Below, piece by piece: positions 1 through 49,845 of a DNA stretch of 49,845 bases. The notes under the pieces were generated by a model that worked only from the letters and a program-made list of their open reading frames with translations, was not told the origin of the DNA and searched no databases. Made by a program: the position numbers and the translations under genes. The stretch covers positions 1 through 49,845 of the forward strand of contig JACSDG010000015.1 in NCBI GenBank assembly GCA_015660855.1, written 5' to 3'. The first letter of the stretch is position 1. Every line of letters begins with the position of its first letter. The DNA is from Magnetococcales bacterium. GTDB taxonomy: Bacteria; Pseudomonadota; Magnetococcia; Magnetococcales; UBA8363.

Positions 1-52
1 GGGGGCGAAGCCCCCAAGGTTTTGATTTCTGCCCGGAGGGCATGATGTTCCG
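1..52 (+). repeat. Partial copy (3' module) of the G-rich hairpin repeat
   Basis: The window opens inside a repeat. A GGGGGC-GAA-GCCCCC hairpin (1-15) is followed by AAGGTTTTGATTT and a second small hairpin, TGCCC-GGA-GGGCA, then ATGATGTTCC. The same right-hand module occurs near 8870-8930, 16545-16575, 34500-34555 and 40230-40275. The left part lies outside the window. Confidence 0.8.
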
Positions 53-143
53 ATAAATTGTCATTTCTGACTTCTAGAAAAGTATCGTAAATTCAAACTG
101 TTGAAACTTGCGTGTAACGGTATGCCTTTAACCACCACAATGT

Positions 144-1646
144 TTACCACATCCCATCCTGTCCCTGGTCCGGCAGTCCCCTTGGCCACAGTTTCAAAGG
201 TTCGGGTGGTCGCTGCCGCAGGGCCGTCGCAGAGCAGGCCCCCTTGGCAATGTAGGACAGTGCCGTAGCCAGGGAAGATTCAGACGCATCCCCCAACTCA
301 TGAGCCATGTCATCTTTGGCACTACATGTGGGGGCAAGGCCATTATAATAGTCAGCCTCGCGGTTGGCGTTCATGATCTCAAAAGAGACCGCAGCCAATA
401 CTTGGTCGGCGAACGGTACCAAATCCATACCTACAGGTTTGCCGCACGTCGTGGAACCCACCGTCACTACAGTAACGTAAGGCTTTAGTCCCTGAATGAC
501 CATTTCACTGGCGGAACAGGTCGAAGACGTGGTGATGACAATCACCCGGGAAAGATTAAGGTCGGTGGACAATCGCGTATAACTTAAATAGTTATCAGAG
601 GTGTTATGGCGATCGTTATAACGCATGATGGCAAAGATATCTTTGTCCGAGGCGTCCCGCAGCAAACTCGCCAAATAGGCGGCGACATCAATCAAACCGC
701 CGCTGTTATATCTTAGATCAAGTATTATTTCAGTGACCCCGTTGTCCTTGAAGGTTGCAAACGCTTTTGCCAAAGAAAGGTAAGAAGCGTTGGTAAAGGA
801 ATCATAAACCAAATAGGCGATTTTTGTTCCCCCCTGCTGCATCACCTGACTGACTTGCACCGCATCCAAAGAAAAAGTGCTTTTGACCAGCTTGAATTCC
901 ATTTCGGTGGCACCATCGCGCTGTATCATCAACGTGACTTCCACCCCGGCGGCATCGGCACCAAAAGCATCGTCCCATCCTTTGCTGGCGTTGATTTCGG
1001 CGACGGTGCGACCGTTGATTTTTAAAATGCGATCACCCCGGCGAATGCCCTTCTTGGCCGCTGGAGAGTCGGAAAAAACTTGCCTGATCCACAGCTTTGC
1101 GTCACTGTCCTGGGAGGTGCGAACGCCAATGCCGGTAAACTCGCCCGTCGATAAATGTGCGGTGAGTTCCTCCATGGAGATGATATAGCTCCACTTGTCC
1201 CGTTCACTGAAACGGGCCGCTTCCAATAATTCCTCCGGCGAAGCATACCTACTGGCGTCAAGATTGGAAGGAATGCGATCGTACCACAAATACCATTCAC
1301 GCATCCGGCGCAACACAAATTCATTTTTCTCTACCGTGGTCCAGGTATTTCCAGTTGCCGCCGATGCCCCTCCGAAACTTTCATCCGCGCTTCGTCCAAC
1401 ACTCCCGCTATCACCACCACTACCACCCCTACTGCTACTTCCATCGCCACTACCACTACCACCACAACCACTGGCCAATAAAATCGTCCAGAAGCCCCAT
1501 GCCAACACCGCCAGAATTCGGAAACACGCGACCAACCCGAACCCTTTCCTGACAACGGCAACTCGAACACATTCCTTGATGCAAGATTGGGATTCTTGCC
1601 TGGAAGTTTCTGTTATATCACCCGCTATTAAAAAAAGATTCATCAT
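144..1646 (-). CDS. S41-family (C-terminal processing type) peptidase lipoprotein
   Basis: Predicted periplasmic, lipid-anchored serine protease. A hydrophobic stretch ends in a lipobox (LASGC, Cys61), followed by a Gly/Ser-rich tether (62-100). A PDZ-like domain (about 165-245, with GIGV and RRGDRILKINGR) precedes the S41 core: LDLRYNSGG near 310-317, the Ser-containing STCSASEM near 375-382 and the general-base Lys in CGKPVG (Lys403). These are the hallmarks of the Ser/Lys dyad family. The ATG at 1646 directly abuts the upstream stop codon, so translation may be coupled. However, 56 residues before the lipobox is long, and a TTG near 1535 would give a normal 24-residue lipoprotein signal. 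The substrate is unknown. Confidence 0.85.
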   Translation of the reverse strand: MMNLFLIAGDITETSRQESQSCIKECVRVAVVRKGFGLVACFRILAVLAWGFWTILLASGCGGSGSGDGSSSRGGSGGDSGSVGRSADESFGGASAATGNTWTTVEKNEFVLRRMREWYLWYDRIPSNLDASRYASPEELLEAARFSERDKWSYIISMEELTAHLSTGEFTGIGVRTSQDSDAKLWIRQVFSDSPAAKKGIRRGDRILKINGRTVAEINASKGWDDAFGADAAGVEVTLMIQRDGATEMEFKLVKSTFSLDAVQVSQVMQQGGTKIAYLVYDSFTNASYLSLAKAFATFKDNGVTEIILDLRYNSGGLIDVAAYLASLLRDASDKDIFAIMRYNDRHNTSDNYLSYTRLSTDLNLSRVIVITTSSTCSASEMVIQGLKPYVTVVTVGSTTCGKPVGMDLVPFADQVLAAVSFEIMNANREADYYNGLAPTCSAKDDMAHELGDASESSLATALSYIAKGACSATALRQRPPEPLKLWPRGLPDQGQDGMW

Positions 1647-2918
1647 TTAAAGTGTCTCTATGAAGGCCATAACCTTCCAAATTTTTTTTTCCGGCAGGAA
1701 ACTTGAAAAAGAAGGCATTTCCGTGTCAAGCATTTTTCCCCCCTCGGCAATGGTCCAAAACAGATAGGCATCTTTTTGCAAAATTCCTTCACCGGCAACG
1801 TCCAACCGTCCTGGGACATGCCGCAGAGAGGGAGAGTCGGGACCAAACCCTTTGCCATCGTGACCATGGCAGCGTTCGCAAAATTCTTTAAAAATTTGCC
1901 GTCCCTCGTCAATACCGTCCAAGTCCATGGAAAATCTGTTGAGTTTGGCAGGTGTGTTCATGCAGCTGCCCAGATAATTTTTGCAATAATAGCCATCCAT
2001 GTTGTTCGCGAAATAATATTCGCGGCGCAAAACACGGATTTTTTTTTGATTTTGCTGTTTTTTCTCCAAATCAGAAGCATCTTGCACAGGGGGAACGACG
2101 GCAATGGGGACCGCCTGAGGGAATTCATGCTCCCGGGAAAAATGCGTTTGGGTCGCTACAATATAAGACAACCCGGCACCCAACGCCAAGAATACCCCTA
2201 CCGACACCATGGACCAAGCCAAAACTGACCGGCGGAAATTTTTTTTCGGGCGTTTCGTGGAAAGATTCCGGGGAAAAGCCACCGGGGGAGAAAAGGATGG
2301 GGAGGGTTTGGGAGGATTTGGCTCGGCTCCCGTTTGTAACCTGGACGCAAATTCTATGGCTGTATCCAGGGTCTGTCCCGCCACGGGCGAAGAAAGATTT
2401 CCACCATCCAGGATGACTTTGTAAACACTGACCAACGGGTTTTTGTCAATCAACCCATCGGCCAACAAAACAATATAAAAATCAACCAGAAATTTAGCGA
2501 AAATCAATACTTTCGCTGGATCGGCATGCTTGCGTTCATACCAAACAAGAAAGTCGTACAATTCGACAGAGGTGGCCTGGGTCATGGCTTTCTGCTTTCC
2601 CGTTAAAAAACGGGCCAGAACGACAATATTTCCGGCGGCAGCCCTTTTTTCTGAGGCACGACCGGTTTTATCCAGATATGCAAAAAAGGCCTGCTGGCAT
2701 AACTCGGGAACGGAAGCCGTCGTCGTTCTGACCCATTCCCCCCGACGATCCATTCCTCGGCGACGTTTCGATTCATCCGCAGGTTGGTTGCGGCGATCCC
2801 CTGTCTCCCGCCGCAGATCCTCGGACGAAGGTGATTCCGACGACGACCCGTCCCGGGCAACAGTTCTGTCCGACCACGGATCCTGACCCTCCCCACCCCT
2901 GATTTGCAGTTTATCCAA
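1647..2918 (-). CDS. Membrane-anchored c-type cytochrome with a helical N-terminal domain
   Basis: 423 residues from a TTG start (GAGG six bases upstream). A charged N-terminus leads into a helical domain (about 70-165) whose spacing (FLVWYERK, FLVDFYIVLLADGLIDKNP) resembles the core-binding domain of tyrosine recombinases. A Pro-rich linker and one membrane helix (about 233-255) follow. The C-terminal class I cytochrome c domain has the haem motif CERCH (347-351) and a probable Met ligand in TEMPSF (Met401). It is probably anchored with the haem outside the cytoplasmic membrane. It abuts the S41 protease gene, suggesting one transcript. The electron partner and the role of the N-terminal domain are unknown. 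The haem call is firm, the rest inference. Confidence 0.72.
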   Translation of the reverse strand: MDKLQIRGGEGQDPWSDRTVARDGSSSESPSSEDLRRETGDRRNQPADESKRRRGMDRRGEWVRTTTASVPELCQQAFFAYLDKTGRASEKRAAAGNIVVLARFLTGKQKAMTQATSVELYDFLVWYERKHADPAKVLIFAKFLVDFYIVLLADGLIDKNPLVSVYKVILDGGNLSSPVAGQTLDTAIEFASRLQTGAEPNPPKPSPSFSPPVAFPRNLSTKRPKKNFRRSVLAWSMVSVGVFLALGAGLSYIVATQTHFSREHEFPQAVPIAVVPPVQDASDLEKKQQNQKKIRVLRREYYFANNMDGYYCKNYLGSCMNTPAKLNRFSMDLDGIDEGRQIFKEFCERCHGHDGKGFGPDSPSLRHVPGRLDVAGEGILQKDAYLFWTIAEGGKMLDTEMPSFSSFLPEKKIWKVMAFIETL

Positions 2919-2954
2919 AACAGCCTCACATGATTTTTAAATTATTCAGGTCAG

Positions 2955-3794
2955 TTACAAGGAATCGCCAATGGCGTAAGGTGATGGCTCAGGCCCGCGG
3001 TTGCTGTAGGTGTAGCCGGAAAAAGTTCCCTTTTTGGCCAATAATCCGATACGCGCATGGTCGGGGATGGGGATGGCAATTTCCTCGATTTCCTGGAAGC
3101 CACACATTTCCAACCAGCTCAATACGGCTTTTCGTGACGGAAGATGGGAGACGTTGCTCTGAATCGAAAGCGATTGTTCCGGTTCCGGTACCACCTTGCT
3201 TAAAATCAACTGTTGGTCATTTTCCCCCGTTCTGAGGCAGAGTTGCGACTTGGGCCAAAGAATTTCAACGCAATTGTGATTTTTCAACGCGGGATGCCGT
3301 GTCAAAGATGTTTCCAGTAACAACAGTCCTCCGGGTTGCAACAGGTTAAACAAACGTTTGATGAACCGCAAAGGTTCTGGATTATGATAAAGTACTCCGG
3401 TGCACCAGATAAGGTCAAAACGGCCCAATGCTTTCAATTCATCAGGGGCCAGATAGAGTATGTTGCCTTCCTTATAGGATTTTCCAGGTAAAACGATGGA
3501 TTGAAACCAGGAGGGAAGGTGTTGCCTTGGGGTGATGGAATGGGAGGTGACGTTGAGCGTATATTCGGCTGGGATATCCATCATGACCAAAGACTCAGGC
3601 CCCAGCGATGCCAGTCGGTGGGAATCCTTTCCATCCTTGGGACCGATTTCCAAAACCCTTTGGCCATGAAGGTCGGGTTTTATGCGGGTCAGGGCATCAA
3701 ACATCACCGTTCGGTAATTGGGCAGATCAAAAGGGGTCAGCAAACCCAGTTTTTCCAATAGGGGCCTTACAGCCCTTTTCAAGGATCGTATCAT
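2955..3794 (-). CDS. Class I SAM-dependent methyltransferase
   Basis: 279 residues. Motif I is VLEIGPKDGKDS (about 47-58), motif II lies near MMDIP (71-75), and FDLIWCTGVLYHNPEPLRF followed by LLQPGGLLLLET matches motifs IV and V of the Rossmann methyltransferase fold. The general pattern recalls CmoB/DUF1698-type enzymes (YHNPEPL), but the substrate cannot be read from the sequence. AAGGAA sits six bases before the ATG. It lies 9 bp downstream of the maf gene on the same strand, so the two are probably co-transcribed. Confidence 0.75.
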   Translation of the reverse strand: MIRSLKRAVRPLLEKLGLLTPFDLPNYRTVMFDALTRIKPDLHGQRVLEIGPKDGKDSHRLASLGPESLVMMDIPAEYTLNVTSHSITPRQHLPSWFQSIVLPGKSYKEGNILYLAPDELKALGRFDLIWCTGVLYHNPEPLRFIKRLFNLLQPGGLLLLETSLTRHPALKNHNCVEILWPKSQLCLRTGENDQQLILSKVVPEPEQSLSIQSNVSHLPSRKAVLSWLEMCGFQEIEEIAIPIPDHARIGLLAKKGTFSGYTYSNRGPEPSPYAIGDSL

Positions 3795-3803
3795 GATGTT
3801 TCC

Positions 3804-4418
3804 TTAAGGTGATGCGCGATGGGGGTCAGCAGCCCACTGTAAAAGTACCACGGTTTCAAATAAGGGCAATCCTACAACACCCGTATAGGATCCCTCAATT
3901 CGTGCCACCAGAAAAGCCCCCAATCCCTGAATACCATAGGCACCTGCTTTGTCCATGGATTCACCGGAGGCAACGTAGGCGTCAATTTCCTGGTCGCTGG
4001 CGTTTTTCATCCAAACGGTGGTTGTTGAAACCATACTCCGGGTGAGTGGTGGATCTCCGATCACTACCGCCACGGCCGTCAATACCTGGTGGCTGCGACC
4101 CGCCAGGTATTTCAAGGTGTGCCGCGCCTGCATGCCATTCTCAGGCTTGCCGAAAACCACGCCATCCAGCGTTACCACCGTATCGGCACCCAGACACGGT
4201 TCCGGTCCGGCCCCCCATGCAGCCTTGGTGCGGGCCATGCGCTCCACATACGCGACCGGAGACTCCCCTGACCGTTGGGTTTCATCTACATCGGGGGGGA
4301 TCACGGTCGGTTCCAAACCCACCTGACGCAACAACTCCAACCGTCGGGGCGATTGTGAAGCCAAACGCAACTTTCCCAAACCTTCCAGGCCTGGGGGTCG
4401 TGAAAAATGCAATGTCAT
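3804..4418 (-). CDS. maf: Maf-like nucleoside triphosphate pyrophosphatase
   Basis: Cytoplasmic house-cleaning enzyme that hydrolyses non-canonical or surplus NTPs to NMP and pyrophosphate. Family signatures are LRLASQSPRRLELL near the start, PPDVDET, ARTKA, LGADTVV, the FGKP segment and DKAGAYGIQG. I start at ATG 4418 (204 residues, normal for Maf). A longer GTG-initiated version from 4484 adds 22 residues the family does not need. The neighbouring methyltransferase follows closely. Whether it acts on dTTP/UTP (YhdE type) or m7GTP (YceF type) is not decided by what I can see. Confidence 0.9.
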   Translation of the reverse strand: MTLHFSRPPGLEGLGKLRLASQSPRRLELLRQVGLEPTVIPPDVDETQRSGESPVAYVERMARTKAAWGAGPEPCLGADTVVTLDGVVFGKPENGMQARHTLKYLAGRSHQVLTAVAVVIGDPPLTRSMVSTTTVWMKNASDQEIDAYVASGESMDKAGAYGIQGLGAFLVARIEGSYTGVVGLPLFETVVLLQWAADPHRASP

Positions 4419-4742
4419 GGAAACCCCAAAGAAAACAGTTCCGCCCATGGTGCACCAAACCAGTATTCTGGAAAAACAGGGCACCCCCGCGCATCAAAAC
4501 CCATGCGATTTTTTTTCGCAAGACTTGGCCGGATTTCTTCCAATAGGCACTCCACAGTCCGTGACGGAGCGATGTTTTTTACTTCGCGAAGGTTCCGAAT
4601 ACGGTATGAACACTTGACGACACGGATAACCTGGACTTAATCTCCGGTTTCCAAGGCGAACCCGAGCGAATGTTGCAGTGTACGCCGTAAACCTAAGTCC
4701 ATGCGACCTAAGATGAAAACCGCCCCACGGATTTTTCCCTAA
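4419..4742. other. Intergenic region between divergent maf and polyprenyl synthase genes
   Basis: 324 bp that must contain both promoters. I see no tRNA fold, no repeat copy and no convincing -35/-10 pair. There is a near-repeat of AACCT(A/G)(G/A)ACTTA on opposite strands near 4630-4700, too weak to call an operator. Confidence 0.4.
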
Positions 4743-5792
4743 ATGGATGCTTTCGTCCAGTCTCATGCTCAAGAAGCACCCCGCCATCAGGGCCGGTCGG
4801 TTCGTAGTCAGGACCAATCGGTGCTTGACTATCTGCATGACGTCATCGGTACCGATTTGGGTGAAACCAACGAGGTCATTCTGGAAAAACTGGATTCCCA
4901 GGTTCCTTTGATTCCCGAGTTGGGTTCTCACCTGATCAACAGCGGCGGTAAACGGCTCAGGCCAATTCTGACGCTGCTGTCAACCCGTATGTTCGGTTAT
5001 CGGGGGAAACAACATCATACCCTGGCTGCCGTGGTTGAGTTTATCCATACCGCGACCCTCCTGCATGACGATGTGGTGGATGAATCCCTGACGCGCAGGG
5101 GGCGGCAGACCGCCAATGCCGTCTGGGGCAGCAAGGCTCCCGTCCTTGTCGGCGACTTTCTTTTTTCGCGTGCCTTCCAAATGCTGGTCGATCACGGTGA
5201 CCTCCGGGTTCTGAAAGTGATCGCCGACGCCTGCGCTGTCATCTCCGAAGGGGAAGTCATGCAATTGCTGGCCAGCAATAATTTGGCCACCGACGAAAAT
5301 CAATACATGGAAGTCGTCGCCAGAAAAACGGCAACTTTGTTTGCCGCCGCTGCCCGCATGGGTGCCATTCTGAATCTTCGCCCGGCAGAAGACGAAGAAA
5401 ATCTGGCACGCTACGGTCTGCTCCTGGGACAGGCCTACCAGGTTGTGGACGATACCCTCGACTATTCCGCAACGCGGGAAACCCTGGGAAAAGGGATCGG
5501 CGACGATTTCCAGGAGGGCAAGATCACTCTACCTCTGATCCATGCCTACCATCATGGTTCCGAGGAGGAACGCCGATTTTGGGTCAGTTGCATCGAAGAC
5601 AGGAACCAACCACCGGGGAGCCTTGAGCGTGCCATCGAGCTGGTTCGCCAAAGGGGGTCTCTGGACTACGCCATGGGACGCGCGCGCAGTTTGGCCGACG
5701 AGGCTGCTGCTACCGCCGTCCGTTTTCCAGCTTCACGCGAACGCGATGCCCTTGTCAAACTGGCCACTTTTTCCGTTGATCGCCACCACTGA
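4743..5792 (+). CDS. ispB: Trans-polyprenyl diphosphate synthase (IspB-like)
   Basis: Elongates FPP with isopentenyl units to make the long side chain of the respiratory quinone. 349 residues with the SGGKRLRP substrate-binding segment (about 61-68), the first aspartate-rich motif LLHDDVVDE (about 103-111) and the second VVDDTLDY with the nearby IGDDFQEGK. The length and the N-terminus before IPELGSHL match octaprenyl/heptaprenyl synthases, but chain length cannot be read reliably from motifs, so ispB is an assignment by family. There is no good Shine-Dalgarno before the ATG. A short repeat fragment follows the stop codon. Confidence 0.9.
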   Translation: MDAFVQSHAQEAPRHQGRSVRSQDQSVLDYLHDVIGTDLGETNEVILEKLDSQVPLIPELGSHLINSGGKRLRPILTLLSTRMFGYRGKQHHTLAAVVEFIHTATLLHDDVVDESLTRRGRQTANAVWGSKAPVLVGDFLFSRAFQMLVDHGDLRVLKVIADACAVISEGEVMQLLASNNLATDENQYMEVVARKTATLFAAAARMGAILNLRPAEDEENLARYGLLLGQAYQVVDDTLDYSATRETLGKGIGDDFQEGKITLPLIHAYHHGSEEERRFWVSCIEDRNQPPGSLERAIELVRQRGSLDYAMGRARSLADEAAATAVRFPASRERDALVKLATFSVDRHH

Positions 5793-5803
5793 AATTCAGG
5801 CAC

Positions 5804-5848
5804 CGTAATATTATTGTGGGGGTTCGGGGGGGATCATCCTTCCGGCAC
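5804..5848 (+). repeat. Short fragment of the G-rich hairpin repeat
   Basis: AATATTATTGTGGGGGTTCG followed by GGGGGGATCATCCTTCCGG matches the central ATTATTGCGGGGGTCCGGGGGGATCATCC module of the longer copies. It lies 12 bp after the polyprenyl synthase stop codon, in the same orientation, and may act as its transcript end. No T-run follows. Confidence 0.65.
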
Positions 5849-5854
5849 ACTAGG

Positions 5855-6331
5855 TCATCGGTGATAAGGCAACCCCTTCAAAATGCTCATGGCGCGATAG
5901 AGTTGCTCCAATAACAGCACCCGCACCAACATGTGAGGATAGGTCATCGGCCCCAAAGAAAAAACCCATGGGTTGTGATCCAGCAGCGCAGGATCCAGGC
6001 CGTCTGGGCCACCGATGACGAAGGCCAGCTGCCGCACCCCTTGTTCCATGAATTTTTCCAAACGCCGGGACAACGCTTCGGAAGACAGTGCCACCCCCCC
6101 GCTGTCCAAGGGAACCACCATGGCCCCCTCGGGAAGTTTGGCGTGGATACGTTTGGCCTCGCGGGCCATGGCCTCGGCTTTTCGTCCTCCCTGGCCGGGG
6201 TTGCGCCGTTCCTCGGCCACCTCCACCAACTCAACCGGCAGCATGCGCTGGAGACGCCCCAGATAATCCTTGGCCAGATGCGCGACCGCCGGGTCCATCC
6301 CCCGACCCACGGCGACGACGGAGAATTTCAC
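5855..6331 (-). CDS. rlmH: 23S rRNA pseudouridine-1915 N3-methyltransferase RlmH
   Basis: Methylates the modified pseudouridine at position 1915 in helix 69 of 23S rRNA on assembled 70S ribosomes; SPOUT fold. 158 residues, with LDSGGVALSSE, FVIGGPDGLDP (the knotted SAM site) and the conserved C-terminal LVRVLLLEQLYRAMSILKGL-PYH. I choose the GTG at 6331 because it overlaps the rsfS stop (GTGA) and gives the family N-terminus VKFSVVAVG. Longer versions would read into rsfS. It is the last gene of the proA-nadD-rsfS-rlmH series. Confidence 0.95.
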   Translation of the reverse strand: MKFSVVAVGRGMDPAVAHLAKDYLGRLQRMLPVELVEVAEERRNPGQGGRKAEAMAREAKRIHAKLPEGAMVVPLDSGGVALSSEALSRRLEKFMEQGVRQLAFVIGGPDGLDPALLDHNPWVFSLGPMTYPHMLVRVLLLEQLYRAMSILKGLPYHR

Positions 6332-6699
6332 CCTTCCATGGCCAGGGAGACCGATTCCGGGGTGGTCAACAGCATGGTTTTCGGACTCCAAAGTTTTTCC
6401 AGGTTGAAAAAAGATCGCGTCTGGCTTTGAAACAGGTGGACCACCACATCCCCCAGATCCAGCAACACCCAGGATGCTTCACCCATTCCCTCGGTACCCA
6501 AAACGTTGACCCGATGCGTCGTCGCCACCCGATCCACTTCATTGGCCATGGCGGCAACATGGGTACTGGATGTCCCGGTGGCCAACAGAAAAAAATCGGT
6601 AAACATGGTTCGCTCACGCAAATCGATGACCTGGATATCTAACCCCTTCTTGTCATCCAACCCCTGCTTCAAGGCATTGAGAAACGCTTCACTCTGCAT
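6328..6699 (-). CDS. rsfS: Ribosomal silencing factor RsfS
   Basis: Binds uL14 on the large subunit and blocks subunit joining when nutrients are short. 123 residues, the usual size. Family features are KKGLDIQVIDLRE, FTDFFLLATGTSSTHV, EGMGEASWVLLDLGDVVVHLF and the terminal FFNLEKLW. GGAGA precedes the ATG. Its stop overlaps the rlmH start by four bases and nadD lies 40 bp upstream. This is the common nadD-rsfS-rlmH order. Confidence 0.95.
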   Translation of the reverse strand: MQSEAFLNALKQGLDDKKGLDIQVIDLRERTMFTDFFLLATGTSSTHVAAMANEVDRVATTHRVNVLGTEGMGEASWVLLDLGDVVVHLFQSQTRSFFNLEKLWSPKTMLLTTPESVSLAMEG

Positions 6700-6738
6700 A
6701 TCATCTCCATGGAGGTCTTCCCTCCCCTTGCCCCCCGA

Positions 6739-7401
6739 CTAGGGAGCCTGAACATTATTACGATACAGACCATGGTCGTGGATATAATCCACCACCGATT
6801 CCGCAGTCAAAAAACGGATGGATCTCCCCGATTGAACCCGGCTGCGAATATCCGAAGAACTGATGGTCAACTGGGTGATGGGTAATTGAACAAACCCAAA
6901 CCGACTATCCGGAGATGCCGTCCGCAAATCGGTACGTCGATGCCGGTGCAACCATTCTTCCACTTCCCTGGAAGGCCCCGGCCCAGCCGCCGATCCAGGA
7001 CGCATCATCTGGCAAAGATGGGCAAGATCCAATAAGCTTCGCCATGATTTCCACAGGTGCAACTCGTTCAATAAATCGCTTCCCAGCAAAAAAACCGGTG
7101 CGTAGGCCGGGAAACGGGCCGCCAACTGGGTCAGGGTATCTACCGTGAAGGCGGTCGTTGATCGGACTGTTTCAATATCACACAGTTCCAGCCCCGCATC
7201 CCCGGCACAGGCAAGTCCGGTCATGGCGAGACGATGCCTGGCATCGGCCAAAAGGTCGCTTCCCTTGAAGGGGTGCCGACCGGAGGGCATGAGCAGCACT
7301 TTTTCCAATCCAAGCCCTTCCCTGGCCTCCAGGGCGGCGCGCAGATGGCCGAAGTGTGGTGGATTGAAAGCCCCGCCCAAAATGCCCAGCAAACGGCTCA
7401 T
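6739..7401 (-). CDS. nadD: Nicotinate-nucleotide adenylyltransferase
   Basis: Transfers AMP from ATP to nicotinate mononucleotide, giving deamido-NAD in NAD biosynthesis. 220 residues with the nucleotidyltransferase motif [12 protein letters not shown] (about 9-20, HxGH), the loop [18 protein letters not shown] and the [10 protein letters not shown] motif near the C-terminus. The ATG overlaps the proA stop codon (ATGA), so the genes are translationally coupled. Confidence 0.95.
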
Positions 7402-8660
7402 CCCCGCGTTTGACCCGTTCCCATGACAATATATTTCAAGGTGGTCAATCCTTCCAGTCCCACCGGACCGCGCACATGCAGCTTGTCGGTGGAAATACCC
7501 ATTTCCGCCCCCAAACCATATTCAAAACCATCGCTGAAACGGCTGGAGGCGTTCACCATGACCGAAGAGGAATCCACCTCCCGAATAAATTGCATGGCAC
7601 GCGCATGGTTTTGGGTCACAATGACATCGGTATGCTGGGAACCATGTTTTTCAATGTGGTCTATCGCCTCTTCCAGGCTGGCTACGACCCGTATGGCAAG
7701 GATGGCATCCAAATATTCGGTATCCCAATCCGCCTCGGTGGCCGGAATGCCGCCCAACGGGGCAAGGTGACGCAACGATTCGGGGCAACACCGCATGACA
7801 CAACCCGTCTCTTTGAGCTTTTGTCCGACCACGGGGAGAAAACTTGCCGCCATGGAGGCGTGGACCAGCAGGGTTTCGGTGGCGTTGCAGACTCCGGTTC
7901 GCTGCATTTTGCCATTGAGGGTCAAGGTCACGGCCATGTCAGGATGGGCATCCTGATCGATATAGGTATGGCAGATGCCATCAAGATGTTTGATCACCGG
8001 AATGCGAGATTCGGCAATGATGCGTTCAATCAGCCCTTTGCCGCCCCTGGGGATGATGACATCCACGTAGCGATCCATGGAGAGGAGTGCCCCCACGGCG
8101 GCACGGTCGGTGGTGTTGACAAATTGCACCGCATCCTGGGGAAGTTTGGCCTTTTCCAGCCCTTCGACCAATATCTGGACGATGGCGCGATTGGAATTCA
8201 ACGCCTCCGATCCGCCGCGCAGAATGACGGCGTTTCCCGACTTGACTGCCAGGGCGGCGGCATCGGCGGTGACGTTGGGGCGTGATTCGTAAATGATGCC
8301 GATCACCCCCAGGGGTACGCGCATGCGTCCGATCAACAAACCGTTGGGACGTGGTTTCATCCCGGTGATTTCTCCCACCGGATCTTCCAGGGCAACCACC
8401 TGGATAATTCCCTCGGCCATTCCTTTGATGCGGGCATCGGTCAGGTTCAAACGGTCGAGCATGGCCGCAGACAAACCTTTTTCTTGGCCCGCATGGAGAT
8501 CCTTGGCATTTTCCTGGCGCAAACTGGCCGCACCACGCAGCAAACCATCCGCCATGGCGGTCAGAGCCGCGTTTTTGGCGGCCCCCGATACCCGCGCCAA
8601 CTGTCGTGCTGCAGATCGCGCCCGTTGGCCAATCTGGGTCATTTCCCTAACCGGATCCAT
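7398..8660 (-). CDS. proA: Gamma-glutamyl phosphate reductase
   Basis: Second step of proline synthesis: NADPH-dependent reduction of gamma-glutamyl phosphate to the semialdehyde. 420 residues, the normal length. Aldehyde-dehydrogenase-fold features include [28 protein letters not shown] and the catalytic Cys segment [17 protein letters not shown] lies eight bases before the ATG. In the usual order proB would directly precede it, but here about 460 bp of repeat DNA separates the two genes, so proA may need its own promoter or depend on readthrough. Confidence 0.96.
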
Positions 8661-8714
8661 CGTGTTTCCTCCCGTTGCGGCCTGGGTTCATTGTGTTGCG
8701 TGGCCTGTTTGCAC

Positions 8715-8905
8715 AAGGTTGGTAACCATTCAGTCCCCCCCTCTTTTTTTAAGGTTGAAATTATTGCGGGGGTCCGGGGGGAGGTTCTCCCCCCGGCGGA
8801 GGTTTGGAGGCAGAGCCTCCAAGGTTTTTCTTTTGACTTTGATTTTGATTTTACTGCCCCCCAAGGGGGGTCTAGGGGCGCAGCCCCAGGGTTTTGATTA
8901 GGGTA
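8715..8905 (+). repeat. Full-length G-rich hairpin repeat, forward copy of the proB-proA pair
   Basis: Modules in order: left end GGTAACCATTCAGTCCCCCC (8717-8736); AAGGTTGAAATTATTGCGGGGG; hairpin CCGGGGGGAG-GTT-CTCCCCCCGG; hairpin TTGGAGGC-AGA-GCCTCCAA with a following GGTTTTT (terminator-like); a T-rich TTTTGACTTTGATTTTGATT stretch; palindrome CCCCCCAAGGGGGG; and a third hairpin GGGGC-GCA-GCCCC before AGGGTTTTGATT. The orientation is opposite to the flanking pro genes. Confidence 0.85.
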
Positions 8906-8914
8906 TAATATTCA

Positions 8915-9112
8915 TGATGCCCTTCAGGCAAGAACCAAAACCTTGGGGGCTTCGCCCCCAAACCCCCATAGACAATGAAGCTTTTTGTTTAAATTCAAAA
9001 ACAAAACCTTGGAGGCTCCGCCTCCAAACCTCCGCCGGGGGGGATGATCCCCCCCGGACCCCCGCAATAGTTTCAACCTTAAAGGAAAAGGGGGGGACTG
9101 AGCGGTTGCAAA
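8915..9112 (-). repeat. Full-length G-rich hairpin repeat, reverse copy of the proB-proA pair
   Basis: Inverted relative to the copy at 8715-8905, so the two form a long interrupted palindrome facing across about 10 bp with a TATAAT-like core (8902-8907). Read on the minus strand it starts 13 bp after the proB stop: GGGGG run, AACTATTGCGGGGGTCC, GGGGGGATCATCCCCCC hairpin, TTGGAGGC-GGA-GCCTCCAA hairpin (9009-9027), T-rich spacer, TTGGGGGC-GAA-GCCCCCAA hairpin (8943-8961) with GGTTTTGG, and the terminal TGCCTGAAGGGCATCATG. Confidence 0.85.
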
Positions 9113-9124
9113 GGTTGTCAACCA

Positions 9125-11603
<2,479 letters not shown>

Positions 11604-11855
11604 TCAGGAGGCGATCACATTGACGAATTGACGATTGTTGCGTTTGCTGAAGGCAACCCGACCGCCGACGAGGGCGAAAAGGGTATGGTCCCGACCGATA
11701 CCGACCCCATGGCCGGGAAACATGCGGGTACCGCGTTGGCGGACGATAATGTTGCCAGGGATGACCGCCTCGCCACCGAATTTTTTAACGCCCAGGCGCC
11801 GCCCTTCGGAGTCGCGCCCGTTACGGGTCGAGCCACCCGCTTTTTTGTGTGCCAT
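11604..11855 (-). CDS. rpmA: 50S ribosomal protein bL27
   Basis: 83 residues starting [16 protein letters not shown], the bL27 N-terminus that reaches towards the peptidyl transferase centre. No cleavable N-terminal extension is present, unlike Firmicutes. Core features are [22 protein letters not shown] and [21 protein letters not shown] lies seven bases before the ATG. It is co-transcribed with rplU, 48 bp upstream. Confidence 0.97.
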
Positions 11856-11903
11856 GGTGATTGCTCCTGTTTGTTTATAAATTCAACGCAGCCGCCGTCG
11901 TTT

Positions 11904-12221
11904 TTATTGGATGGCGGTAATTTTAAGTTCGGTAAGATTCTGCCTGTGTCCCTGCCGCCGGCGATAATTTTTACGGCGTCTTTTTTTGAAGACCAGCACT
12001 TTCTTGGTGCGAACCTGCTGCATGATGCGACCGGTCACGCGGGCGGCAGTGATCTCGCTACCGGTCCTGGGGCCTTGCTCGTCTGAGAGCATGACCACAT
12101 CGTTCAAGAAGACCTCGTCGCCTTTGGTTCCTGGGAGGAGTTCCACCCGCAGGATATCGTTGACCGCGACTTTGTACTGTTTGCCGCCTGTGCGGACTAT
12201 TGCATACACTTGGGCACTCAT
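11904..12221 (-). CDS. rplU: 50S ribosomal protein bL21
   Basis: 105 residues, the usual length. MSAQVYAIVRTGGKQYKV and the basic C-terminus KVLVFKKRRRKNYRRRQGHR, ending in LTELKITAI, are diagnostic. GGAGGA precedes the ATG by nine bases. It is the first gene of the rplU-rpmA-obg-proB series, so the promoter should lie in the 12222-12420 region. Confidence 0.97.
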   Translation of the reverse strand: MSAQVYAIVRTGGKQYKVAVNDILRVELLPGTKGDEVFLNDVVMLSDEQGPRTGSEITAARVTGRIMQQVRTKKVLVFKKRRRKNYRRRQGHRQNLTELKITAIQ

Positions 12222-12376
12222 TTCGGAAGTTCCTCCCAGCCAGCCCTGATCTCGTCAGCCGGCCCATCTACGTTTGATAGTGTTCTACGCAGCCGTCTCG
12301 TTTTTTGTTTCCGAAGACGACTTGAGGCCGCCCAGGGATGGTTTTGCTACCCGATTCTACCCCAACCGGAACCGAG

Positions 12377-12406
12377 TAATTATTATGATTTCGACCGAAA
12401 AGTCAA
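12377..12406 (-). promoter_or_regulatory. Candidate sigma-70 promoter for rplU-rpmA-obg-proB
   Basis: On the minus strand, TTGACT (12406-12401) and TAATTA (12382-12377) are separated by 18 bp, about 155 bp upstream of rplU. An alternative -10, TAATAA, is spaced 15 bp. The TAGAAT nearer the gene lacks a good -35. The leader is long enough to hold regulatory structure, but I cannot identify a known ribosomal-protein leader. Confidence 0.45.
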
Positions 12407-12674
12407 GTGGCGAGTCAACACTCAACCGCATTTTGCTGTGCAAGGGTTCCTTTTTTTCTCCAAGAACTCCCTGCAAAAACAAAAAAAGTCACGGAAATAC
12501 ATCGACGTCTAAGGTTCGGATGGCGATTACTAGGCGTGGTCGCATTTCTTTCCTTTCTTGCGGTGAATCTGTTTTTTGGCGAAGGGAAACCGGGAATGGT
12601 TTTTGTTGCTGCTGCGATAAGAACCTTCCTGCCACGTACCTGCCCGCCAGAGTCAGTGGTATTACGAGCAATAG

Positions 12675-12691
12675 ATGTAAATTATTTACAT
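12675..12691. promoter_or_regulatory. Perfect palindrome upstream of the chemoreceptor promoter
   Basis: ATGTAAA-TTA-TTTACAT: seven-base arms, three-base spacer, ending five bases before the predicted -35. The position and perfect symmetry suit a dimeric regulator. I do not recognise the site and found no second exact copy in the window. Confidence 0.5.
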
Positions 12692-12695
12692 GCTA

Positions 12696-12723
12696 TTGAC
12701 TGACCTTTAATTTATATTATATT
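12696..12723 (+). promoter_or_regulatory. Sigma-70-type promoter of the HBM chemoreceptor gene
   Basis: TTGACT (12696-12701), a 16-bp AT-rich spacer and TATATT (12718-12723), about 112 bp before the chemoreceptor ATG. The stretch is markedly AT-rich compared with its surroundings. Confidence 0.55.
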
Positions 12724-12835
12724 TCTTATTTTTGTACATTTTTCTTGATTTGCACAGCGTTTCTCTGATACCGTTGCCAAAGTGGTTCTCTTGTCCCAGC
12801 GGCAGTTGCTTCCTTTTGAGTCTGGAGTTTGCATT

Positions 12836-15103
12836 ATGGGTGTTGCCAATTTTTTTCGTGATCTGACCATTGTTAAAAAAATGGCCTTCGGTTTTGGCCT
12901 TGTGGGAATCCTGCTTTTGGGAGTCATCTGGAAATATCAAACCACCTTGAATCATACCGAGTCCAGCTATGGCAGGCTCCTTTCGGTGGAAGAAGCCTCG
13001 AAAAGTGCCGCCATGACCATTTCCGAGGCCATGTTACTGGCCCGTCGTGCCGAGAAGGATTTTTTGCTGCGCAAAGATCCGAAATATATCGCAAAAGTAG
13101 CCGAAATGGTACAAAAAGTCGAAGCCCAGGCTAGCCTTCTGTCCGACATCAGCCGGAAGGCGGATCTGCCAGGGCAGGCGACGGCTGCCCTGGATATGGC
13201 CGCCGCCATCAAGGACTACGGCGATGCTTTTGCCAACCTGGCAAAATCCATGGAACGCTCAGGGTTGACACCCGAGGCCGGTTTTGAGGGAGATTTCCGT
13301 AAAGCCGCCCACGGCCTGGAACAACGGCTCAGAGATTTCGATACCGATATGCTCATGGTCCAGTTACTCCAGGCTCGCCGGGCCGAAAAGGATTTCCGGT
13401 TGCGCGGCGATGATAAGTATGTCGCCAAATACGGGGAAATCATGGCTGCCGTCCGTTTGGAAATCGAGGTCTCCTTGCTGGCCGATACCACAAAAAACCA
13501 ACTTCGTGAAAGCTTGCTCCCCTACGAAAATGCCTTTGCCCGCACTGTAACCGAGCACCAGGCGAACGGATCGGCCAGTAAAGAAACGGCATCCGTACTG
13601 AGCGAAACAGCCCGCGCCGCAGAAAAAATTCTGGAAGAACACTATGTTGCTGATGCCTGGCGCAACTATCTGTTCGCCCGTCGTCACGAAAAGGATTACC
13701 TTCTCAGGGGGGATGCCCAGTACATTAAAAAACTTGCTGGTTCGATAAAGGAATTGCAGACGTCGGTCCAGGAGTCCAAAATTCCGGACAATGTCAAAGA
13801 GCAAGTCCAAAAAGATGTTGCCAGTTACCAAAAGGCCTTCACCTCGCTGGAACAGGAGAAAAGCCGTGTCAACGAACTGACTGAGGTTATGCGTGGTGCC
13901 GTTCACCGTATCGAGCCGCTGATTGAAAAAACGGCCCAGGATGCCGATACTTCCATGGTTGCCATAGTCCAGGTTACAGCCACGGAAATCCAGGAAGGCA
14001 AGCGAATTTCCCTGATTATGGCTGGCATTGCTTTCGTTGTGGGTATGTTCGTAGCCTGGTTGGTCAGCACGTCCATCAGTTCCAGCACCCAACGCATGGC
14101 GCGATTTGTCAGCCGTTTCGGCGAGGGCGATTTGACTTCGGTTTGCAGTATCTCCGGAAAGGACGAGTTTGGCCGCATGGGTCAAGCTCTCAATGCCGCC
14201 ACCAACCAACTTCGTAAAACTTTCGAGGAAATCAAAGCCTCTGCCCAGCAGGTTGCGGCTGGCAGTGCCGAGCTTTCCGATACCTCCCAGCAAATGGCCC
14301 AGAGGACTACAGAACAAGCGGCCTCCATTGAAGAAACCTCTGCGGCCATGGAGCAGATGAAATCTAGTATCCAGCAAAACACCGACAATTCACAAGCCAC
14401 CGAAATCATTTCCAAGAAGGCCGCCAAAGATGCCGAGGAGAGTGGCAAGGCGGTGGGTGAGGCGGTGAAAGCCATGAAGGAAATTGCTTCAAAAATTTCC
14501 ATTATCGAGGAAATTGCCCGTCAAACCAACCTTTTGGCCTTGAATGCCGCCATTGAAGCTGCACGGGCTGGGGAGCATGGCAAAGGTTTTGCCGTGGTTG
14601 CTGCGGAAGTACGCAAACTTGCCGAACGCAGCCAACATGCCGCCGGGGAAATTGGTCATTTGTCGGCGTCCAGTGTGGAAGTGGCTGAACGCACCGGGGC
14701 CATGCTGCAACAACTTGTACCCAACATCCAGAAAACGGCGGAACTGGTTCAGGAAATTTCCGCTGCCAGTCGCGAGCAAAACCAGGGAGTGACCCAAATC
14801 AACCAAGCTATTCAACAACTGGATGGAATCATTCAGAAAAGTGCTGGTGGTGCCGAGGAAATGGCGGCCACCTCCGAGGAACTTTCTTCCCAGGCTGAGA
14901 TTTTGACCCAGGCTATCAGTGCCTTCAAAACAGGCGAACCTGGGTTTTCCCAGGCAAGGGATGTCAAGAGGAAAGCCGCAGCCCAACCGTCCCGGAGTGT
15001 GGCATCGACTGTTACAAAAAAAACGGTGGCACGCGCCCTTCCTGCTCCCGGAGGCGTCAAAAAGACGTCGGAGACATCCGATGAGGAATTTGAAAGCTTT
15101 TGA
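12836..15103 (+). CDS. Methyl-accepting chemotaxis protein with an enlarged HBM-type sensor
   Basis: 755 residues from ATG 12836 (CTGGAG upstream; an earlier GTG adds 18 unneeded residues). Transmembrane helices lie at about 17-33 and 391-411. The 357-residue periplasmic part contains three copies of the helical-bimodular signature RR-x-EKD-x-x-LR (70-79, 181-190, 282-291); McpS-type HBM sensors have two. A HAMP-like segment and the signalling hairpin follow ([38 protein letters not shown]). The C-terminal DEEFESF fits the aromatic-x-x-aromatic tail used as a CheR/CheB tether. The ligand is unknown; HBM sensors of other bacteria bind organic acids. Confidence 0.9.
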
Positions 15104-15118
15104 TTTTACGACTTGGAA

Positions 15119-15238
15119 GGGTAATCATTCAGACCCCGTCATTCCCGCGAAAGCGGGAATCTAGGATTTGCGGGACTTCCCTGGATCCCCGCTTTCGCGG
15201 GGATGACGTTTGTTAAAGGGGGGGGTGAACGGTTACCT
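15119..15238. repeat. Facing GTCATTCCCGCGAAAGCGGGAATC palindromes in inverted flanks
   Basis: Left unit at 15138-15161; right unit (GGATCCCCGCTTTCGC plus GGGGATGAC, 15183-15207) is its near reverse complement, so the whole can form a large cruciform. The outer flanks are also inverted: GGGTAATCATTCAGACCCC (15119-15137) against GGGGGGTGAACGGTTACC (15219-15235). The outer flank matches the left end of the G-rich repeat family (8717, 40145, 47132), so two families appear nested. Confidence 0.75.
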
Positions 15239-15306
15239 TGGAAGGTTGGTGGGGGATCGGCAATTTCCCCCGCAATATCTTTAAGAAGGAAAAGAACCGG
15301 TACTGT

Positions 15307-16401
15307 TCATCCCGGCAACACCGGACCCGCATTGCCCCAGCAAAGCATGGCACCGCGTCCCGGAATGTCATAAAGATCAATCCGATCCAGTTGGGCAAGA
15401 CGGTCGGTCATGCCACTCCTGATCCAGTACAACAGACTTTTGAGGTCGGCATCGGCCATTCCTTGCACCTCGTTGAGATGGTTGTGATCCAGTTGGGCAT
15501 AGAGTGGATGAAACAATCTTTTGACATCACCATAGTCCACAGTCCATCCCATTACCGTGTTTAAAGGTGCCGACAGATGGAGGCGAAGGAGGTAGCTGTG
15601 ACCGTGGAGAACCTGGCGGGGATCGTTGGCCGGAGACCTTGCCAACCTTAGAGCGGCTTCAAAGCGTTGTTCTTTCCATATTCGATAGTGATGACCATCA
15701 AAATGACATCCGGCTGAAACTGTCTCGTAGACGCTGACCCAGGACAGTTCGGGAAGTTTTGGGCGCAAACGCTGCCAAATCCACGCGGAAAGCATCTCAC
15801 TGGTGGGATTTTCCAGTCCGGGAAGCTCGTTGAGGCAGCGATGGTGCAACAGGTCGTGGAATGGATTCCATACCTGTTGGAGATGATCAAAATCCACTCC
15901 CATGTCGCTATGCCGAAGATTTTGATGGGCATGCAGAATCACTTCAAATCCATGGCCATGCATTCGCCCGCAGGGGTGATCCTGGGCCACGTTGGGCAGG
16001 CGGTGAGCCGCCTCAAAACGAAAACGCCGCCAGATATGGGCATGATCCCGACCGTTAAGGTCGGCCCCCTGATCGCGTGTGCTCTGGATGCCGACAGATT
16101 CGAGTCCCGGAACATCCAGGTTTTTCCAAACCCAACGGGCTAGGTTTTCATCCGTGGGCGGCTCGATTCGATCATTGAGCAATGAATAGTCGAGAGCGGA
16201 AATTACAGTCTTCAATGCTTCGGCGAGTGTCTCGGCCTCGGCTCCAGGGAAAGGTTCCCAGTCGGGTGGCAATTCGGCCCTGATTCGGGCCATGAAACTG
16301 TGTCCATGGAGGTTGTGCGAACGGTGAGTCGCAGGCAGAATGGTGACTCTGCGGGCCGCTTCAAATGGGGCCGACGCCGTATGGTAAAGTTTTTCACTCA
16401 C
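15307..16401 (-). CDS. Three-domain 6-pyruvoyl-tetrahydropterin synthase/QueD-like protein
   Basis: 364 residues with three tandem PTPS-fold domains (about 1-115, 120-240, 245-360). The middle domain is a close QueD match with a complete site: FEAAHRLP (His133), CGR (Cys144), MHGHG (His148, His150), LLHHRCLNE and YETVSAGC (Glu226). It should bind zinc and make 6-carboxytetrahydropterin for queuosine-type pathways. Domain 1 keeps only LHGHS and has EAARR, no Cys, and no Glu at the catalytic place. Domain 3 keeps LHGHS and LDHNHLNE but has EAALR and no Cys. The outer domains are probably structural, since the enzyme is normally oligomeric. No other queuosine genes are near. Start at ATG 16401. 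Confidence 0.85.
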   Translation of the reverse strand: MSEKLYHTASAPFEAARRVTILPATHRSHNLHGHSFMARIRAELPPDWEPFPGAEAETLAEALKTVISALDYSLLNDRIEPPTDENLARWVWKNLDVPGLESVGIQSTRDQGADLNGRDHAHIWRRFRFEAAHRLPNVAQDHPCGRMHGHGFEVILHAHQNLRHSDMGVDFDHLQQVWNPFHDLLHHRCLNELPGLENPTSEMLSAWIWQRLRPKLPELSWVSVYETVSAGCHFDGHHYRIWKEQRFEAALRLARSPANDPRQVLHGHSYLLRLHLSAPLNTVMGWTVDYGDVKRLFHPLYAQLDHNHLNEVQGMADADLKSLLYWIRSGMTDRLAQLDRIDLYDIPGRGAMLCWGNAGPVLPG

Positions 16402-16449
16402 TTAAAAATCCTTCAACTCCGCAACTTAACAGGCCAAGGGTTCATGTAT

Positions 16450-16582
16450 CGGGAAAATAAAGTTTGGCAAAAATTATTGCGGGGGTCCGGGGGGGATCAT
16501 CCTCCCCGGCGGAGGTTTGGAGGCGGAGCCTCCAAGGTTTTGGTTTTGACTTTATGCCAAAGGGGCATCATGTCCTGAAAAA
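16450..16582 (+). repeat. G-rich hairpin repeat copy, alternative left end
   Basis: Begins ATCGGGAAAATAAAGTTTGG, then AATTATTGCGGGGGTCC, a GGGGGG-ATCATC-CTCCCC hairpin, TTGGAGGC-GGA-GCCTCCAA followed by GGTTTTGG, and ends TGCCAAAGGGGCATCATGTC. It fills the moaA-queD gap in reverse orientation to both genes. The left end differs from the GGTAACC type at 8715. Confidence 0.8.
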
Positions 16583-16583
16583 A

Positions 16584-17582
16584 TTAACCTCCCAATCCCG
16601 ACATGGCATGGTTTGGATTTTTATTTTCTTCGTGATGAAACTGGTGTCCCTGAGGTTTTTTTTGCACCGCATGGAGGATCAATTCTCGCAATTGATCGTT
16701 GCTGGCTCCCGAGCGCATGGGATCTTTCAAATCCATACGGCCAGAGTTGCCCAGACAAAAGACCAACTCTCCTCGCGACGTTAAACGCATACGATTGCAT
16801 TTTTCGCAAAAGTTACGGGATTTTGCCGATATGATTCCCACTGTCGTTCCGCTTGGGGTGTGGCAAAAATAATTGGCCGGGCCGTTGCCAACCAAATCGG
16901 TTCCCGTCGTCCATACCGAATCACCACCCATTCCTGCTTGTACCCTGGTCAGAATCTCTGCGGCGGGCATGTAACTGGCATCCATCTGCATACCCGCCTT
17001 GCCGATGGGCATGGTCTCGATAAAGCGCAAAATCAGGCCGTTTTCTTTGGCAAAGGCCACCATGGCGGGAATTTCCGTATCGTTGACGCCCCCCATCACC
17101 ACCATATTGACTTTGACGGGATGCAATCCGGCGGCGACAGCCGCACGTATCCCCCGTAAAACCACCTCCAACTGGCCACCACGGGTGATTTTGGCGAACG
17201 TTTCAGGATTCAACGAATCCAGGGAAATGTTGACCCGCCTGACTCCGGCTTGTTGCAACTCGTTGGCATAACGTTCCAAAAGTACCGCATTGGTGGAAAG
17301 AGAAACTTCCCGCAGGTGCGGGTTTGCCGTCAATTTTTCAATCAGGTTGACAAGGTGTCGGCGCAGCAAAGGTTCACCACCGGTGAGACGTATTTTTTCA
17401 ATTCCAAGCACGGAAAAAATTTCAATCAGTCGCGCCAGTTCTTCCAGCGAGAGCAGTTCATGATTTTCAACGGATATCCGTTCATCGCCCACACGGCAGT
17501 AAAGACACTTCAGATTACACCGGTCGGTTACCGAGACACGGAGATACGAAATGGTTCTGCCAAATGAATCTATAAGAGACAT
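16584..17582 (-). CDS. moaA: GTP 3',8-cyclase, first step of molybdenum cofactor synthesis
   Basis: Radical-SAM enzyme converting GTP to 3',8-cyclo-7,8-dihydro-GTP. 332 residues. The N-terminal cluster motif is CNLKCLYC (Cys22, 26, 29), with LTGGEPLLR following. The C-terminal cluster cysteines lie in FCEKCNRMRLTSRGELVFC. The conserved C-terminal Gly-Gly (MSGLGG) is present. It is the last gene of the moaEB-moeA-moaC-hemerythrin-moaA series. The ATG has only a weak GGGA upstream. Confidence 0.96.
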   Translation of the reverse strand: MSLIDSFGRTISYLRVSVTDRCNLKCLYCRVGDERISVENHELLSLEELARLIEIFSVLGIEKIRLTGGEPLLRRHLVNLIEKLTANPHLREVSLSTNAVLLERYANELQQAGVRRVNISLDSLNPETFAKITRGGQLEVVLRGIRAAVAAGLHPVKVNMVVMGGVNDTEIPAMVAFAKENGLILRFIETMPIGKAGMQMDASYMPAAEILTRVQAGMGGDSVWTTGTDLVGNGPANYFCHTPSGTTVGIISAKSRNFCEKCNRMRLTSRGELVFCLGNSGRMDLKDPMRSGASNDQLRELILHAVQKKPQGHQFHHEENKNPNHAMSGLGG

Positions 17583-17631
17583 GATGTATCCCAGGTGGAC
17601 GGCCTTGAACCCAATAGTTTTCCTTTGTGGA

Positions 17632-18075
17632 TCAGTTCAGGTCCAAAGCCTCAAGCAAAGGAAAAAGTTCGTTTTCTTCACGATCAATACGCCAAAGCAA
17701 TTGGTCTGCGATCTTGTGACTGTCTGCCACAAAAGCATCCCAATGACCAATCAGTTCCTGCTCTGACTGCCATCTGTGAATATACTCGGAAAACTCAAAC
17801 CCCAATCCCCCCATTTCCTTTGTGAACAGCGAGGCTGTTTTCCTGATTTCGGGATGTCTGTCCGTTAGCAATCCGGGATAGAGCAACTGATCTTCCTGAG
17901 TCAGGTGCAGAAGGACTCTTTGATCCAACACTTTTAATAGTTCACGCACCTTTTGCAGACACTTCAGGCTGAATGGTCTGTTAAGTTGCTCCCTCAGTTT
18001 GATCAGATCACGCAGAATTTCAGAATGTTGGACTTTTAATAGTTCCGAAACGATAGGAATGATTTTTTTTTCCAT
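17632..18075 (-). CDS. Hemerythrin-like (HHE cation-binding) protein
   Basis: 147 residues, all helical in character. The spaced ligands QHSEI (near 16), HLTQEDQLLYP (near 57), a central H, and EENELFP near the C-terminus follow the HHE di-iron pattern (H...HxxxE...H...ExxxxP). Such proteins bind oxygen, NO or iron. AAAGGA lies just before the ATG. It sits between moaC and moaA with short gaps, so it is probably in the molybdenum cofactor operon. Protecting or sensing for the oxygen-labile MoaA clusters is a reasonable guess, not shown by the sequence. Confidence 0.8.
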   Translation of the reverse strand: MEKKIIPIVSELLKVQHSEILRDLIKLREQLNRPFSLKCLQKVRELLKVLDQRVLLHLTQEDQLLYPGLLTDRHPEIRKTASLFTKEMGGLGFEFSEYIHRWQSEQELIGHWDAFVADSHKIADQLLWRIDREENELFPLLEALDLN

Positions 18076-18104
18076 AATTCCTTTGGAACGAATTCCCTCC
18101 CCGA

Positions 18105-18155
18105 ATTTTGTTTTTCCGATACACGGACATGACGCCCTGCGGAAAAAAAAACATC
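18105..18155 (-). repeat. Remnant of the repeat's right end next to its alternative left end
   Basis: Read on the minus strand: TTTTTTTTTCCGCAGGGCGT-CATGTCC, then GTGTATCGGAAAAACAAAATTC. The first part matches the TGCCCGAAGGGCAT-ATGTCC tail, the second the TATCGGAAAATAAAG left end. The central hairpins are missing. Confidence 0.45.
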
Positions 18156-18171
18156 GTCGTTCAAGGGAATG

Positions 18172-18672
18172 TCATTGAGAGTCAGGGGCTGAACGCAAAA
18201 AGTGTCCGCTTCGCCCTCCCGATTTTTCCAGCAGACCGATCCCCTCGATCGACATTTCTCTGTCTATCGCTTTGCACATGTCATAAATGGTCAGACCCGT
18301 TATCGCTACCGCCGTCAATGCTTCCATTTCGACCCCTGTGGGACCATGGCAGCGCACACGGGCAACGATCTTGACGATGCCTTCATCCGGGATTGGCTCA
18401 AAAGAAATATCCACCGAGGAAAGGTTCAGGGAATGGCACAGGGGGATCAGGTCGTCTACCCGCTTGGCGGCCATGATACCTGCAAGCCGAGCGACTTCCA
18501 ATACATCGCCTTTGGCCATTTTCCGGTCCAGAATTAATTTCAGGGTTTCCTTGCGCATGCGTACTCGTCCCCCAGCCACAGCCAGGCGGCTTGTGGATGG
18601 TTTTTCCGTCACATCCACCATGCAGGACGCCCCGTTGGCATCGAAGTGGGTCAACCCTCCAGCATTAGTCAT
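18172..18672 (-). CDS. moaC: Cyclic pyranopterin monophosphate synthase
   Basis: Rearranges the MoaA product into cyclic pyranopterin monophosphate. 166 residues. Features: LTHFDANGASCMVDVTEK, KGDVLEVARLAGIMAAKR, IPLCHSL, GVEMEALTAV and YDMCKAIDRE, containing the conserved active-site lysines and histidine. The start overlaps the moeA stop by 8 bp, giving coupled translation. Confidence 0.96.
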   Translation of the reverse strand: MTNAGGLTHFDANGASCMVDVTEKPSTSRLAVAGGRVRMRKETLKLILDRKMAKGDVLEVARLAGIMAAKRVDDLIPLCHSLNLSSVDISFEPIPDEGIVKIVARVRCHGPTGVEMEALTAVAITGLTIYDMCKAIDREMSIEGIGLLEKSGGRSGHFLRSAPDSQ

Positions 18673-19900
18673 CGTCGATCATCCATACGGTTACTCGATC
18701 TGCGGAGGTGATGGTTACCGGACCTTCGGGGATAACGATCAAGGCGTTGGCGGCAGACAGGCTGGTCAAAATGCCCGAGCCTTGCGGGCCGGTCGTTTCG
18801 ACATTCACGCCATCGACAGTAAAACGAACGATAGCGCGTAAAAATTCTTTTCGCGAATGTTTTTTGGAAAAATGTCCCTTGAAGGTGGCTTGGAACATTT
18901 TTTTTGGCCACGTTCCGCCGCCCATGAGGCGAAAAAGGGCCGGACGGATCAACAGGTAGAACACTGTCAGCCCCGAAACGGGATTGCCGGGAAGCCCAAA
19001 AAAGGCGGCCCGGCCCAGCCGACCGTAGGCCTGTGGTTTTCCCGGTTTCATGGCGACTTTCCAAAAATTGACGTTGCCTTTGTTTTCCAGTGCCAGGCGT
19101 ACCAGGTCATAGTCACCCACGGAAACACCGCCGGTACTGATGATGGCGTCAGCTGTGTGGGAGGCACGTTCCAGGGCTGTTTCGATGGTGGCCAGATGAT
19201 CCCCGACAATCCCAAAATCCATGACCTCACAACCCATGGCGCGCAAAGCCGCCTTGAGTCCGGCACGATTGCTGTCATAGACCTGTCCGGGACGAATGGG
19301 GCTGGCAATTTCTACCACTTCGTTGCCGGTGGAAAGAACCGCAACCCGTATGCGCCGGAATACCCGGCCCTGGGAAATTCCCTGGGCTGCCAGGACACCG
19401 ACATCGGCGGGCCGCAGACGCCTGCCGGTCGCAAAAATTTTGTCACCCACCTTCATGTCCTCACCCGCACTGCGAACATGTTCCCCTGGTTTGCAACCGC
19501 AGGGGACGGTAACCCAATCCTGGTTTCGGCGGCAGATCTCTTGGATCACCACCGCATCGGCCCCTGGGGGGATTGGCGCACCCGTCATGATGCGAACGGC
19601 TTCGCCCTGATTCAAGATTGAAGAATGGTATCCACCGGCGGCGAGGTCGGACACCACCCGCAATCGTACTTCTCCCGTCCCCGCCAGATCGACGCTACGC
19701 ACCGCATAGCCGTCCATGGCCGAATTGTCATGGTTGGGTACGTTCATTCCGGCTGTCACATCGCCTGCCAGCACTCGGCCCGGCAGGTGTTCCAGGTCTA
19801 CAACTTCCGTCTCTGTCACCGCCACCATGCCGGCAAGAATTTTTTCTCCGGCTTCTTCGAAGGAAAGCATCGTCTCCATGCCTGCCAGTTTGTCAACCAT
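18665..19900 (-). CDS. moeA: Molybdopterin molybdenumtransferase MoeA
   Basis: Inserts molybdate into adenylylated molybdopterin. 411 residues from ATG 19900, chosen for the AGGAGG five to ten bases upstream; a reading from 19930 adds ten residues inside the previous gene. Motifs include NHDNSAMDGYA, GAPIPPGADAVV, GEHVRSAGEDMK, STGGVSVGDYDLV and FGLPGNPVSG. It overlaps the moaE-moaB fusion by 8 bp at its start and moaC by 8 bp at its end. Confidence 0.95.
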   Translation of the reverse strand: MVDKLAGMETMLSFEEAGEKILAGMVAVTETEVVDLEHLPGRVLAGDVTAGMNVPNHDNSAMDGYAVRSVDLAGTGEVRLRVVSDLAAGGYHSSILNQGEAVRIMTGAPIPPGADAVVIQEICRRNQDWVTVPCGCKPGEHVRSAGEDMKVGDKIFATGRRLRPADVGVLAAQGISQGRVFRRIRVAVLSTGNEVVEIASPIRPGQVYDSNRAGLKAALRAMGCEVMDFGIVGDHLATIETALERASHTADAIISTGGVSVGDYDLVRLALENKGNVNFWKVAMKPGKPQAYGRLGRAAFFGLPGNPVSGLTVFYLLIRPALFRLMGGGTWPKKMFQATFKGHFSKKHSRKEFLRAIVRFTVDGVNVETTGPQGSGILTSLSAANALIVIPEGPVTITSADRVTVWMIDDD

Positions 19901-20954
19901 GTCCTCCTCCTTTGGCCATTGACAAGGCATGGGGGACCAGATCGGCCACCACCCCCAGGCTGTGCAACGCCCCTCGTGTCGAGCCGGGTAAATTGATGAT
20001 CAGGGTTTCACCGCGAAACGCTGCAATACCCCGGGTCAACAACGCCGATCGTACCTGGCGCAAGCCTTCCCTGCGAATCGTCTCGGCAAACCCCGGCATT
20101 TCCCGTTGCGTAACCGTGCGGGTCGCTTCCGGGGTGACATCGCGTGGACCCGGACCCGTCCCCCCCGTGGTCAGAATGACATCGATTTTTTCCGCGTCGG
20201 ACCAGGATACCAGGAGACGCTCGATTTCCTCCCTTTCATCACGGATGACCCAGCGGACAACCCTTTTGACCCCGTAACCCCGAATTGTTTTTTCCAGACC
20301 ATCACCACTCTTGTCCGTGGCCAGATTTCGCGTATCCGAGAGGGTCAGTATACCCACCGACAACCCCGTCCAATCGGCCCTCTGTGTTGGTTGCTCTTCG
20401 GGCGAACGGTCAGGTTGGTGTCCATGTTCGTGTTGCGGGGAATGCTTTTCTTTGTGACAATGATCATCGGTGCGATGCGGCACCGACGCGAAATCCTGCC
20501 AGTGGGTTGCTGCGGCTATGCACCCGGGACAGGAATGGACCCAGCGTTGCGTTCCGGAGGCTAGGATTTCCTTTTTCCAGAACGTGGCAAATATTTTCAA
20601 ATGATCGATGACATGGCGACAGGCATCGAAAGCGGTCGCACGGTGGGCGGCGGCGGCGATGACCAGCACAATATTTTCTTCCAGGTTCAGACGCCCCACC
20701 CTGTGAACTACCAGCAAGGCCTCAAGGTCGAAGCGTTGACGGGCCTGAACTTCAATTTTTTCCAGTTGTCCCTCGGTCATGCCCGGATAGTGTTCCAGAC
20801 TCATCGCCACAACCGACTCATCCTGGGTCTGATCCTGGGCCAGATCGCGAACGGTCCCCACAAAGGCGACCACCCCCCCCACGCGATGCAATCCCCGGGT
20901 GAGGCGTGTCATTTCTTCCTGAATGGAAAAATCTTCCCGTTGTATGCGAATCAT
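19893..20954 (-). CDS. Fusion of molybdopterin synthase large subunit (MoaE) and MoaB/MogA
   Basis: 353 residues. Residues 1-145 are MoaE (GGVVAFVGTVRD, LEHYPGM, HRVGRL, the catalytic-lysine segment FWKKE at 126-129 and a MoaE-type TQRWVH). Residues 198-345 are the MoaB/MogA molybdopterin adenylyltransferase fold (GILTLSDTR, TTGGTGPGPRDVTPEA, NLPGS). The two are joined by a linker (about 141-192) with SCPGC and eight histidines between 151 and 179. One chain would thus sulfurate the pterin and adenylylate molybdopterin. No MoaD is visible in this window, although MoaE needs it. The His/Cys linker might hold a metal; this is inference. Confidence 0.88.
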   Translation of the reverse strand: MIRIQREDFSIQEEMTRLTRGLHRVGGVVAFVGTVRDLAQDQTQDESVVAMSLEHYPGMTEGQLEKIEVQARQRFDLEALLVVHRVGRLNLEENIVLVIAAAAHRATAFDACRHVIDHLKIFATFWKKEILASGTQRWVHSCPGCIAAATHWQDFASVPHRTDDHCHKEKHSPQHEHGHQPDRSPEEQPTQRADWTGLSVGILTLSDTRNLATDKSGDGLEKTIRGYGVKRVVRWVIRDEREEIERLLVSWSDAEKIDVILTTGGTGPGPRDVTPEATRTVTQREMPGFAETIRREGLRQVRSALLTRGIAAFRGETLIINLPGSTRGALHSLGVVADLVPHALSMAKGGGHG

Positions 20955-21062
20955 GTTTCACCGTCCCGATCCAACGTTGTCGCCTGGTTGGTCAAAATTA
21001 TTTCGTCACCCTGGTTATTAGGAAAGGGTTATAGGAAAGTATCGATTGTCCGTTCCTACGCT

Positions 21063-23654
21063 ATGGTTTATCATGGATCCTTCTCGCTGCTCAATGCCGA
21101 CCCGTGGCGTTGCTGTCGAAGTCACCTGGAAAACCAAAGCTTCAAGTTGCCCTGGATCGCCGTGATTCATTTTTTTTCCAACCGCTGGTTCCTCATTTCC
21201 ATTCTGACGGCAGCTTTCTTACTGGCTGACGGGGCCGCCTTGCTGCGTCCTCTGGAGATGGTGACCTACGATTGGGGCGTGCAGATGTCTCAGCATCCCG
21301 GCGATAAACGAATTGTTGCGATTGTCGTCGATGACAAATCACTGGCTGCCTTGGGAAGTTGGCCGTGGGATGGGAGACACGAACTTCAACTTATTCGCAC
21401 ACTGGTTCACGGCAACCCGAAGCTGATTGTGGATACGCGTGTGGCCACGTTCAAGAGGGACAAACCCTCTCTGGAAATCCTCTCCCAGGCCAGGAAAAAG
21501 CTGGAAAGTATCCGCTATCGAACCCAGACCCATGCGGCCTCCGAGAATCCCGGTTTTATCAAGTCCATGTCCGAACTGGAAGAGATTCTGACCGATGGTG
21601 TGAAACAATTGGGCGTGACCAGGGAGTATGTCAAAATCATGGGTTTGGCTGGAAACATGATTTTCGCCATGGAGGGGGTTGATTTTCAATACGGTCAGGC
21701 TCCGGCCCCCGAATTATCCGGGGAAATTGTTAAACACGCCATCCAACCCGCCGCATCCTCGATGGTTGGTTTGCCCGAAATCGCTATCATCCAGACGCCA
21801 CCTTTGGAGATTGCCAGTCAATCGTTGGCCCTGGGGGTTACCATCGTTGCGCCAGTCCATGCCCACAGCACCACGCGCACAACCCATCTTGGGTATCGGG
21901 TTTCCGGTAAGCTTTTTCCATCGTTGGCACTCATCACCGCAGCGAGAAGTCTTAATATTCCGTCGTCCGAACTGCGTTTTGTCGCCAATAAACCCTTTAC
22001 CCTGGGACAATGGGCGGTTCCCCATGATCAGAACTTTGCCATTCTGACCAGTTTTTATCACGGTAATGGATCGCAAAGCCCTTTTTCCACCTTTTCTTTT
22101 GTCGACGTGTTGGAGAACAAAATACCGGCGACTGCGTTTCGCAATCAGATCGTCCTCATTGGTTTGACAGCCTCCGGTCTGGTTGCCAAGCATGATACGC
22201 CGCTCAATCAAACCTTGGCACCCGTTGAAATGCTGGCCCATGAGGTTGCCACCATCCTCAACCAGGATGCTTATGTCCAGCCATCGTGGACCCCCAAGGC
22301 CAAGATGGCCTTGTATTTGGGCGTGGGGCTGTTTTTAATGCTTATCCTTTCCTGGCTGCCGCGTGCCATAGGCATGATCCTGGGCTTGGGGATGGCGTCG
22401 GCTTTGGTTGCGGGTCAAATGTACATGATGATCCAATATACCCTTTGGATTCCTGCGACAGGTTCGTCTGTCCTGCTTTTAACGGGAACTTTTGTTCTGG
22501 CGTTCATGACCAGCGGGAAGCGACGTCGGCGTGTTTTTCCCTATTCCGAAGTTGATAGCAGCAACCGCATGCTGGGATTGGCCCTCCAGGGACAGGGACG
22601 ACTGGACCTAGCTTTTGAGCGGTTTCGCCGGTGTCGGGCTGACGATGTGACCCTGAATCTTCTTTACGATCTGGGTTTGGAGTTCGAGAAGCGTCGTTGC
22701 TTTGAGGATGCCATGGGTATTTTTGCCTACATCGAGCAAAAACAGCCCGGCTTTCGGGACTGCGGAAAAAAAATGGAATTGGACCGGATTGCGGTGGCGG
22801 GGCAGACAGATTCACAAAAGTTGGGACATTTACCATCCATGTACCAGGAAAGTGTGGCACTCTTGGAGCGTTACCGACTCGAAGGAGAACTTGGCAGGGG
22901 GTTGTTTGGAACCGTATGGCATGGTTACGACGACGCCAAACATCGGGAAGTCGCCGTCAAGATCATTCCTCTTCAGGAACGATCTATGGACGAAAAATCG
23001 TTTCTCCTGGCCAAATCCATTTTTAATCGCATGGCCGATCAATACGCGATTTTACGCCATCCGAACATCATCCGGGTAGAGGAATCACAGGTTCTTGAAG
23101 GCAAGGGGGTTCTGGTCATGGAAATTCATGCTGGCCACAGTATCGAACAGTATACCTCGCACCAAAAACGGTTACCTTTGCCGTGGGTCATCCAGGTGAT
23201 CGCCAAAATGGCTATGGCTTTGGACCATGCCCATCGGCTTAAAATTTTTCACGGTGGACTTAAACCCGGGAATGTCCTTTTCAATGAATATTCTCATGAA
23301 ATTAAACTAACCGGATTCGGCCAGGTCATGCTCCTGGAGGTGCTTCCCTTTCCCGAAGGCAACCATCCGTGGCAAAGGGTCATGGTGCACATGGCCCCGG
23401 AACAGATCAAGGGCGAACTGCCGACACGTAGGAGCGATATTTATGCACTGGGAAGGATTTTTTTCCAACTGGTGACCGGCTCTCCGCCACCTGTGGAACC
23501 TGTTTCTGGTAAAGAGTTTTCTGCGGAGATTCCGGAATGCTTGCGGCGTATCATCCAAAAATGTTTGGAACCTCGGCCGGAAAAACGTTTTGCCAACTGT
23601 ATCGATTTGGCCAGAGATTTGGTGGGCTGCGTGAAATCACAGGTGTCCACGTGA
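21063..23654 (+). CDS. CHASE2 receptor with TPR and a degenerate Ser/Thr kinase domain (predicted pseudokinase)
   Basis: 863 residues from ATG 21063; earlier in-frame codons lie opposite moaE. One N-terminal helix (about 41-60) leads to an extracytoplasmic CHASE2 domain (about 65-405), then three membrane helices, two TPR-like repeats (about 500-570) and a kinase fold from about 605. The Gly-rich loop (GELGRGLFG), VAVK (Lys633), MAPE and SDIYALG are intact. However, the HRD motif reads HGG (730-732) and DFG reads GFG (751-753), so both catalytic aspartates are absent while Asn in KPGN remains. It probably binds nucleotide or partners without phosphotransfer. It converges on the PP2C gene with 21 bp between the two genes. 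There is no clear Shine-Dalgarno. Confidence 0.83.
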   Translation: MVYHGSFSLLNADPWRCCRSHLENQSFKLPWIAVIHFFSNRWFLISILTAAFLLADGAALLRPLEMVTYDWGVQMSQHPGDKRIVAIVVDDKSLAALGSWPWDGRHELQLIRTLVHGNPKLIVDTRVATFKRDKPSLEILSQARKKLESIRYRTQTHAASENPGFIKSMSELEEILTDGVKQLGVTREYVKIMGLAGNMIFAMEGVDFQYGQAPAPELSGEIVKHAIQPAASSMVGLPEIAIIQTPPLEIASQSLALGVTIVAPVHAHSTTRTTHLGYRVSGKLFPSLALITAARSLNIPSSELRFVANKPFTLGQWAVPHDQNFAILTSFYHGNGSQSPFSTFSFVDVLENKIPATAFRNQIVLIGLTASGLVAKHDTPLNQTLAPVEMLAHEVATILNQDAYVQPSWTPKAKMALYLGVGLFLMLILSWLPRAIGMILGLGMASALVAGQMYMMIQYTLWIPATGSSVLLLTGTFVLAFMTSGKRRRRVFPYSEVDSSNRMLGLALQGQGRLDLAFERFRRCRADDVTLNLLYDLGLEFEKRRCFEDAMGIFAYIEQKQPGFRDCGKKMELDRIAVAGQTDSQKLGHLPSMYQESVALLERYRLEGELGRGLFGTVWHGYDDAKHREVAVKIIPLQERSMDEKSFLLAKSIFNRMADQYAILRHPNIIRVEESQVLEGKGVLVMEIHAGHSIEQYTSHQKRLPLPWVIQVIAKMAMALDHAHRLKIFHGGLKPGNVLFNEYSHEIKLTGFGQVMLLEVLPFPEGNHPWQRVMVHMAPEQIKGELPTRRSDIYALGRIFFQLVTGSPPPVEPVSGKEFSAEIPECLRRIIQKCLEPRPEKRFANCIDLARDLVGCVKSQVST

Positions 23655-23675
23655 CCCCTATTTCTCCGGCCACGA

Positions 23676-24812
23676 TCAAATTCTTACCTCAACCAGGGTG
23701 ATGTCATCGTCCTGGGTATCGGAGCCGGTATAGGCTTCGAGTCGTTTGAGGAGATTTTCCAGGGGGGCACCGCTGGCGGCGAGGTCGGTTAAAAATTTTT
23801 CCAGCCGTTCTACACCGAACATGTCATTGTGGAGTCCCCTGGCTTCGGTAATGCCATCGGAATAGAGATACAGGCGGTCATCCTTTTCCAGGTCCAGGGT
23901 TGCCTGGGCTTCTCCCATGTCCAGCGACATGGTGACGCCCAGGGGGGGGAGCATGGATGGAAAACGATTCACAATCTGGCCTTGTCGCAGCAACAAAGCT
24001 TCAGGGATCGCAGCATTCCATATCTTTGCCTGGTGTCGTTGTGCCGATATTTCTAGCAACAGTGCCGCAAAAAAGAGTCCTGTAGGCAGGCGGGAGAAAA
24101 GTTGACTGTTGATCTGTTCAAGAATGGCCAAACCGGGGGATTCCATGCGGGCCTGTTCGTGCAGGATGTAGGTGACCAGGGGTCCACCGATGGCGGCCGG
24201 CAGTCCGTGACCGGTAAAGTCACCCAGCAGGACCAACTGTCGCCCTTCGGGGGTGAAGGTGGACAGGAGCATGTCGCCTGCCGTTTGTTCAACGGGGGCG
24301 ATGATGTGACGCAAATAACGCTCATCCAAAACATCGGCACCACGCATCTTGGTGATGATGTTTTCGATCAATTCGCGTTCGTACAGCAAATTTTGATTGT
24401 TTTTTTTCAGGGTGCGGGTGGCAAATCGAAGTTCCAGATGGGTTTTGATGCGTGCCTGGACAATGGGGATGCTGAAAGGTTTGGTGATGTAATCCACCGC
24501 GCCAAGTTTCAACCCCATGATTTCATCGGCTTCTTCTGCTTTGGCGGTAACGAAGATTACCGGAATGTCACAGGTCAGTTTGTTCTGTTTGAGCCTGTTA
24601 CAAACCTCATACCCATCCATGCCGGGCATCATGATATCCAACAGCACCAGGTCGGGGTGGGGAGGGACCATGGCGGCTTTCAAGGCAATCTGGCCGTTGG
24701 GGGCGGGGCGAACCGTATAATCGTCGATCAATGCCCCTTTCAGGACATCGATGTTTTCAGGAGTGTCATCCACCACCAGAATGATGGGACGCCTCCCCTT
24801 GTCGCGGAACAT
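23676..24812 (-). CDS. Response regulator with a PP2C/SpoIIE-type (RsbU) phosphatase output
   Basis: 378 residues from ATG 24812; upstream in-frame sequence is non-conserved and runs into the divergent gene. The receiver domain (8-125) has DD15-16, phospho-acceptor Asp59 (LVLLDIMMPGMDG), Thr89 and Lys111 (TKPF). A short coiled linker (about 130-155) leads to the phosphatase, with AGDM (Asp180), LLGDFTGHGLPA (Asp198), LYLYSDGITEA and a closing DDDITLVEVR. All metal-binding acidic motifs appear intact. Known relatives dephosphorylate anti-anti-sigma proteins. No STAS or anti-sigma gene is visible here, so the target is unknown. Confidence 0.9.
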   Translation of the reverse strand: MFRDKGRRPIILVVDDTPENIDVLKGALIDDYTVRPAPNGQIALKAAMVPPHPDLVLLDIMMPGMDGYEVCNRLKQNKLTCDIPVIFVTAKAEEADEIMGLKLGAVDYITKPFSIPIVQARIKTHLELRFATRTLKKNNQNLLYERELIENIITKMRGADVLDERYLRHIIAPVEQTAGDMLLSTFTPEGRQLVLLGDFTGHGLPAAIGGPLVTYILHEQARMESPGLAILEQINSQLFSRLPTGLFFAALLLEISAQRHQAKIWNAAIPEALLLRQGQIVNRFPSMLPPLGVTMSLDMGEAQATLDLEKDDRLYLYSDGITEARGLHNDMFGVERLEKFLTDLAASGAPLENLLKRLEAYTGSDTQDDDITLVEVRI

Positions 24813-25014
24813 AGTGTGTTTCCCATCTTGACGAATGACAAGTTTTCCTTGCCTGGCAAAAACCTTTCCACAATGATTTTGTTCCAACCACATTGGAAAA
24901 GGTCCGGTGACTGTATCGGATATCAATACCCTTGCGCAATCCATGCCAATGGCAGCCGGGGTCAAGGGACGATGTCGGTCCGGGGGCATTCGGCAACGTA
25001 TCAAAGGTCGTTTT

Positions 25015-25068
25015 TGGTTTTTTGATTTTGTTTTGACTTTTTTTTGCGCGAAAGGCACCATGCCCTCC
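25015..25068 (+). repeat. Right-end remnant of the G-rich repeat, overlapping a gene start
   Basis: TTTTGATTTTGTTTTGACTT, a T-run, GCGCGAAAGGCACCATGCCC resembles the T-rich spacer and TGCCCGAAGGGCATNATGTCC tail of full copies. It seems to supply the leader, and possibly the start codon, of the next gene. Confidence 0.5.
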
Positions 25069-26127
25069 ATGACTCTTTCTGCGGATGAATTATCTCAGGC
25101 CATAGCCTGCCTGAAAAAGAACCCTCCTGAAGTTTCTCAGGCGCTGGCTGTTCTTGAAGGCCAAGCGATGTCCATGGGATGGATAGACAAGGCCAGGGAT
25201 GCCGTGACTGGTCTGCTTGGGCGCATGAATCAGACCCTGGTGACCATGGATGGGATTGACCGACGCGTGCGTCGGTTGGGAGAGGAGATAGACCAAAATC
25301 CTTCACCTGCGCAGTTGCTCGACATAAAAACCATGTTGTTGCATGAGGTTGGTCATTTTACAAAAGCGGGCGATGTTTTGACCCTGGAGATAAAAAAACA
25401 TGAACATGGTTTAAAACAGGCTTGTAACACAGGCTTGCCTGTTTTGGAAACTTGTGCCAGCGAGTCTGCCCATGTGGGTGTTTTGGTTGATGCCTCCTTA
25501 ATCGGTCCCGGTTCCCCTGAACCGGCGATCATCGACCCGGATCAGCTCCGGAGTGACGTGTCTTCTTCGCAAGCTGACATAAGCGCATACTCTCTTTCCT
25601 CCGCCGAAGCTTTGCCGGGAGAGTTGTCGGGATTGTCACCTTTGTGTCAAAAGTTTGCCCAGTGTGGTTTTGCCCATCCGAAACAGTTTGAAGCTCAGGT
25701 TTCCTCTGGTATGACCACTGGACAGCCCTCGGCTCTGATTGTTATTCAGATGGCGAACATCCAAAAGCTTGTTGCACGCACCTCATCCAATACCGTCGAA
25801 AGGTTGGCGGATCACATCAAGGGAAGGCTTAAGCTTGAGGCGAAAAATAAGGATGTATTTGGGCTGTTGGATGATGAACATATCGGGTTATTTTTGTGTA
25901 ACATCCTGCCTCCGGTAGCCACGGCACTGGCGCGGCGTATTGCGGCGCAACTGGCGGTCAAGGTTAAGGGACAGGATGGCCAGGCACATACGCTGGAGAT
26001 TCGGACCTCAGTGCAAATTTTGAAAAAAGACGACGACAGCCAATCTTTATTGAGTCGGGGCTTGGCGTCCGTCCAAACGGGACAAAACAAAAAAACCGGT
26101 GTTTTGACGGGGCGGGCCAACCGATAG
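25060..26127 (+). CDS. Protein with a degenerate GGDEF-like C-terminal domain
   Basis: 355 residues from ATG 25060 (AAAGG five bases upstream; ATG 25069 is equally possible). The N-terminal part (to about 125) is helical and polar; residues 130-205 are low in structure. From about 215 the order of segments (ALIVIQMANIQKLV, VERLADHIKGRL, VFGLLDDEHIGLFL, ALARRIAAQL, IRTSVQIL) follows the GGDEF domain, but the signature loop reads LLDDEH instead of GGDEF and no RxxD site is evident. It would not be expected to make c-di-GMP. I infer the fold from pattern only. It lies beside the pseudokinase and phosphatase genes. Confidence 0.55.
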   Translation: MPSMTLSADELSQAIACLKKNPPEVSQALAVLEGQAMSMGWIDKARDAVTGLLGRMNQTLVTMDGIDRRVRRLGEEIDQNPSPAQLLDIKTMLLHEVGHFTKAGDVLTLEIKKHEHGLKQACNTGLPVLETCASESAHVGVLVDASLIGPGSPEPAIIDPDQLRSDVSSSQADISAYSLSSAEALPGELSGLSPLCQKFAQCGFAHPKQFEAQVSSGMTTGQPSALIVIQMANIQKLVARTSSNTVERLADHIKGRLKLEAKNKDVFGLLDDEHIGLFLCNILPPVATALARRIAAQLAVKVKGQDGQAHTLEIRTSVQILKKDDDSQSLLSRGLASVQTGQNKKTGVLTGRANR

Positions 26128-26134
26128 CGGACCC

Positions 26135-26152
26135 GTGGACCATACTGTCCAC
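26135..26152. repeat. Small inverted repeat between convergent genes
   Basis: GTGGAC-CATACT-GTCCAC, eight bases after the stop of the GGDEF-like gene and close to the end of the opposite gene. There is no T-run, so it is a weak terminator candidate. The following AGGGCATCATG matches the repeat-family tail. Confidence 0.4.
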
Positions 26153-26158
26153 AGGGCA

Positions 26159-26944
26159 TCATGTTTTCTTTGATGCGAAATATTCTTCCACTCTGGTTAT
26201 TGTTGTGGCAATTTCCGTCGCGTAGGTTGCGTTGCTTTCCAACTTTAATTGCGCGATTTTTTTTGGGATCCTCTCCCGAATTCCTTCCAGTAGGCTGGGA
26301 TGAACATATTCAACTTTGGCCGTCATTTGATCATCAAAACGGGTTGCCAAAAGCCCGGTTGCGGTCATGGCCAGGATCCACCCTTGAAAATAAAATTCCG
26401 AGCCTGGGGGCAACGCCATGGATTGGCACAAATCGGCCAAATCCAGGCTTTTTTTAGCCCCAAAAGCCAGTACTGCCGCGTACAATAGCACCAACCCCAT
26501 AGGCGCACTGGTATCAAGCACGCGCATGGGCAATTCGCTCTGATCGGTGCCTGTTTGGTCATGCCTGCCCCCTTCCGATTCTGAGCCTTGCAATAGCGTC
26601 AGGGAGTGCATTTCGCTACTTAGACGTTGGGATTCTTCGCGGATAAGCTTTGACAGGGTATCAAATTCTCTGGCGACATCAGGCCGGACATCCATTCGAT
26701 GGGCACTTTCCTGGATTTGGTTTGAAATCCGTTCGACGTCCTTGAGCATGGTAGGAATGGTTGTGTTGCTTAAAAATACGTAAACGATCGATAAAATGGA
26801 GATAGCCAAGGCGGAAATGATCATGGCATAGGTCAAGCGTCGGAGAAAATCAATATCGCCGAAGTCAATAGTCACAATAGCACCAAAGCAAGTCAGTGCG
26901 ATAACTATCAGATAGGTGATGTGAATTGTGGAGGGTGTTTTCAA
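26159..26944 (-). CDS. Unknown membrane protein with four predicted helices and a coiled coil
   Basis: 261 residues from a TTG start (GGAG six bases upstream). Hydrophobic helices lie at about 10-27, 38-59, 146-163 and 186-202. Between the pairs, residues 66-117 look like a coiled coil (VERISNQIQESAHR, FDTLSKLIREESQRLSSE). The C-terminal 60 residues are helical and charged. I do not recognise a family. The layout resembles a membrane scaffold or sensor without an output domain. It converges on the GGDEF-like gene and sits at the edge of the signalling patch, so a link to signalling is possible but unproven. Confidence 0.6.
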   Translation of the reverse strand: MKTPSTIHITYLIVIALTCFGAIVTIDFGDIDFLRRLTYAMIISALAISILSIVYVFLSNTTIPTMLKDVERISNQIQESAHRMDVRPDVAREFDTLSKLIREESQRLSSEMHSLTLLQGSESEGGRHDQTGTDQSELPMRVLDTSAPMGLVLLYAAVLAFGAKKSLDLADLCQSMALPPGSEFYFQGWILAMTATGLLATRFDDQMTAKVEYVHPSLLEGIRERIPKKIAQLKLESNATYATEIATTITRVEEYFASKKT

Positions 26945-26997
26945 GAATATCTCCGTTGTTCAAGGTCACTTAAAATAATGGAATCATGGGGGTGAAT

Positions 26998-27720
26998 TCA
27001 AGATCGTTGGTAGGCCAAGTGTAAAATGGGGCGACCGGCGGATTCTCCTTTTTGTTGGAAGCGGGTCGGTTGCCAAAGATCGGGTTCGGGGGCGGGTTGG
27101 CGGGGACCGTGGGGGTTGGTGAATGCGGGGTGGACCTCCAGGTGGTCCTGCATCCAGACGCCATAGTCGGGCCAGTCGGTGGCCAAGGTCAACAAACCAC
27201 CCGGGGTCATGGCGGTGGCGAGGCGGTCCAAAAAATCGGTTTGGATCAAACGGCGTTTGTGATGGCGTTTTTTCGGCCAGGGATCGGGAAAATTGATCAT
27301 CACCCGGTCCAACAGAGCCTCAATTTTTCTGGTTTCCAATATTTCCAGGGCATGGCCCGCCTCTACCGCCACATTGTGCAGGTTCATCCGTTCGATCCGG
27401 CGCAGCAAGGCGGAAAAACCTTCCATGAAAACATCAATGCCGATCAAACGGTCTTGGGGATGGTGCAGAGCCATGTGGGTGAGGGTATCCCCATTGCCGA
27501 AGCCAATCTCCAGCCACAAGCGGGCGGTTCCGGGATCGGCTTGCCATCGGGTCAGGGTTTCGTGGCGTGTGGTTGCCCATGGGGGAGACAGTTCCTGCAA
27601 CCGTTGCGGCAGCCAGTCGGTTTCTCCGCGCTTGAGAATGCCTTTTTTGCGTCCATGCACCTTGAAACGGCTACGCTGGATCCAGGCATCTTTGGCGGTA
27701 TCGTCGGTCATGGATGTCAC
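26998..27720 (-). CDS. trmB: tRNA (guanine-46-N7)-methyltransferase
   Basis: Makes m7G46 in the tRNA variable loop. 240 residues. Features: WLEIGFGNGDTL (SAM site), IGIDVFMEG, INFPDPWPKKRHHKRRL (family signature), LATDWPDY and the C-terminal TRFQQKGESAGRPI. I keep the GTG at 27720 because AAGGAG sits six bases upstream; ATG 27711 is the alternative. It follows the aldo/keto reductase by 20 bp, so the two may share a transcript. Confidence 0.95.
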   Translation of the reverse strand: MTSMTDDTAKDAWIQRSRFKVHGRKKGILKRGETDWLPQRLQELSPPWATTRHETLTRWQADPGTARLWLEIGFGNGDTLTHMALHHPQDRLIGIDVFMEGFSALLRRIERMNLHNVAVEAGHALEILETRKIEALLDRVMINFPDPWPKKRHHKRRLIQTDFLDRLATAMTPGGLLTLATDWPDYGVWMQDHLEVHPAFTNPHGPRQPAPEPDLWQPTRFQQKGESAGRPILHLAYQRS

Positions 27721-27740
27721 GGGCGGCTCCTTGCCAGGAT

Positions 27741-28877
27741 TTACAGGGAAAATTCATGGTGCGCCTGCCGGACCAGATCGGCAATGGGCAACGCCTGGGG
27801 GCAGCGGGCAAGGCAATCGCCGCAACGGGTGCACAGATGACCACGGGCACCAGGAATCCAATGGTCGTCCGGTTGCATCATTTCATAACGAAAACGGGCG
27901 AAATGATCCATGTCCAGGGTGTCGCGCAAATGTTTCAAGCGCAGCACTGTGGGGATGTCGATTTGGACCGGGCAGGGTAAACACAGGCGGCAGGGGCCGC
28001 AACGTTGCAATGGCGAGCGGGACAAGGCCTGGATCAGGTCGGCCTGGATTTGGCGTTCGTTGCCTTGCCAAAAGGGTCGGGGGTTCAGGCTTTCCAGATG
28101 AATGTCCATGTGTTGCGGGAGGCTGAGACCCAGGCTCAATGTGTGGACTTGGGGTTGGGAGAGGAGCCAGCGTTCATTGAAATGGACCGGATGCAGGGGA
28201 TGGGTTAATTGTGCCAGTTTGGGGGGGGGTTGATAAAGGAGTCCCCCTTTTTCATTGGGGGAAATGATGAAAACTCCCATCCCCAAGGCGGTGGCCAAAT
28301 CGACGGCGGCGCGATTTTCCTGGCGAAAAAAGTTGTAGTGCAGGTTGACGAAGGCGAAGGCTCGGGTGGCAATGGTGGTCAGGAGCAAGGGGAGGGGGGC
28401 GTGACTGGAAAAACCGATGGCCCCGATCAATCCTTCTCTTTGGGCTTGTTGGAGGGCGGCAAGGCAACCTCCTGGACGCATGGCCAGATCGTGGCGTTGT
28501 TGGTTGTTGAGACCATGCAGGGCGAAAAGATCCACGCGGTTAAGCCCCAGGAGTCTCAGGGATTCTTCCAGATTTTTGCGCATTTCTGCGGCGGTTTCGG
28601 TCGGCTGGGCCTTGGTGGTGATGACCAGGTTGGACCGGGGGATGTCCAGATGGGAAAGTACTTGACCGATGAGTCCCTCGCTTTTGCCATAGCTGCGGGC
28701 GGTTTCAATATGGTTGATGCCCGCTTTGAGGGCCGCAGTGATGACACTGTGGGCATTTTCAATGGATTCTTCGGGCAGATGATCGTGCGGCGCGTCCCAA
28801 CCATTGAGAAAACGCATGGTCCCCAGGGTGAATACCGAAAGATGACAGCCGGTGGCTCCAAATTTTCGCCGTTCCAT
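27741..28877 (-). CDS. Aldo/keto reductase fused to a 2x[4Fe-4S] ferredoxin domain
   Basis: 378 residues from ATG 28877, four bases after the nnrED stop. The TIM-barrel reductase part (about 1-290) has FGATGCHLSV, ETARSYGKSE (Glu where classical AKRs have Asp), the Lys in VITTKAQ and FALHGLN. The C-terminal ferredoxin-like part has CGPCRLCLPCP and CTRCGDCLARCP, each fitting a 4Fe-4S site. Such fusions are known in bacteria, mostly without a defined substrate. They may pass electrons between NADPH and an iron-sulfur partner. Confidence 0.88.
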   Translation of the reverse strand: MERRKFGATGCHLSVFTLGTMRFLNGWDAPHDHLPEESIENAHSVITAALKAGINHIETARSYGKSEGLIGQVLSHLDIPRSNLVITTKAQPTETAAEMRKNLEESLRLLGLNRVDLFALHGLNNQQRHDLAMRPGGCLAALQQAQREGLIGAIGFSSHAPLPLLLTTIATRAFAFVNLHYNFFRQENRAAVDLATALGMGVFIISPNEKGGLLYQPPPKLAQLTHPLHPVHFNERWLLSQPQVHTLSLGLSLPQHMDIHLESLNPRPFWQGNERQIQADLIQALSRSPLQRCGPCRLCLPCPVQIDIPTVLRLKHLRDTLDMDHFARFRYEMMQPDDHWIPGARGHLCTRCGDCLARCPQALPIADLVRQAHHEFSL

Positions 28878-28881
28878 AGGT

Positions 28882-30438
28882 TCAACCCAGTCGATTGATG
28901 GCGCGGCGGATGAACGGGGGGAGTTCCCCCGCCCTGAGGCCGGGGGCACCGCCGAGGGCCAGGGCTGCGGTTTCAGCGGCTTCGCCGTGGACGCGCACAC
29001 CGGCGCGGACGGCACTTTCCACGGGCCAGCCGCGTGCCAGCAACCCGGCGATGACGCCGGTGAGCACATCGCCACTGCCACCGGCGGAAAGGCCGGAATT
29101 GCCGCTGTCGTTGATCCAGATCCGGCCATCGGGGGCGGCAATGACGCTATCGGCCCCCTTGAGGACGACCCAACTGTGTAAATGGGTGGCCAATGTTTTG
29201 GCGGCAGCCATTCGGTTTTCCTGGATGGTGGCGACGGGCAGGCCCAGCAGTCGGGACATTTCTCCGGGATGGGGGGTGAGGACGGTGGCTGCGGTCCTGG
29301 TTTTGGGGAGAATATTTTTATGGTCGCGGGCCAGGGCGTTCAGGCCGTCGGCATCGATGACTGCGGGGATGTCGTGCCAATGGTTGAGGAGGCCGGTGAC
29401 GACGGCGGCGGTACCGTCACCCGCTCCCAGACCGGGGCCGATGGCCAGGGCGGAGGGGCGGATGGGGTGGTTGAGGAGGGCGGTGAGGGCTTTGGGGTCG
29501 ATGCAGGCGATACCATCATCGGGCAAGGGCAGGGTCATGGCTTCCAGCAGCTTGGAGGCCACGGCGGATTGAACGATGCCGGGGGTGGCGACGGTGACAA
29601 GTCCCGGGCCGACGCATTGTGCTCCCAGGGCGGTGAGGGCGGCGGCACCTTCTTTTCCCACCGAACCGGCGACGATGAAAAGATGGCCAAAGTGGCCTTT
29701 GTGGCTGTCGCGGGGGCGTTGGGGTATGCTGAGATCGTGGGTCAGGTTGCGGGCCACGGTGTGTTGGGGGATATCGAGGTAGGATGAGGGAATGCCAATG
29801 TCCACGCAGGTCAGTTGTCCGCAAAGCCCGGCCCCGGGATACAGGCGATGACCGATTTTTTCGGCGGCGAAGGTGACGGTCCAGGTGGCATGGATGGCGG
29901 TTCCCATGATTCGGCCATCGTCGGCGTTGATCCCGGAGGGAATGTCTATGGCCAGCACCGGTTTTTTTGCCTGATTGACCAGGTCGATGGCGGTGGCGAT
30001 GACGCCGGTGATCGGACGCATGAGTCCGGTTCCGAAGATGGCATCGACGATGATTCCGGAGTGGAGCAATCGGCTTTTAAAACCGTTGAGGTCTTCGGGT
30101 TGGACGATTTCGTGGATGGGTCCTCCCAGGCGGTGGTAGACCTGGTGGTTGATGGCGGCATCGCCTTTAAGGTTTTGGCCTTGGCCGAAAAGGATGACCT
30201 CGGTGGCGATGCCATCCTGCAACAGCCGGCGTGCCACCACAAAACCGTCGCCGCCGTTGTTGCCTGCGCCGGCCAGGATCAAAAGGCGTTGATTTTTTTC
30301 CTCGGCTAGGTGGTCTTTGAGGATTCTGACGGTTTCCTGGCCGGCGTTTTCCATGAGTACAACGCCGGGCAGCCCCAGTTCTTCGATGGTCCGCCGGTCG
30401 GCTTCCCGCATTTGGGTGCTTGTGAGTAGTTTTGCCAT
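28882..30438 (-). CDS. nnrED: Bifunctional NAD(P)H-hydrate repair enzyme
   Basis: Repairs hydrated NAD(P)H: an N-terminal epimerase (YjeF_N, about 1-215; MENAG, GAGNNGGDGFVVAR, IDIPSGINADDG) and a C-terminal ADP-dependent dehydratase (about 230-515; GLGAGDGTA, VLTPHPGEMSRLLG, SGNSGLSAGGSGDVLTGVIA). I start at ATG 30438 with GGAG five bases upstream, 518 residues. The longer reading to 30612 would cross the start of the divergent ABC gene. The aldo/keto reductase follows after four bases. Confidence 0.93.
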   Translation of the reverse strand: MAKLLTSTQMREADRRTIEELGLPGVVLMENAGQETVRILKDHLAEEKNQRLLILAGAGNNGGDGFVVARRLLQDGIATEVILFGQGQNLKGDAAINHQVYHRLGGPIHEIVQPEDLNGFKSRLLHSGIIVDAIFGTGLMRPITGVIATAIDLVNQAKKPVLAIDIPSGINADDGRIMGTAIHATWTVTFAAEKIGHRLYPGAGLCGQLTCVDIGIPSSYLDIPQHTVARNLTHDLSIPQRPRDSHKGHFGHLFIVAGSVGKEGAAALTALGAQCVGPGLVTVATPGIVQSAVASKLLEAMTLPLPDDGIACIDPKALTALLNHPIRPSALAIGPGLGAGDGTAAVVTGLLNHWHDIPAVIDADGLNALARDHKNILPKTRTAATVLTPHPGEMSRLLGLPVATIQENRMAAAKTLATHLHSWVVLKGADSVIAAPDGRIWINDSGNSGLSAGGSGDVLTGVIAGLLARGWPVESAVRAGVRVHGEAAETAALALGGAPGLRAGELPPFIRRAINRLG

Positions 30439-30574
30439 GATGACTCCATCCGGGTTGGTTGCCGTCGCACGACGACCGGGGGAAAAAACCCAAGGCGGCC
30501 ATTGATAAAATGATCGCATGCCACCAAGATACGGGTATTTTTTGTCTCTGCAACTCCAAAAAGACAGGTCTGCC

Positions 30575-31495
30575 ATGCAACCGACGATCATTTTTGCATC
30601 CAATCTGACCAAACGCTATGGGGAAAGGGTTGTGGTGGACGGCATCGACTTTGAGGTTCGCCAGGGGGAATGTTTTGGATTTTTAGGACCCAATGGGGCG
30701 GGCAAGAGTACCATTATGCGCATGATCATCGGTTTGACCCCGCGAGATGGGGGAAAGCTTTCGGTGTTGGGGCGCAATGTGGTCCCGGAGGATCCTGCCA
30801 TTGCGGCACAGTTGGGCATTGTCCCCCAGGAGAACAATTTGGACACCGACCTGGAGGTTGGCGAAAACCTGGAGGTTTATTGTCGCTATTTTGGGTTGAC
30901 GGCCAAGGTGCGGGAGGAAAGAATTGAGCAACTGTTGCAATTTGCCCAATTGAGCGACCGTCGCCACACCCCGGTGCATACACTTTCCGGCGGCATGATG
31001 CGGCGTCTGGTGATTGCCAGATCCCTGGTGGCGCAACCGAAAATGGTCATCCTGGACGAACCCACCACCGGACTGGATCCCCAGGCACGGCATCTGATCT
31101 GGCAGCGGTTGGCGAAGCTTAAGGAAAATGGCATCACCCTGCTTTTGACCACCCACTATATGGAAGAGGCGGCCCGTTTGTGTGACCGTCTGTTGATTCT
31201 TGATCAGGGTCGCATTCTTGACCAGGGGAGTCCGGAAACTCTCGTGCGTCGGCATGTGGAACCGGAGGTTTTGGAAGTTTGGGGGCGGGAAGGGGATCGG
31301 GGTTTGGCGGAGCTTGGAACCTTGGGGGGACGTTGGGAGCGGGTGGGTGATACCTTTTACGTTTACGGTTTTCAACTGGAATCGGTGCGGCAACGGGTGC
31401 TTGAGCGCGAAGGGTGTTCGTGTCTTCTGCGTCCGGCCAATCTTGAGGATGTGTTTTTGCGCTTGACGGGCCACGATCTGGGGGAGGGATCATGA
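30575..31495 (+). CDS. ABC-2 exporter ATP-binding protein (NodI/DrrA type)
   Basis: 306 residues from ATG 30575 (an ATG at 30518 would add 19 residues). Walker A GPNGAGKST, Q-loop VPQEN, signature LSGGM, Walker B VILDEPTTGLDP and switch His in LLTTHYMEE are all intact. The C-terminal part (about 225-300) is the accessory domain of NodI/DrrA-like ATPases. The gene overlaps the permease by four bases (ATGA), so the two form one exporter. The substrate is unknown; relatives export drugs, lipid-linked sugars or Nod factors. Confidence 0.93.
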   Translation: MQPTIIFASNLTKRYGERVVVDGIDFEVRQGECFGFLGPNGAGKSTIMRMIIGLTPRDGGKLSVLGRNVVPEDPAIAAQLGIVPQENNLDTDLEVGENLEVYCRYFGLTAKVREERIEQLLQFAQLSDRRHTPVHTLSGGMMRRLVIARSLVAQPKMVILDEPTTGLDPQARHLIWQRLAKLKENGITLLLTTHYMEEAARLCDRLLILDQGRILDQGSPETLVRRHVEPEVLEVWGREGDRGLAELGTLGGRWERVGDTFYVYGFQLESVRQRVLEREGCSCLLRPANLEDVFLRLTGHDLGEGS

Positions 31496-32271
31496 GGGTG
31501 ATTCGAGGGTTTATTCCTTCCAGGGGGTCTGTTCAGGTGTGGCGGCGACATTTTTTGGTTTGGAAAAAAAACGCCGTGGCCTCTCTGGCGGGAAGTTTGG
31601 GGGAACCCCTTTTGTATCTTTTGGGGTTGGGGTACGGTTTGGGTCGGTTTGTCGGGGCGATTGGCGACAAGAATTACATGGTCTATGTGGCCTCGGGCAT
31701 CTTGGCGGCCAACAGCATGAATTCCGCCACCTTTGAAGCCATTTATGGCGGTTTTACCCGCATGACGCGCCAGAACACCTTCCATGCCATGCTGGCTACC
31801 CCCCTGACCGTCGCCGATGTGGTGGCGGGAGAGATCGCCTGGGCTGCGACCCGCTCTTTGATTTCGGGGACCGCTATTTTTTTGGTCGGTTGGTCGTTGG
31901 GGGCTTTCTCCCTGGGGTCGGTGTTGGTGGCGTTGCCGGTGGTCGTCCTTGCGGGATTGGCTTTCGGGGCCATGGCGATGGTGGTGACCGCCATCTCTCC
32001 GAGCTATGATTTTTTTCTCTATTATTTCACCCTGGTGACGACGCCCATGTTTCTTTTTTGTGGGGTGTTTTATCCCGTGGCCTCTTTGCCGATTCTGGTC
32101 CAGGCTTTCGTTGCGGTGATGCCGCTGACCCATGTGGTGGCGTTGCTGCGTCCCGAGGCTTCCGGTTTTGTATTTGCGGAGGTTGGTGTGCATCTGGCGG
32201 TGATCGGTGTTTATGCCGTGGCCTCCTTCATCGCCGCTGTCGCTCTGGTACGTCGCAGGATCATCGTGTGA
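31492..32271 (+). CDS. ABC-2 type permease (NodJ-like)
   Basis: 259 residues with six hydrophobic segments starting near residue 35 (LAGSLGEPLLYLLGLGYGLG). It has the conserved MVYVASGILAANSMNSATFEAIYGGF and LATPLTVADVVAGEI found in the NodJ family, and a C-terminal VALVRRR. It is encoded with and translationally coupled to the ATPase, and presumably works as a dimer with it in the cytoplasmic membrane. Confidence 0.92.
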   Translation: MRVIRGFIPSRGSVQVWRRHFLVWKKNAVASLAGSLGEPLLYLLGLGYGLGRFVGAIGDKNYMVYVASGILAANSMNSATFEAIYGGFTRMTRQNTFHAMLATPLTVADVVAGEIAWAATRSLISGTAIFLVGWSLGAFSLGSVLVALPVVVLAGLAFGAMAMVVTAISPSYDFFLYYFTLVTTPMFLFCGVFYPVASLPILVQAFVAVMPLTHVVALLRPEASGFVFAEVGVHLAVIGVYAVASFIAAVALVRRRIIV

Positions 32272-32565
32272 AAGGGGGCGTATTCGGTCATCCGGTATTT
32301 TTTACTTTGGAAGGGGAAGATCGGGATTGTAAAACAGGTTGCGATGAGGTATGGTGAGTCGCATTTTTGGTGTGAGGGGATGATTGAAAAGATTAACAAA
32401 ACCAAGGATCAATCTTGCTTTTTAGGCAAGGGCGGGGAACCTTGGGAACGGTGCGCTTGAACTGGGTGAGTCTCTTCCTGTCCCCTGGTGGGAGGGCGGT
32501 GGTGTACGGTATCCCGCCTTGGGGCGCGTGTGTAACCTGTCTCGTATACTGGAAAAGGAACTGAA

Positions 32566-32961
32566 ATGGCCGAATTGTTTTCCGCAGGATGGATGAATCG
32601 TTTTCATGAAGAGTGGAACAAGGAAAAAGAGCTTTCCGACGCCTTGGCAGAGATCGATTTCAACTCGACCATCGCTTACGGTTTTGAGGGCGACGACAAA
32701 CCTGTCGGGGTGATTGTGGTGCAAAAAGGCAAAGTTGTAAAAAGTGGTGCTTACAGCGGGGAACCTGTCAATTGGGATCTGCGCGCCAGCAAGGCCAACT
32801 GGGAAAAGTGGATCGCCAAGGGGATTGGCATGATGGGGTTGGGGATGGCTTATACCTCGCGCAAGCTTAAGTTTAACGTGGGTGATTATGGTGCGATGAT
32901 CAAGGATCCGCGTATGGCCGGGCCTTTCATCAAATCTTTTTCTGTGATGGGTCGCGTCTGA
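32566..32961 (+). CDS. SCP2 sterol-binding-domain-like protein
   Basis: 131 residues, no signal peptide. The run VGVIVVQKGKVVKSGAYSGE followed by WDLRASKANWEKWI and a later KLKFNVGDYGAMIKD fits the SCP2/UbiJ-type lipid-binding fold, in which a beta sheet binds an acyl chain. AAGGA lies six bases before the ATG, and a TATACT -10-like sequence lies about 20 bp upstream. Proteins of this class in bacteria often bind ubiquinone precursors or fatty acids. The assignment is by general pattern, so moderate. Confidence 0.6.
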   Translation: MAELFSAGWMNRFHEEWNKEKELSDALAEIDFNSTIAYGFEGDDKPVGVIVVQKGKVVKSGAYSGEPVNWDLRASKANWEKWIAKGIGMMGLGMAYTSRKLKFNVGDYGAMIKDPRMAGPFIKSFSVMGRV

Positions 32962-33040
32962 AGCCGACTGGGTTACTTCCCCCCGTGATACGGTATGGCC
33001 GTTTGTTGTGTGTCATCCTGCTTTCGAGGTGGTTTGTTCC

Positions 33041-34261
33041 ATGAGGAAATTCATCACACTGGTGACTTTATTGTTGGCACTGGCGGTCTGGGTTGTGCGA
33101 CCGGACAGGCCGTGGGCGGCTGGTGACGGCCCCCCGGCCAATGCTCCAACCGGACGAGTTCCGGCTGGAAATCGGGTGATCACTGTGGAAGAAGCGGCCA
33201 TTGGGGCGACGACCACTCTGGGTGGGACGGTTGTACCGTACCGGGAGGTTTCATTTTCGGCGCAGATGCCGGGACGGGTGGAATACATTGCTGGCGTGGA
33301 GGGGGATTGGTTTAAAAAGGGGGTGGTTTTGGTAGCCCTGGACGAGGACGACCTATTGGCCAAGCACAAGTCGGCGCAGGCGGCCTTGGCGACGGCGAGT
33401 GCCAATTGGCGCAATGCACGGGTGCAGTATACCCGTCAGGTCTATTCGGGTTCGAGCATGGCCTCGGACAACATGGGGATGGACATGCCGCGCATGTTTG
33501 ACCGGGTGCTTACTCGGCCTATGTCCGACATGGTCGGGCTGGACAATCCCGAGCTGACCCGCAGGGCACAGATTTATGCCCAGGGAACCCAGATTGACCA
33601 GGCGCGTTATTCTCTGGCCCAGGCCCAGGCGGCACTTCAGGAACTGGAAGCCAAGTTGCGCGATACCCGTTCCATCGCGCCCTTTGCCGGGGTGATTGTC
33701 GCCAAACACATTGAGGTTGGCGATACGGTGCAGCCGGGGATGCCTCTCGTAAGTTTTGCCGATACCCGGCATCTTCAAATCAAGGTAGACGTTCCTGCCC
33801 GTCTCATGCCTGGCATCAAGAAGGGTATGTTGATTTCTGCGAGGCTTGATGTGGGCGGTGTCGAGGCGGAAGCCGAGGTGGCTCAGGTGTTTCCCATGGC
33901 CGATCCACAACGCCATACGGTGACCGTCAAGCTTGATTTGGCCAAGGGTTCGCCGGGGGGGCCGGGGATGTATGCCGAGGTGATGGTTCCCGACATTACC
34001 ACTCCTGTGCGCAACCTGCCGACCATTCCCAAGACCTCTGTGATTTGGCGAGGGTCTTTGCCGGCTGTTCTCGTTGCCACGGAGGGGAAGGAGCCGGAGT
34101 TGCGCATGATCAGGCTGGGTGGTTTTGTGGAGATGGATTCGGTTAGCGTGCTGTCGGGTCTCCAGGTCGGGGAAAAAATTTATGCCGAACCGCCTGCGGG
34201 CATGGTGGGTGGCTGGGATCCCCAGGGCAAGACGGAAGAAAAAACGGTGCCATCGTTTTGA
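33041..34261 (+). CDS. RND efflux periplasmic adaptor (HlyD/AcrA family)
   Basis: 406 residues from ATG 33041 (GAGGTGG seven bases upstream). N-terminal signal MRKFITLVTLLLALAVWVV with cleavage after AWA/AAG. Lipoyl-type halves (VVPYREVSFSAQMPGRVEYI and RSIAPFAGVIVAKHIEVGDTV) flank a helical hairpin (about 110-210); beta-barrel and membrane-proximal domains follow. It is placed just upstream of the RND pump, with about 400 bp of repeat DNA between. No TolC-type outer membrane gene is seen here. Confidence 0.9.
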   Translation: MRKFITLVTLLLALAVWVVRPDRPWAAGDGPPANAPTGRVPAGNRVITVEEAAIGATTTLGGTVVPYREVSFSAQMPGRVEYIAGVEGDWFKKGVVLVALDEDDLLAKHKSAQAALATASANWRNARVQYTRQVYSGSSMASDNMGMDMPRMFDRVLTRPMSDMVGLDNPELTRRAQIYAQGTQIDQARYSLAQAQAALQELEAKLRDTRSIAPFAGVIVAKHIEVGDTVQPGMPLVSFADTRHLQIKVDVPARLMPGIKKGMLISARLDVGGVEAEAEVAQVFPMADPQRHTVTVKLDLAKGSPGGPGMYAEVMVPDITTPVRNLPTIPKTSVIWRGSLPAVLVATEGKEPELRMIRLGGFVEMDSVSVLSGLQVGEKIYAEPPAGMVGGWDPQGKTEEKTVPSF

Positions 34262-34658
34262 GGTATCGGAAAATAAAGTTTGGCAAAAATTATTGCGGGG
34301 GTGGCCTAGGTTTTTGTTTCGGCCATGGGTTGCGCGTGGAGACAGGAAAACTATTAAAAAAAAAGAAGGGGTCTGGGGAATTCTTTCCCCAGGGTTTTGA
34401 CTTTAAACAAAAAAGCTTTCATGCCCCGTTTTTGACCTTTGCTTTTGACTTTGAACAAAAAGCTTGCTTTTGTGTTTAAACAAAAAGCTGCGTTGCAATG
34501 GGGGTTTGGGGGCGAGAGTACCCAAGGATTTATTTTTCGCCCGAAAGGCATAAAGTACCAAAAAATGAGCAGCAGCGATTTCTGGGCATCCATCCAATGT
34601 TTGGTCGGGGCGGTGGGGCCTACTCATACACCTTTAATTTCCGTTTGCGACAGGGACC
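34262..34658 (+). repeat. Composite, degraded copy of the G-rich repeat between RND adaptor and pump
   Basis: Starts right after the adaptor stop: TATCGGAAAATAAAGTTTGG, AATTATTGCGGGGGTGG, then diverges. A CTGGGGAATTCTTTCCCCAG hairpin (34372-34391) with GGTTTTGACTTT follows. Then come three copies of a (T)TTGA(C/A)TTT..AAACAAAAAGC stretch, and the usual right end (GGGGGCGAG..CCCAAGGATTT, CGCCCGAAAGGCATAAAG, ending about 34555). The rest is leader of the pump gene. Terminator-like structures inside a likely operon could reduce pump expression. Confidence 0.65.
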
Positions 34659-37600
34659 ATGACCAAAGCCTCCAAACCCAACGGTAGCACGCTGCCTCCA
34701 CCACCTGAAAAGATGGAGGGGCCTCACCATGACCTTGGCGTGGCCGGCAATATGGCCAAGGCCTTCATTCATTCTCCTCTTTCGCCTTTGTTTTTGTTTG
34801 CGTGTCTGGCCATGGGGATCATGGGTCTGTTGATGACCCCGCGACAGGAGGATCCGCAGATTTCGGTTCCCATGGTGGACATTTTTGTCCAATACCCTGG
34901 GGCTTCTTCGGAACAGGTTGCGACCCTGGTTACCGATCCCCTGGAACGGATCATGAGTGAAATCGCCGGGGTGAAGCATGTGTATTCTGCTTCCATGCGC
35001 GGGTCCGCCATGATCACGGTGGAATATGATGTGGGACAGGATCTGGAGGCCTCCCTGGTTAAACTCTACGACCGAATCCATTCCAATATGGATAAGGTTC
35101 CCCCTGGGGTGCAGCCTCCCCTGGTGAAGCCCAAGGCGGTGGATGATGTCCCCATTGTGACGTTGACGTTGTGGTCCGAGGATGTCAACGACAGTGCGTT
35201 GCGTGCCCTGACCCTGGATGTGTTGCAACAGATCAAGCAGGTTGAAAATACCAGTCAGGGGTTCATTGTTGGCGGTCGTGCCGAGCAGATCCGGGTGGAA
35301 ATTTTCCCCGAGCGGTTGTCGGGTTTTGGGTTGAGTCTGGATCAGATTGCCCAGACCATCAAGACGGCCAACAGCGAGCAGGGGATGGGTCACCTTGAGA
35401 GCGGAGACCAGGGTTTTACCCTTTATACCGGCTCTTTTCTCAAGAATGCCCAGGATGTCTCTCGCCTGATGGTGGGAACCCGGTTTAATTCGCCGGTCTA
35501 TGTTCGTGACGTGGCTCAGGTGTTTTCTGGACCGGAAGAGACCCGACAGGTGGTGACCTATACCACGGGTCCCGCCTACAAGGGGAATACGCCGCCAGCC
35601 AATGGGGTGCCGGCGGTTACGTTGGCCATTGCCAAGAAGAAAGGTTCCAACGGTGTGACGGTAGCCGATGGGGTGTTGACCAAGGTAGAGGAATTGAAGG
35701 GGCACCTCATCCCCAAGAATGTCCAGGTGTCGGTGACGCGCAACTATGGCGAGACGGCCAACGAAAAGGTTAACGAGCTGCTGTTCAAGCTGATGATCGC
35801 CACCATGGCGGTGACATTTTTGGTTTGGTATTCCCTGGGTTTCAAGCCGGCCATCGTGACTTTGGTGGTGATCCCTGTGGTGATTTTGATGACGGTGTTT
35901 GCCGCTTGGATCATGGGTTACACCATCGACCGTGTGTCGTTGTTTGCCTTGATTTTTTCCATTGGCATTTTGGTGGACGACGCCATTGTGGTGGTGGAAA
36001 ATATTTATCGACGCTGGTTATTGGAGGACAGGTGCTGTCACCTGATTTCCATCGATGCGGTACGGGAGGTGGGAAATCCCACGATTCTGGCCACGTTTAC
36101 CGTGATTGCCGCCCTTTTGCCCATGGGGTTTGTGCGTGGCATGATGGGGCCGTACATGTTGCCGATTCCGGCGTTGGGGTCGGTGGCCATGTTGTTTTCG
36201 CTGTTTGCCGCTTTTATTTTTACCCCGTGGCTGGCGCAACTTATCAAACCCAGCATGCGTTCGCTGCACATGCACTCGGAGAAAGAGCACCGGGGTGCTG
36301 AGCGGTTGGAGCGGTTTTATCGTTGGATTATTCCGGGCCTTTTGGATAGCCGGGTCAAGGGATTTGCCTTTTTGGGTCTTTTGGTGGCGGGATTTTTTGG
36401 GTCGATGCTTTTGTTTTACACCACCGATGTGACGGTGAAAATTCTCCCCCTGGACAACAAACCGGAATTCAACGTTGTCATCAACATGCCCGAGGGGACG
36501 GCGTTACCCAGGACGGTCAATGTGGCCAATCGCATGACCGAAATGCTCAAGGAAAAGATTCCGGAAGTTACCGCCTTGCAGACGTATGTTGGTACGGCAT
36601 CGCCGTTTAACTTTAACGGCATGGTGCGGCATTATTACATGCGGCGTAATTCCTGGGAGGCGGATATCCAGGTGCAACTGTTGCACAAAAAGCAGCGCGA
36701 GCGTACCAGCCATGATTTGGCGATTGCGGCCCGGGAGCTTTTGACTCCCTATGCCAAGCAGATGGGGGCGCGGGTCCAGGTGGTTGAGATGCCTCCGGGA
36801 CCGCCGGTGTTGCAGTCGGTGGTGGCGGAGGTGACGGGTCCGACGGCTACGGTTCGGCGGGAGGTGGCCGAGCATATGACACGGTTGTTCGAGAAGTCCG
36901 AGAGTATTGTGGATGTGGACAATTATATCCAGCAGCCTTTTGAATATTGGCGTTTCGAGGTGGATACCGAAAAGGCGGTGCGTCGGGGCATATCGGTGGA
37001 CGCCATCAACCGTAATCTGGCCATGGCCATGGGGGGGGCGCAGCTGGGGGATGTCAAGGGAGGGAGTATTTTGGAACCGACCTACATTGTCATCCAGGTG
37101 CCGTTGGAAATTCGCTCCAAGGTGTCGAGCATGAGCGATCTGCCCATTTCCACCCCGGAGGGGTCGGCGGTTCCGTTGGGGGAACTGGGTCGGTTCGTCA
37201 AGGATTTCCAGGATCATATCATTTACCACAAGGATTTGCGCCCGGTGGAGTTTGTCACTGGGGAGGTGACGGGACGTTTGGATGCACCGATCTACGGCAT
37301 GTCGGAGGTGCAGAAAATGCTGGACTCCTATACGACGCCTGATGGTGTGATCATGTCGGGGAATTATCTTGGGCCGCCGACGAGTTATGGTCAGTCCGGT
37401 TTTGAATGGACGGGTGAGTGGACTGTGACCTATGAAACGTTTCGCGACATGGGCATGGCTTTTGGAGCGGCGTTGATATTGATCTACATGTTGGTGGTCT
37501 GGGAGTTTGGCAATTTTATCCTGCCGGCCATTATCATGGCCCCCATTCCGTTGACATTGTTGGGGATCATTCCTGGCCATTGGTTGTTGAATGCCAAGTT

Positions 37601-38462
37601 TACCGCGACTTCGATGATTGGTTTTATCGCCCTGGCGGGGATCATTGTTCGCAACTCCATTTTGTTGGTGGACTTTGCCCAGCAGGAAATTCTTAGAGGG
37701 GTATCGGTACGCGATGCGGTCATATTGTCGTGCAAGGCGAGAACCCGTCCGATTTTGATCACAGCTTTTGCCCTTGTGGCGGGGTCCAGTGTGATTCTCG
37801 GCGACTTTATTTTTCAGGGGATGGCCATATCGCTGCTGTTTGGTGCCTTGGTTTCCACTCTTTTGACGTTGCTGGTGATTCCTTTGGGTTGCGTGACGGC
37901 GCAGGGTGGTTTCAAGCGTCCTGAGCCGGAAAGTTCTTCCGGATTGGGTGGTTTTGGTGCCAGCAGTCCTGCGTGTGATCCCGACTTGCCGGCTCCGGTG
38001 GAACTGGGTGGTGCGGACAGTGATTCCTATACCGCAGCCAAAAACGAGTTGCGCCGGGTGGTGGCCAGCAAGGATGTGTCGAGTGACGATATAGGTGGGG
38101 GGAAGGGGAGGTCGTCGAATCGTAGATCCCGGTCTGCCGCGCCGGTTTCGGTGAAGTCTGTGCCTGCCGAGGCTGTGGTTGAGGAAGCGGTCGTCCAGGT
38201 ACCCCAGGAGGTGGAGCCGGTGGTAGAGGTTTCGGTTCCGATGCCGGAGGCCAGGGATAGTGGAGCTTGGGTGGGTGAAGAACCTAGCGTGGAAAGTGTG
38301 GAAGTCAAGAATCAGGAAGGGAGTGACGATGCGCATGCTTCGCGGCAGTCGCAGGGGCGTGTCAAGGGGCAGGGGGCTTCTTCTGGCAATGCGGCGGGTG
38401 GTCGGCGCGGCATTCGCTTGAAGACAAAGGGCCAAGGTGAAGGGGCTGGCGAGGAATCGTGA
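34659..38462 (+). CDS. RND-family efflux pump with a long cytoplasmic C-terminal tail
   Basis: 1267 residues. The pump core (about 1-1080) shows the RND plan: a first helix near 45-60, the VDIFVQYPGASSEQVATLVTDPLE porter segment, and proton-relay Asp440-Asp441 in GILVDDAIVVVEN. In the second half, IIVRNSILLVDF carries Arg998 where AcrB has Lys940, as in other RND subfamilies. The last about 185 residues are an extra tail rich in Glu, Val, Ser and Gly, with basic patches (SSNRRSRS, GGRRGIRLKTKG), absent from standard pumps of about 1040 residues. Its stop overlaps the next gene's start by four bases. The substrate is unknown. Confidence 0.9.
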   Translation: MTKASKPNGSTLPPPPEKMEGPHHDLGVAGNMAKAFIHSPLSPLFLFACLAMGIMGLLMTPRQEDPQISVPMVDIFVQYPGASSEQVATLVTDPLERIMSEIAGVKHVYSASMRGSAMITVEYDVGQDLEASLVKLYDRIHSNMDKVPPGVQPPLVKPKAVDDVPIVTLTLWSEDVNDSALRALTLDVLQQIKQVENTSQGFIVGGRAEQIRVEIFPERLSGFGLSLDQIAQTIKTANSEQGMGHLESGDQGFTLYTGSFLKNAQDVSRLMVGTRFNSPVYVRDVAQVFSGPEETRQVVTYTTGPAYKGNTPPANGVPAVTLAIAKKKGSNGVTVADGVLTKVEELKGHLIPKNVQVSVTRNYGETANEKVNELLFKLMIATMAVTFLVWYSLGFKPAIVTLVVIPVVILMTVFAAWIMGYTIDRVSLFALIFSIGILVDDAIVVVENIYRRWLLEDRCCHLISIDAVREVGNPTILATFTVIAALLPMGFVRGMMGPYMLPIPALGSVAMLFSLFAAFIFTPWLAQLIKPSMRSLHMHSEKEHRGAERLERFYRWIIPGLLDSRVKGFAFLGLLVAGFFGSMLLFYTTDVTVKILPLDNKPEFNVVINMPEGTALPRTVNVANRMTEMLKEKIPEVTALQTYVGTASPFNFNGMVRHYYMRRNSWEADIQVQLLHKKQRERTSHDLAIAARELLTPYAKQMGARVQVVEMPPGPPVLQSVVAEVTGPTATVRREVAEHMTRLFEKSESIVDVDNYIQQPFEYWRFEVDTEKAVRRGISVDAINRNLAMAMGGAQLGDVKGGSILEPTYIVIQVPLEIRSKVSSMSDLPISTPEGSAVPLGELGRFVKDFQDHIIYHKDLRPVEFVTGEVTGRLDAPIYGMSEVQKMLDSYTTPDGVIMSGNYLGPPTSYGQSGFEWTGEWTVTYETFRDMGMAFGAALILIYMLVVWEFGNFILPAIIMAPIPLTLLGIIPGHWLLNAKFTATSMIGFIALAGIIVRNSILLVDFAQQEILRGVSVRDAVILSCKARTRPILITAFALVAGSSVILGDFIFQGMAISLLFGALVSTLLTLLVIPLGCVTAQGGFKRPEPESSSGLGGFGASSPACDPDLPAPVELGGADSDSYTAAKNELRRVVASKDVSSDDIGGGKGRSSNRRSRSAAPVSVKSVPAEAVVEEAVVQVPQEVEPVVEVSVPMPEARDSGAWVGEEPSVESVEVKNQEGSDDAHASRQSQGRVKGQGASSGNAAGGRRGIRLKTKGQGEGAGEES

Positions 38463-39607
38463 TGCACCATCGAGGCTACGGGAAAAGGTTGTTTTCCTTG
38501 TTGGGAGCTTTAAGTCTGCTGCCGGTGCTGGCTGTGGCGGAGGACAGTCCGGGCGAGGGGCCGCGCAAGGGTTTGGTTGCGAGCGGTCGGGAGGTGGCCT
38601 CGGGTGAAAGTGTTCCCCCTTCGGGGTTTGTGCGCATGGGGGAGAAGGGCAGGGAGTCTGGCGACCGCAGTTGGAGGGGAAATCCGGGTGGTCGTGGGGA
38701 TGCCGTGGAGAATTCTGGTGCTGCGGCGACTGGCTGGAAGGAGTCGACCACGGGGTTGCCACCGCCGATGGCGGTTCCGGAGCGGGGATGGGGTGGTGGT
38801 TCTCGGGATGCGAGTCGTTATTGGGATCCGCCGCCGGGATTCAGGGGTGAAGCCGGGGGCGAAGGGGAGGGGGCGGTGGGGCCCGATCCCGAGGGGGAGG
38901 GCGTTGATCGCCTGCCTGGGCGTCGGTTTGGGGATGGAGGAGGTTTGGGAGGCGGGGCTGGTTTGCGGGAGGAAGCGGCTGGGGGTGGTTCTCAGGGGAC
39001 TTTGGCTTCGGACAGGTATCATGATTCGGAGACCCTTGATCCTCGGCGGGAGATCGACCCGTATTTTCTCCGAAAACAGCGGCGCGACGGTTATGCGGGT
39101 TCAGGACGGTCCTGGTCTGGTGACGCCGGTCGGGGGTACGGCGGGGAGGATGGTTATCGCGGGCGTCCGGGGATTGATTCGCGTTATGATGATTCGGCGG
39201 ATCGGGGTTGGCGTTATCGGGATGGCGGGATTGATGCGGAGGGGCGGGGCTATCGTGGTCAAGGGTTTTCCGAGGATGATCGTTCTTATCCGGATCGTCG
39301 TGGGGAGGGTAGTGGACCTTATCGGGGACGGGGTGAGGAAGGCTATTGGGGGCGGGGGGATCCCAGGGAGGAGGGGAATGGTGGGGGTGGGTCATTTTCG
39401 TGGAACAGTCGTTATGATTGGGGGAATCGGGGTGGCCGGGGATGGGGGATGCCTGTGCCTGGGTGGAATTCTTCCTCCAGCGATTGGATGAGGCCGTGGG
39501 ATGGATGGCGGAATGGTGACGGGGGTTATGGGTCTGGGTATGATTCGTATCTCAGGCCGGATGATTTTAATTTGAACGAAGGAAGTGGCCGTGGCCCGTG
39601 GCGATGA
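38459..39607 (+). CDS. Exported Gly/Arg/Asp-rich low-complexity protein
   Basis: 382 residues, translationally coupled to the RND pump. A basic N-terminus and hydrophobic core (LFSLLGALSLLPVLAVAEDS) form a likely Sec signal cleaved after AVA. The mature chain is disordered and dominated by Gly, Arg, Asp, Tyr and Trp, with RG/YRGRG-type motifs from about 215 (GYRGRPG, RGYRGQGF, PYRGRGEEGYWGRGD). It closes with an aromatic segment (WMRPWDGWRNGDGGYGSGYDSY). I do not recognise a family. The coding frame is supported by the coupled start, signal peptide and lack of stops, but G-rich DNA also keeps other frames open. Confidence 0.68.
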   Translation: MMHHRGYGKRLFSLLGALSLLPVLAVAEDSPGEGPRKGLVASGREVASGESVPPSGFVRMGEKGRESGDRSWRGNPGGRGDAVENSGAAATGWKESTTGLPPPMAVPERGWGGGSRDASRYWDPPPGFRGEAGGEGEGAVGPDPEGEGVDRLPGRRFGDGGGLGGGAGLREEAAGGGSQGTLASDRYHDSETLDPRREIDPYFLRKQRRDGYAGSGRSWSGDAGRGYGGEDGYRGRPGIDSRYDDSADRGWRYRDGGIDAEGRGYRGQGFSEDDRSYPDRRGEGSGPYRGRGEEGYWGRGDPREEGNGGGGSFSWNSRYDWGNRGGRGWGMPVPGWNSSSSDWMRPWDGWRNGDGGYGSGYDSYLRPDDFNLNEGSGRGPWR

Positions 39608-39695
39608 GCTTTTTCTGGGCACCTGTGGGCATTTCAGGGACCGGGAGGTTTGGGAGGGGTGGTGTTGGGTTCAGGGTGTGGTGGGTTGGTGTTTC

Positions 39696-40142
39696 ATGTC
39701 GTCGATTTTGTGGGCAGTGTTGTGGGCGGTATTGTTTTTTGCGTTTGCCGGTGATGGGCAGGCGGGTGATTTGCCTTGGGGGAGCCAGTATTATCGTGTG
39801 AGGCCTGAGGGGTTGAAGGGGTCTGCCGTGCCGGATGTGCCATCGCAGGGGCAGGGTGCTGCGGTTCGACCATGGGGTGAGGTTCCCCTGGAGTGGCGTG
39901 AGGGAGGGGCGGATCGGCGGGTGCCGTCGCGCGGTGTTGGTGAGGATCGGCGGTTGGTTCCGGGGTGGGGATATGGTGGCCGCTGGGATGAGAGGGTTTC
40001 TCCGGGTTGGTTGTCGCCGCGTGGCGATGGCCCGGGTGCCTTTGGTGGTGCGGATGGGTTTGGGTGGGGATATGGGGATCCATGGCGGGGGGAGTGGGAG
40101 ATGGAAGCCCAGCCGTTTTATCCTGGGCCGTTTGGTTGGTGA
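39696..40142 (+). CDS. Small exported Trp/Gly/Arg-rich protein
   Basis: 148 residues from ATG 39696; an in-frame GTG at 39585 would overlap the previous gene. The signal-like start (MSSILWAVLWAVLFFAFAGDGQAG) is followed by a mature part with PWGSQYYRVRPEG, PWGEVPLEWREGG and repeated WGYG/GWGYGDPW, ending FYPGPFGW. No family recognised. The composition matches the preceding and following genes, so they look like paralogous or co-functional low-complexity proteins. A repeat copy follows immediately after the stop. Confidence 0.6.
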   Translation: MSSILWAVLWAVLFFAFAGDGQAGDLPWGSQYYRVRPEGLKGSAVPDVPSQGQGAAVRPWGEVPLEWREGGADRRVPSRGVGEDRRLVPGWGYGGRWDERVSPGWLSPRGDGPGAFGGADGFGWGYGDPWRGEWEMEAQPFYPGPFGW

Positions 40143-40285
40143 GTGGTAACTATTGAGTCCCTCCCTTTTTATTTTTGGGCTGAAACTGTTGCGGGAGACC
40201 GGGGGGATCATTCTCCCCGGCTTGGGTTTGGGGCAGTGCCCCAAGGTTTTGGTTTTTGCTCGAAGGGCATAATGTCCACCGTTCC
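40143..40285 (+). repeat. G-rich hairpin repeat copy with GGTAACC-type left end
   Basis: Starts at the stop codon of the preceding gene: GGTAACTATTGAGTCCCTCC, GCTGAAACTGTTGCGGGAGA, CCGGGGGGATCATTCTCCCCGG hairpin, a diverged TTTGGGGC-AGT-GCCCCAAGG hairpin with GGTTTTGG, and the end GCTCGAAGGGCATAATGTCC. The arms have changed on both sides (GGAGGC to GGGGC with matching CCCC), so pairing is kept while sequence drifts. Confidence 0.8.
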
Positions 40286-40300
40286 CTCAGGCGTTTTTTC

Positions 40301-40978
40301 ATGAAATTTTTTCGTGTTTTTTTCAGTTCTGGCTTGGTGCACCGGATGGTATTCGTGTGTTTTTTGGTTTTGTCGTGTCAGGTTTGGGTGGGGAGGGCGA
40401 AGGCTGAGGAAAAGGTCAAGGTGGAAGGGTTGGTGCAGGAGTTTTCCGCCGATGTGGTGCGCAAGGATGCCAAGGGGGGGCAAGGGGTGAGTCGCGGGAA
40501 GATGTATGTCGGTCGGCACGGAGTTCGGACAGAAGGGGAGCGGATGGGGCAGCCGGTCTGGATGATTTTCCGACCGCAGGAAAAACGGGTATGGACATTG
40601 TTTCCGCAGGAAAAAGGGTATACACAGACCGAGGGGAAGGATATTGGGCGGCCCCCCATGCCGGATGAACCGGAGAGTCCGTGTCGTAAGGATAAGCAGT
40701 TTATTTGTCGCGACATGGGACCGCAGGTCATGGCAGGACGTGAAACGCGGGTGTGGGATATTGCCATGAATTTACCCCAGGGGGGTGTGCAGGCTTATGC
40801 GCGGATGTGGGTGGATGTATCGCTCAAAATAGCGATACGTGAGTTGTACGCCGACGGACTGGAGGTCACCTTGGAGAATGTGCGTCAGGAAGTGCAATCT
40901 GCGACATTGTTTGAGGTTCCGGAGGGGTTTCGGCAGATCAGTACCCCAGTGGCGGGGGAGGGGGTGGAAAAAAGGTGA
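40301..40978 (+). CDS. Periplasmic DUF4412-like protein
   Basis: 225 residues from ATG 40301. The signal peptide covers about 1-35 (MVFVCFLVLSCQVWVGRAKA, cleaved before EEK). The mature part follows the DUF4412/LolA-like beta plan: EFSADVV, SRGKMYVGRHGVRTEG, MIFRPQEKRVWTLFPQEKGYT, then a two-Cys loop (CRKDKQFIC), ARMWVDVSLKIAIREL and SATLFEVPEGFRQIS at the end. Such proteins are thought to bind lipids or hydrophobic ligands in the periplasm, by analogy with LolA. It lies within the run of low-complexity exported genes. Confidence 0.7.
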   Translation: MKFFRVFFSSGLVHRMVFVCFLVLSCQVWVGRAKAEEKVKVEGLVQEFSADVVRKDAKGGQGVSRGKMYVGRHGVRTEGERMGQPVWMIFRPQEKRVWTLFPQEKGYTQTEGKDIGRPPMPDEPESPCRKDKQFICRDMGPQVMAGRETRVWDIAMNLPQGGVQAYARMWVDVSLKIAIRELYADGLEVTLENVRQEVQSATLFEVPEGFRQISTPVAGEGVEKR

Positions 40979-41248
40979 GAGGAGGTTGATTTTTTTCTTG
41001 CGTGGGGCTGTGCTTGTCTGTATATTAGAAATTAATAATATTCTGAATAATAACGATTTCCAGATTTCTGTCCTGGTTTTTGAATGGGATCGTGAACATA
41101 ATATGCCAGAGTGGGGGGCGTTGGATGCAACATGGGGATGGGGAAAATTCCCCGCCGGGCGACATGGTCAATGGTTTGCTGACACGGTTGGTATCCTTGG
41201 GGGTTTTTGCTCTGGCTGATTTTGAGGATCTTTCGGGAGCTTCAGGAT
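40979..41248. other. Spacer before the Trp/Tyr-rich gene
   Basis: 270 bp with an AT-rich patch (41023-41060, GTATATTAGAAATTAATAAT onward) that could hold a promoter, and a possible out-of-frame signal peptide from 41164. No repeat copy seen. Confidence 0.4.
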
Positions 41249-41800
41249 ATGGGGGAGCGGTTTGGCAAGTTCATGGGTTCGTTTGTACAGGAGATGGGGC
41301 AGACTGCGGCGAATCGGGACAAGGGGGGGGGGACTAGTGCAGGGGGAGAAGGGTTGGAGTGGAATCGAAGGGGATCTGGGCGGGGCGAGTGGGGATCCAA
41401 CTTCCGGGGTGAGGAAAGGAATGCGCCGTGGGATAGGGGGCGGGGGCGGAGTTATCGCGGGGCCGTTCCCATGTACGATCCGTGGGGTGCCAATCAATGG
41501 GGGTATTGGAATTCACCACTGATGGAATATGATCCCTGGATGTCTTCGTCGGCTCGGGCCGACAGGGATTGGGAGGCATGGCGGGGTTATTATGGTGCTG
41601 GGGCAGTAGCACCTTGGGAGCATGAAGCTCCGTGGCCGCCGGGAGGCGATCGGTTTGGTCCTTACGACGGCCATGGTCCCGGCTCCTATGGGGGGTGGTA
41701 TGGGAATGGACTTGGCAATGGTGGCTATGGACCGTCTTATGGGTTGGGGGAACGTTCCTGGGGCGAAGGGGGTTATTATCCGGGGACCAGGACTTGGTAG
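41249..41800 (+). CDS. Trp/Tyr/Gly-rich low-complexity protein, possibly with a displaced signal peptide
   Basis: 183 residues from ATG 41249; a TTG at 41207 would add 14. The mature-like part holds MYDPWGANQWGYWNSP, EYDPWMS, a WEAWRGYYGAGA segment and a Gly/Tyr-rich end (GGWYGNGLGNGGYGPSYG). No signal peptide is in this frame. In the +1-related frame just upstream, ATG 41164 starts a signal-like stretch (NGLLTRLVSLGVFALAD), so a frameshift or sequence error may have split the gene. It shares the YDPWG and PWE style with the genes at 38459 and 39696. Function unknown. Confidence 0.5.
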   Translation: MGERFGKFMGSFVQEMGQTAANRDKGGGTSAGGEGLEWNRRGSGRGEWGSNFRGEERNAPWDRGRGRSYRGAVPMYDPWGANQWGYWNSPLMEYDPWMSSSARADRDWEAWRGYYGAGAVAPWEHEAPWPPGGDRFGPYDGHGPGSYGGWYGNGLGNGGYGPSYGLGERSWGEGGYYPGTRTW

Positions 41801-41930
41801 CATGTCCCATCGGGGGTTTTCCTTAGGGTTTCTGCGATTGTTTGGAATGATGGAGCGTTTGCAATGGGTTGAGTGCGTGGGGGCGAGATTTTCACATGTG
41901 GGGTTGCGTGTGAGGCCTTTCCTTTCATTC

Positions 41931-42079
41931 TAAACCGCAACCATCTTGGGATACGTAGTTTTCAAACGTCATCCCCGCGAAAGCGGGGATCCAGGGCGTT
42001 GATTGGTAGCTTCGAGTTCTGGATCCCCGCTTTCGCGGGGATGACGGAAACTACACATCCCAAGCCGGGAGCGGTTTAA
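41931..42079. repeat. MITE-like long inverted repeat with GTCATCCCCGCGAAAGCGGGGATCC cores
   Basis: Two facing 26-bp cores (41969-41994 and 42021-42046) lie inside inverted flanks: TAAACCGC-6N-CTTGGGATACGTAGTTT on the left (41931-41963) matches TAAACCGC-6N-CTTGGGATGTGTAGTTT on the other strand at the right (42047-42079). The whole 149 bp can fold back on itself. The core is shared with the element at 15119-15238, but the flanks are different. Confidence 0.8.
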
Positions 42080-42196
42080 CATTTTCTTTCCGGCTTTCAT
42101 TGTAATCCATAGAAACATCCCATGTTGAGACCCCTGTGGCGTCTTGGCGGGTCTTGGACGAGGCTTTTTTTCTGTTAGGGCGAGGAGTTTACAGTC

Positions 42197-42583
42197 ATGA
42201 AGAAAAAAGTGCAGGTGATGGTTTTTGCGGCTCTGGTGGGTGCTATTGGCACTCTGGTTCCTGGGGAGTCTGTGGCATGGTGGGGTCCGGGATGGGGCGA
42301 TGGGCCGGGTTGGAATAACGGAGGCAACAATTGGGGCAACAATTGGAACAATGATGGGAGAGGGCGGGGGTCTGGCCGGTTGAATTTTACTGTTGATGCC
42401 GATTTTGAAGGGTTTACCCGTAACGGCTGGGATAATATGTGGAACAACGGCTGGAATAATGGCTATGGTGGACCGGGAGGTTGGGGTGGACCGGGAGGAT
42501 GGGGTGGACCGGGAGGATGGGGTGGACCGGGAGGATGGGGTGGACCGGGAGGTTGGGGTAGGCCGGGAGGTTGGGGATGGTAG
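42197..42583 (+). CDS. Sulfur-globule-protein-like exported Gly/Trp/Asn-rich protein, copy 1
   Basis: 128 residues. A Sec signal (MKKKVQVMVFAALVGAIGTLVPGESVA) is cleaved before WWGPGWG. The mature chain has WNNGGNNWGNNWNN, a short beta-like segment SGRLNFTVDADFEGF, WNNGWNNGY and six GGPGGW-type repeats to the end. The AWWG start, the single non-repetitive F/S segment and the Gly-aromatic tail resemble the sulfur globule protein family, small coat proteins of periplasmic sulfur inclusions. GAGGAG precedes the ATG by ten bases. The paralogue follows 62 bp downstream. The family call is by composition and layout. Confidence 0.65.
   Translation: MKKKVQVMVFAALVGAIGTLVPGESVAWWGPGWGDGPGWNNGGNNWGNNWNNDGRGRGSGRLNFTVDADFEGFTRNGWDNMWNNGWNNGYGGPGGWGGPGGWGGPGGWGGPGGWGGPGGWGRPGGWGW
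42466..42580 (+). repeat. 18-bp tandem repeat coding GGPGGW
   Basis: About six units of GGTGGACCGGGAGG(A/T)TGG inside the first sulfur-globule-like gene. The last unit has one change (GGTAGGCCG, giving Arg). Near identity at the DNA level points to recent slippage expansion, so copy number may vary between strains. Confidence 0.85.
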
Positions 42584-42645
42584 GCTGATAGCGGGAAAAG
42601 TTTCCTGAGATTTTGTTATTTTTATCAACCATGGAGAGAGGAACT

Positions 42646-43107
42646 ATGAAGAAGACATTGACCACGTTGGCAGTGGCGGCCCTTTTGGGTGGCGTCGCGA
42701 TGATGAATGCCGATGAAGCTCAGGCTTGGTGGGGTAACGGGCCGGGGTATAATAACGGCAACTGGGGCAACAACTGGAATAATAATGGTAGTGGCAATGG
42801 TAATGGTAATGGCCGTGCCTCCGGTAGCTTTGGTTTCAACATGAGTGGCGATGGTAGTGGTGGCGGCTCGGGTAACAACGGTTGGAACAATGGTTGGAAC
42901 AATGGTTGGAACAACGGCTATGGTTATGGTCCGTACGGTGGTGGGTATCCGGGCTGGGGTGGATATCCGGGTGGCTGGGGTGGGTATCCCGGGTGGGGTG
43001 GTGGACCGGGTGGTTGGGGTGGTGCGCCTGGTTGGGGTGCTCCTCCCGCTGCGGCACCGCAGGCGGGCGAAGGGGAAGCAGCTCCCCAACAACGTCAAGG
43101 CCAGTAG
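42646..43107 (+). CDS. Sulfur-globule-protein-like exported Gly/Trp/Asn-rich protein, copy 2
   Basis: 153 residues from ATG 42646 (AGGA five bases upstream). The signal MKKTLTTLAVAALLGGVAMM is cleaved near DEAQA before WWGNG. The mature chain has YNNGNWGNNWNNN, ASGSFGFNMSGDG (the S/F/N/M segment typical of the family), four NNGW units, and a Pro-Gly-Trp-Tyr-rich part (GGYPGWGG). It ends in a Gln/Pro/Ala-rich tail without aromatics (PPAAAPQAGEGEAAPQQRQGQ, shown here in part of its length). It forms a tandem pair with the gene before and is followed by a strong terminator. Confidence 0.68.
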   Translation: MKKTLTTLAVAALLGGVAMMNADEAQAWWGNGPGYNNGNWGNNWNNNGSGNGNGNGRASGSFGFNMSGDGSGGGSGNNGWNNGWNNGWNNGYGYGPYGGGYPGWGGYPGGWGGYPGWGGGPGGWGGAPGWGAPPAAAPQAGEGEAAPQQRQGQ

Positions 43108-43128
43108 GTTTATTGTTCATTGGTTTGT

Positions 43129-43156
43129 GGCGGCCCTTCGGGGCCGCCTTTTTTTT
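43129..43156 (+). terminator. Rho-independent terminator closing the low-complexity gene cluster
   Basis: GGCGGCCC-TTCG-GGGCCGCC with a UUCG tetraloop, then eight T. It lies 22 bp after the second sulfur-globule-like gene. The cleanest terminator in the window, unlike the repeat-borne hairpins. Confidence 0.95.
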
Positions 43157-43436
43157 GGGGGTATCCAAGGCGGAAGCATCGTGGGGAAAAATCAATTGCA
43201 AGCCATTGTTAAGCGAGTGTAAATGAATTGGCAGATCCATGCGTTACATTATTGCCATAAAATTTATTTTCTAAAACATTTTTTTTTCTATTTGCTTTTC
43301 TTTTGGCCGAACTGTTATGTGTGACGTGAATGGCTGTTAGTTGGCGTGTGATTGTTTACGTATTGGAAAAACAAAGTTTGGCAAATTTTGTTTTGATTTG
43401 TCATTAATGAACTTTTCAAGAGCCAGGAGACTATCC
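43157..43436. other. Leader region of the second chemoreceptor
   Basis: 280 bp, AT-rich from 43250 to 43310, with TAAAAT-like boxes but no well-spaced -35. At 43358-43385, TATTGGAAAAACAAAGTTTG matches the alternative left end of the G-rich repeat (as at 16450 and 34264), without the hairpins. Confidence 0.5.
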
Positions 43437-45149
43437 ATGCAGTGGATCAAAGACATGAAAATCAGTTCCAAGCTTATTTTGGCTTTTTTGATTGTTTCCA
43501 TCCTGATGGTTGGGGTGGGGGGGGTTGGGATTGTCAATATGGGGGAGTTGGACGCTGCCGATACCCAGTTGTATGAAATGGAGTTGCTGGGGGTGAGCTA
43601 CATCAAGGATGTCAATATTGGTCTGGTCAATATTCTTCGAGCGGAAAGAAACTATCTGTTGTCCAGTTCCAAAGATCAAAGGGACAAATACGAGAAACAG
43701 ATTGGAGAGAGGTTTGTCGATCTACAAAAAGACTGGGATATTGCAAAAACCAAGTTTTATACCGAGAAAGGCAAAGATTTGATTGCCAGGATGGAGACCG
43801 GTTTTGCCGAATGGAAAAAATTGCATGGAGAAATCATAGTCCTGGCCGGAGCTGAGGAGTTACCAAAATCCCGGCCATCGATTGATTTGAGTTTTGGCAA
43901 GGCCAGGGAAAAGTTTGGTGAAATGGAAAAAGTAATGAAAGAATTGGGAGAACTGAAAGAGAGTCGGGCGAAAATTGCCTCGGACAGTAATACGGCCTTG
44001 TACGAACATAGTCGCATGATAATGATCAGTTTGATCGTGGTTGCCGTTGTGCTGGGGATGTTGATGGGGTATGGGATTTCCCGTTCCATTACCGTTCCGC
44101 TGAATGAGGGGGTGCGTTTGGCTCAGGCGTTGGCGGCGGGTGATTTGACCCAGTCGGTCAAGGTGGATCGCCGGGATGAGGTGGGGGTTTTGGGTGAGGC
44201 CATGAACGGCATGGCGGACAAATTGCGGCAGGTTATTGGTGATGTAGCTTCGGCCTCCAGCCAGGTTTCCGTGGGTAGCAACCAGATTTCCGACTCGGCG
44301 CAGGGGTTGTCGCAGGGGGCTACCGAACAGGCGGCCTCGGTGGAGGAGACCTCATCGGCCATGGAGGAGATGTCATCGAACATTTCGCAGAATACCGACA
44401 ATGCGACGACCACGCAGACCATAGCGCAAAAGGCGGCCAAGGACGCCGAGGAGGGTGGCATTGCGGTGGGCGAGGCGGTGCAGGCGATGAAAGAAATTGC
44501 GTCCAAGATTGGCATTATCGAAGAGATTGCCCGACAGACCAACCTGTTGGCCTTGAATGCCGCCATTGAAGCGGCGCGGGCTGGAGAGCATGGAAAGGGG
44601 TTTGCGGTGGTGGCTGCCGAAGTCAGGAAGTTGGCCGAGCGCAGCCAGACCGCCGCCGGGGAGATCAGTCAACTTTCCGCTTCCAGTGTTGGTGTGGCGG
44701 AAAAAGCGGGTGGAATTATCAACAGGCTGGTCCCTGATATTCAGAAGACGGCGGAGCTTATTCAGGAGATCGCCGCCTCCAGTCAGGAGCAGAATCAGGG
44801 GGCAACCCAGATCAATCAGGCGATTCAACAGCTTGATCAGGTGATCCAACAAAATGCGGGTGCTTCCGAAGAGATGGCGGCTACGGCGGAGGAATTGAGT
44901 TCGCAAGCGGATATGATGAGCCAGGCCGTTGCCTTCTTCAATCTGGGCCAGCAGGGCAAAGGGGCTGGCCGGGTGGCATCGATGAAAAAGGCAAGCCATC
45001 CCAAGACGCAAATTGCCCACATCAAAAAGCCTGGCAAGGCCATAGCCCATGCCGGGAAAAAATCGGGTGGTGCGGAGCATAAATCGGAGGGTGTTGACCT
45101 GAAGATTGGTCATGATACCCCAAAAGATGACGAATTCGAGGCCTTTTGA
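43437..45149 (+). CDS. Methyl-accepting chemotaxis protein with a four-helix-bundle sensor
   Basis: 570 residues from ATG 43437 (AGGAG eight bases upstream). TM1 at about 9-31 ([21 protein letters not shown]), a periplasmic four-helix bundle of about 155 residues ([20 protein letters not shown] recalls the 4HB_MCP family), TM2 near 197-217, HAMP, then the signalling hairpin ([20 protein letters not shown]). The C-terminal DDEFEAF again fits an aromatic-x-x-aromatic CheR tether and matches the first receptor's DEEFESF. cheW follows after 17 bp, so receptor and coupling protein are co-expressed. Confidence 0.94.
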
Positions 45150-45166
45150 TCTCAAGGAGATGATTC

Positions 45167-45694
45167 ATGAGCGTTCCAGGAATTACAGTACCGACCCAGT
45201 TTTTGACGTTTCATTTGGGCAAGGAGGTGTTTGCCATCGACATTTCCAAGATCAAGGAGGTGTTGGAGTTTACTTCTCTGACCAAGATTCCCAGGACCCC
45301 TGAGTTTATGTGCGGGGTGATCAATTTGCGTGGCAGTGTGGTGCCGGTGGTGGATTTGCGGTTAAAGTTTGGCATGCCCAAGAGTGAGCGGACAGTCAAT
45401 ACTTGTATCATCATCATCGATGTGATTCAGGGGGATGTTGCGACGGTGATTGGTGCTATGGCCGACTCGGTCAAGGAGGTGATGGAGTTGGATCCGGGCC
45501 AGATTGAGCCACCCCCAAAAATTGGCACGGGGATGCGCACCGATTTTATGCGTGGCATGGGCAAGCAGAGCGATCATTTTGTCATTCTGCTGGATACCGA
45601 CAAGGTGTTTTCGTCCAGTGAGCTGTCGATGTTGCAAGATGCCGGTGCCCATGGTGGTGGGAAGGGGTTGGCGGAGAACGACAAGGCGGCGTGA
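45167..45694 (+). CDS. cheW: Chemotaxis coupling protein CheW
   Basis: Links chemoreceptors to the kinase CheA. 175 residues: QFLTFHLGKEVFAIDISKIKEVLE, the GVINLRGSVVPVVDLRLKFG core and VIGAMADSVKEVM. The C-terminal LDTDKVFSSSEL segment is followed by a short Gly/Ala-rich tail. AAGGAG lies seven bases upstream. No cheA, cheY, cheR or cheB is in the window, so the core chemotaxis genes are elsewhere. Confidence 0.94.
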   Translation: MSVPGITVPTQFLTFHLGKEVFAIDISKIKEVLEFTSLTKIPRTPEFMCGVINLRGSVVPVVDLRLKFGMPKSERTVNTCIIIIDVIQGDVATVIGAMADSVKEVMELDPGQIEPPPKIGTGMRTDFMRGMGKQSDHFVILLDTDKVFSSSELSMLQDAGAHGGGKGLAENDKAA

Positions 45695-45815
45695 CAATAA
45701 TTGCGGGGGACCGGGGGGGATCATCCCCCCCGGCGGAGGTTTGGAGGCAGCAGCCCACAAGGTTTTTCTTTTGACTTTGATTTTGATTTTACTGCCCCCC
45801 AAGGGGGGTCTCCAT
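45695..45815 (+). repeat. G-rich hairpin repeat copy after cheW
   Basis: Begins at the cheW stop: AATAATTGCGGGGGACCGG, GGGGGGATCATCCCCCCCGG hairpin, a damaged second hairpin (TTGGAGGCAGCAGCCCACAA), TTTTTCTTTTGACTTTGATT, and CCCCCCAAGGGGGG. It shares the last modules with copies at 8715 and 49730. Confidence 0.85.
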
Positions 45816-46172
45816 TGTGTTTTTGCGCCGATCTGGTGCGGGTATGTCAAAAATAGTGTTCCATGTTGAGTAGTTGCCGAGATTGAGCCAACCTGCGATT
45901 TTTTCTGCGTATTGAAACTTCGTTAATCTTTAAAAAAATCCTGTGGAAACATATTGTTTTTGCGTTGAATTTTTGCGTGGCATCATTTGTCTACATGAAT
46001 GCTTGCCCCCGTCATCCACATTGGGGATAATCACACGAGGGTTTTGGTGGGGCAGGGGGGCTGTGTGCGCGGCAAGGTTGGGCCGAAGGGTTGTGGTTGG
46101 GTTCAAGGTTGTGTATGGGAATCTTTAGCGGAAGGAAATGTGTTTGCGCGTTTTTGCCAAAGAGAGGGATGC
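45816..46172. other. Leader of the YbjN-like gene
   Basis: 357 bp without a recognisable gene. AT-rich around 45900-45960. A possible -35 (TTGAAA near 45912) has no good -10. The reading frame of the downstream gene is open from 45999, but family length argues for the later start. Confidence 0.4.
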
Positions 46173-46685
46173 ATGAGCGGGTCTTCCAATGTGGTCTTCT
46201 CTGCTTCTGATACCGACTACCACAATCCCATCAGCTTGGTTGAGGATTACGCCATTCGCCAGGATTGGGGTGCCGAGAGGTCCAACGAGTTTGAATTGTG
46301 GGCGGAAATTCCGGGACAATGGGGCAGTCAACGCTTGTGGGCGGTTTTCCATGACGACACCTGTTTTCTTCAGCTGAACTGCTATTTAAATCTTAAGATC
46401 CCTCCCCGACAGGCGCAAAAATCCAGCCATCTCATCACCTTGATGAACGAGCGGGTATGGCTCGGGCATTTTGAGATATGGAGCGAGGAACAAATGCCGG
46501 TTTTCCGGGTTGTCGTTCCTTTGCGCAACAGCGAGCTTAAAGAGGAACAACTCGAGGATATCATGGCGGCCATCCAGGAAGAGACGGATCGATTTTTTCC
46601 GGCACTGCAATGGGTTTTGTGGGGCGGCAAGACCCCGGAGGAGGCCATTGCCGCCGCCATCATCGACACCGAAGGTGAGGCTTAG
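46173..46685 (+). CDS. YbjN-domain protein
   Basis: 170 residues from ATG 46173 (GAGGG five bases upstream). NPISLVEDYAIRQDW near the start, FELWAEIPGQWG, NERVWLGHFEIWSEEQMPVFR in the middle and ALQWVLWGGKTPEEAIAAAIIDTEGEA at the end closely follow the alphaproteobacterial YbjN/T3SS-chaperone-like family. Members are small cytoplasmic proteins of uncertain role, some linked to stress or motility. No partner gene is adjacent. Confidence 0.85.
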   Translation: MSGSSNVVFSASDTDYHNPISLVEDYAIRQDWGAERSNEFELWAEIPGQWGSQRLWAVFHDDTCFLQLNCYLNLKIPPRQAQKSSHLITLMNERVWLGHFEIWSEEQMPVFRVVVPLRNSELKEEQLEDIMAAIQEETDRFFPALQWVLWGGKTPEEAIAAAIIDTEGEA

Positions 46686-46725
46686 GGGGGGACGGAGGCT
46701 GTTCTTTGGTGTTTGGTCGTTGGCG

Positions 46726-46983
46726 TTAAAAAACGGCTTCGGAGGTTGAAAATCCGGCGTTTCGGCGGCTGAGTTGGGCTGCTGTCTCGGAAAGGCTGAC
46801 TTTGTAGGCTTTGGATGCGAGTGTGGTATCCCTGGAAACCATGTCCATGCTGTTGATGGCCATGGTTTCAAAGAATCCGATCTGGTGTTTGCTGGCGTTG
46901 GCTTTGGTCCTTTGGGCGAGATCTTGGGCGGCGGCTTGTCCGGTGTTCGATGAAAACATGTGATTGACGCCGTAGATACTCAT
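46726..46983 (-). CDS. Small protein of unknown function
   Basis: 85 residues from ATG 46983 with a strong GGAGGT upstream. Polar and helical (AAAQDLAQRTKANASKHQ, LSETAAQLSRRNA), no signal peptide, no cysteine, several Met (MAINSMDMVS). No family recognised. The good ribosome site and stand-alone position support a real gene. It converges on the YbjN-like gene. Confidence 0.6.
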   Translation of the reverse strand: MSIYGVNHMFSSNTGQAAAQDLAQRTKANASKHQIGFFETMAINSMDMVSRDTTLASKAYKVSLSETAAQLSRRNAGFSTSEAVF

Positions 46984-47004
46984 GGACTTACACCTCCTGC
47001 ACAA

Positions 47005-47496
47005 ATGTCACCTGAGGGCTTGAAGACGATTCTGACGTTCAATAAGCCTAAAGACTACCCTTTTTTTTCGTGGTTGGAAAGGATAATCTGCTGATGTGGG
47101 GTTTATTGAAAGTTGCCGCTGGATGGTAACCATTGAGTTTCCCCTTTCGGATGGGGGCGTATTAATAAAATGAAAAATTAATTTTTATAAATAAATCATG
47201 CAAGTTGGTTTCAGTTTCGTTGGGGGATGTCCTTCGGGTCGGGTGTTGTGGGAACGCGGGCCATTGGATAATCGGGCGCAACTTGATATGCTAAGAGGCT
47301 ATTTGCGGCAATTTAAAGAACCGGATTGAAAGATTCCCAAGGGTGGGTCTGCGATGCGTGGCCGGTGGTTGGAGGCTGTAGGGATGCGTCGAGGCTCCAG
47401 GTTTCTTGGGAAGGATTGAGGTCGTTGCGCCATAAAAGAGACGCGCAGTGACCTTCCGGTTGAACCTCCAAAGACGTACCGGGGAGAAAAGTCAAT
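47005..47496. other. Intergenic region upstream of glgB
   Basis: 492 bp. It contains a left-end remnant of the G-rich repeat (TGGTAACCATTGAGTTTCCC, 47131-47150) and an AT-rich block with the perfect palindrome AAAAATTAATTTTT (47173-47186), which may be part of a promoter or UP element. No ORF with a good start on either strand. Confidence 0.5.
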
Positions 47497-49725
47497 ATGG
47501 AAAGCATCAAAAACGACGTGATGGAATTTTTGTTTGCCCCCCATCAAATCGATCAGGTTATTTACGGAGACTGCCGGGACCCGTTTGCGGCGTTGGGGAT
47601 GCATCCCATTCCGTCCGGTGGTGTGAGTGTGCGTGCATTTTTGCCAGGTGCCCTGGAAGTGGAACTGATTGATCGGGCGACTGGGAAAAAAGTGTGTGAC
47701 ATGACCAGAATACGCGACGAGGGATTGTTTGTGGCGATTCCGCGTGGCATCAAGGAAATGTTTGGATATCGTTTTCGGGTCGATTTTGGTCAGGGTCTTC
47801 TGGAATTGGAGGATCCGTATCGCTTCTGGACCGTTTTGGGCGAAATGGATGCCTATCTTTTTGCGGAGGGACGGCACTGGGAGATTTACGAACGTCTGGG
47901 CGCGCATCACCAAACCCTGGATGGCGTTGAGGGTGTGTTGTTTGCGGTTTGGGCACCCAATGCCCGGCGTGTCAGCGTCGTGGGTAACTTCAACAATTGG
48001 GATGGACGTCGCCACACCATGCGTTTGCGGGTGGAATGCGGTATTTGGGAATTGTTCGTCCCCGAGGTCAAGCCGGGAGATTTGTACAAATATGAGCTTA
48101 AAGGTGCTTACGGCGATCTTCTCCCGTTGAAGGCCGATCCTTACGGACGTGCGTGTGAACCGCCTCCGGGCAATGCCTCGATTGTGGTGAGCAAAAAGGC
48201 GTATTCCTGGCTGGATGATGCTTGGTTGAAGGATCGGGAAGCTTGGGATCCGTTGCACAAGCCTATGGCAATTTATGAAATTCACCTGGGATCCTGGAAG
48301 CGCAACCCTATTGAAAACAATCGGTATCTGACCTATCGGGAATTGGCAGATGACTTGGCGGAATATCTGGTGGAGATGGGGTTTACCCATGTGGAGCTTT
48401 TGCCCATCAGCGAATTTCCCTTTGATGGATCCTGGGGGTATCAACCTACGGGTATGTATGCCCCGACCTGGAGGTTTGGAACCCCGGATGATTTCAAATA
48501 TTTTGTTGATCGTTTGCATCGTGCCAACATCGGGGTGTTCATGGATTGGGTTCCGGGGCATTTTCCCACCGATGGGCATGGGTTGGGACGATTTGACGGG
48601 ACGGCGTTGTTTGAGCACGACGACCCCAGGCAGGGGTACCATCAGGATTGGAACACGTTGATCTACAATTTCAGCCGGACGGAAGTGACCAATTTTCTGG
48701 TGGCCAACGCATTGTTCTGGATCAAGGAATACCATCTGGATGGATTGCGTGTGGATGCGGTGGCTTCCATGCTGTACAACGATTACAGCCGTCAGCCCGG
48801 TCAGTGGATTCCCAATTTTTATGGCGGTAACGAAAATCTGGGTGCCATTGCCTTTTTGCGTTCATTGAACGAGCAGGTCTATTCGCAGGGAAAAGGGGCC
48901 ATCACCATCGCGGAGGAGTCCACCTCTTGGCCCATGGTATCGCGGCCCACCAGCATGGGGGGGTTGGGGTTTGGGTTTAAATGGAATATGGGCTGGATGC
49001 ACGATACGTTGCTCTACATGGCCAAGGATTCGGTACATCGTCGGCATCATCAAAACAACCTGACCTTCGGCATGCTGTATTGCTACAGTGAAAACTTTAT
49101 CCTGTCGCTTTCCCACGATGAGGTTGTGCATGGCAAAAGGTCGTTGTTGGATAAAATGTCCGGGGATCCCTGGCAGCGTTTTGCCAATCTGAGGGCCTAT
49201 TTTACCTTCATGTTCACTTATCCAGGAAAAAAATTAATTTTCATGGGTATGGAGTTTGGGCAAGGGTTGGAATGGAACCATGACACCAGTTTGGATTGGC
49301 ATTTGTTGGACCATGTGCCGTTCCACCGGGGGGTTTGGCAGTTGGTCCGCGATCTGGGTCAATTGTATAAAAACAATCCCGATGTCTATGGCTTGGACCA
49401 TGAACCGGGTGGGTTTGAGTGGGTTGATTGTCACGATCACGAACAGAGTGTGATCTCCTACATTCGCCGGAGTCGCGACAGCGAAGGGGTGGTGGTGGTG
49501 ATTTGCAACTTTACCCCCGTGGTTCGGGATAACTACCGTATCGGGGTTCCTCTGAATGGGGTTTACAAGGAGACGATCAACAGCGATGCGGTTGAGTATT
49601 GCGGCGGGGGGATTGGCAATCACGGGCAGGCCTATGCGGAGGAGATCCCGGCGCATGGACGTCCGTATTCGTTGAACTTGCGGCTGCCGCCCTTGGCAGG
49701 CGTAGTGTTTGTGCATCAGCCCTGA
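47497..49725 (+). CDS. glgB: 1,4-alpha-glucan branching enzyme
   Basis: Makes alpha-1,6 branches in glycogen (GH13). 742 residues: N1 module, CBM48 (about 125-215, [20 protein letters not shown]), the catalytic barrel and a C-terminal beta domain. Active-site residues are the nucleophile Asp420 ([13 protein letters not shown]), acid/base Glu473 (TIAEES) and Asp541 ([11 protein letters not shown]). [10 protein letters not shown] and EFGQGLEW are further signatures. GGGAG precedes the ATG. No other glycogen genes are in the window; a repeat copy follows the stop. Confidence 0.97.
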
Positions 49726-49729
49726 GACA

Positions 49730-49845
49730 GGTTTGGCAAAAATTATTGCGGGGGTCCGGGGGGAGGTTCTCCCCCCGGCGGAGGTTTGGAGGCGGAGCCT
49801 CCAAGGTTTTTCTTTTGACTTTGATTTTGACTTTCCTGCCCCCCA
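49730..49845 (+). repeat. G-rich hairpin repeat copy, cut by the window end
   Basis: Starts four bases after the glgB stop: GGTTTGGCAAAAATTATTGC, GGGGGTCC, hairpin CCGGGGGGAG-GTT-CTCCCCCCGG, hairpin TTGGAGGC-GGA-GCCTCCAA with GGTTTTT, then the T-rich spacer and CCCCCCA. Very close to the copy at 8715-8905 except for the left end. Confidence 0.88.

Follow-up and report, generated by a model that had tools for sequence, protein, structure and literature searches.

To our knowledge, pseudokinases of bacteria have received little study, and the steps that lead from an enzyme to a non-enzyme are documented in few cases. O'Boyle et al. 2025 described seven conserved Hanks-type families, ActPs1-3, GLW, DLHK, CP1 and DYD, and the definition used there is the loss of at least one of the beta3 Lys, the HRD Asp and the DFG Asp (PMC12599244). 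ActPs1 members often lack helix G, the HRD Asp is Asn in ActPs2, and one P. aeruginosa DLHK member reads GFG; EssB/YukC, a membrane-spanning pseudokinase of the T7SSb, serves in binding or as a scaffold (PMC12599244). The human pseudokinase VRK3, in which a DFG-type Asp is replaced by Gly, has a well preserved fold and is described as binding and activating the phosphatase VHR (PMC2639636). CHASE2 is mentioned 0 times in PMC12599244, and a literature search of partial coverage found no paper on CHASE2 pseudokinases or CHASE2 serine threonine kinases. The proteobacterial CHASE2–TM–TPR Ser/Thr kinases of Beta- and Gammaproteobacteria, usually encoded upstream of PP2C and FHA genes, keep the catalytic set K/E/HRD/K/N/DFG; in a separate scan of named genomes it was complete in 73/73 homologues outside the degraded clade described below.

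The window, the whole stretch of 49,845 nucleotides analysed here, carries on its forward strand a gene called at 21063..23654 (863 aa, P0001; the true start probably lies downstream), whose product joins CHASE2, transmembrane (TM) segments, a TPR-like linker and a kinase domain in a single chain. The CHASE2 sensor domain (21210..22337, residues 50-425) was recognised by Pfam PF05226 at E 4e-30, and hydropathy places a first TM at residues ~42-62 and C-terminal TM segments at 22293..22511 (residues ~411-483). Between the membrane and the kinase domain sits a TPR-like helical hairpin (22584..22811, residues 508-583), kept in intact and degraded members. The kinase domain itself (22872..23615, residues 604-851) matches Pkinase PF00069 at E 1.7e-29, well above the cut-off, and the AF2 model of the region (pLDDT 89.3) superposes on PknA (4ow8) with Z 29.0 and rmsd 2.5 over 250 aligned residues, as expected of a protein kinase fold. 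A chance motif in a non-kinase protein is ruled out by the Pfam match and the fold. Active PknA, PknB and StkP stood at the top of the ranking in PDB searches, and no pseudokinase was prominent among the matches listed.

Within this domain HRD is replaced by HGG (23250..23258, residues 730-732; codons CAC GGT GGA), with loss of the catalytic Asp at 732, and DFG by GFG (23313..23321, residues 751-753), with loss of the Mg-binding Asp at 751; the codons at 23310-23321 are ACC GGA TTC GGC. Intact are the Gly-rich loop GRGLFGTV (22893..22916, G611xG613xxG616), the beta3 Lys K633 of VAVK (22959..22961), K734, N737, P779-E780 and D792. An earlier note on this DNA had read the two altered motifs beside an intact Gly-rich loop, VAVK lysine and APE region, and translation and codons bear this out, as regards the last for its PE. 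It had overlooked three further losses: M657 replaces the alphaC Glu (23031..23033), the GT of the P+1 stretch GTPxYMSPE is gone, and helix alphaG is deleted after residue 816 (23508..23511), which removes ~15-20 residues relative to intact orthologues. In the AF2 model of the window protein alphaF (282-298, model numbering) leads to alphaH (318-327) with no alphaG between, whereas alphaG is present at 313-322 in the model built for L099, an intact orthologue. The losses in the P+1 loop and alphaG affect the substrate side too.

By the definition given above the protein is a pseudokinase that has lost both Asp. It shares domain order, TPR-like linker motif and ~28-35% identity near full length with the proteobacterial CHASE2 kinases, but the positions 657, 732 and 751 of their catalytic set are replaced and their usual neighbours are missing. 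It differs from the seven bacterial families in retaining the beta3 Lys (f1 and f9), in lacking both Asp (f1) and in its N-terminal CHASE2 domain with TM segments. GLW members have GLW in place of HRD and Leu or Trp in place of the beta3 Lys, as against HGG and VAVK; DLHK members keep the HRD Asp and have no transmembrane region, while here the Asp is lost and TM segments are present; and in ActPs1, ActPs2 and ActPs3 the beta3 Lys kept here as K633 is lost or replaced (PMC12599244). These distinctions from GLW, DLHK and ActPs were drawn from described motif and topology features. EssB/YukC, a likeness as a bacterial transmembrane pseudokinase, differs in the degradation of its Gly-loop as well as of all three motifs, and in its architecture and system. 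VRK3 resembles the window protein in its Asp to Gly exchange and preserved fold; its Gly-loop is degraded and its Lys–Glu ion pair kept, whereas the window protein has an intact Gly-loop but no such Glu, and a phosphatase partner finds no support.

In one genome scan, relatives were recovered with an alignment query, a single-protein query having returned none. The five full-length orthologues of the same genus, 48-58% identical to the window protein, read HGN/GFG, HGR/GFS, HGR/GFS, HGG/GFC and HGN/GFA at the HRD and DFG positions. Both Asp are therefore missing in all six full-length genus members, window included, and it is this loss, not the exact letters HGG/GFG, that is conserved; a local sequencing error is ruled out, the five relatives lacking both Asp as well. 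The earlier note had held that close homologues with intact HRD/DFG would tell against its reading; none was found within the genus, and intact orthologues occur only in other families of the order. Its prediction that the same HGG/GFG pair would recur next to RR-PP2C genes failed among the relatives. All same-genus relatives with named records are metagenome-assembled genomes, and kinship suggests that the window derives from an uncultivated magnetotactic coccus lineage; DCbin4, DCbin2 and HA3dbin1 belong to one family-level freshwater clade (PMC6783814).

Degradation takes other forms elsewhere in the order. Three f9 proteins read HGN/DFA and one HGD/NFA; in the related clade f7 the Gly-loop and the beta3 Lys are both lost (Lys to Arg), Asn replaces the HRD Asp, and the DFG position reads DFG or EFG. 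Where intact kinases have the alphaC Glu, every full-length genus member has Met, f9 has Ile and f7 has Asp. Kinases of f10, f11, f13 and f14, all of the same order, are intact, as are 23/23 rows elsewhere in the phylum. In a maximum-likelihood tree computed with the diagnostic columns removed, 16 degraded Magnetococcales orthologues from three families formed one clade with 100/100 support, nested among intact orthologues, with the Beta- and Gammaproteobacterial CHASE2 kinases as an intact outgroup; the f7 sequences had long branches and an odd composition. Even so, 16/16 degraded orthologues have Gly for the HRD Arg and lack the alphaC Glu, which supports a single origin of the degraded clade followed by differing later losses. 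Related f7 kinases in g17 genomes (L073-L077) have short frames of 384-596 aa, and some read HAD or DFS/DFC, perhaps a further drift.

The dead domain nevertheless remains under selection. For the least saturated pair in the genus (L010/L011, dS ~0.5), dN/dS rose from 0.10 in the kinase domain (90% identity) through 0.16 for the TM/TPR part to 0.20 for CHASE2 (80% identity); dS was saturated in many other pairs. The kinase domain of the intact pair L033/L034 gave 0.02. On these estimates the dead kinase domain is relaxed compared with a working kinase, yet no other part of the protein is as constrained. In f7 the constraint is weaker, since its two unsaturated pairs gave kinase-domain dN/dS of 0.46 and 0.21.

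Upstream, and divergent from the kinase, lies a molybdenum-cofactor (Moco) cluster (16584..20954, minus strand) with a MoaE–MoCF fusion, MoeA, MoaC, a hemerythrin-like protein and MoaA, MoaA and MoaC being named from sequence. In 15 relatives (f1, f9, f13, f14 and three f7) the kinase is divergent from MoaE–MoCF, MoeA, MoaC and MoaA or, in one of the 15 (G024), close to them; a search with every window ORF found nothing outside this kinase–Moco block common to the relatives, even within the genus. No Moco linkage was found for f10, f11 and loci outside the order in the stretches read, and several f7 orthologues are unlinked too. An Rfam scan of 15000-27000 gave no Moco riboswitch and no other match. 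In the fusion gene (19893-20954, minus strand) MoaE is joined to a MoCF domain of Mog/MoaB type, and the fused query matched, mostly at full length, in 42/48 genomes of the order and 27/27 of high quality, including complete genomes without the kinase. The hemerythrin-like (HHE) gene (17632-18075, minus strand) separates moaC from moaA in most of the genus and also in one genome of f9.

Beyond the order, an intact kinase gene typically opens a run of genes that includes PP2C_2, FHA and, often, a CHASE2 cyclase. Among loci with enough flank, a same-strand PP2C (PF13672) lies directly downstream in 81/91 intact loci against 0/13 degraded ones, and an FHA gene is present in 70/91 against 0/13; the arrangement is usual but not universal, PP2C being missing at some intact loci too (f13, f11 and a few others). 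This correlation is effectively one historical event and not a statistical law, because the degraded loci belong to one clade. An intermediate exists in L063 (f14, 7304-10767), an intact CHASE2 kinase linked to Moa genes with a PP2C 63 bp downstream. Tree and synteny together suggest an order of events in which the kinase would have arrived at the Moa locus, the phosphatase and the reader would then have been lost from the locus, and catalysis would have been lost last.

The start of the gene also appears to need correction. A promoter-like block, TTGTCC–17–TATCAT (21044..21074, plus strand), is common to five same-genus relatives and reads GATTGTCC...(A/T)TGGTTTATCAT; it overlaps the ATG at 21063, which falls within GATTGTCCGTTCCTACGCTATGGTTTATCAT. 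The block is out of the kinase frame in 5/5 same-genus relatives, and the ATG is TTG in two. A scan for -35/-10 sites, which gave 4 where 2.3 were expected, is weak alone, and it is conservation that carries the argument. Since the ATG lies inside a conserved, out-of-frame block, the true start is probably the TTG at 21147..21149, which aligns with the starts of the relatives. This correction leaves the pseudokinase finding untouched.

We favour, at a probability of about 0.74, a conserved Hanks-type pseudokinase receptor with a non-catalytic output. The periplasmic CHASE2 domain would detect a signal, the TM helices and the conserved TPR-like juxtamembrane hairpin would relay it to the folded kinase domain, and this domain, no longer transferring phosphate, would act through its conformation or by binding, on a partner whose gene lies elsewhere. 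The absence of catalysis, the signal input and the binding output are what we infer from these data: because the catalytic residues were lost long ago and selection keeps the domain, signalling probably proceeds through partner binding and not through phosphate. Candidate partners may lie among other kinases of the cell, for the genome holds ten Pkinase matches; in the nine besides the window protein the Asp at the HRD position is present, in most of them DFG as well, and these kinases apparently work. Elsewhere the genome encodes one PP2C_2, six FHA and three other CHASE2 proteins. A further kinase in the genome, at G000 C63:16874-17662 (L002, L175), retains HRD but has NFC at the DFG position (LLNFCLV), as likewise in L080 of the same-genus relative G001 (LINFCLI); these NFC kinases possibly form a second, partly degraded kinase family.

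The earlier note had proposed a transmembrane pseudokinase that perhaps acts through the neighbouring phosphatase. Domains, TM segments and the conserved loss uphold the pseudokinase; the phosphatase part is rejected by synteny. That idea has its closest parallel in VRK3, for which activation of a phosphatase is reported, and the genes do lie 21 bp apart in the window. The response regulator–SpoIIE phosphatase gene (23676..25070, minus strand), however, is convergent with the kinase, tail-to-tail and so not co-transcribed, and is adjacent to it in this genome only; in 7/7 same-genus genomes its homologue (73-78% identity) is carried on a different contig. Direct reading of the downstream kinase flanks in the fragmented assemblies G002, G005, G006 and G007 found no RR-SpoIIE gene, and RR-SpoIIE belongs to a different family from the PP2C_2 proteins beside intact relatives. 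We therefore judged this gene to be outside the system; its position is most simply read as a local accident, and regulation of this phosphatase by the pseudokinase is very improbable. Ten RR–SpoIIE or response-regulator matches occur in the genome at E below 1e-40, which indicates many paralogues. Equally hard to credit is a decaying gene heading for loss: branches are longer after the loss, dN/dS is about five times that of the intact pair and the gene is absent from several families, but full-length frames stay open at dN/dS ~0.1, and fold residues and the promoter-like block are conserved across the genus.

Two special cases of the receptor reading, and one departure from it, turn on what the domain still does. 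The genus retains the Gly-loop, K633, N737 and, at 734, a basic residue, so that the domain could conceivably bind nucleotide or carry out an unusual reaction. A pseudokinase that still binds a nucleotide, ATP or other, but carries out no Mg-dependent transfer, with occupancy setting the conformation, is a tentative proposal: the loop GxGxFGTV, K633 and N737 are invariant in six full-length genus members, but K633 has lost its alphaC Glu partner and f7 is maintained without Gly-loop and Lys, so nucleotide binding would not be a clade-wide need. That the protein is still an enzyme with unconventional chemistry, as with SelO (AMPylation), is decidedly doubtful, even though ATP-pocket residues are partly retained, precedents are reviewed in PMC12599244, and PMC13030254 reports VRK3 to be active by way of an extra-catalytic domain. 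The two acidic residues of catalysis are both missing, and the HRD-Asp (G/N/R) and DFG-Gly (G/S/C/A) positions vary freely within the genus, a pattern that speaks against a new, conserved active site at these positions. The neighbouring cofactor genes raise the further, unlikely case of a receptor that senses a periplasmic condition tied to molybdoenzymes (e.g. nitrate respiration) and tunes cofactor supply or the divergent operon. The divergent pairing is kept in f1, f9, f13, f14 and part of f7, with nothing shared beyond either end of the block; linkage is all that speaks for it, however, f10, f11 and several f7 orthologues are unlinked, the Rfam scan was empty, and MoaE–MoCF also occurs without the kinase.

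Returning to the conserved pseudokinase receptor, a more far-reaching and rather speculative picture would be a new order-level CHASE2 pseudokinase family that joined the Moco genes as an active kinase with PP2C, lost phosphatase, FHA and catalysis, and would now control, non-catalytically, cofactor supply or molybdoenzyme respiration in magnetotactic cocci. The wider value of the locus is that one orthologous gene can be traced from a kinase with a downstream phosphatase, by way of a kinase still intact beside the Moco genes, to three lineages that are degraded in different ways and yet maintained. This series therefore makes it testable which parts of a kinase are needed after catalysis is lost, and how a CHASE2 receptor may serve its role without phosphorylation.

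Follow-up and report, generated by a model that had tools for sequence, protein, structure and literature searches.

A gene cluster of an RND pump, predicted lipid-carrier-fold proteins and sulfur-globule-like proteins recurs in sulfur-oxidising bacteria and is probably undescribed machinery of sulfur storage

In a magnetotactic-type bacterium of the Magnetococcales, an RND pump with its adaptor, two predicted carrier proteins and several exported glycine-rich proteins are encoded side by side, and much the same set recurs in sulfur-oxidising bacteria of three classes. The cluster is probably undescribed machinery that fills and coats the sulfur granules of these cells. It lies in a stretch of 49,845 nucleotides (contig JACSDG010000015.1 of assembly GCA_015660855.1), which is referred to as the window. 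The observation made from the sequence alone is real, as all genes are present on the forward strand at the positions it gave. Its interpretation, that the cluster may build, fill or coat a periplasmic inclusion or a surface layer and that the products might form condensates, is partly supported. The features of the cluster are listed in the table.

Features of the cluster, in positions of the window; L numbers denote individual loci or sequences found in other genomes
Position	Strand	Feature	Basis
32566..32961	+	SCP2L, 131-aa protein without signal peptide, predicted sterol-carrier-protein-2 fold; first gene of the conserved cluster	49-93% identical across classes to genes at the same position; AlphaFold model pLDDT 95, best PDB matches SCP2 (2cx7 TM 0.79, 1wfr); no Pfam hit
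33041..34261	+	RND periplasmic adaptor (membrane fusion protein)	HlyD_D23 3e-16, RND_mfp 6e-42; 56-85% identical upstream of the pump in the order
34262..34658	+	gap with two dispersed repeats (about 34263-34302 and 34303-34465)	about 50 further copies genome-wide
34659..38462	+	HAE1-type RND pump with a long low-complexity C-terminal tail (residues about 1090-1267)	ACR_tran 7e-149; own clade, support 0.999; proton-relay residues D440, D441, R998, T1035 kept
38462..39607	+	X, exported Gly/Arg-rich low-complexity protein (ATG 38462 preferred; GTG 38459 possible)	signal peptide by heuristic; exported low-complexity gene at this place in most relatives
39696..40142	+	Y, exported Gly/Trp/Arg protein, mature part begins near W-G-S-x-Y-Y-R-x-R-P	HMM built from relatives hits 25 loci at this place
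40143..40300	+	gap with dispersed repeat	
40301..40978	+	DUF4412-like periplasmic protein, predicted LolA/RseB-type fold, two conserved Cys	31 of 31 order loci examined; AlphaFold model pLDDT 86, Foldseek LolA 1.2e-7, RseB, LprG
41164..41800	+	Z, exported protein with FG[RK]F-x-x-SF and YDPWG motifs; frame-broken in this genome (break near 41215-41245)	intact in same-genus relatives L059-L062 and L064
41801..42196	+	gap with an inverted dispersed repeat (about 41963-42045)	
42197..42583	+	SGP1, sulfur-globule-like protein, signal peptide, mature part begins near AWWGPGWG, ends PGGWGW	family in most order members
42646..43107	+	SGP2, sulfur-globule-like protein MKKTLTTLAVAALLGGV...AWWGNGPG...FGFNMSGD..., Ala/Pro-rich end	HMM of SGP1 and SGP2 scores the Allochromatium humboldtianum Sgp-like protein L250 at 55.5 bits against at most 24.0 for 200 shuffles
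43129..43155	+	intrinsic terminator after SGP2	terminator at 43129-43148, 8 G-C pairs followed by T8

Several details of the sequence-only reading had to be corrected. The conserved cluster starts earlier than the adaptor, with the SCP2-fold gene. The four-base overlap reported between the pump and the first Gly-rich gene applies only if GTG 38459 is the start, whereas the pattern in the relatives favours ATG 38462 and thus a 1-base TGATG overlap. The gene placed at 41249 is frame-broken, since its signal peptide (MVNGLLTRLVSLGVFALA, from 41164) lies in one frame and its conserved body (ELQDMGERFGKFMGSF...) in another, while relatives have one intact frame. The DUF4412-like protein has no Pfam hit itself, but its orthologues in L122 and L129, the latter being the locus of A. 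humboldtianum, match PF14371 with 39.1 and 24.6 bits at a cut-off of 21.6. In addition, dispersed repeats sit in three of the intergenic gaps, so that co-transcription in this genome is not certain.

The possibility that the low-complexity open reading frames are chance or spurious was rejected by synteny and by dN/dS. Against same-genus relatives, dN/dS is 0.10 for SGP1 and SGP2, 0.17 for the DUF4412-like protein, 0.19 for Z (relatives only), 0.30 for X, 0.36 for Y and 0.09 for the pump. These values are biased somewhat low, because repetitive proteins were aligned as protein first. A custom gene finder called antisense frames in the low-complexity region, and therefore signal-peptide and HMM-based calls were used instead.

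Whether the RND genes and the low-complexity genes stay together in related genomes had been named beforehand as a test of the interpretation. The result is positive across the order and, in part, in sulfur oxidisers of two other classes. In the order, SCP2L, adaptor, pump and DUF4412-like protein stay together on one strand in all 31 loci examined, usually with exported low-complexity proteins between and sulfur-globule-like proteins behind. Of the loci with 5.5 kb of sequence downstream, 19 of 25 from other families and 4 of 4 from the window's own genus have sulfur-globule-like proteins. Nevertheless, some lineages keep pump and adaptor without adjacent sulfur-globule-like proteins, namely family f9, Chromatiales and vesicomyid symbionts, and these proteins are therefore not needed in the operon itself. 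In Chromatiales, the Sgp-like genes lie elsewhere in the genome.

The pump has the ACR_tran domain, an adaptor gene and the TM4 Asp-Asp and TM10 Lys/Arg proton relay of HAE1 RND pumps, the nearest solved structure by sequence being 6vej. It differs from HAE1 efflux pumps in forming a separate clade with 20 diagnostic positions, in its low-complexity C-terminal tail and in its conserved partners, which are of other kinds. No outer-membrane factor gene was recognised among the conserved neighbours, a result that covers the locus only. Outside the order, the named pump relatives at 51-66% identity are, apart from one probably misassigned record, sulfur oxidisers such as Thiomargarita, Parabeggiatoa, Allochromatium, Thiocapsa, Chromatium okenii, Sedimenticola, Thiodiazotropha, Thiomicrorhabdus, Sulfurivirga and thiotrophic clam and mussel symbionts. 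Of 47 non-order loci with enough sequence, 33 have a ParA-type ATPase, 34 a TM/coiled-coil protein, 31 a dynamin-like GTPase, 14 a DUF4412 protein and 12 an SGP-like protein. In contrast, none of 13 generic RND loci has ParA, DUF4412, SGP, dynamin or SCP2L genes. The HMM for the TM/coiled-coil protein also hits next to 6 of these 13 generic pumps, and its counts are therefore weaker evidence. The ParA proteins of loci L105 and L215 have the deviant Walker A motif KGGxGKST and the ParA/MinD domain. In the window's genus, the ParA and TM genes are not linked to the cluster.

A reading as an ordinary drug or metal efflux pump, acting under sulfide or metal-sulfide stress and neighboured by the low-complexity genes by chance or by shared regulation only, is thus very unlikely. 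It is contradicted by the linkage of several genes across three classes, by the tree and the control neighbourhoods, and by SCP2L being found essentially only with this pump. It could draw on the up-regulation of RND genes under H2S oxidation in Azospira, where a stress role was suggested (PMC5358917), and on the vesicomyid symbionts (L161, L165), which keep only adaptor and pump.

The link to sulfur oxidation was examined in an even sample of 299 Pseudomonadota. Only two non-order genomes had the pump clade, and both have dsrA, while 0 of 40 pump-less genomes tested do (Fisher p about 0.001). Both carry pump, SGP, DUF4412, ParA and dynamin in a row. SCP2L was found in 29 order members and in 1 of about 268 non-order genomes (G254), which is one of the two with the pump. 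The dynamin-like GTPase also occurs in two sampled genomes without the pump (G123, G235). Most order members have dsrA, and magnetotactic cocci form sulfur globules (PMC6783814). In A. humboldtianum, fccAB lies about 6 kb from the locus. However, Thiomicrorhabdus and Sulfurivirga are not known for intracellular globules and vesicomyid symbionts have the reduced set, so the core role may be sulfur handling in general.

SGP1, SGP2 and their relatives have a signal peptide by heuristic and a Gly/aromatic-rich mature part, as do the small Sec-exported proteins SgpA/B/C of Allochromatium vinosum. An HMM of the sulfur-globule-like proteins of the order hits 11 of 16 sulfur-oxidiser genomes. To exclude that this likeness is pure composition, the mature part was shuffled, and this explanation was rejected for L250, L256 and L257, whereas wrong frames were picked for L251 and L258, which are uninformative. 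The comparison rests on Sgp-like proteins rather than on the exact A. vinosum SgpA sequence. The Allochromatium Sgp-like protein begins MKK...AWWG and has an FNMS-type motif and an Ala/Pro-rich end like SGP2. Hits of SGP2 to the NCBIfam families for rodlin and a RiPP precursor are weak and far below the cut-off, and were dismissed. The sgp genes of A. vinosum are scattered single genes (PMC10386293), while here they sit behind an RND pump with carrier proteins. SgpD (Alvin_2515), a proven globule protein of A. vinosum described as coiled-coil, is encoded next to a hydrophobe/amphiphile exporter not shown to be of this clade (PMC10386293), and sgpD is its own transcription unit.

Alternatively, the locus could make a surface or outer-envelope layer or sheath of Gly/aromatic-rich proteins, with the pump exporting an associated hydrophobic compound and sulfur oxidation being only the shared lifestyle. 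The predicted export of the low-complexity products, a composition that suits many structural proteins and the carriers without known internal globules would fit this. It is considered unlikely because of the SGP likeness that survives shuffling, the position of fccAB in Allochromatium, the exact co-distribution with dsrA in the blind sample, and the fact that no outer-membrane channel or surface-anchor gene was recognised in the locus. Condensates, for their part, remain a suggestion of the sequence-only reading.

With moderate confidence, the cluster is best explained as the window's copy of a conserved locus of rDsr-type sulfur oxidisers for making sulfur globules, periplasmic stores of zero-valent sulfur. 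In this view, a cytoplasmic SCP2-fold protein would bind a hydrophobic molecule and offer it at the inner membrane. The proton-driven pump with its adaptor would lift hydrophobic cargo from the membrane or periplasmic leaflet, either zero-valent sulfur or organic polysulfane, or else lipid for the globule's compartment. As no outer-membrane channel gene was recognised in the locus, delivery into the periplasm rather than out of the cell is favoured. The DUF4412 protein would carry the cargo through the periplasm, and SGP1, SGP2 and probably X, Y and Z would coat or nucleate the globule as Sec-exported structural proteins. In most relatives, a ParA-type ATPase with a TM/coiled-coil protein, and often a dynamin-like GTPase, are encoded with the set and would place the globule compartment and shape its membrane, whereas in the window's genus these are encoded elsewhere in the genome. 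The analysis itself establishes the conservation and linkage of the genes, the association with sulfur oxidation, the proton-relay residues, the signal peptides (by heuristic) and the likeness to Sgp. The two carrier folds are predictions, with modest TM-scores of 0.42-0.53 for the LolA-type fold, and the cargo, its binding and transport, the location of the proteins on globules and the positioning roles are inferred from linkage, folds and distribution. No expression, localisation, mutant or binding data were found for any of these genes, nor A. vinosum expression data for the genes beside fccAB.

It is also possible, although less likely, that pump and carriers move a lipid rather than sulfur, for example to build or seal the membrane around the globule or to maintain the outer membrane under sulfur stress, while the SGPs still coat sulfur. 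SCP2 and LolA folds are classical lipid or lipoprotein carriers, and the dynamin-like GTPase would fit a membrane-remodelling role. The two proteins differ from these known carriers in that there is no Lol pathway context and SCP2L has no Pfam match. However, no lipid-synthesis gene was recognised among the conserved neighbours. The tie to dsrA is to sulfur chemistry, although a lipid for a sulfur compartment would show the same tie.

A more far-reaching reading remains tentative, namely that of a dedicated system shared by rDsr sulfur oxidisers of at least three classes (Magnetococcia, Gamma- and Alphaproteobacteria). Here, the pump with cytoplasmic and periplasmic carriers would load zero-valent sulfur into a periplasmic store, Gly-rich proteins would coat it, and a ParA ATPase, a membrane tether and a dynamin-like GTPase would place and shape the compartment, making the sulfur globule a machine-built organelle-like inclusion. 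As in ParA/MinD-type cargo positioning in Halothiobacillus neapolitanus (PMC10241942), a ParA-type ATPase is encoded beside a membrane/coiled-coil protein and a presumed protein-coated cargo, but the partner here is a TM protein, and sulfur globules were not seen among the cargos described there. A literature search, which did not extend to subscription papers, found no paper that links sulfur globules with RND plus ParA, dynamin or DUF4412.

To our knowledge, only the coat proteins of sulfur globules are known, while it has not been explained how zero-valent sulfur is moved into coated periplasmic globules and how these are placed inside the cell. The locus names a small set of candidate genes for deletion and localisation tests in cultured and partly tractable organisms such as Allochromatium. 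It also gives a marker clade of RND pumps for this way of life, and would add an inorganic inclusion to the known cargos of ParA-type positioning.

The window is part of a 4.5-Mb, 98 % complete genome and carries, on the + strand, the genes of an RND pump and its adaptor together with genes for predicted carrier proteins, exported Gly-rich proteins and sulfur-globule-like proteins (SGPs), followed by a strong terminator. The low-complexity ORFs are under purifying selection. Gene Z is split between two frames in this genome, with the signal peptide in one frame and the conserved body in another, whereas same-genus relatives have one intact frame. This may be a sequencing error or a real mutation. 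Three gaps of the cluster hold short dispersed repeats, the first of which has about 50 relatives across the genome. ABC-2 type ATPase and permease genes stand just upstream of the cluster, as in several same-genus relatives (for example, loci L059 and L062).

Coordinates of the cluster, its surroundings and further loci mentioned in the text. Export signals were assigned by heuristic.
Sequence	Position	Strand	Feature
Window	30575-32271		ABC-2 type ATPase and permease genes
Window	32566	+	SCP2L, 131-aa protein with predicted SCP2 fold
Window	33041	+	RND adaptor
Window	34263-34465		Dispersed repeats in the first gap
Window	34659	+	RND pump
Window	38462	+	X, exported Gly-rich protein
Window	39696	+	Y, exported Gly-rich protein
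Window	40143-40300		Dispersed repeat in the second gap
Window	40301	+	DUF4412-like periplasmic protein
Window	41164-41800 (approximate)	+	Z, frame-broken
Window	41963-42045		Dispersed repeat in the third gap
Window	42197	+	SGP1, sulfur-globule-like protein
Window	42646	+	SGP2, sulfur-globule-like protein
Window	43129	+	Strong terminator
Window	43437-45694		Methyl-accepting chemotaxis protein and CheW-like gene (by eye)
Locus L216 (contig C129 of the window's genome)	5674-9926		Extra SGP gene near a second, distant ParA-like ATPase; TusA-like sulfur carrier (by eye) close by
Locus L221 (contig C13 of genome G007)	7615-9646		Extra SGP gene near a second, distant ParA-like ATPase
Genome G123, contig C1	648786		Orthologue of the dynamin-like GTPase
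Genome G235, contig C1	3687979		Orthologue of the dynamin-like GTPase

To assess whether this gene order is conserved, the locus was retrieved from about 35 further genomes in 13 families of the order. In all 31 loci used for the count, SCP2L lies upstream of the adaptor and the DUF4412 protein lies 1-3.6 kb behind the conserved part of the pump on the same strand. Between the pump and the DUF4412 protein there are usually one or two exported low-complexity proteins, and in most families Z and two or three SGPs come behind the DUF4412 protein. In most families these are followed by a ParA-type ATPase and a TM/coiled-coil protein, whereas in the window the terminator is followed by a methyl-accepting chemotaxis protein and a CheW-like gene. 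In the window's genus, the ParA-type ATPase and the TM/coiled-coil protein lie elsewhere in the genome (contig C68 of genome G000, locus L215), and in two genomes of the genus an extra SGP gene lies near a second, distant ParA-like ATPase. In one family (f9), the SGPs and ParA sit about 8 kb upstream on the other strand (genome G024). Many magnetotactic cocci of this order contain sulfur globules (PMC6783814), and most order members have dsrA. In one order member (contig C359 of genome G044), a generic RND pump lies about 5 kb from dsrA.

A scan of genome contigs with the pump alignment of the order returned 80 best loci. Outside the order, the named records at 51-66 % identity are sulfur oxidisers, namely Thiomargarita, Parabeggiatoa, Thiothrix, Thiofilum, Leucothrix, Allochromatium, Chromatium okenii, Thiocapsa, Thiococcus, Rhabdochromatium, Halochromatium, Sedimenticola, Thiodiazotropha, Thiomicrorhabdus, Hydrogenovibrio, Sulfurivirga, Marinosulfonomonas, Bathymodiolus and vesicomyid symbionts, and acidophiles. 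One exception is a 'Phycisphaera' record, which is probably misassigned, and many other records are metagenome bins. Generic RND pumps are about 35-44 % identical. In a tree of 123 pumps, the clade separates from the generic pumps with a support of 0.999, and the Magnetococcales are monophyletic inside it. Twenty positions are diagnostic, and the proton-relay residues are kept. Some members of the pump clade (loci L151, L152, L166-L169, L171 and L173) have neither a close adaptor match nor any partner genes, and some genomes, such as that of Halochromatium glycolicum (loci L130 and L166), hold two pumps of the clade.

The neighbouring genes recur outside the order. In 47 non-order loci with at least 5.5 kb of sequence behind the pump, ParA was found in 33, the TM/coiled-coil protein in 34, the dynamin-like GTPase in 31, the DUF4412 protein in 14, SGP-like proteins in 12 and SCP2L in 9. 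The dynamin-like GTPase is on the same strand in 17 of these loci, and in Chromatiales it lies just upstream on the other strand. Since these loci were chosen by pump similarity and are related to one another, the counts are not independent events. In contrast, none of ParA, DUF4412, SGP, dynamin or SCP2L was found in 13 neighbourhoods of generic RND pumps, mostly from the same order. The TM/coiled-coil HMM hits 6 of these 13 neighbourhoods and is therefore unspecific.

In a blind sample of 299 evenly drawn Pseudomonadota genomes, the pump of this clade occurs in order members and in only two other genomes, G212 and G254. Of 42 genomes then tested for dsrA, exactly these two have it (2 of 2 against 0 of 40, Fisher p about 0.001). 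Both carry the pump, SGP-like, DUF4412, ParA and dynamin-like genes in a row. SCP2L was found in 29 order genomes and, outside the order, only in G254. The dynamin-like GTPase was found in order members, in G212 and G254, and in two further genomes that lack the pump, G123 and G235, neither of which was among the genomes tested for dsrA.

An HMM built from the SGPs of the order finds proteins in 11 of 16 sulfur-oxidiser genomes. The Allochromatium humboldtianum protein (L250, MKKLATAAAVAALLGASASASAWWGPGWGG...FNMSMSGG...) scores 55.5 bits, while 200 copies with a shuffled mature part score at most 24.0 bits. In Chromatiales, these genes lie elsewhere in the genome. In A. humboldtianum, the RND locus has fccAB about 6 kb upstream.

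Structure models were used to obtain information about the two predicted carrier proteins. For the DUF4412 protein, the model built from 19 homologues has a pLDDT of 86, and its best PDB matches are LolA (E-value 1.2e-7), ependymin-related proteins, RseB and LprG, all of the lipid/lipoprotein-carrier kind of fold. For SCP2L, the model has a pLDDT of 95, and the best matches are sterol carrier protein 2 (TM 0.79) and UbiJ-SCP2. The locus therefore pairs a cytoplasmic and a periplasmic protein, each with a predicted hydrophobic-ligand fold, with an RND pump.

Parts of this set have counterparts in the literature. Sgp coat proteins are known, and SgpD of A. vinosum is located on globules and its gene lies beside a hydrophobe/amphiphile exporter, although as its own transcription unit (PMC10386293). 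An RND-SQR operon was noted in Azospira, where its deletion did not change the sulfide oxidation rate (PMC5358917). ParA-type ATPases position several protein-based cargos (PMC10241942). However, no paper describing this gene set was found among the open-access literature. It is the gene set as a system that appears to be new and not its parts, each of which belongs to or resembles a known family.

The analysis establishes the gene set, its conservation, its co-distribution with rDsr sulfur oxidation, the folds as predictions and the export signals as assigned by heuristic, while the way in which the proteins work together, including cargo binding and transport, is inferred. In the most likely mechanism, SCP2L would present a hydrophobic cargo, the pump would move it, and the LolA-fold protein would carry it across the periplasm. 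The SGPs, and with them X, Y and Z, would coat the deposit, and ParA, the TM protein and the dynamin-like GTPase would place and shape the compartment. Sulfur, as S8 or organic polysulfane, is our preferred cargo, but the main alternative is that the cargo is lipid for the compartment. Reduced vesicomyid symbionts with genomes of about 1 Mb (loci L161 and L165) keep only the adaptor and pump of this clade and none of the partners, which suggests that the transport step is the core of the system.
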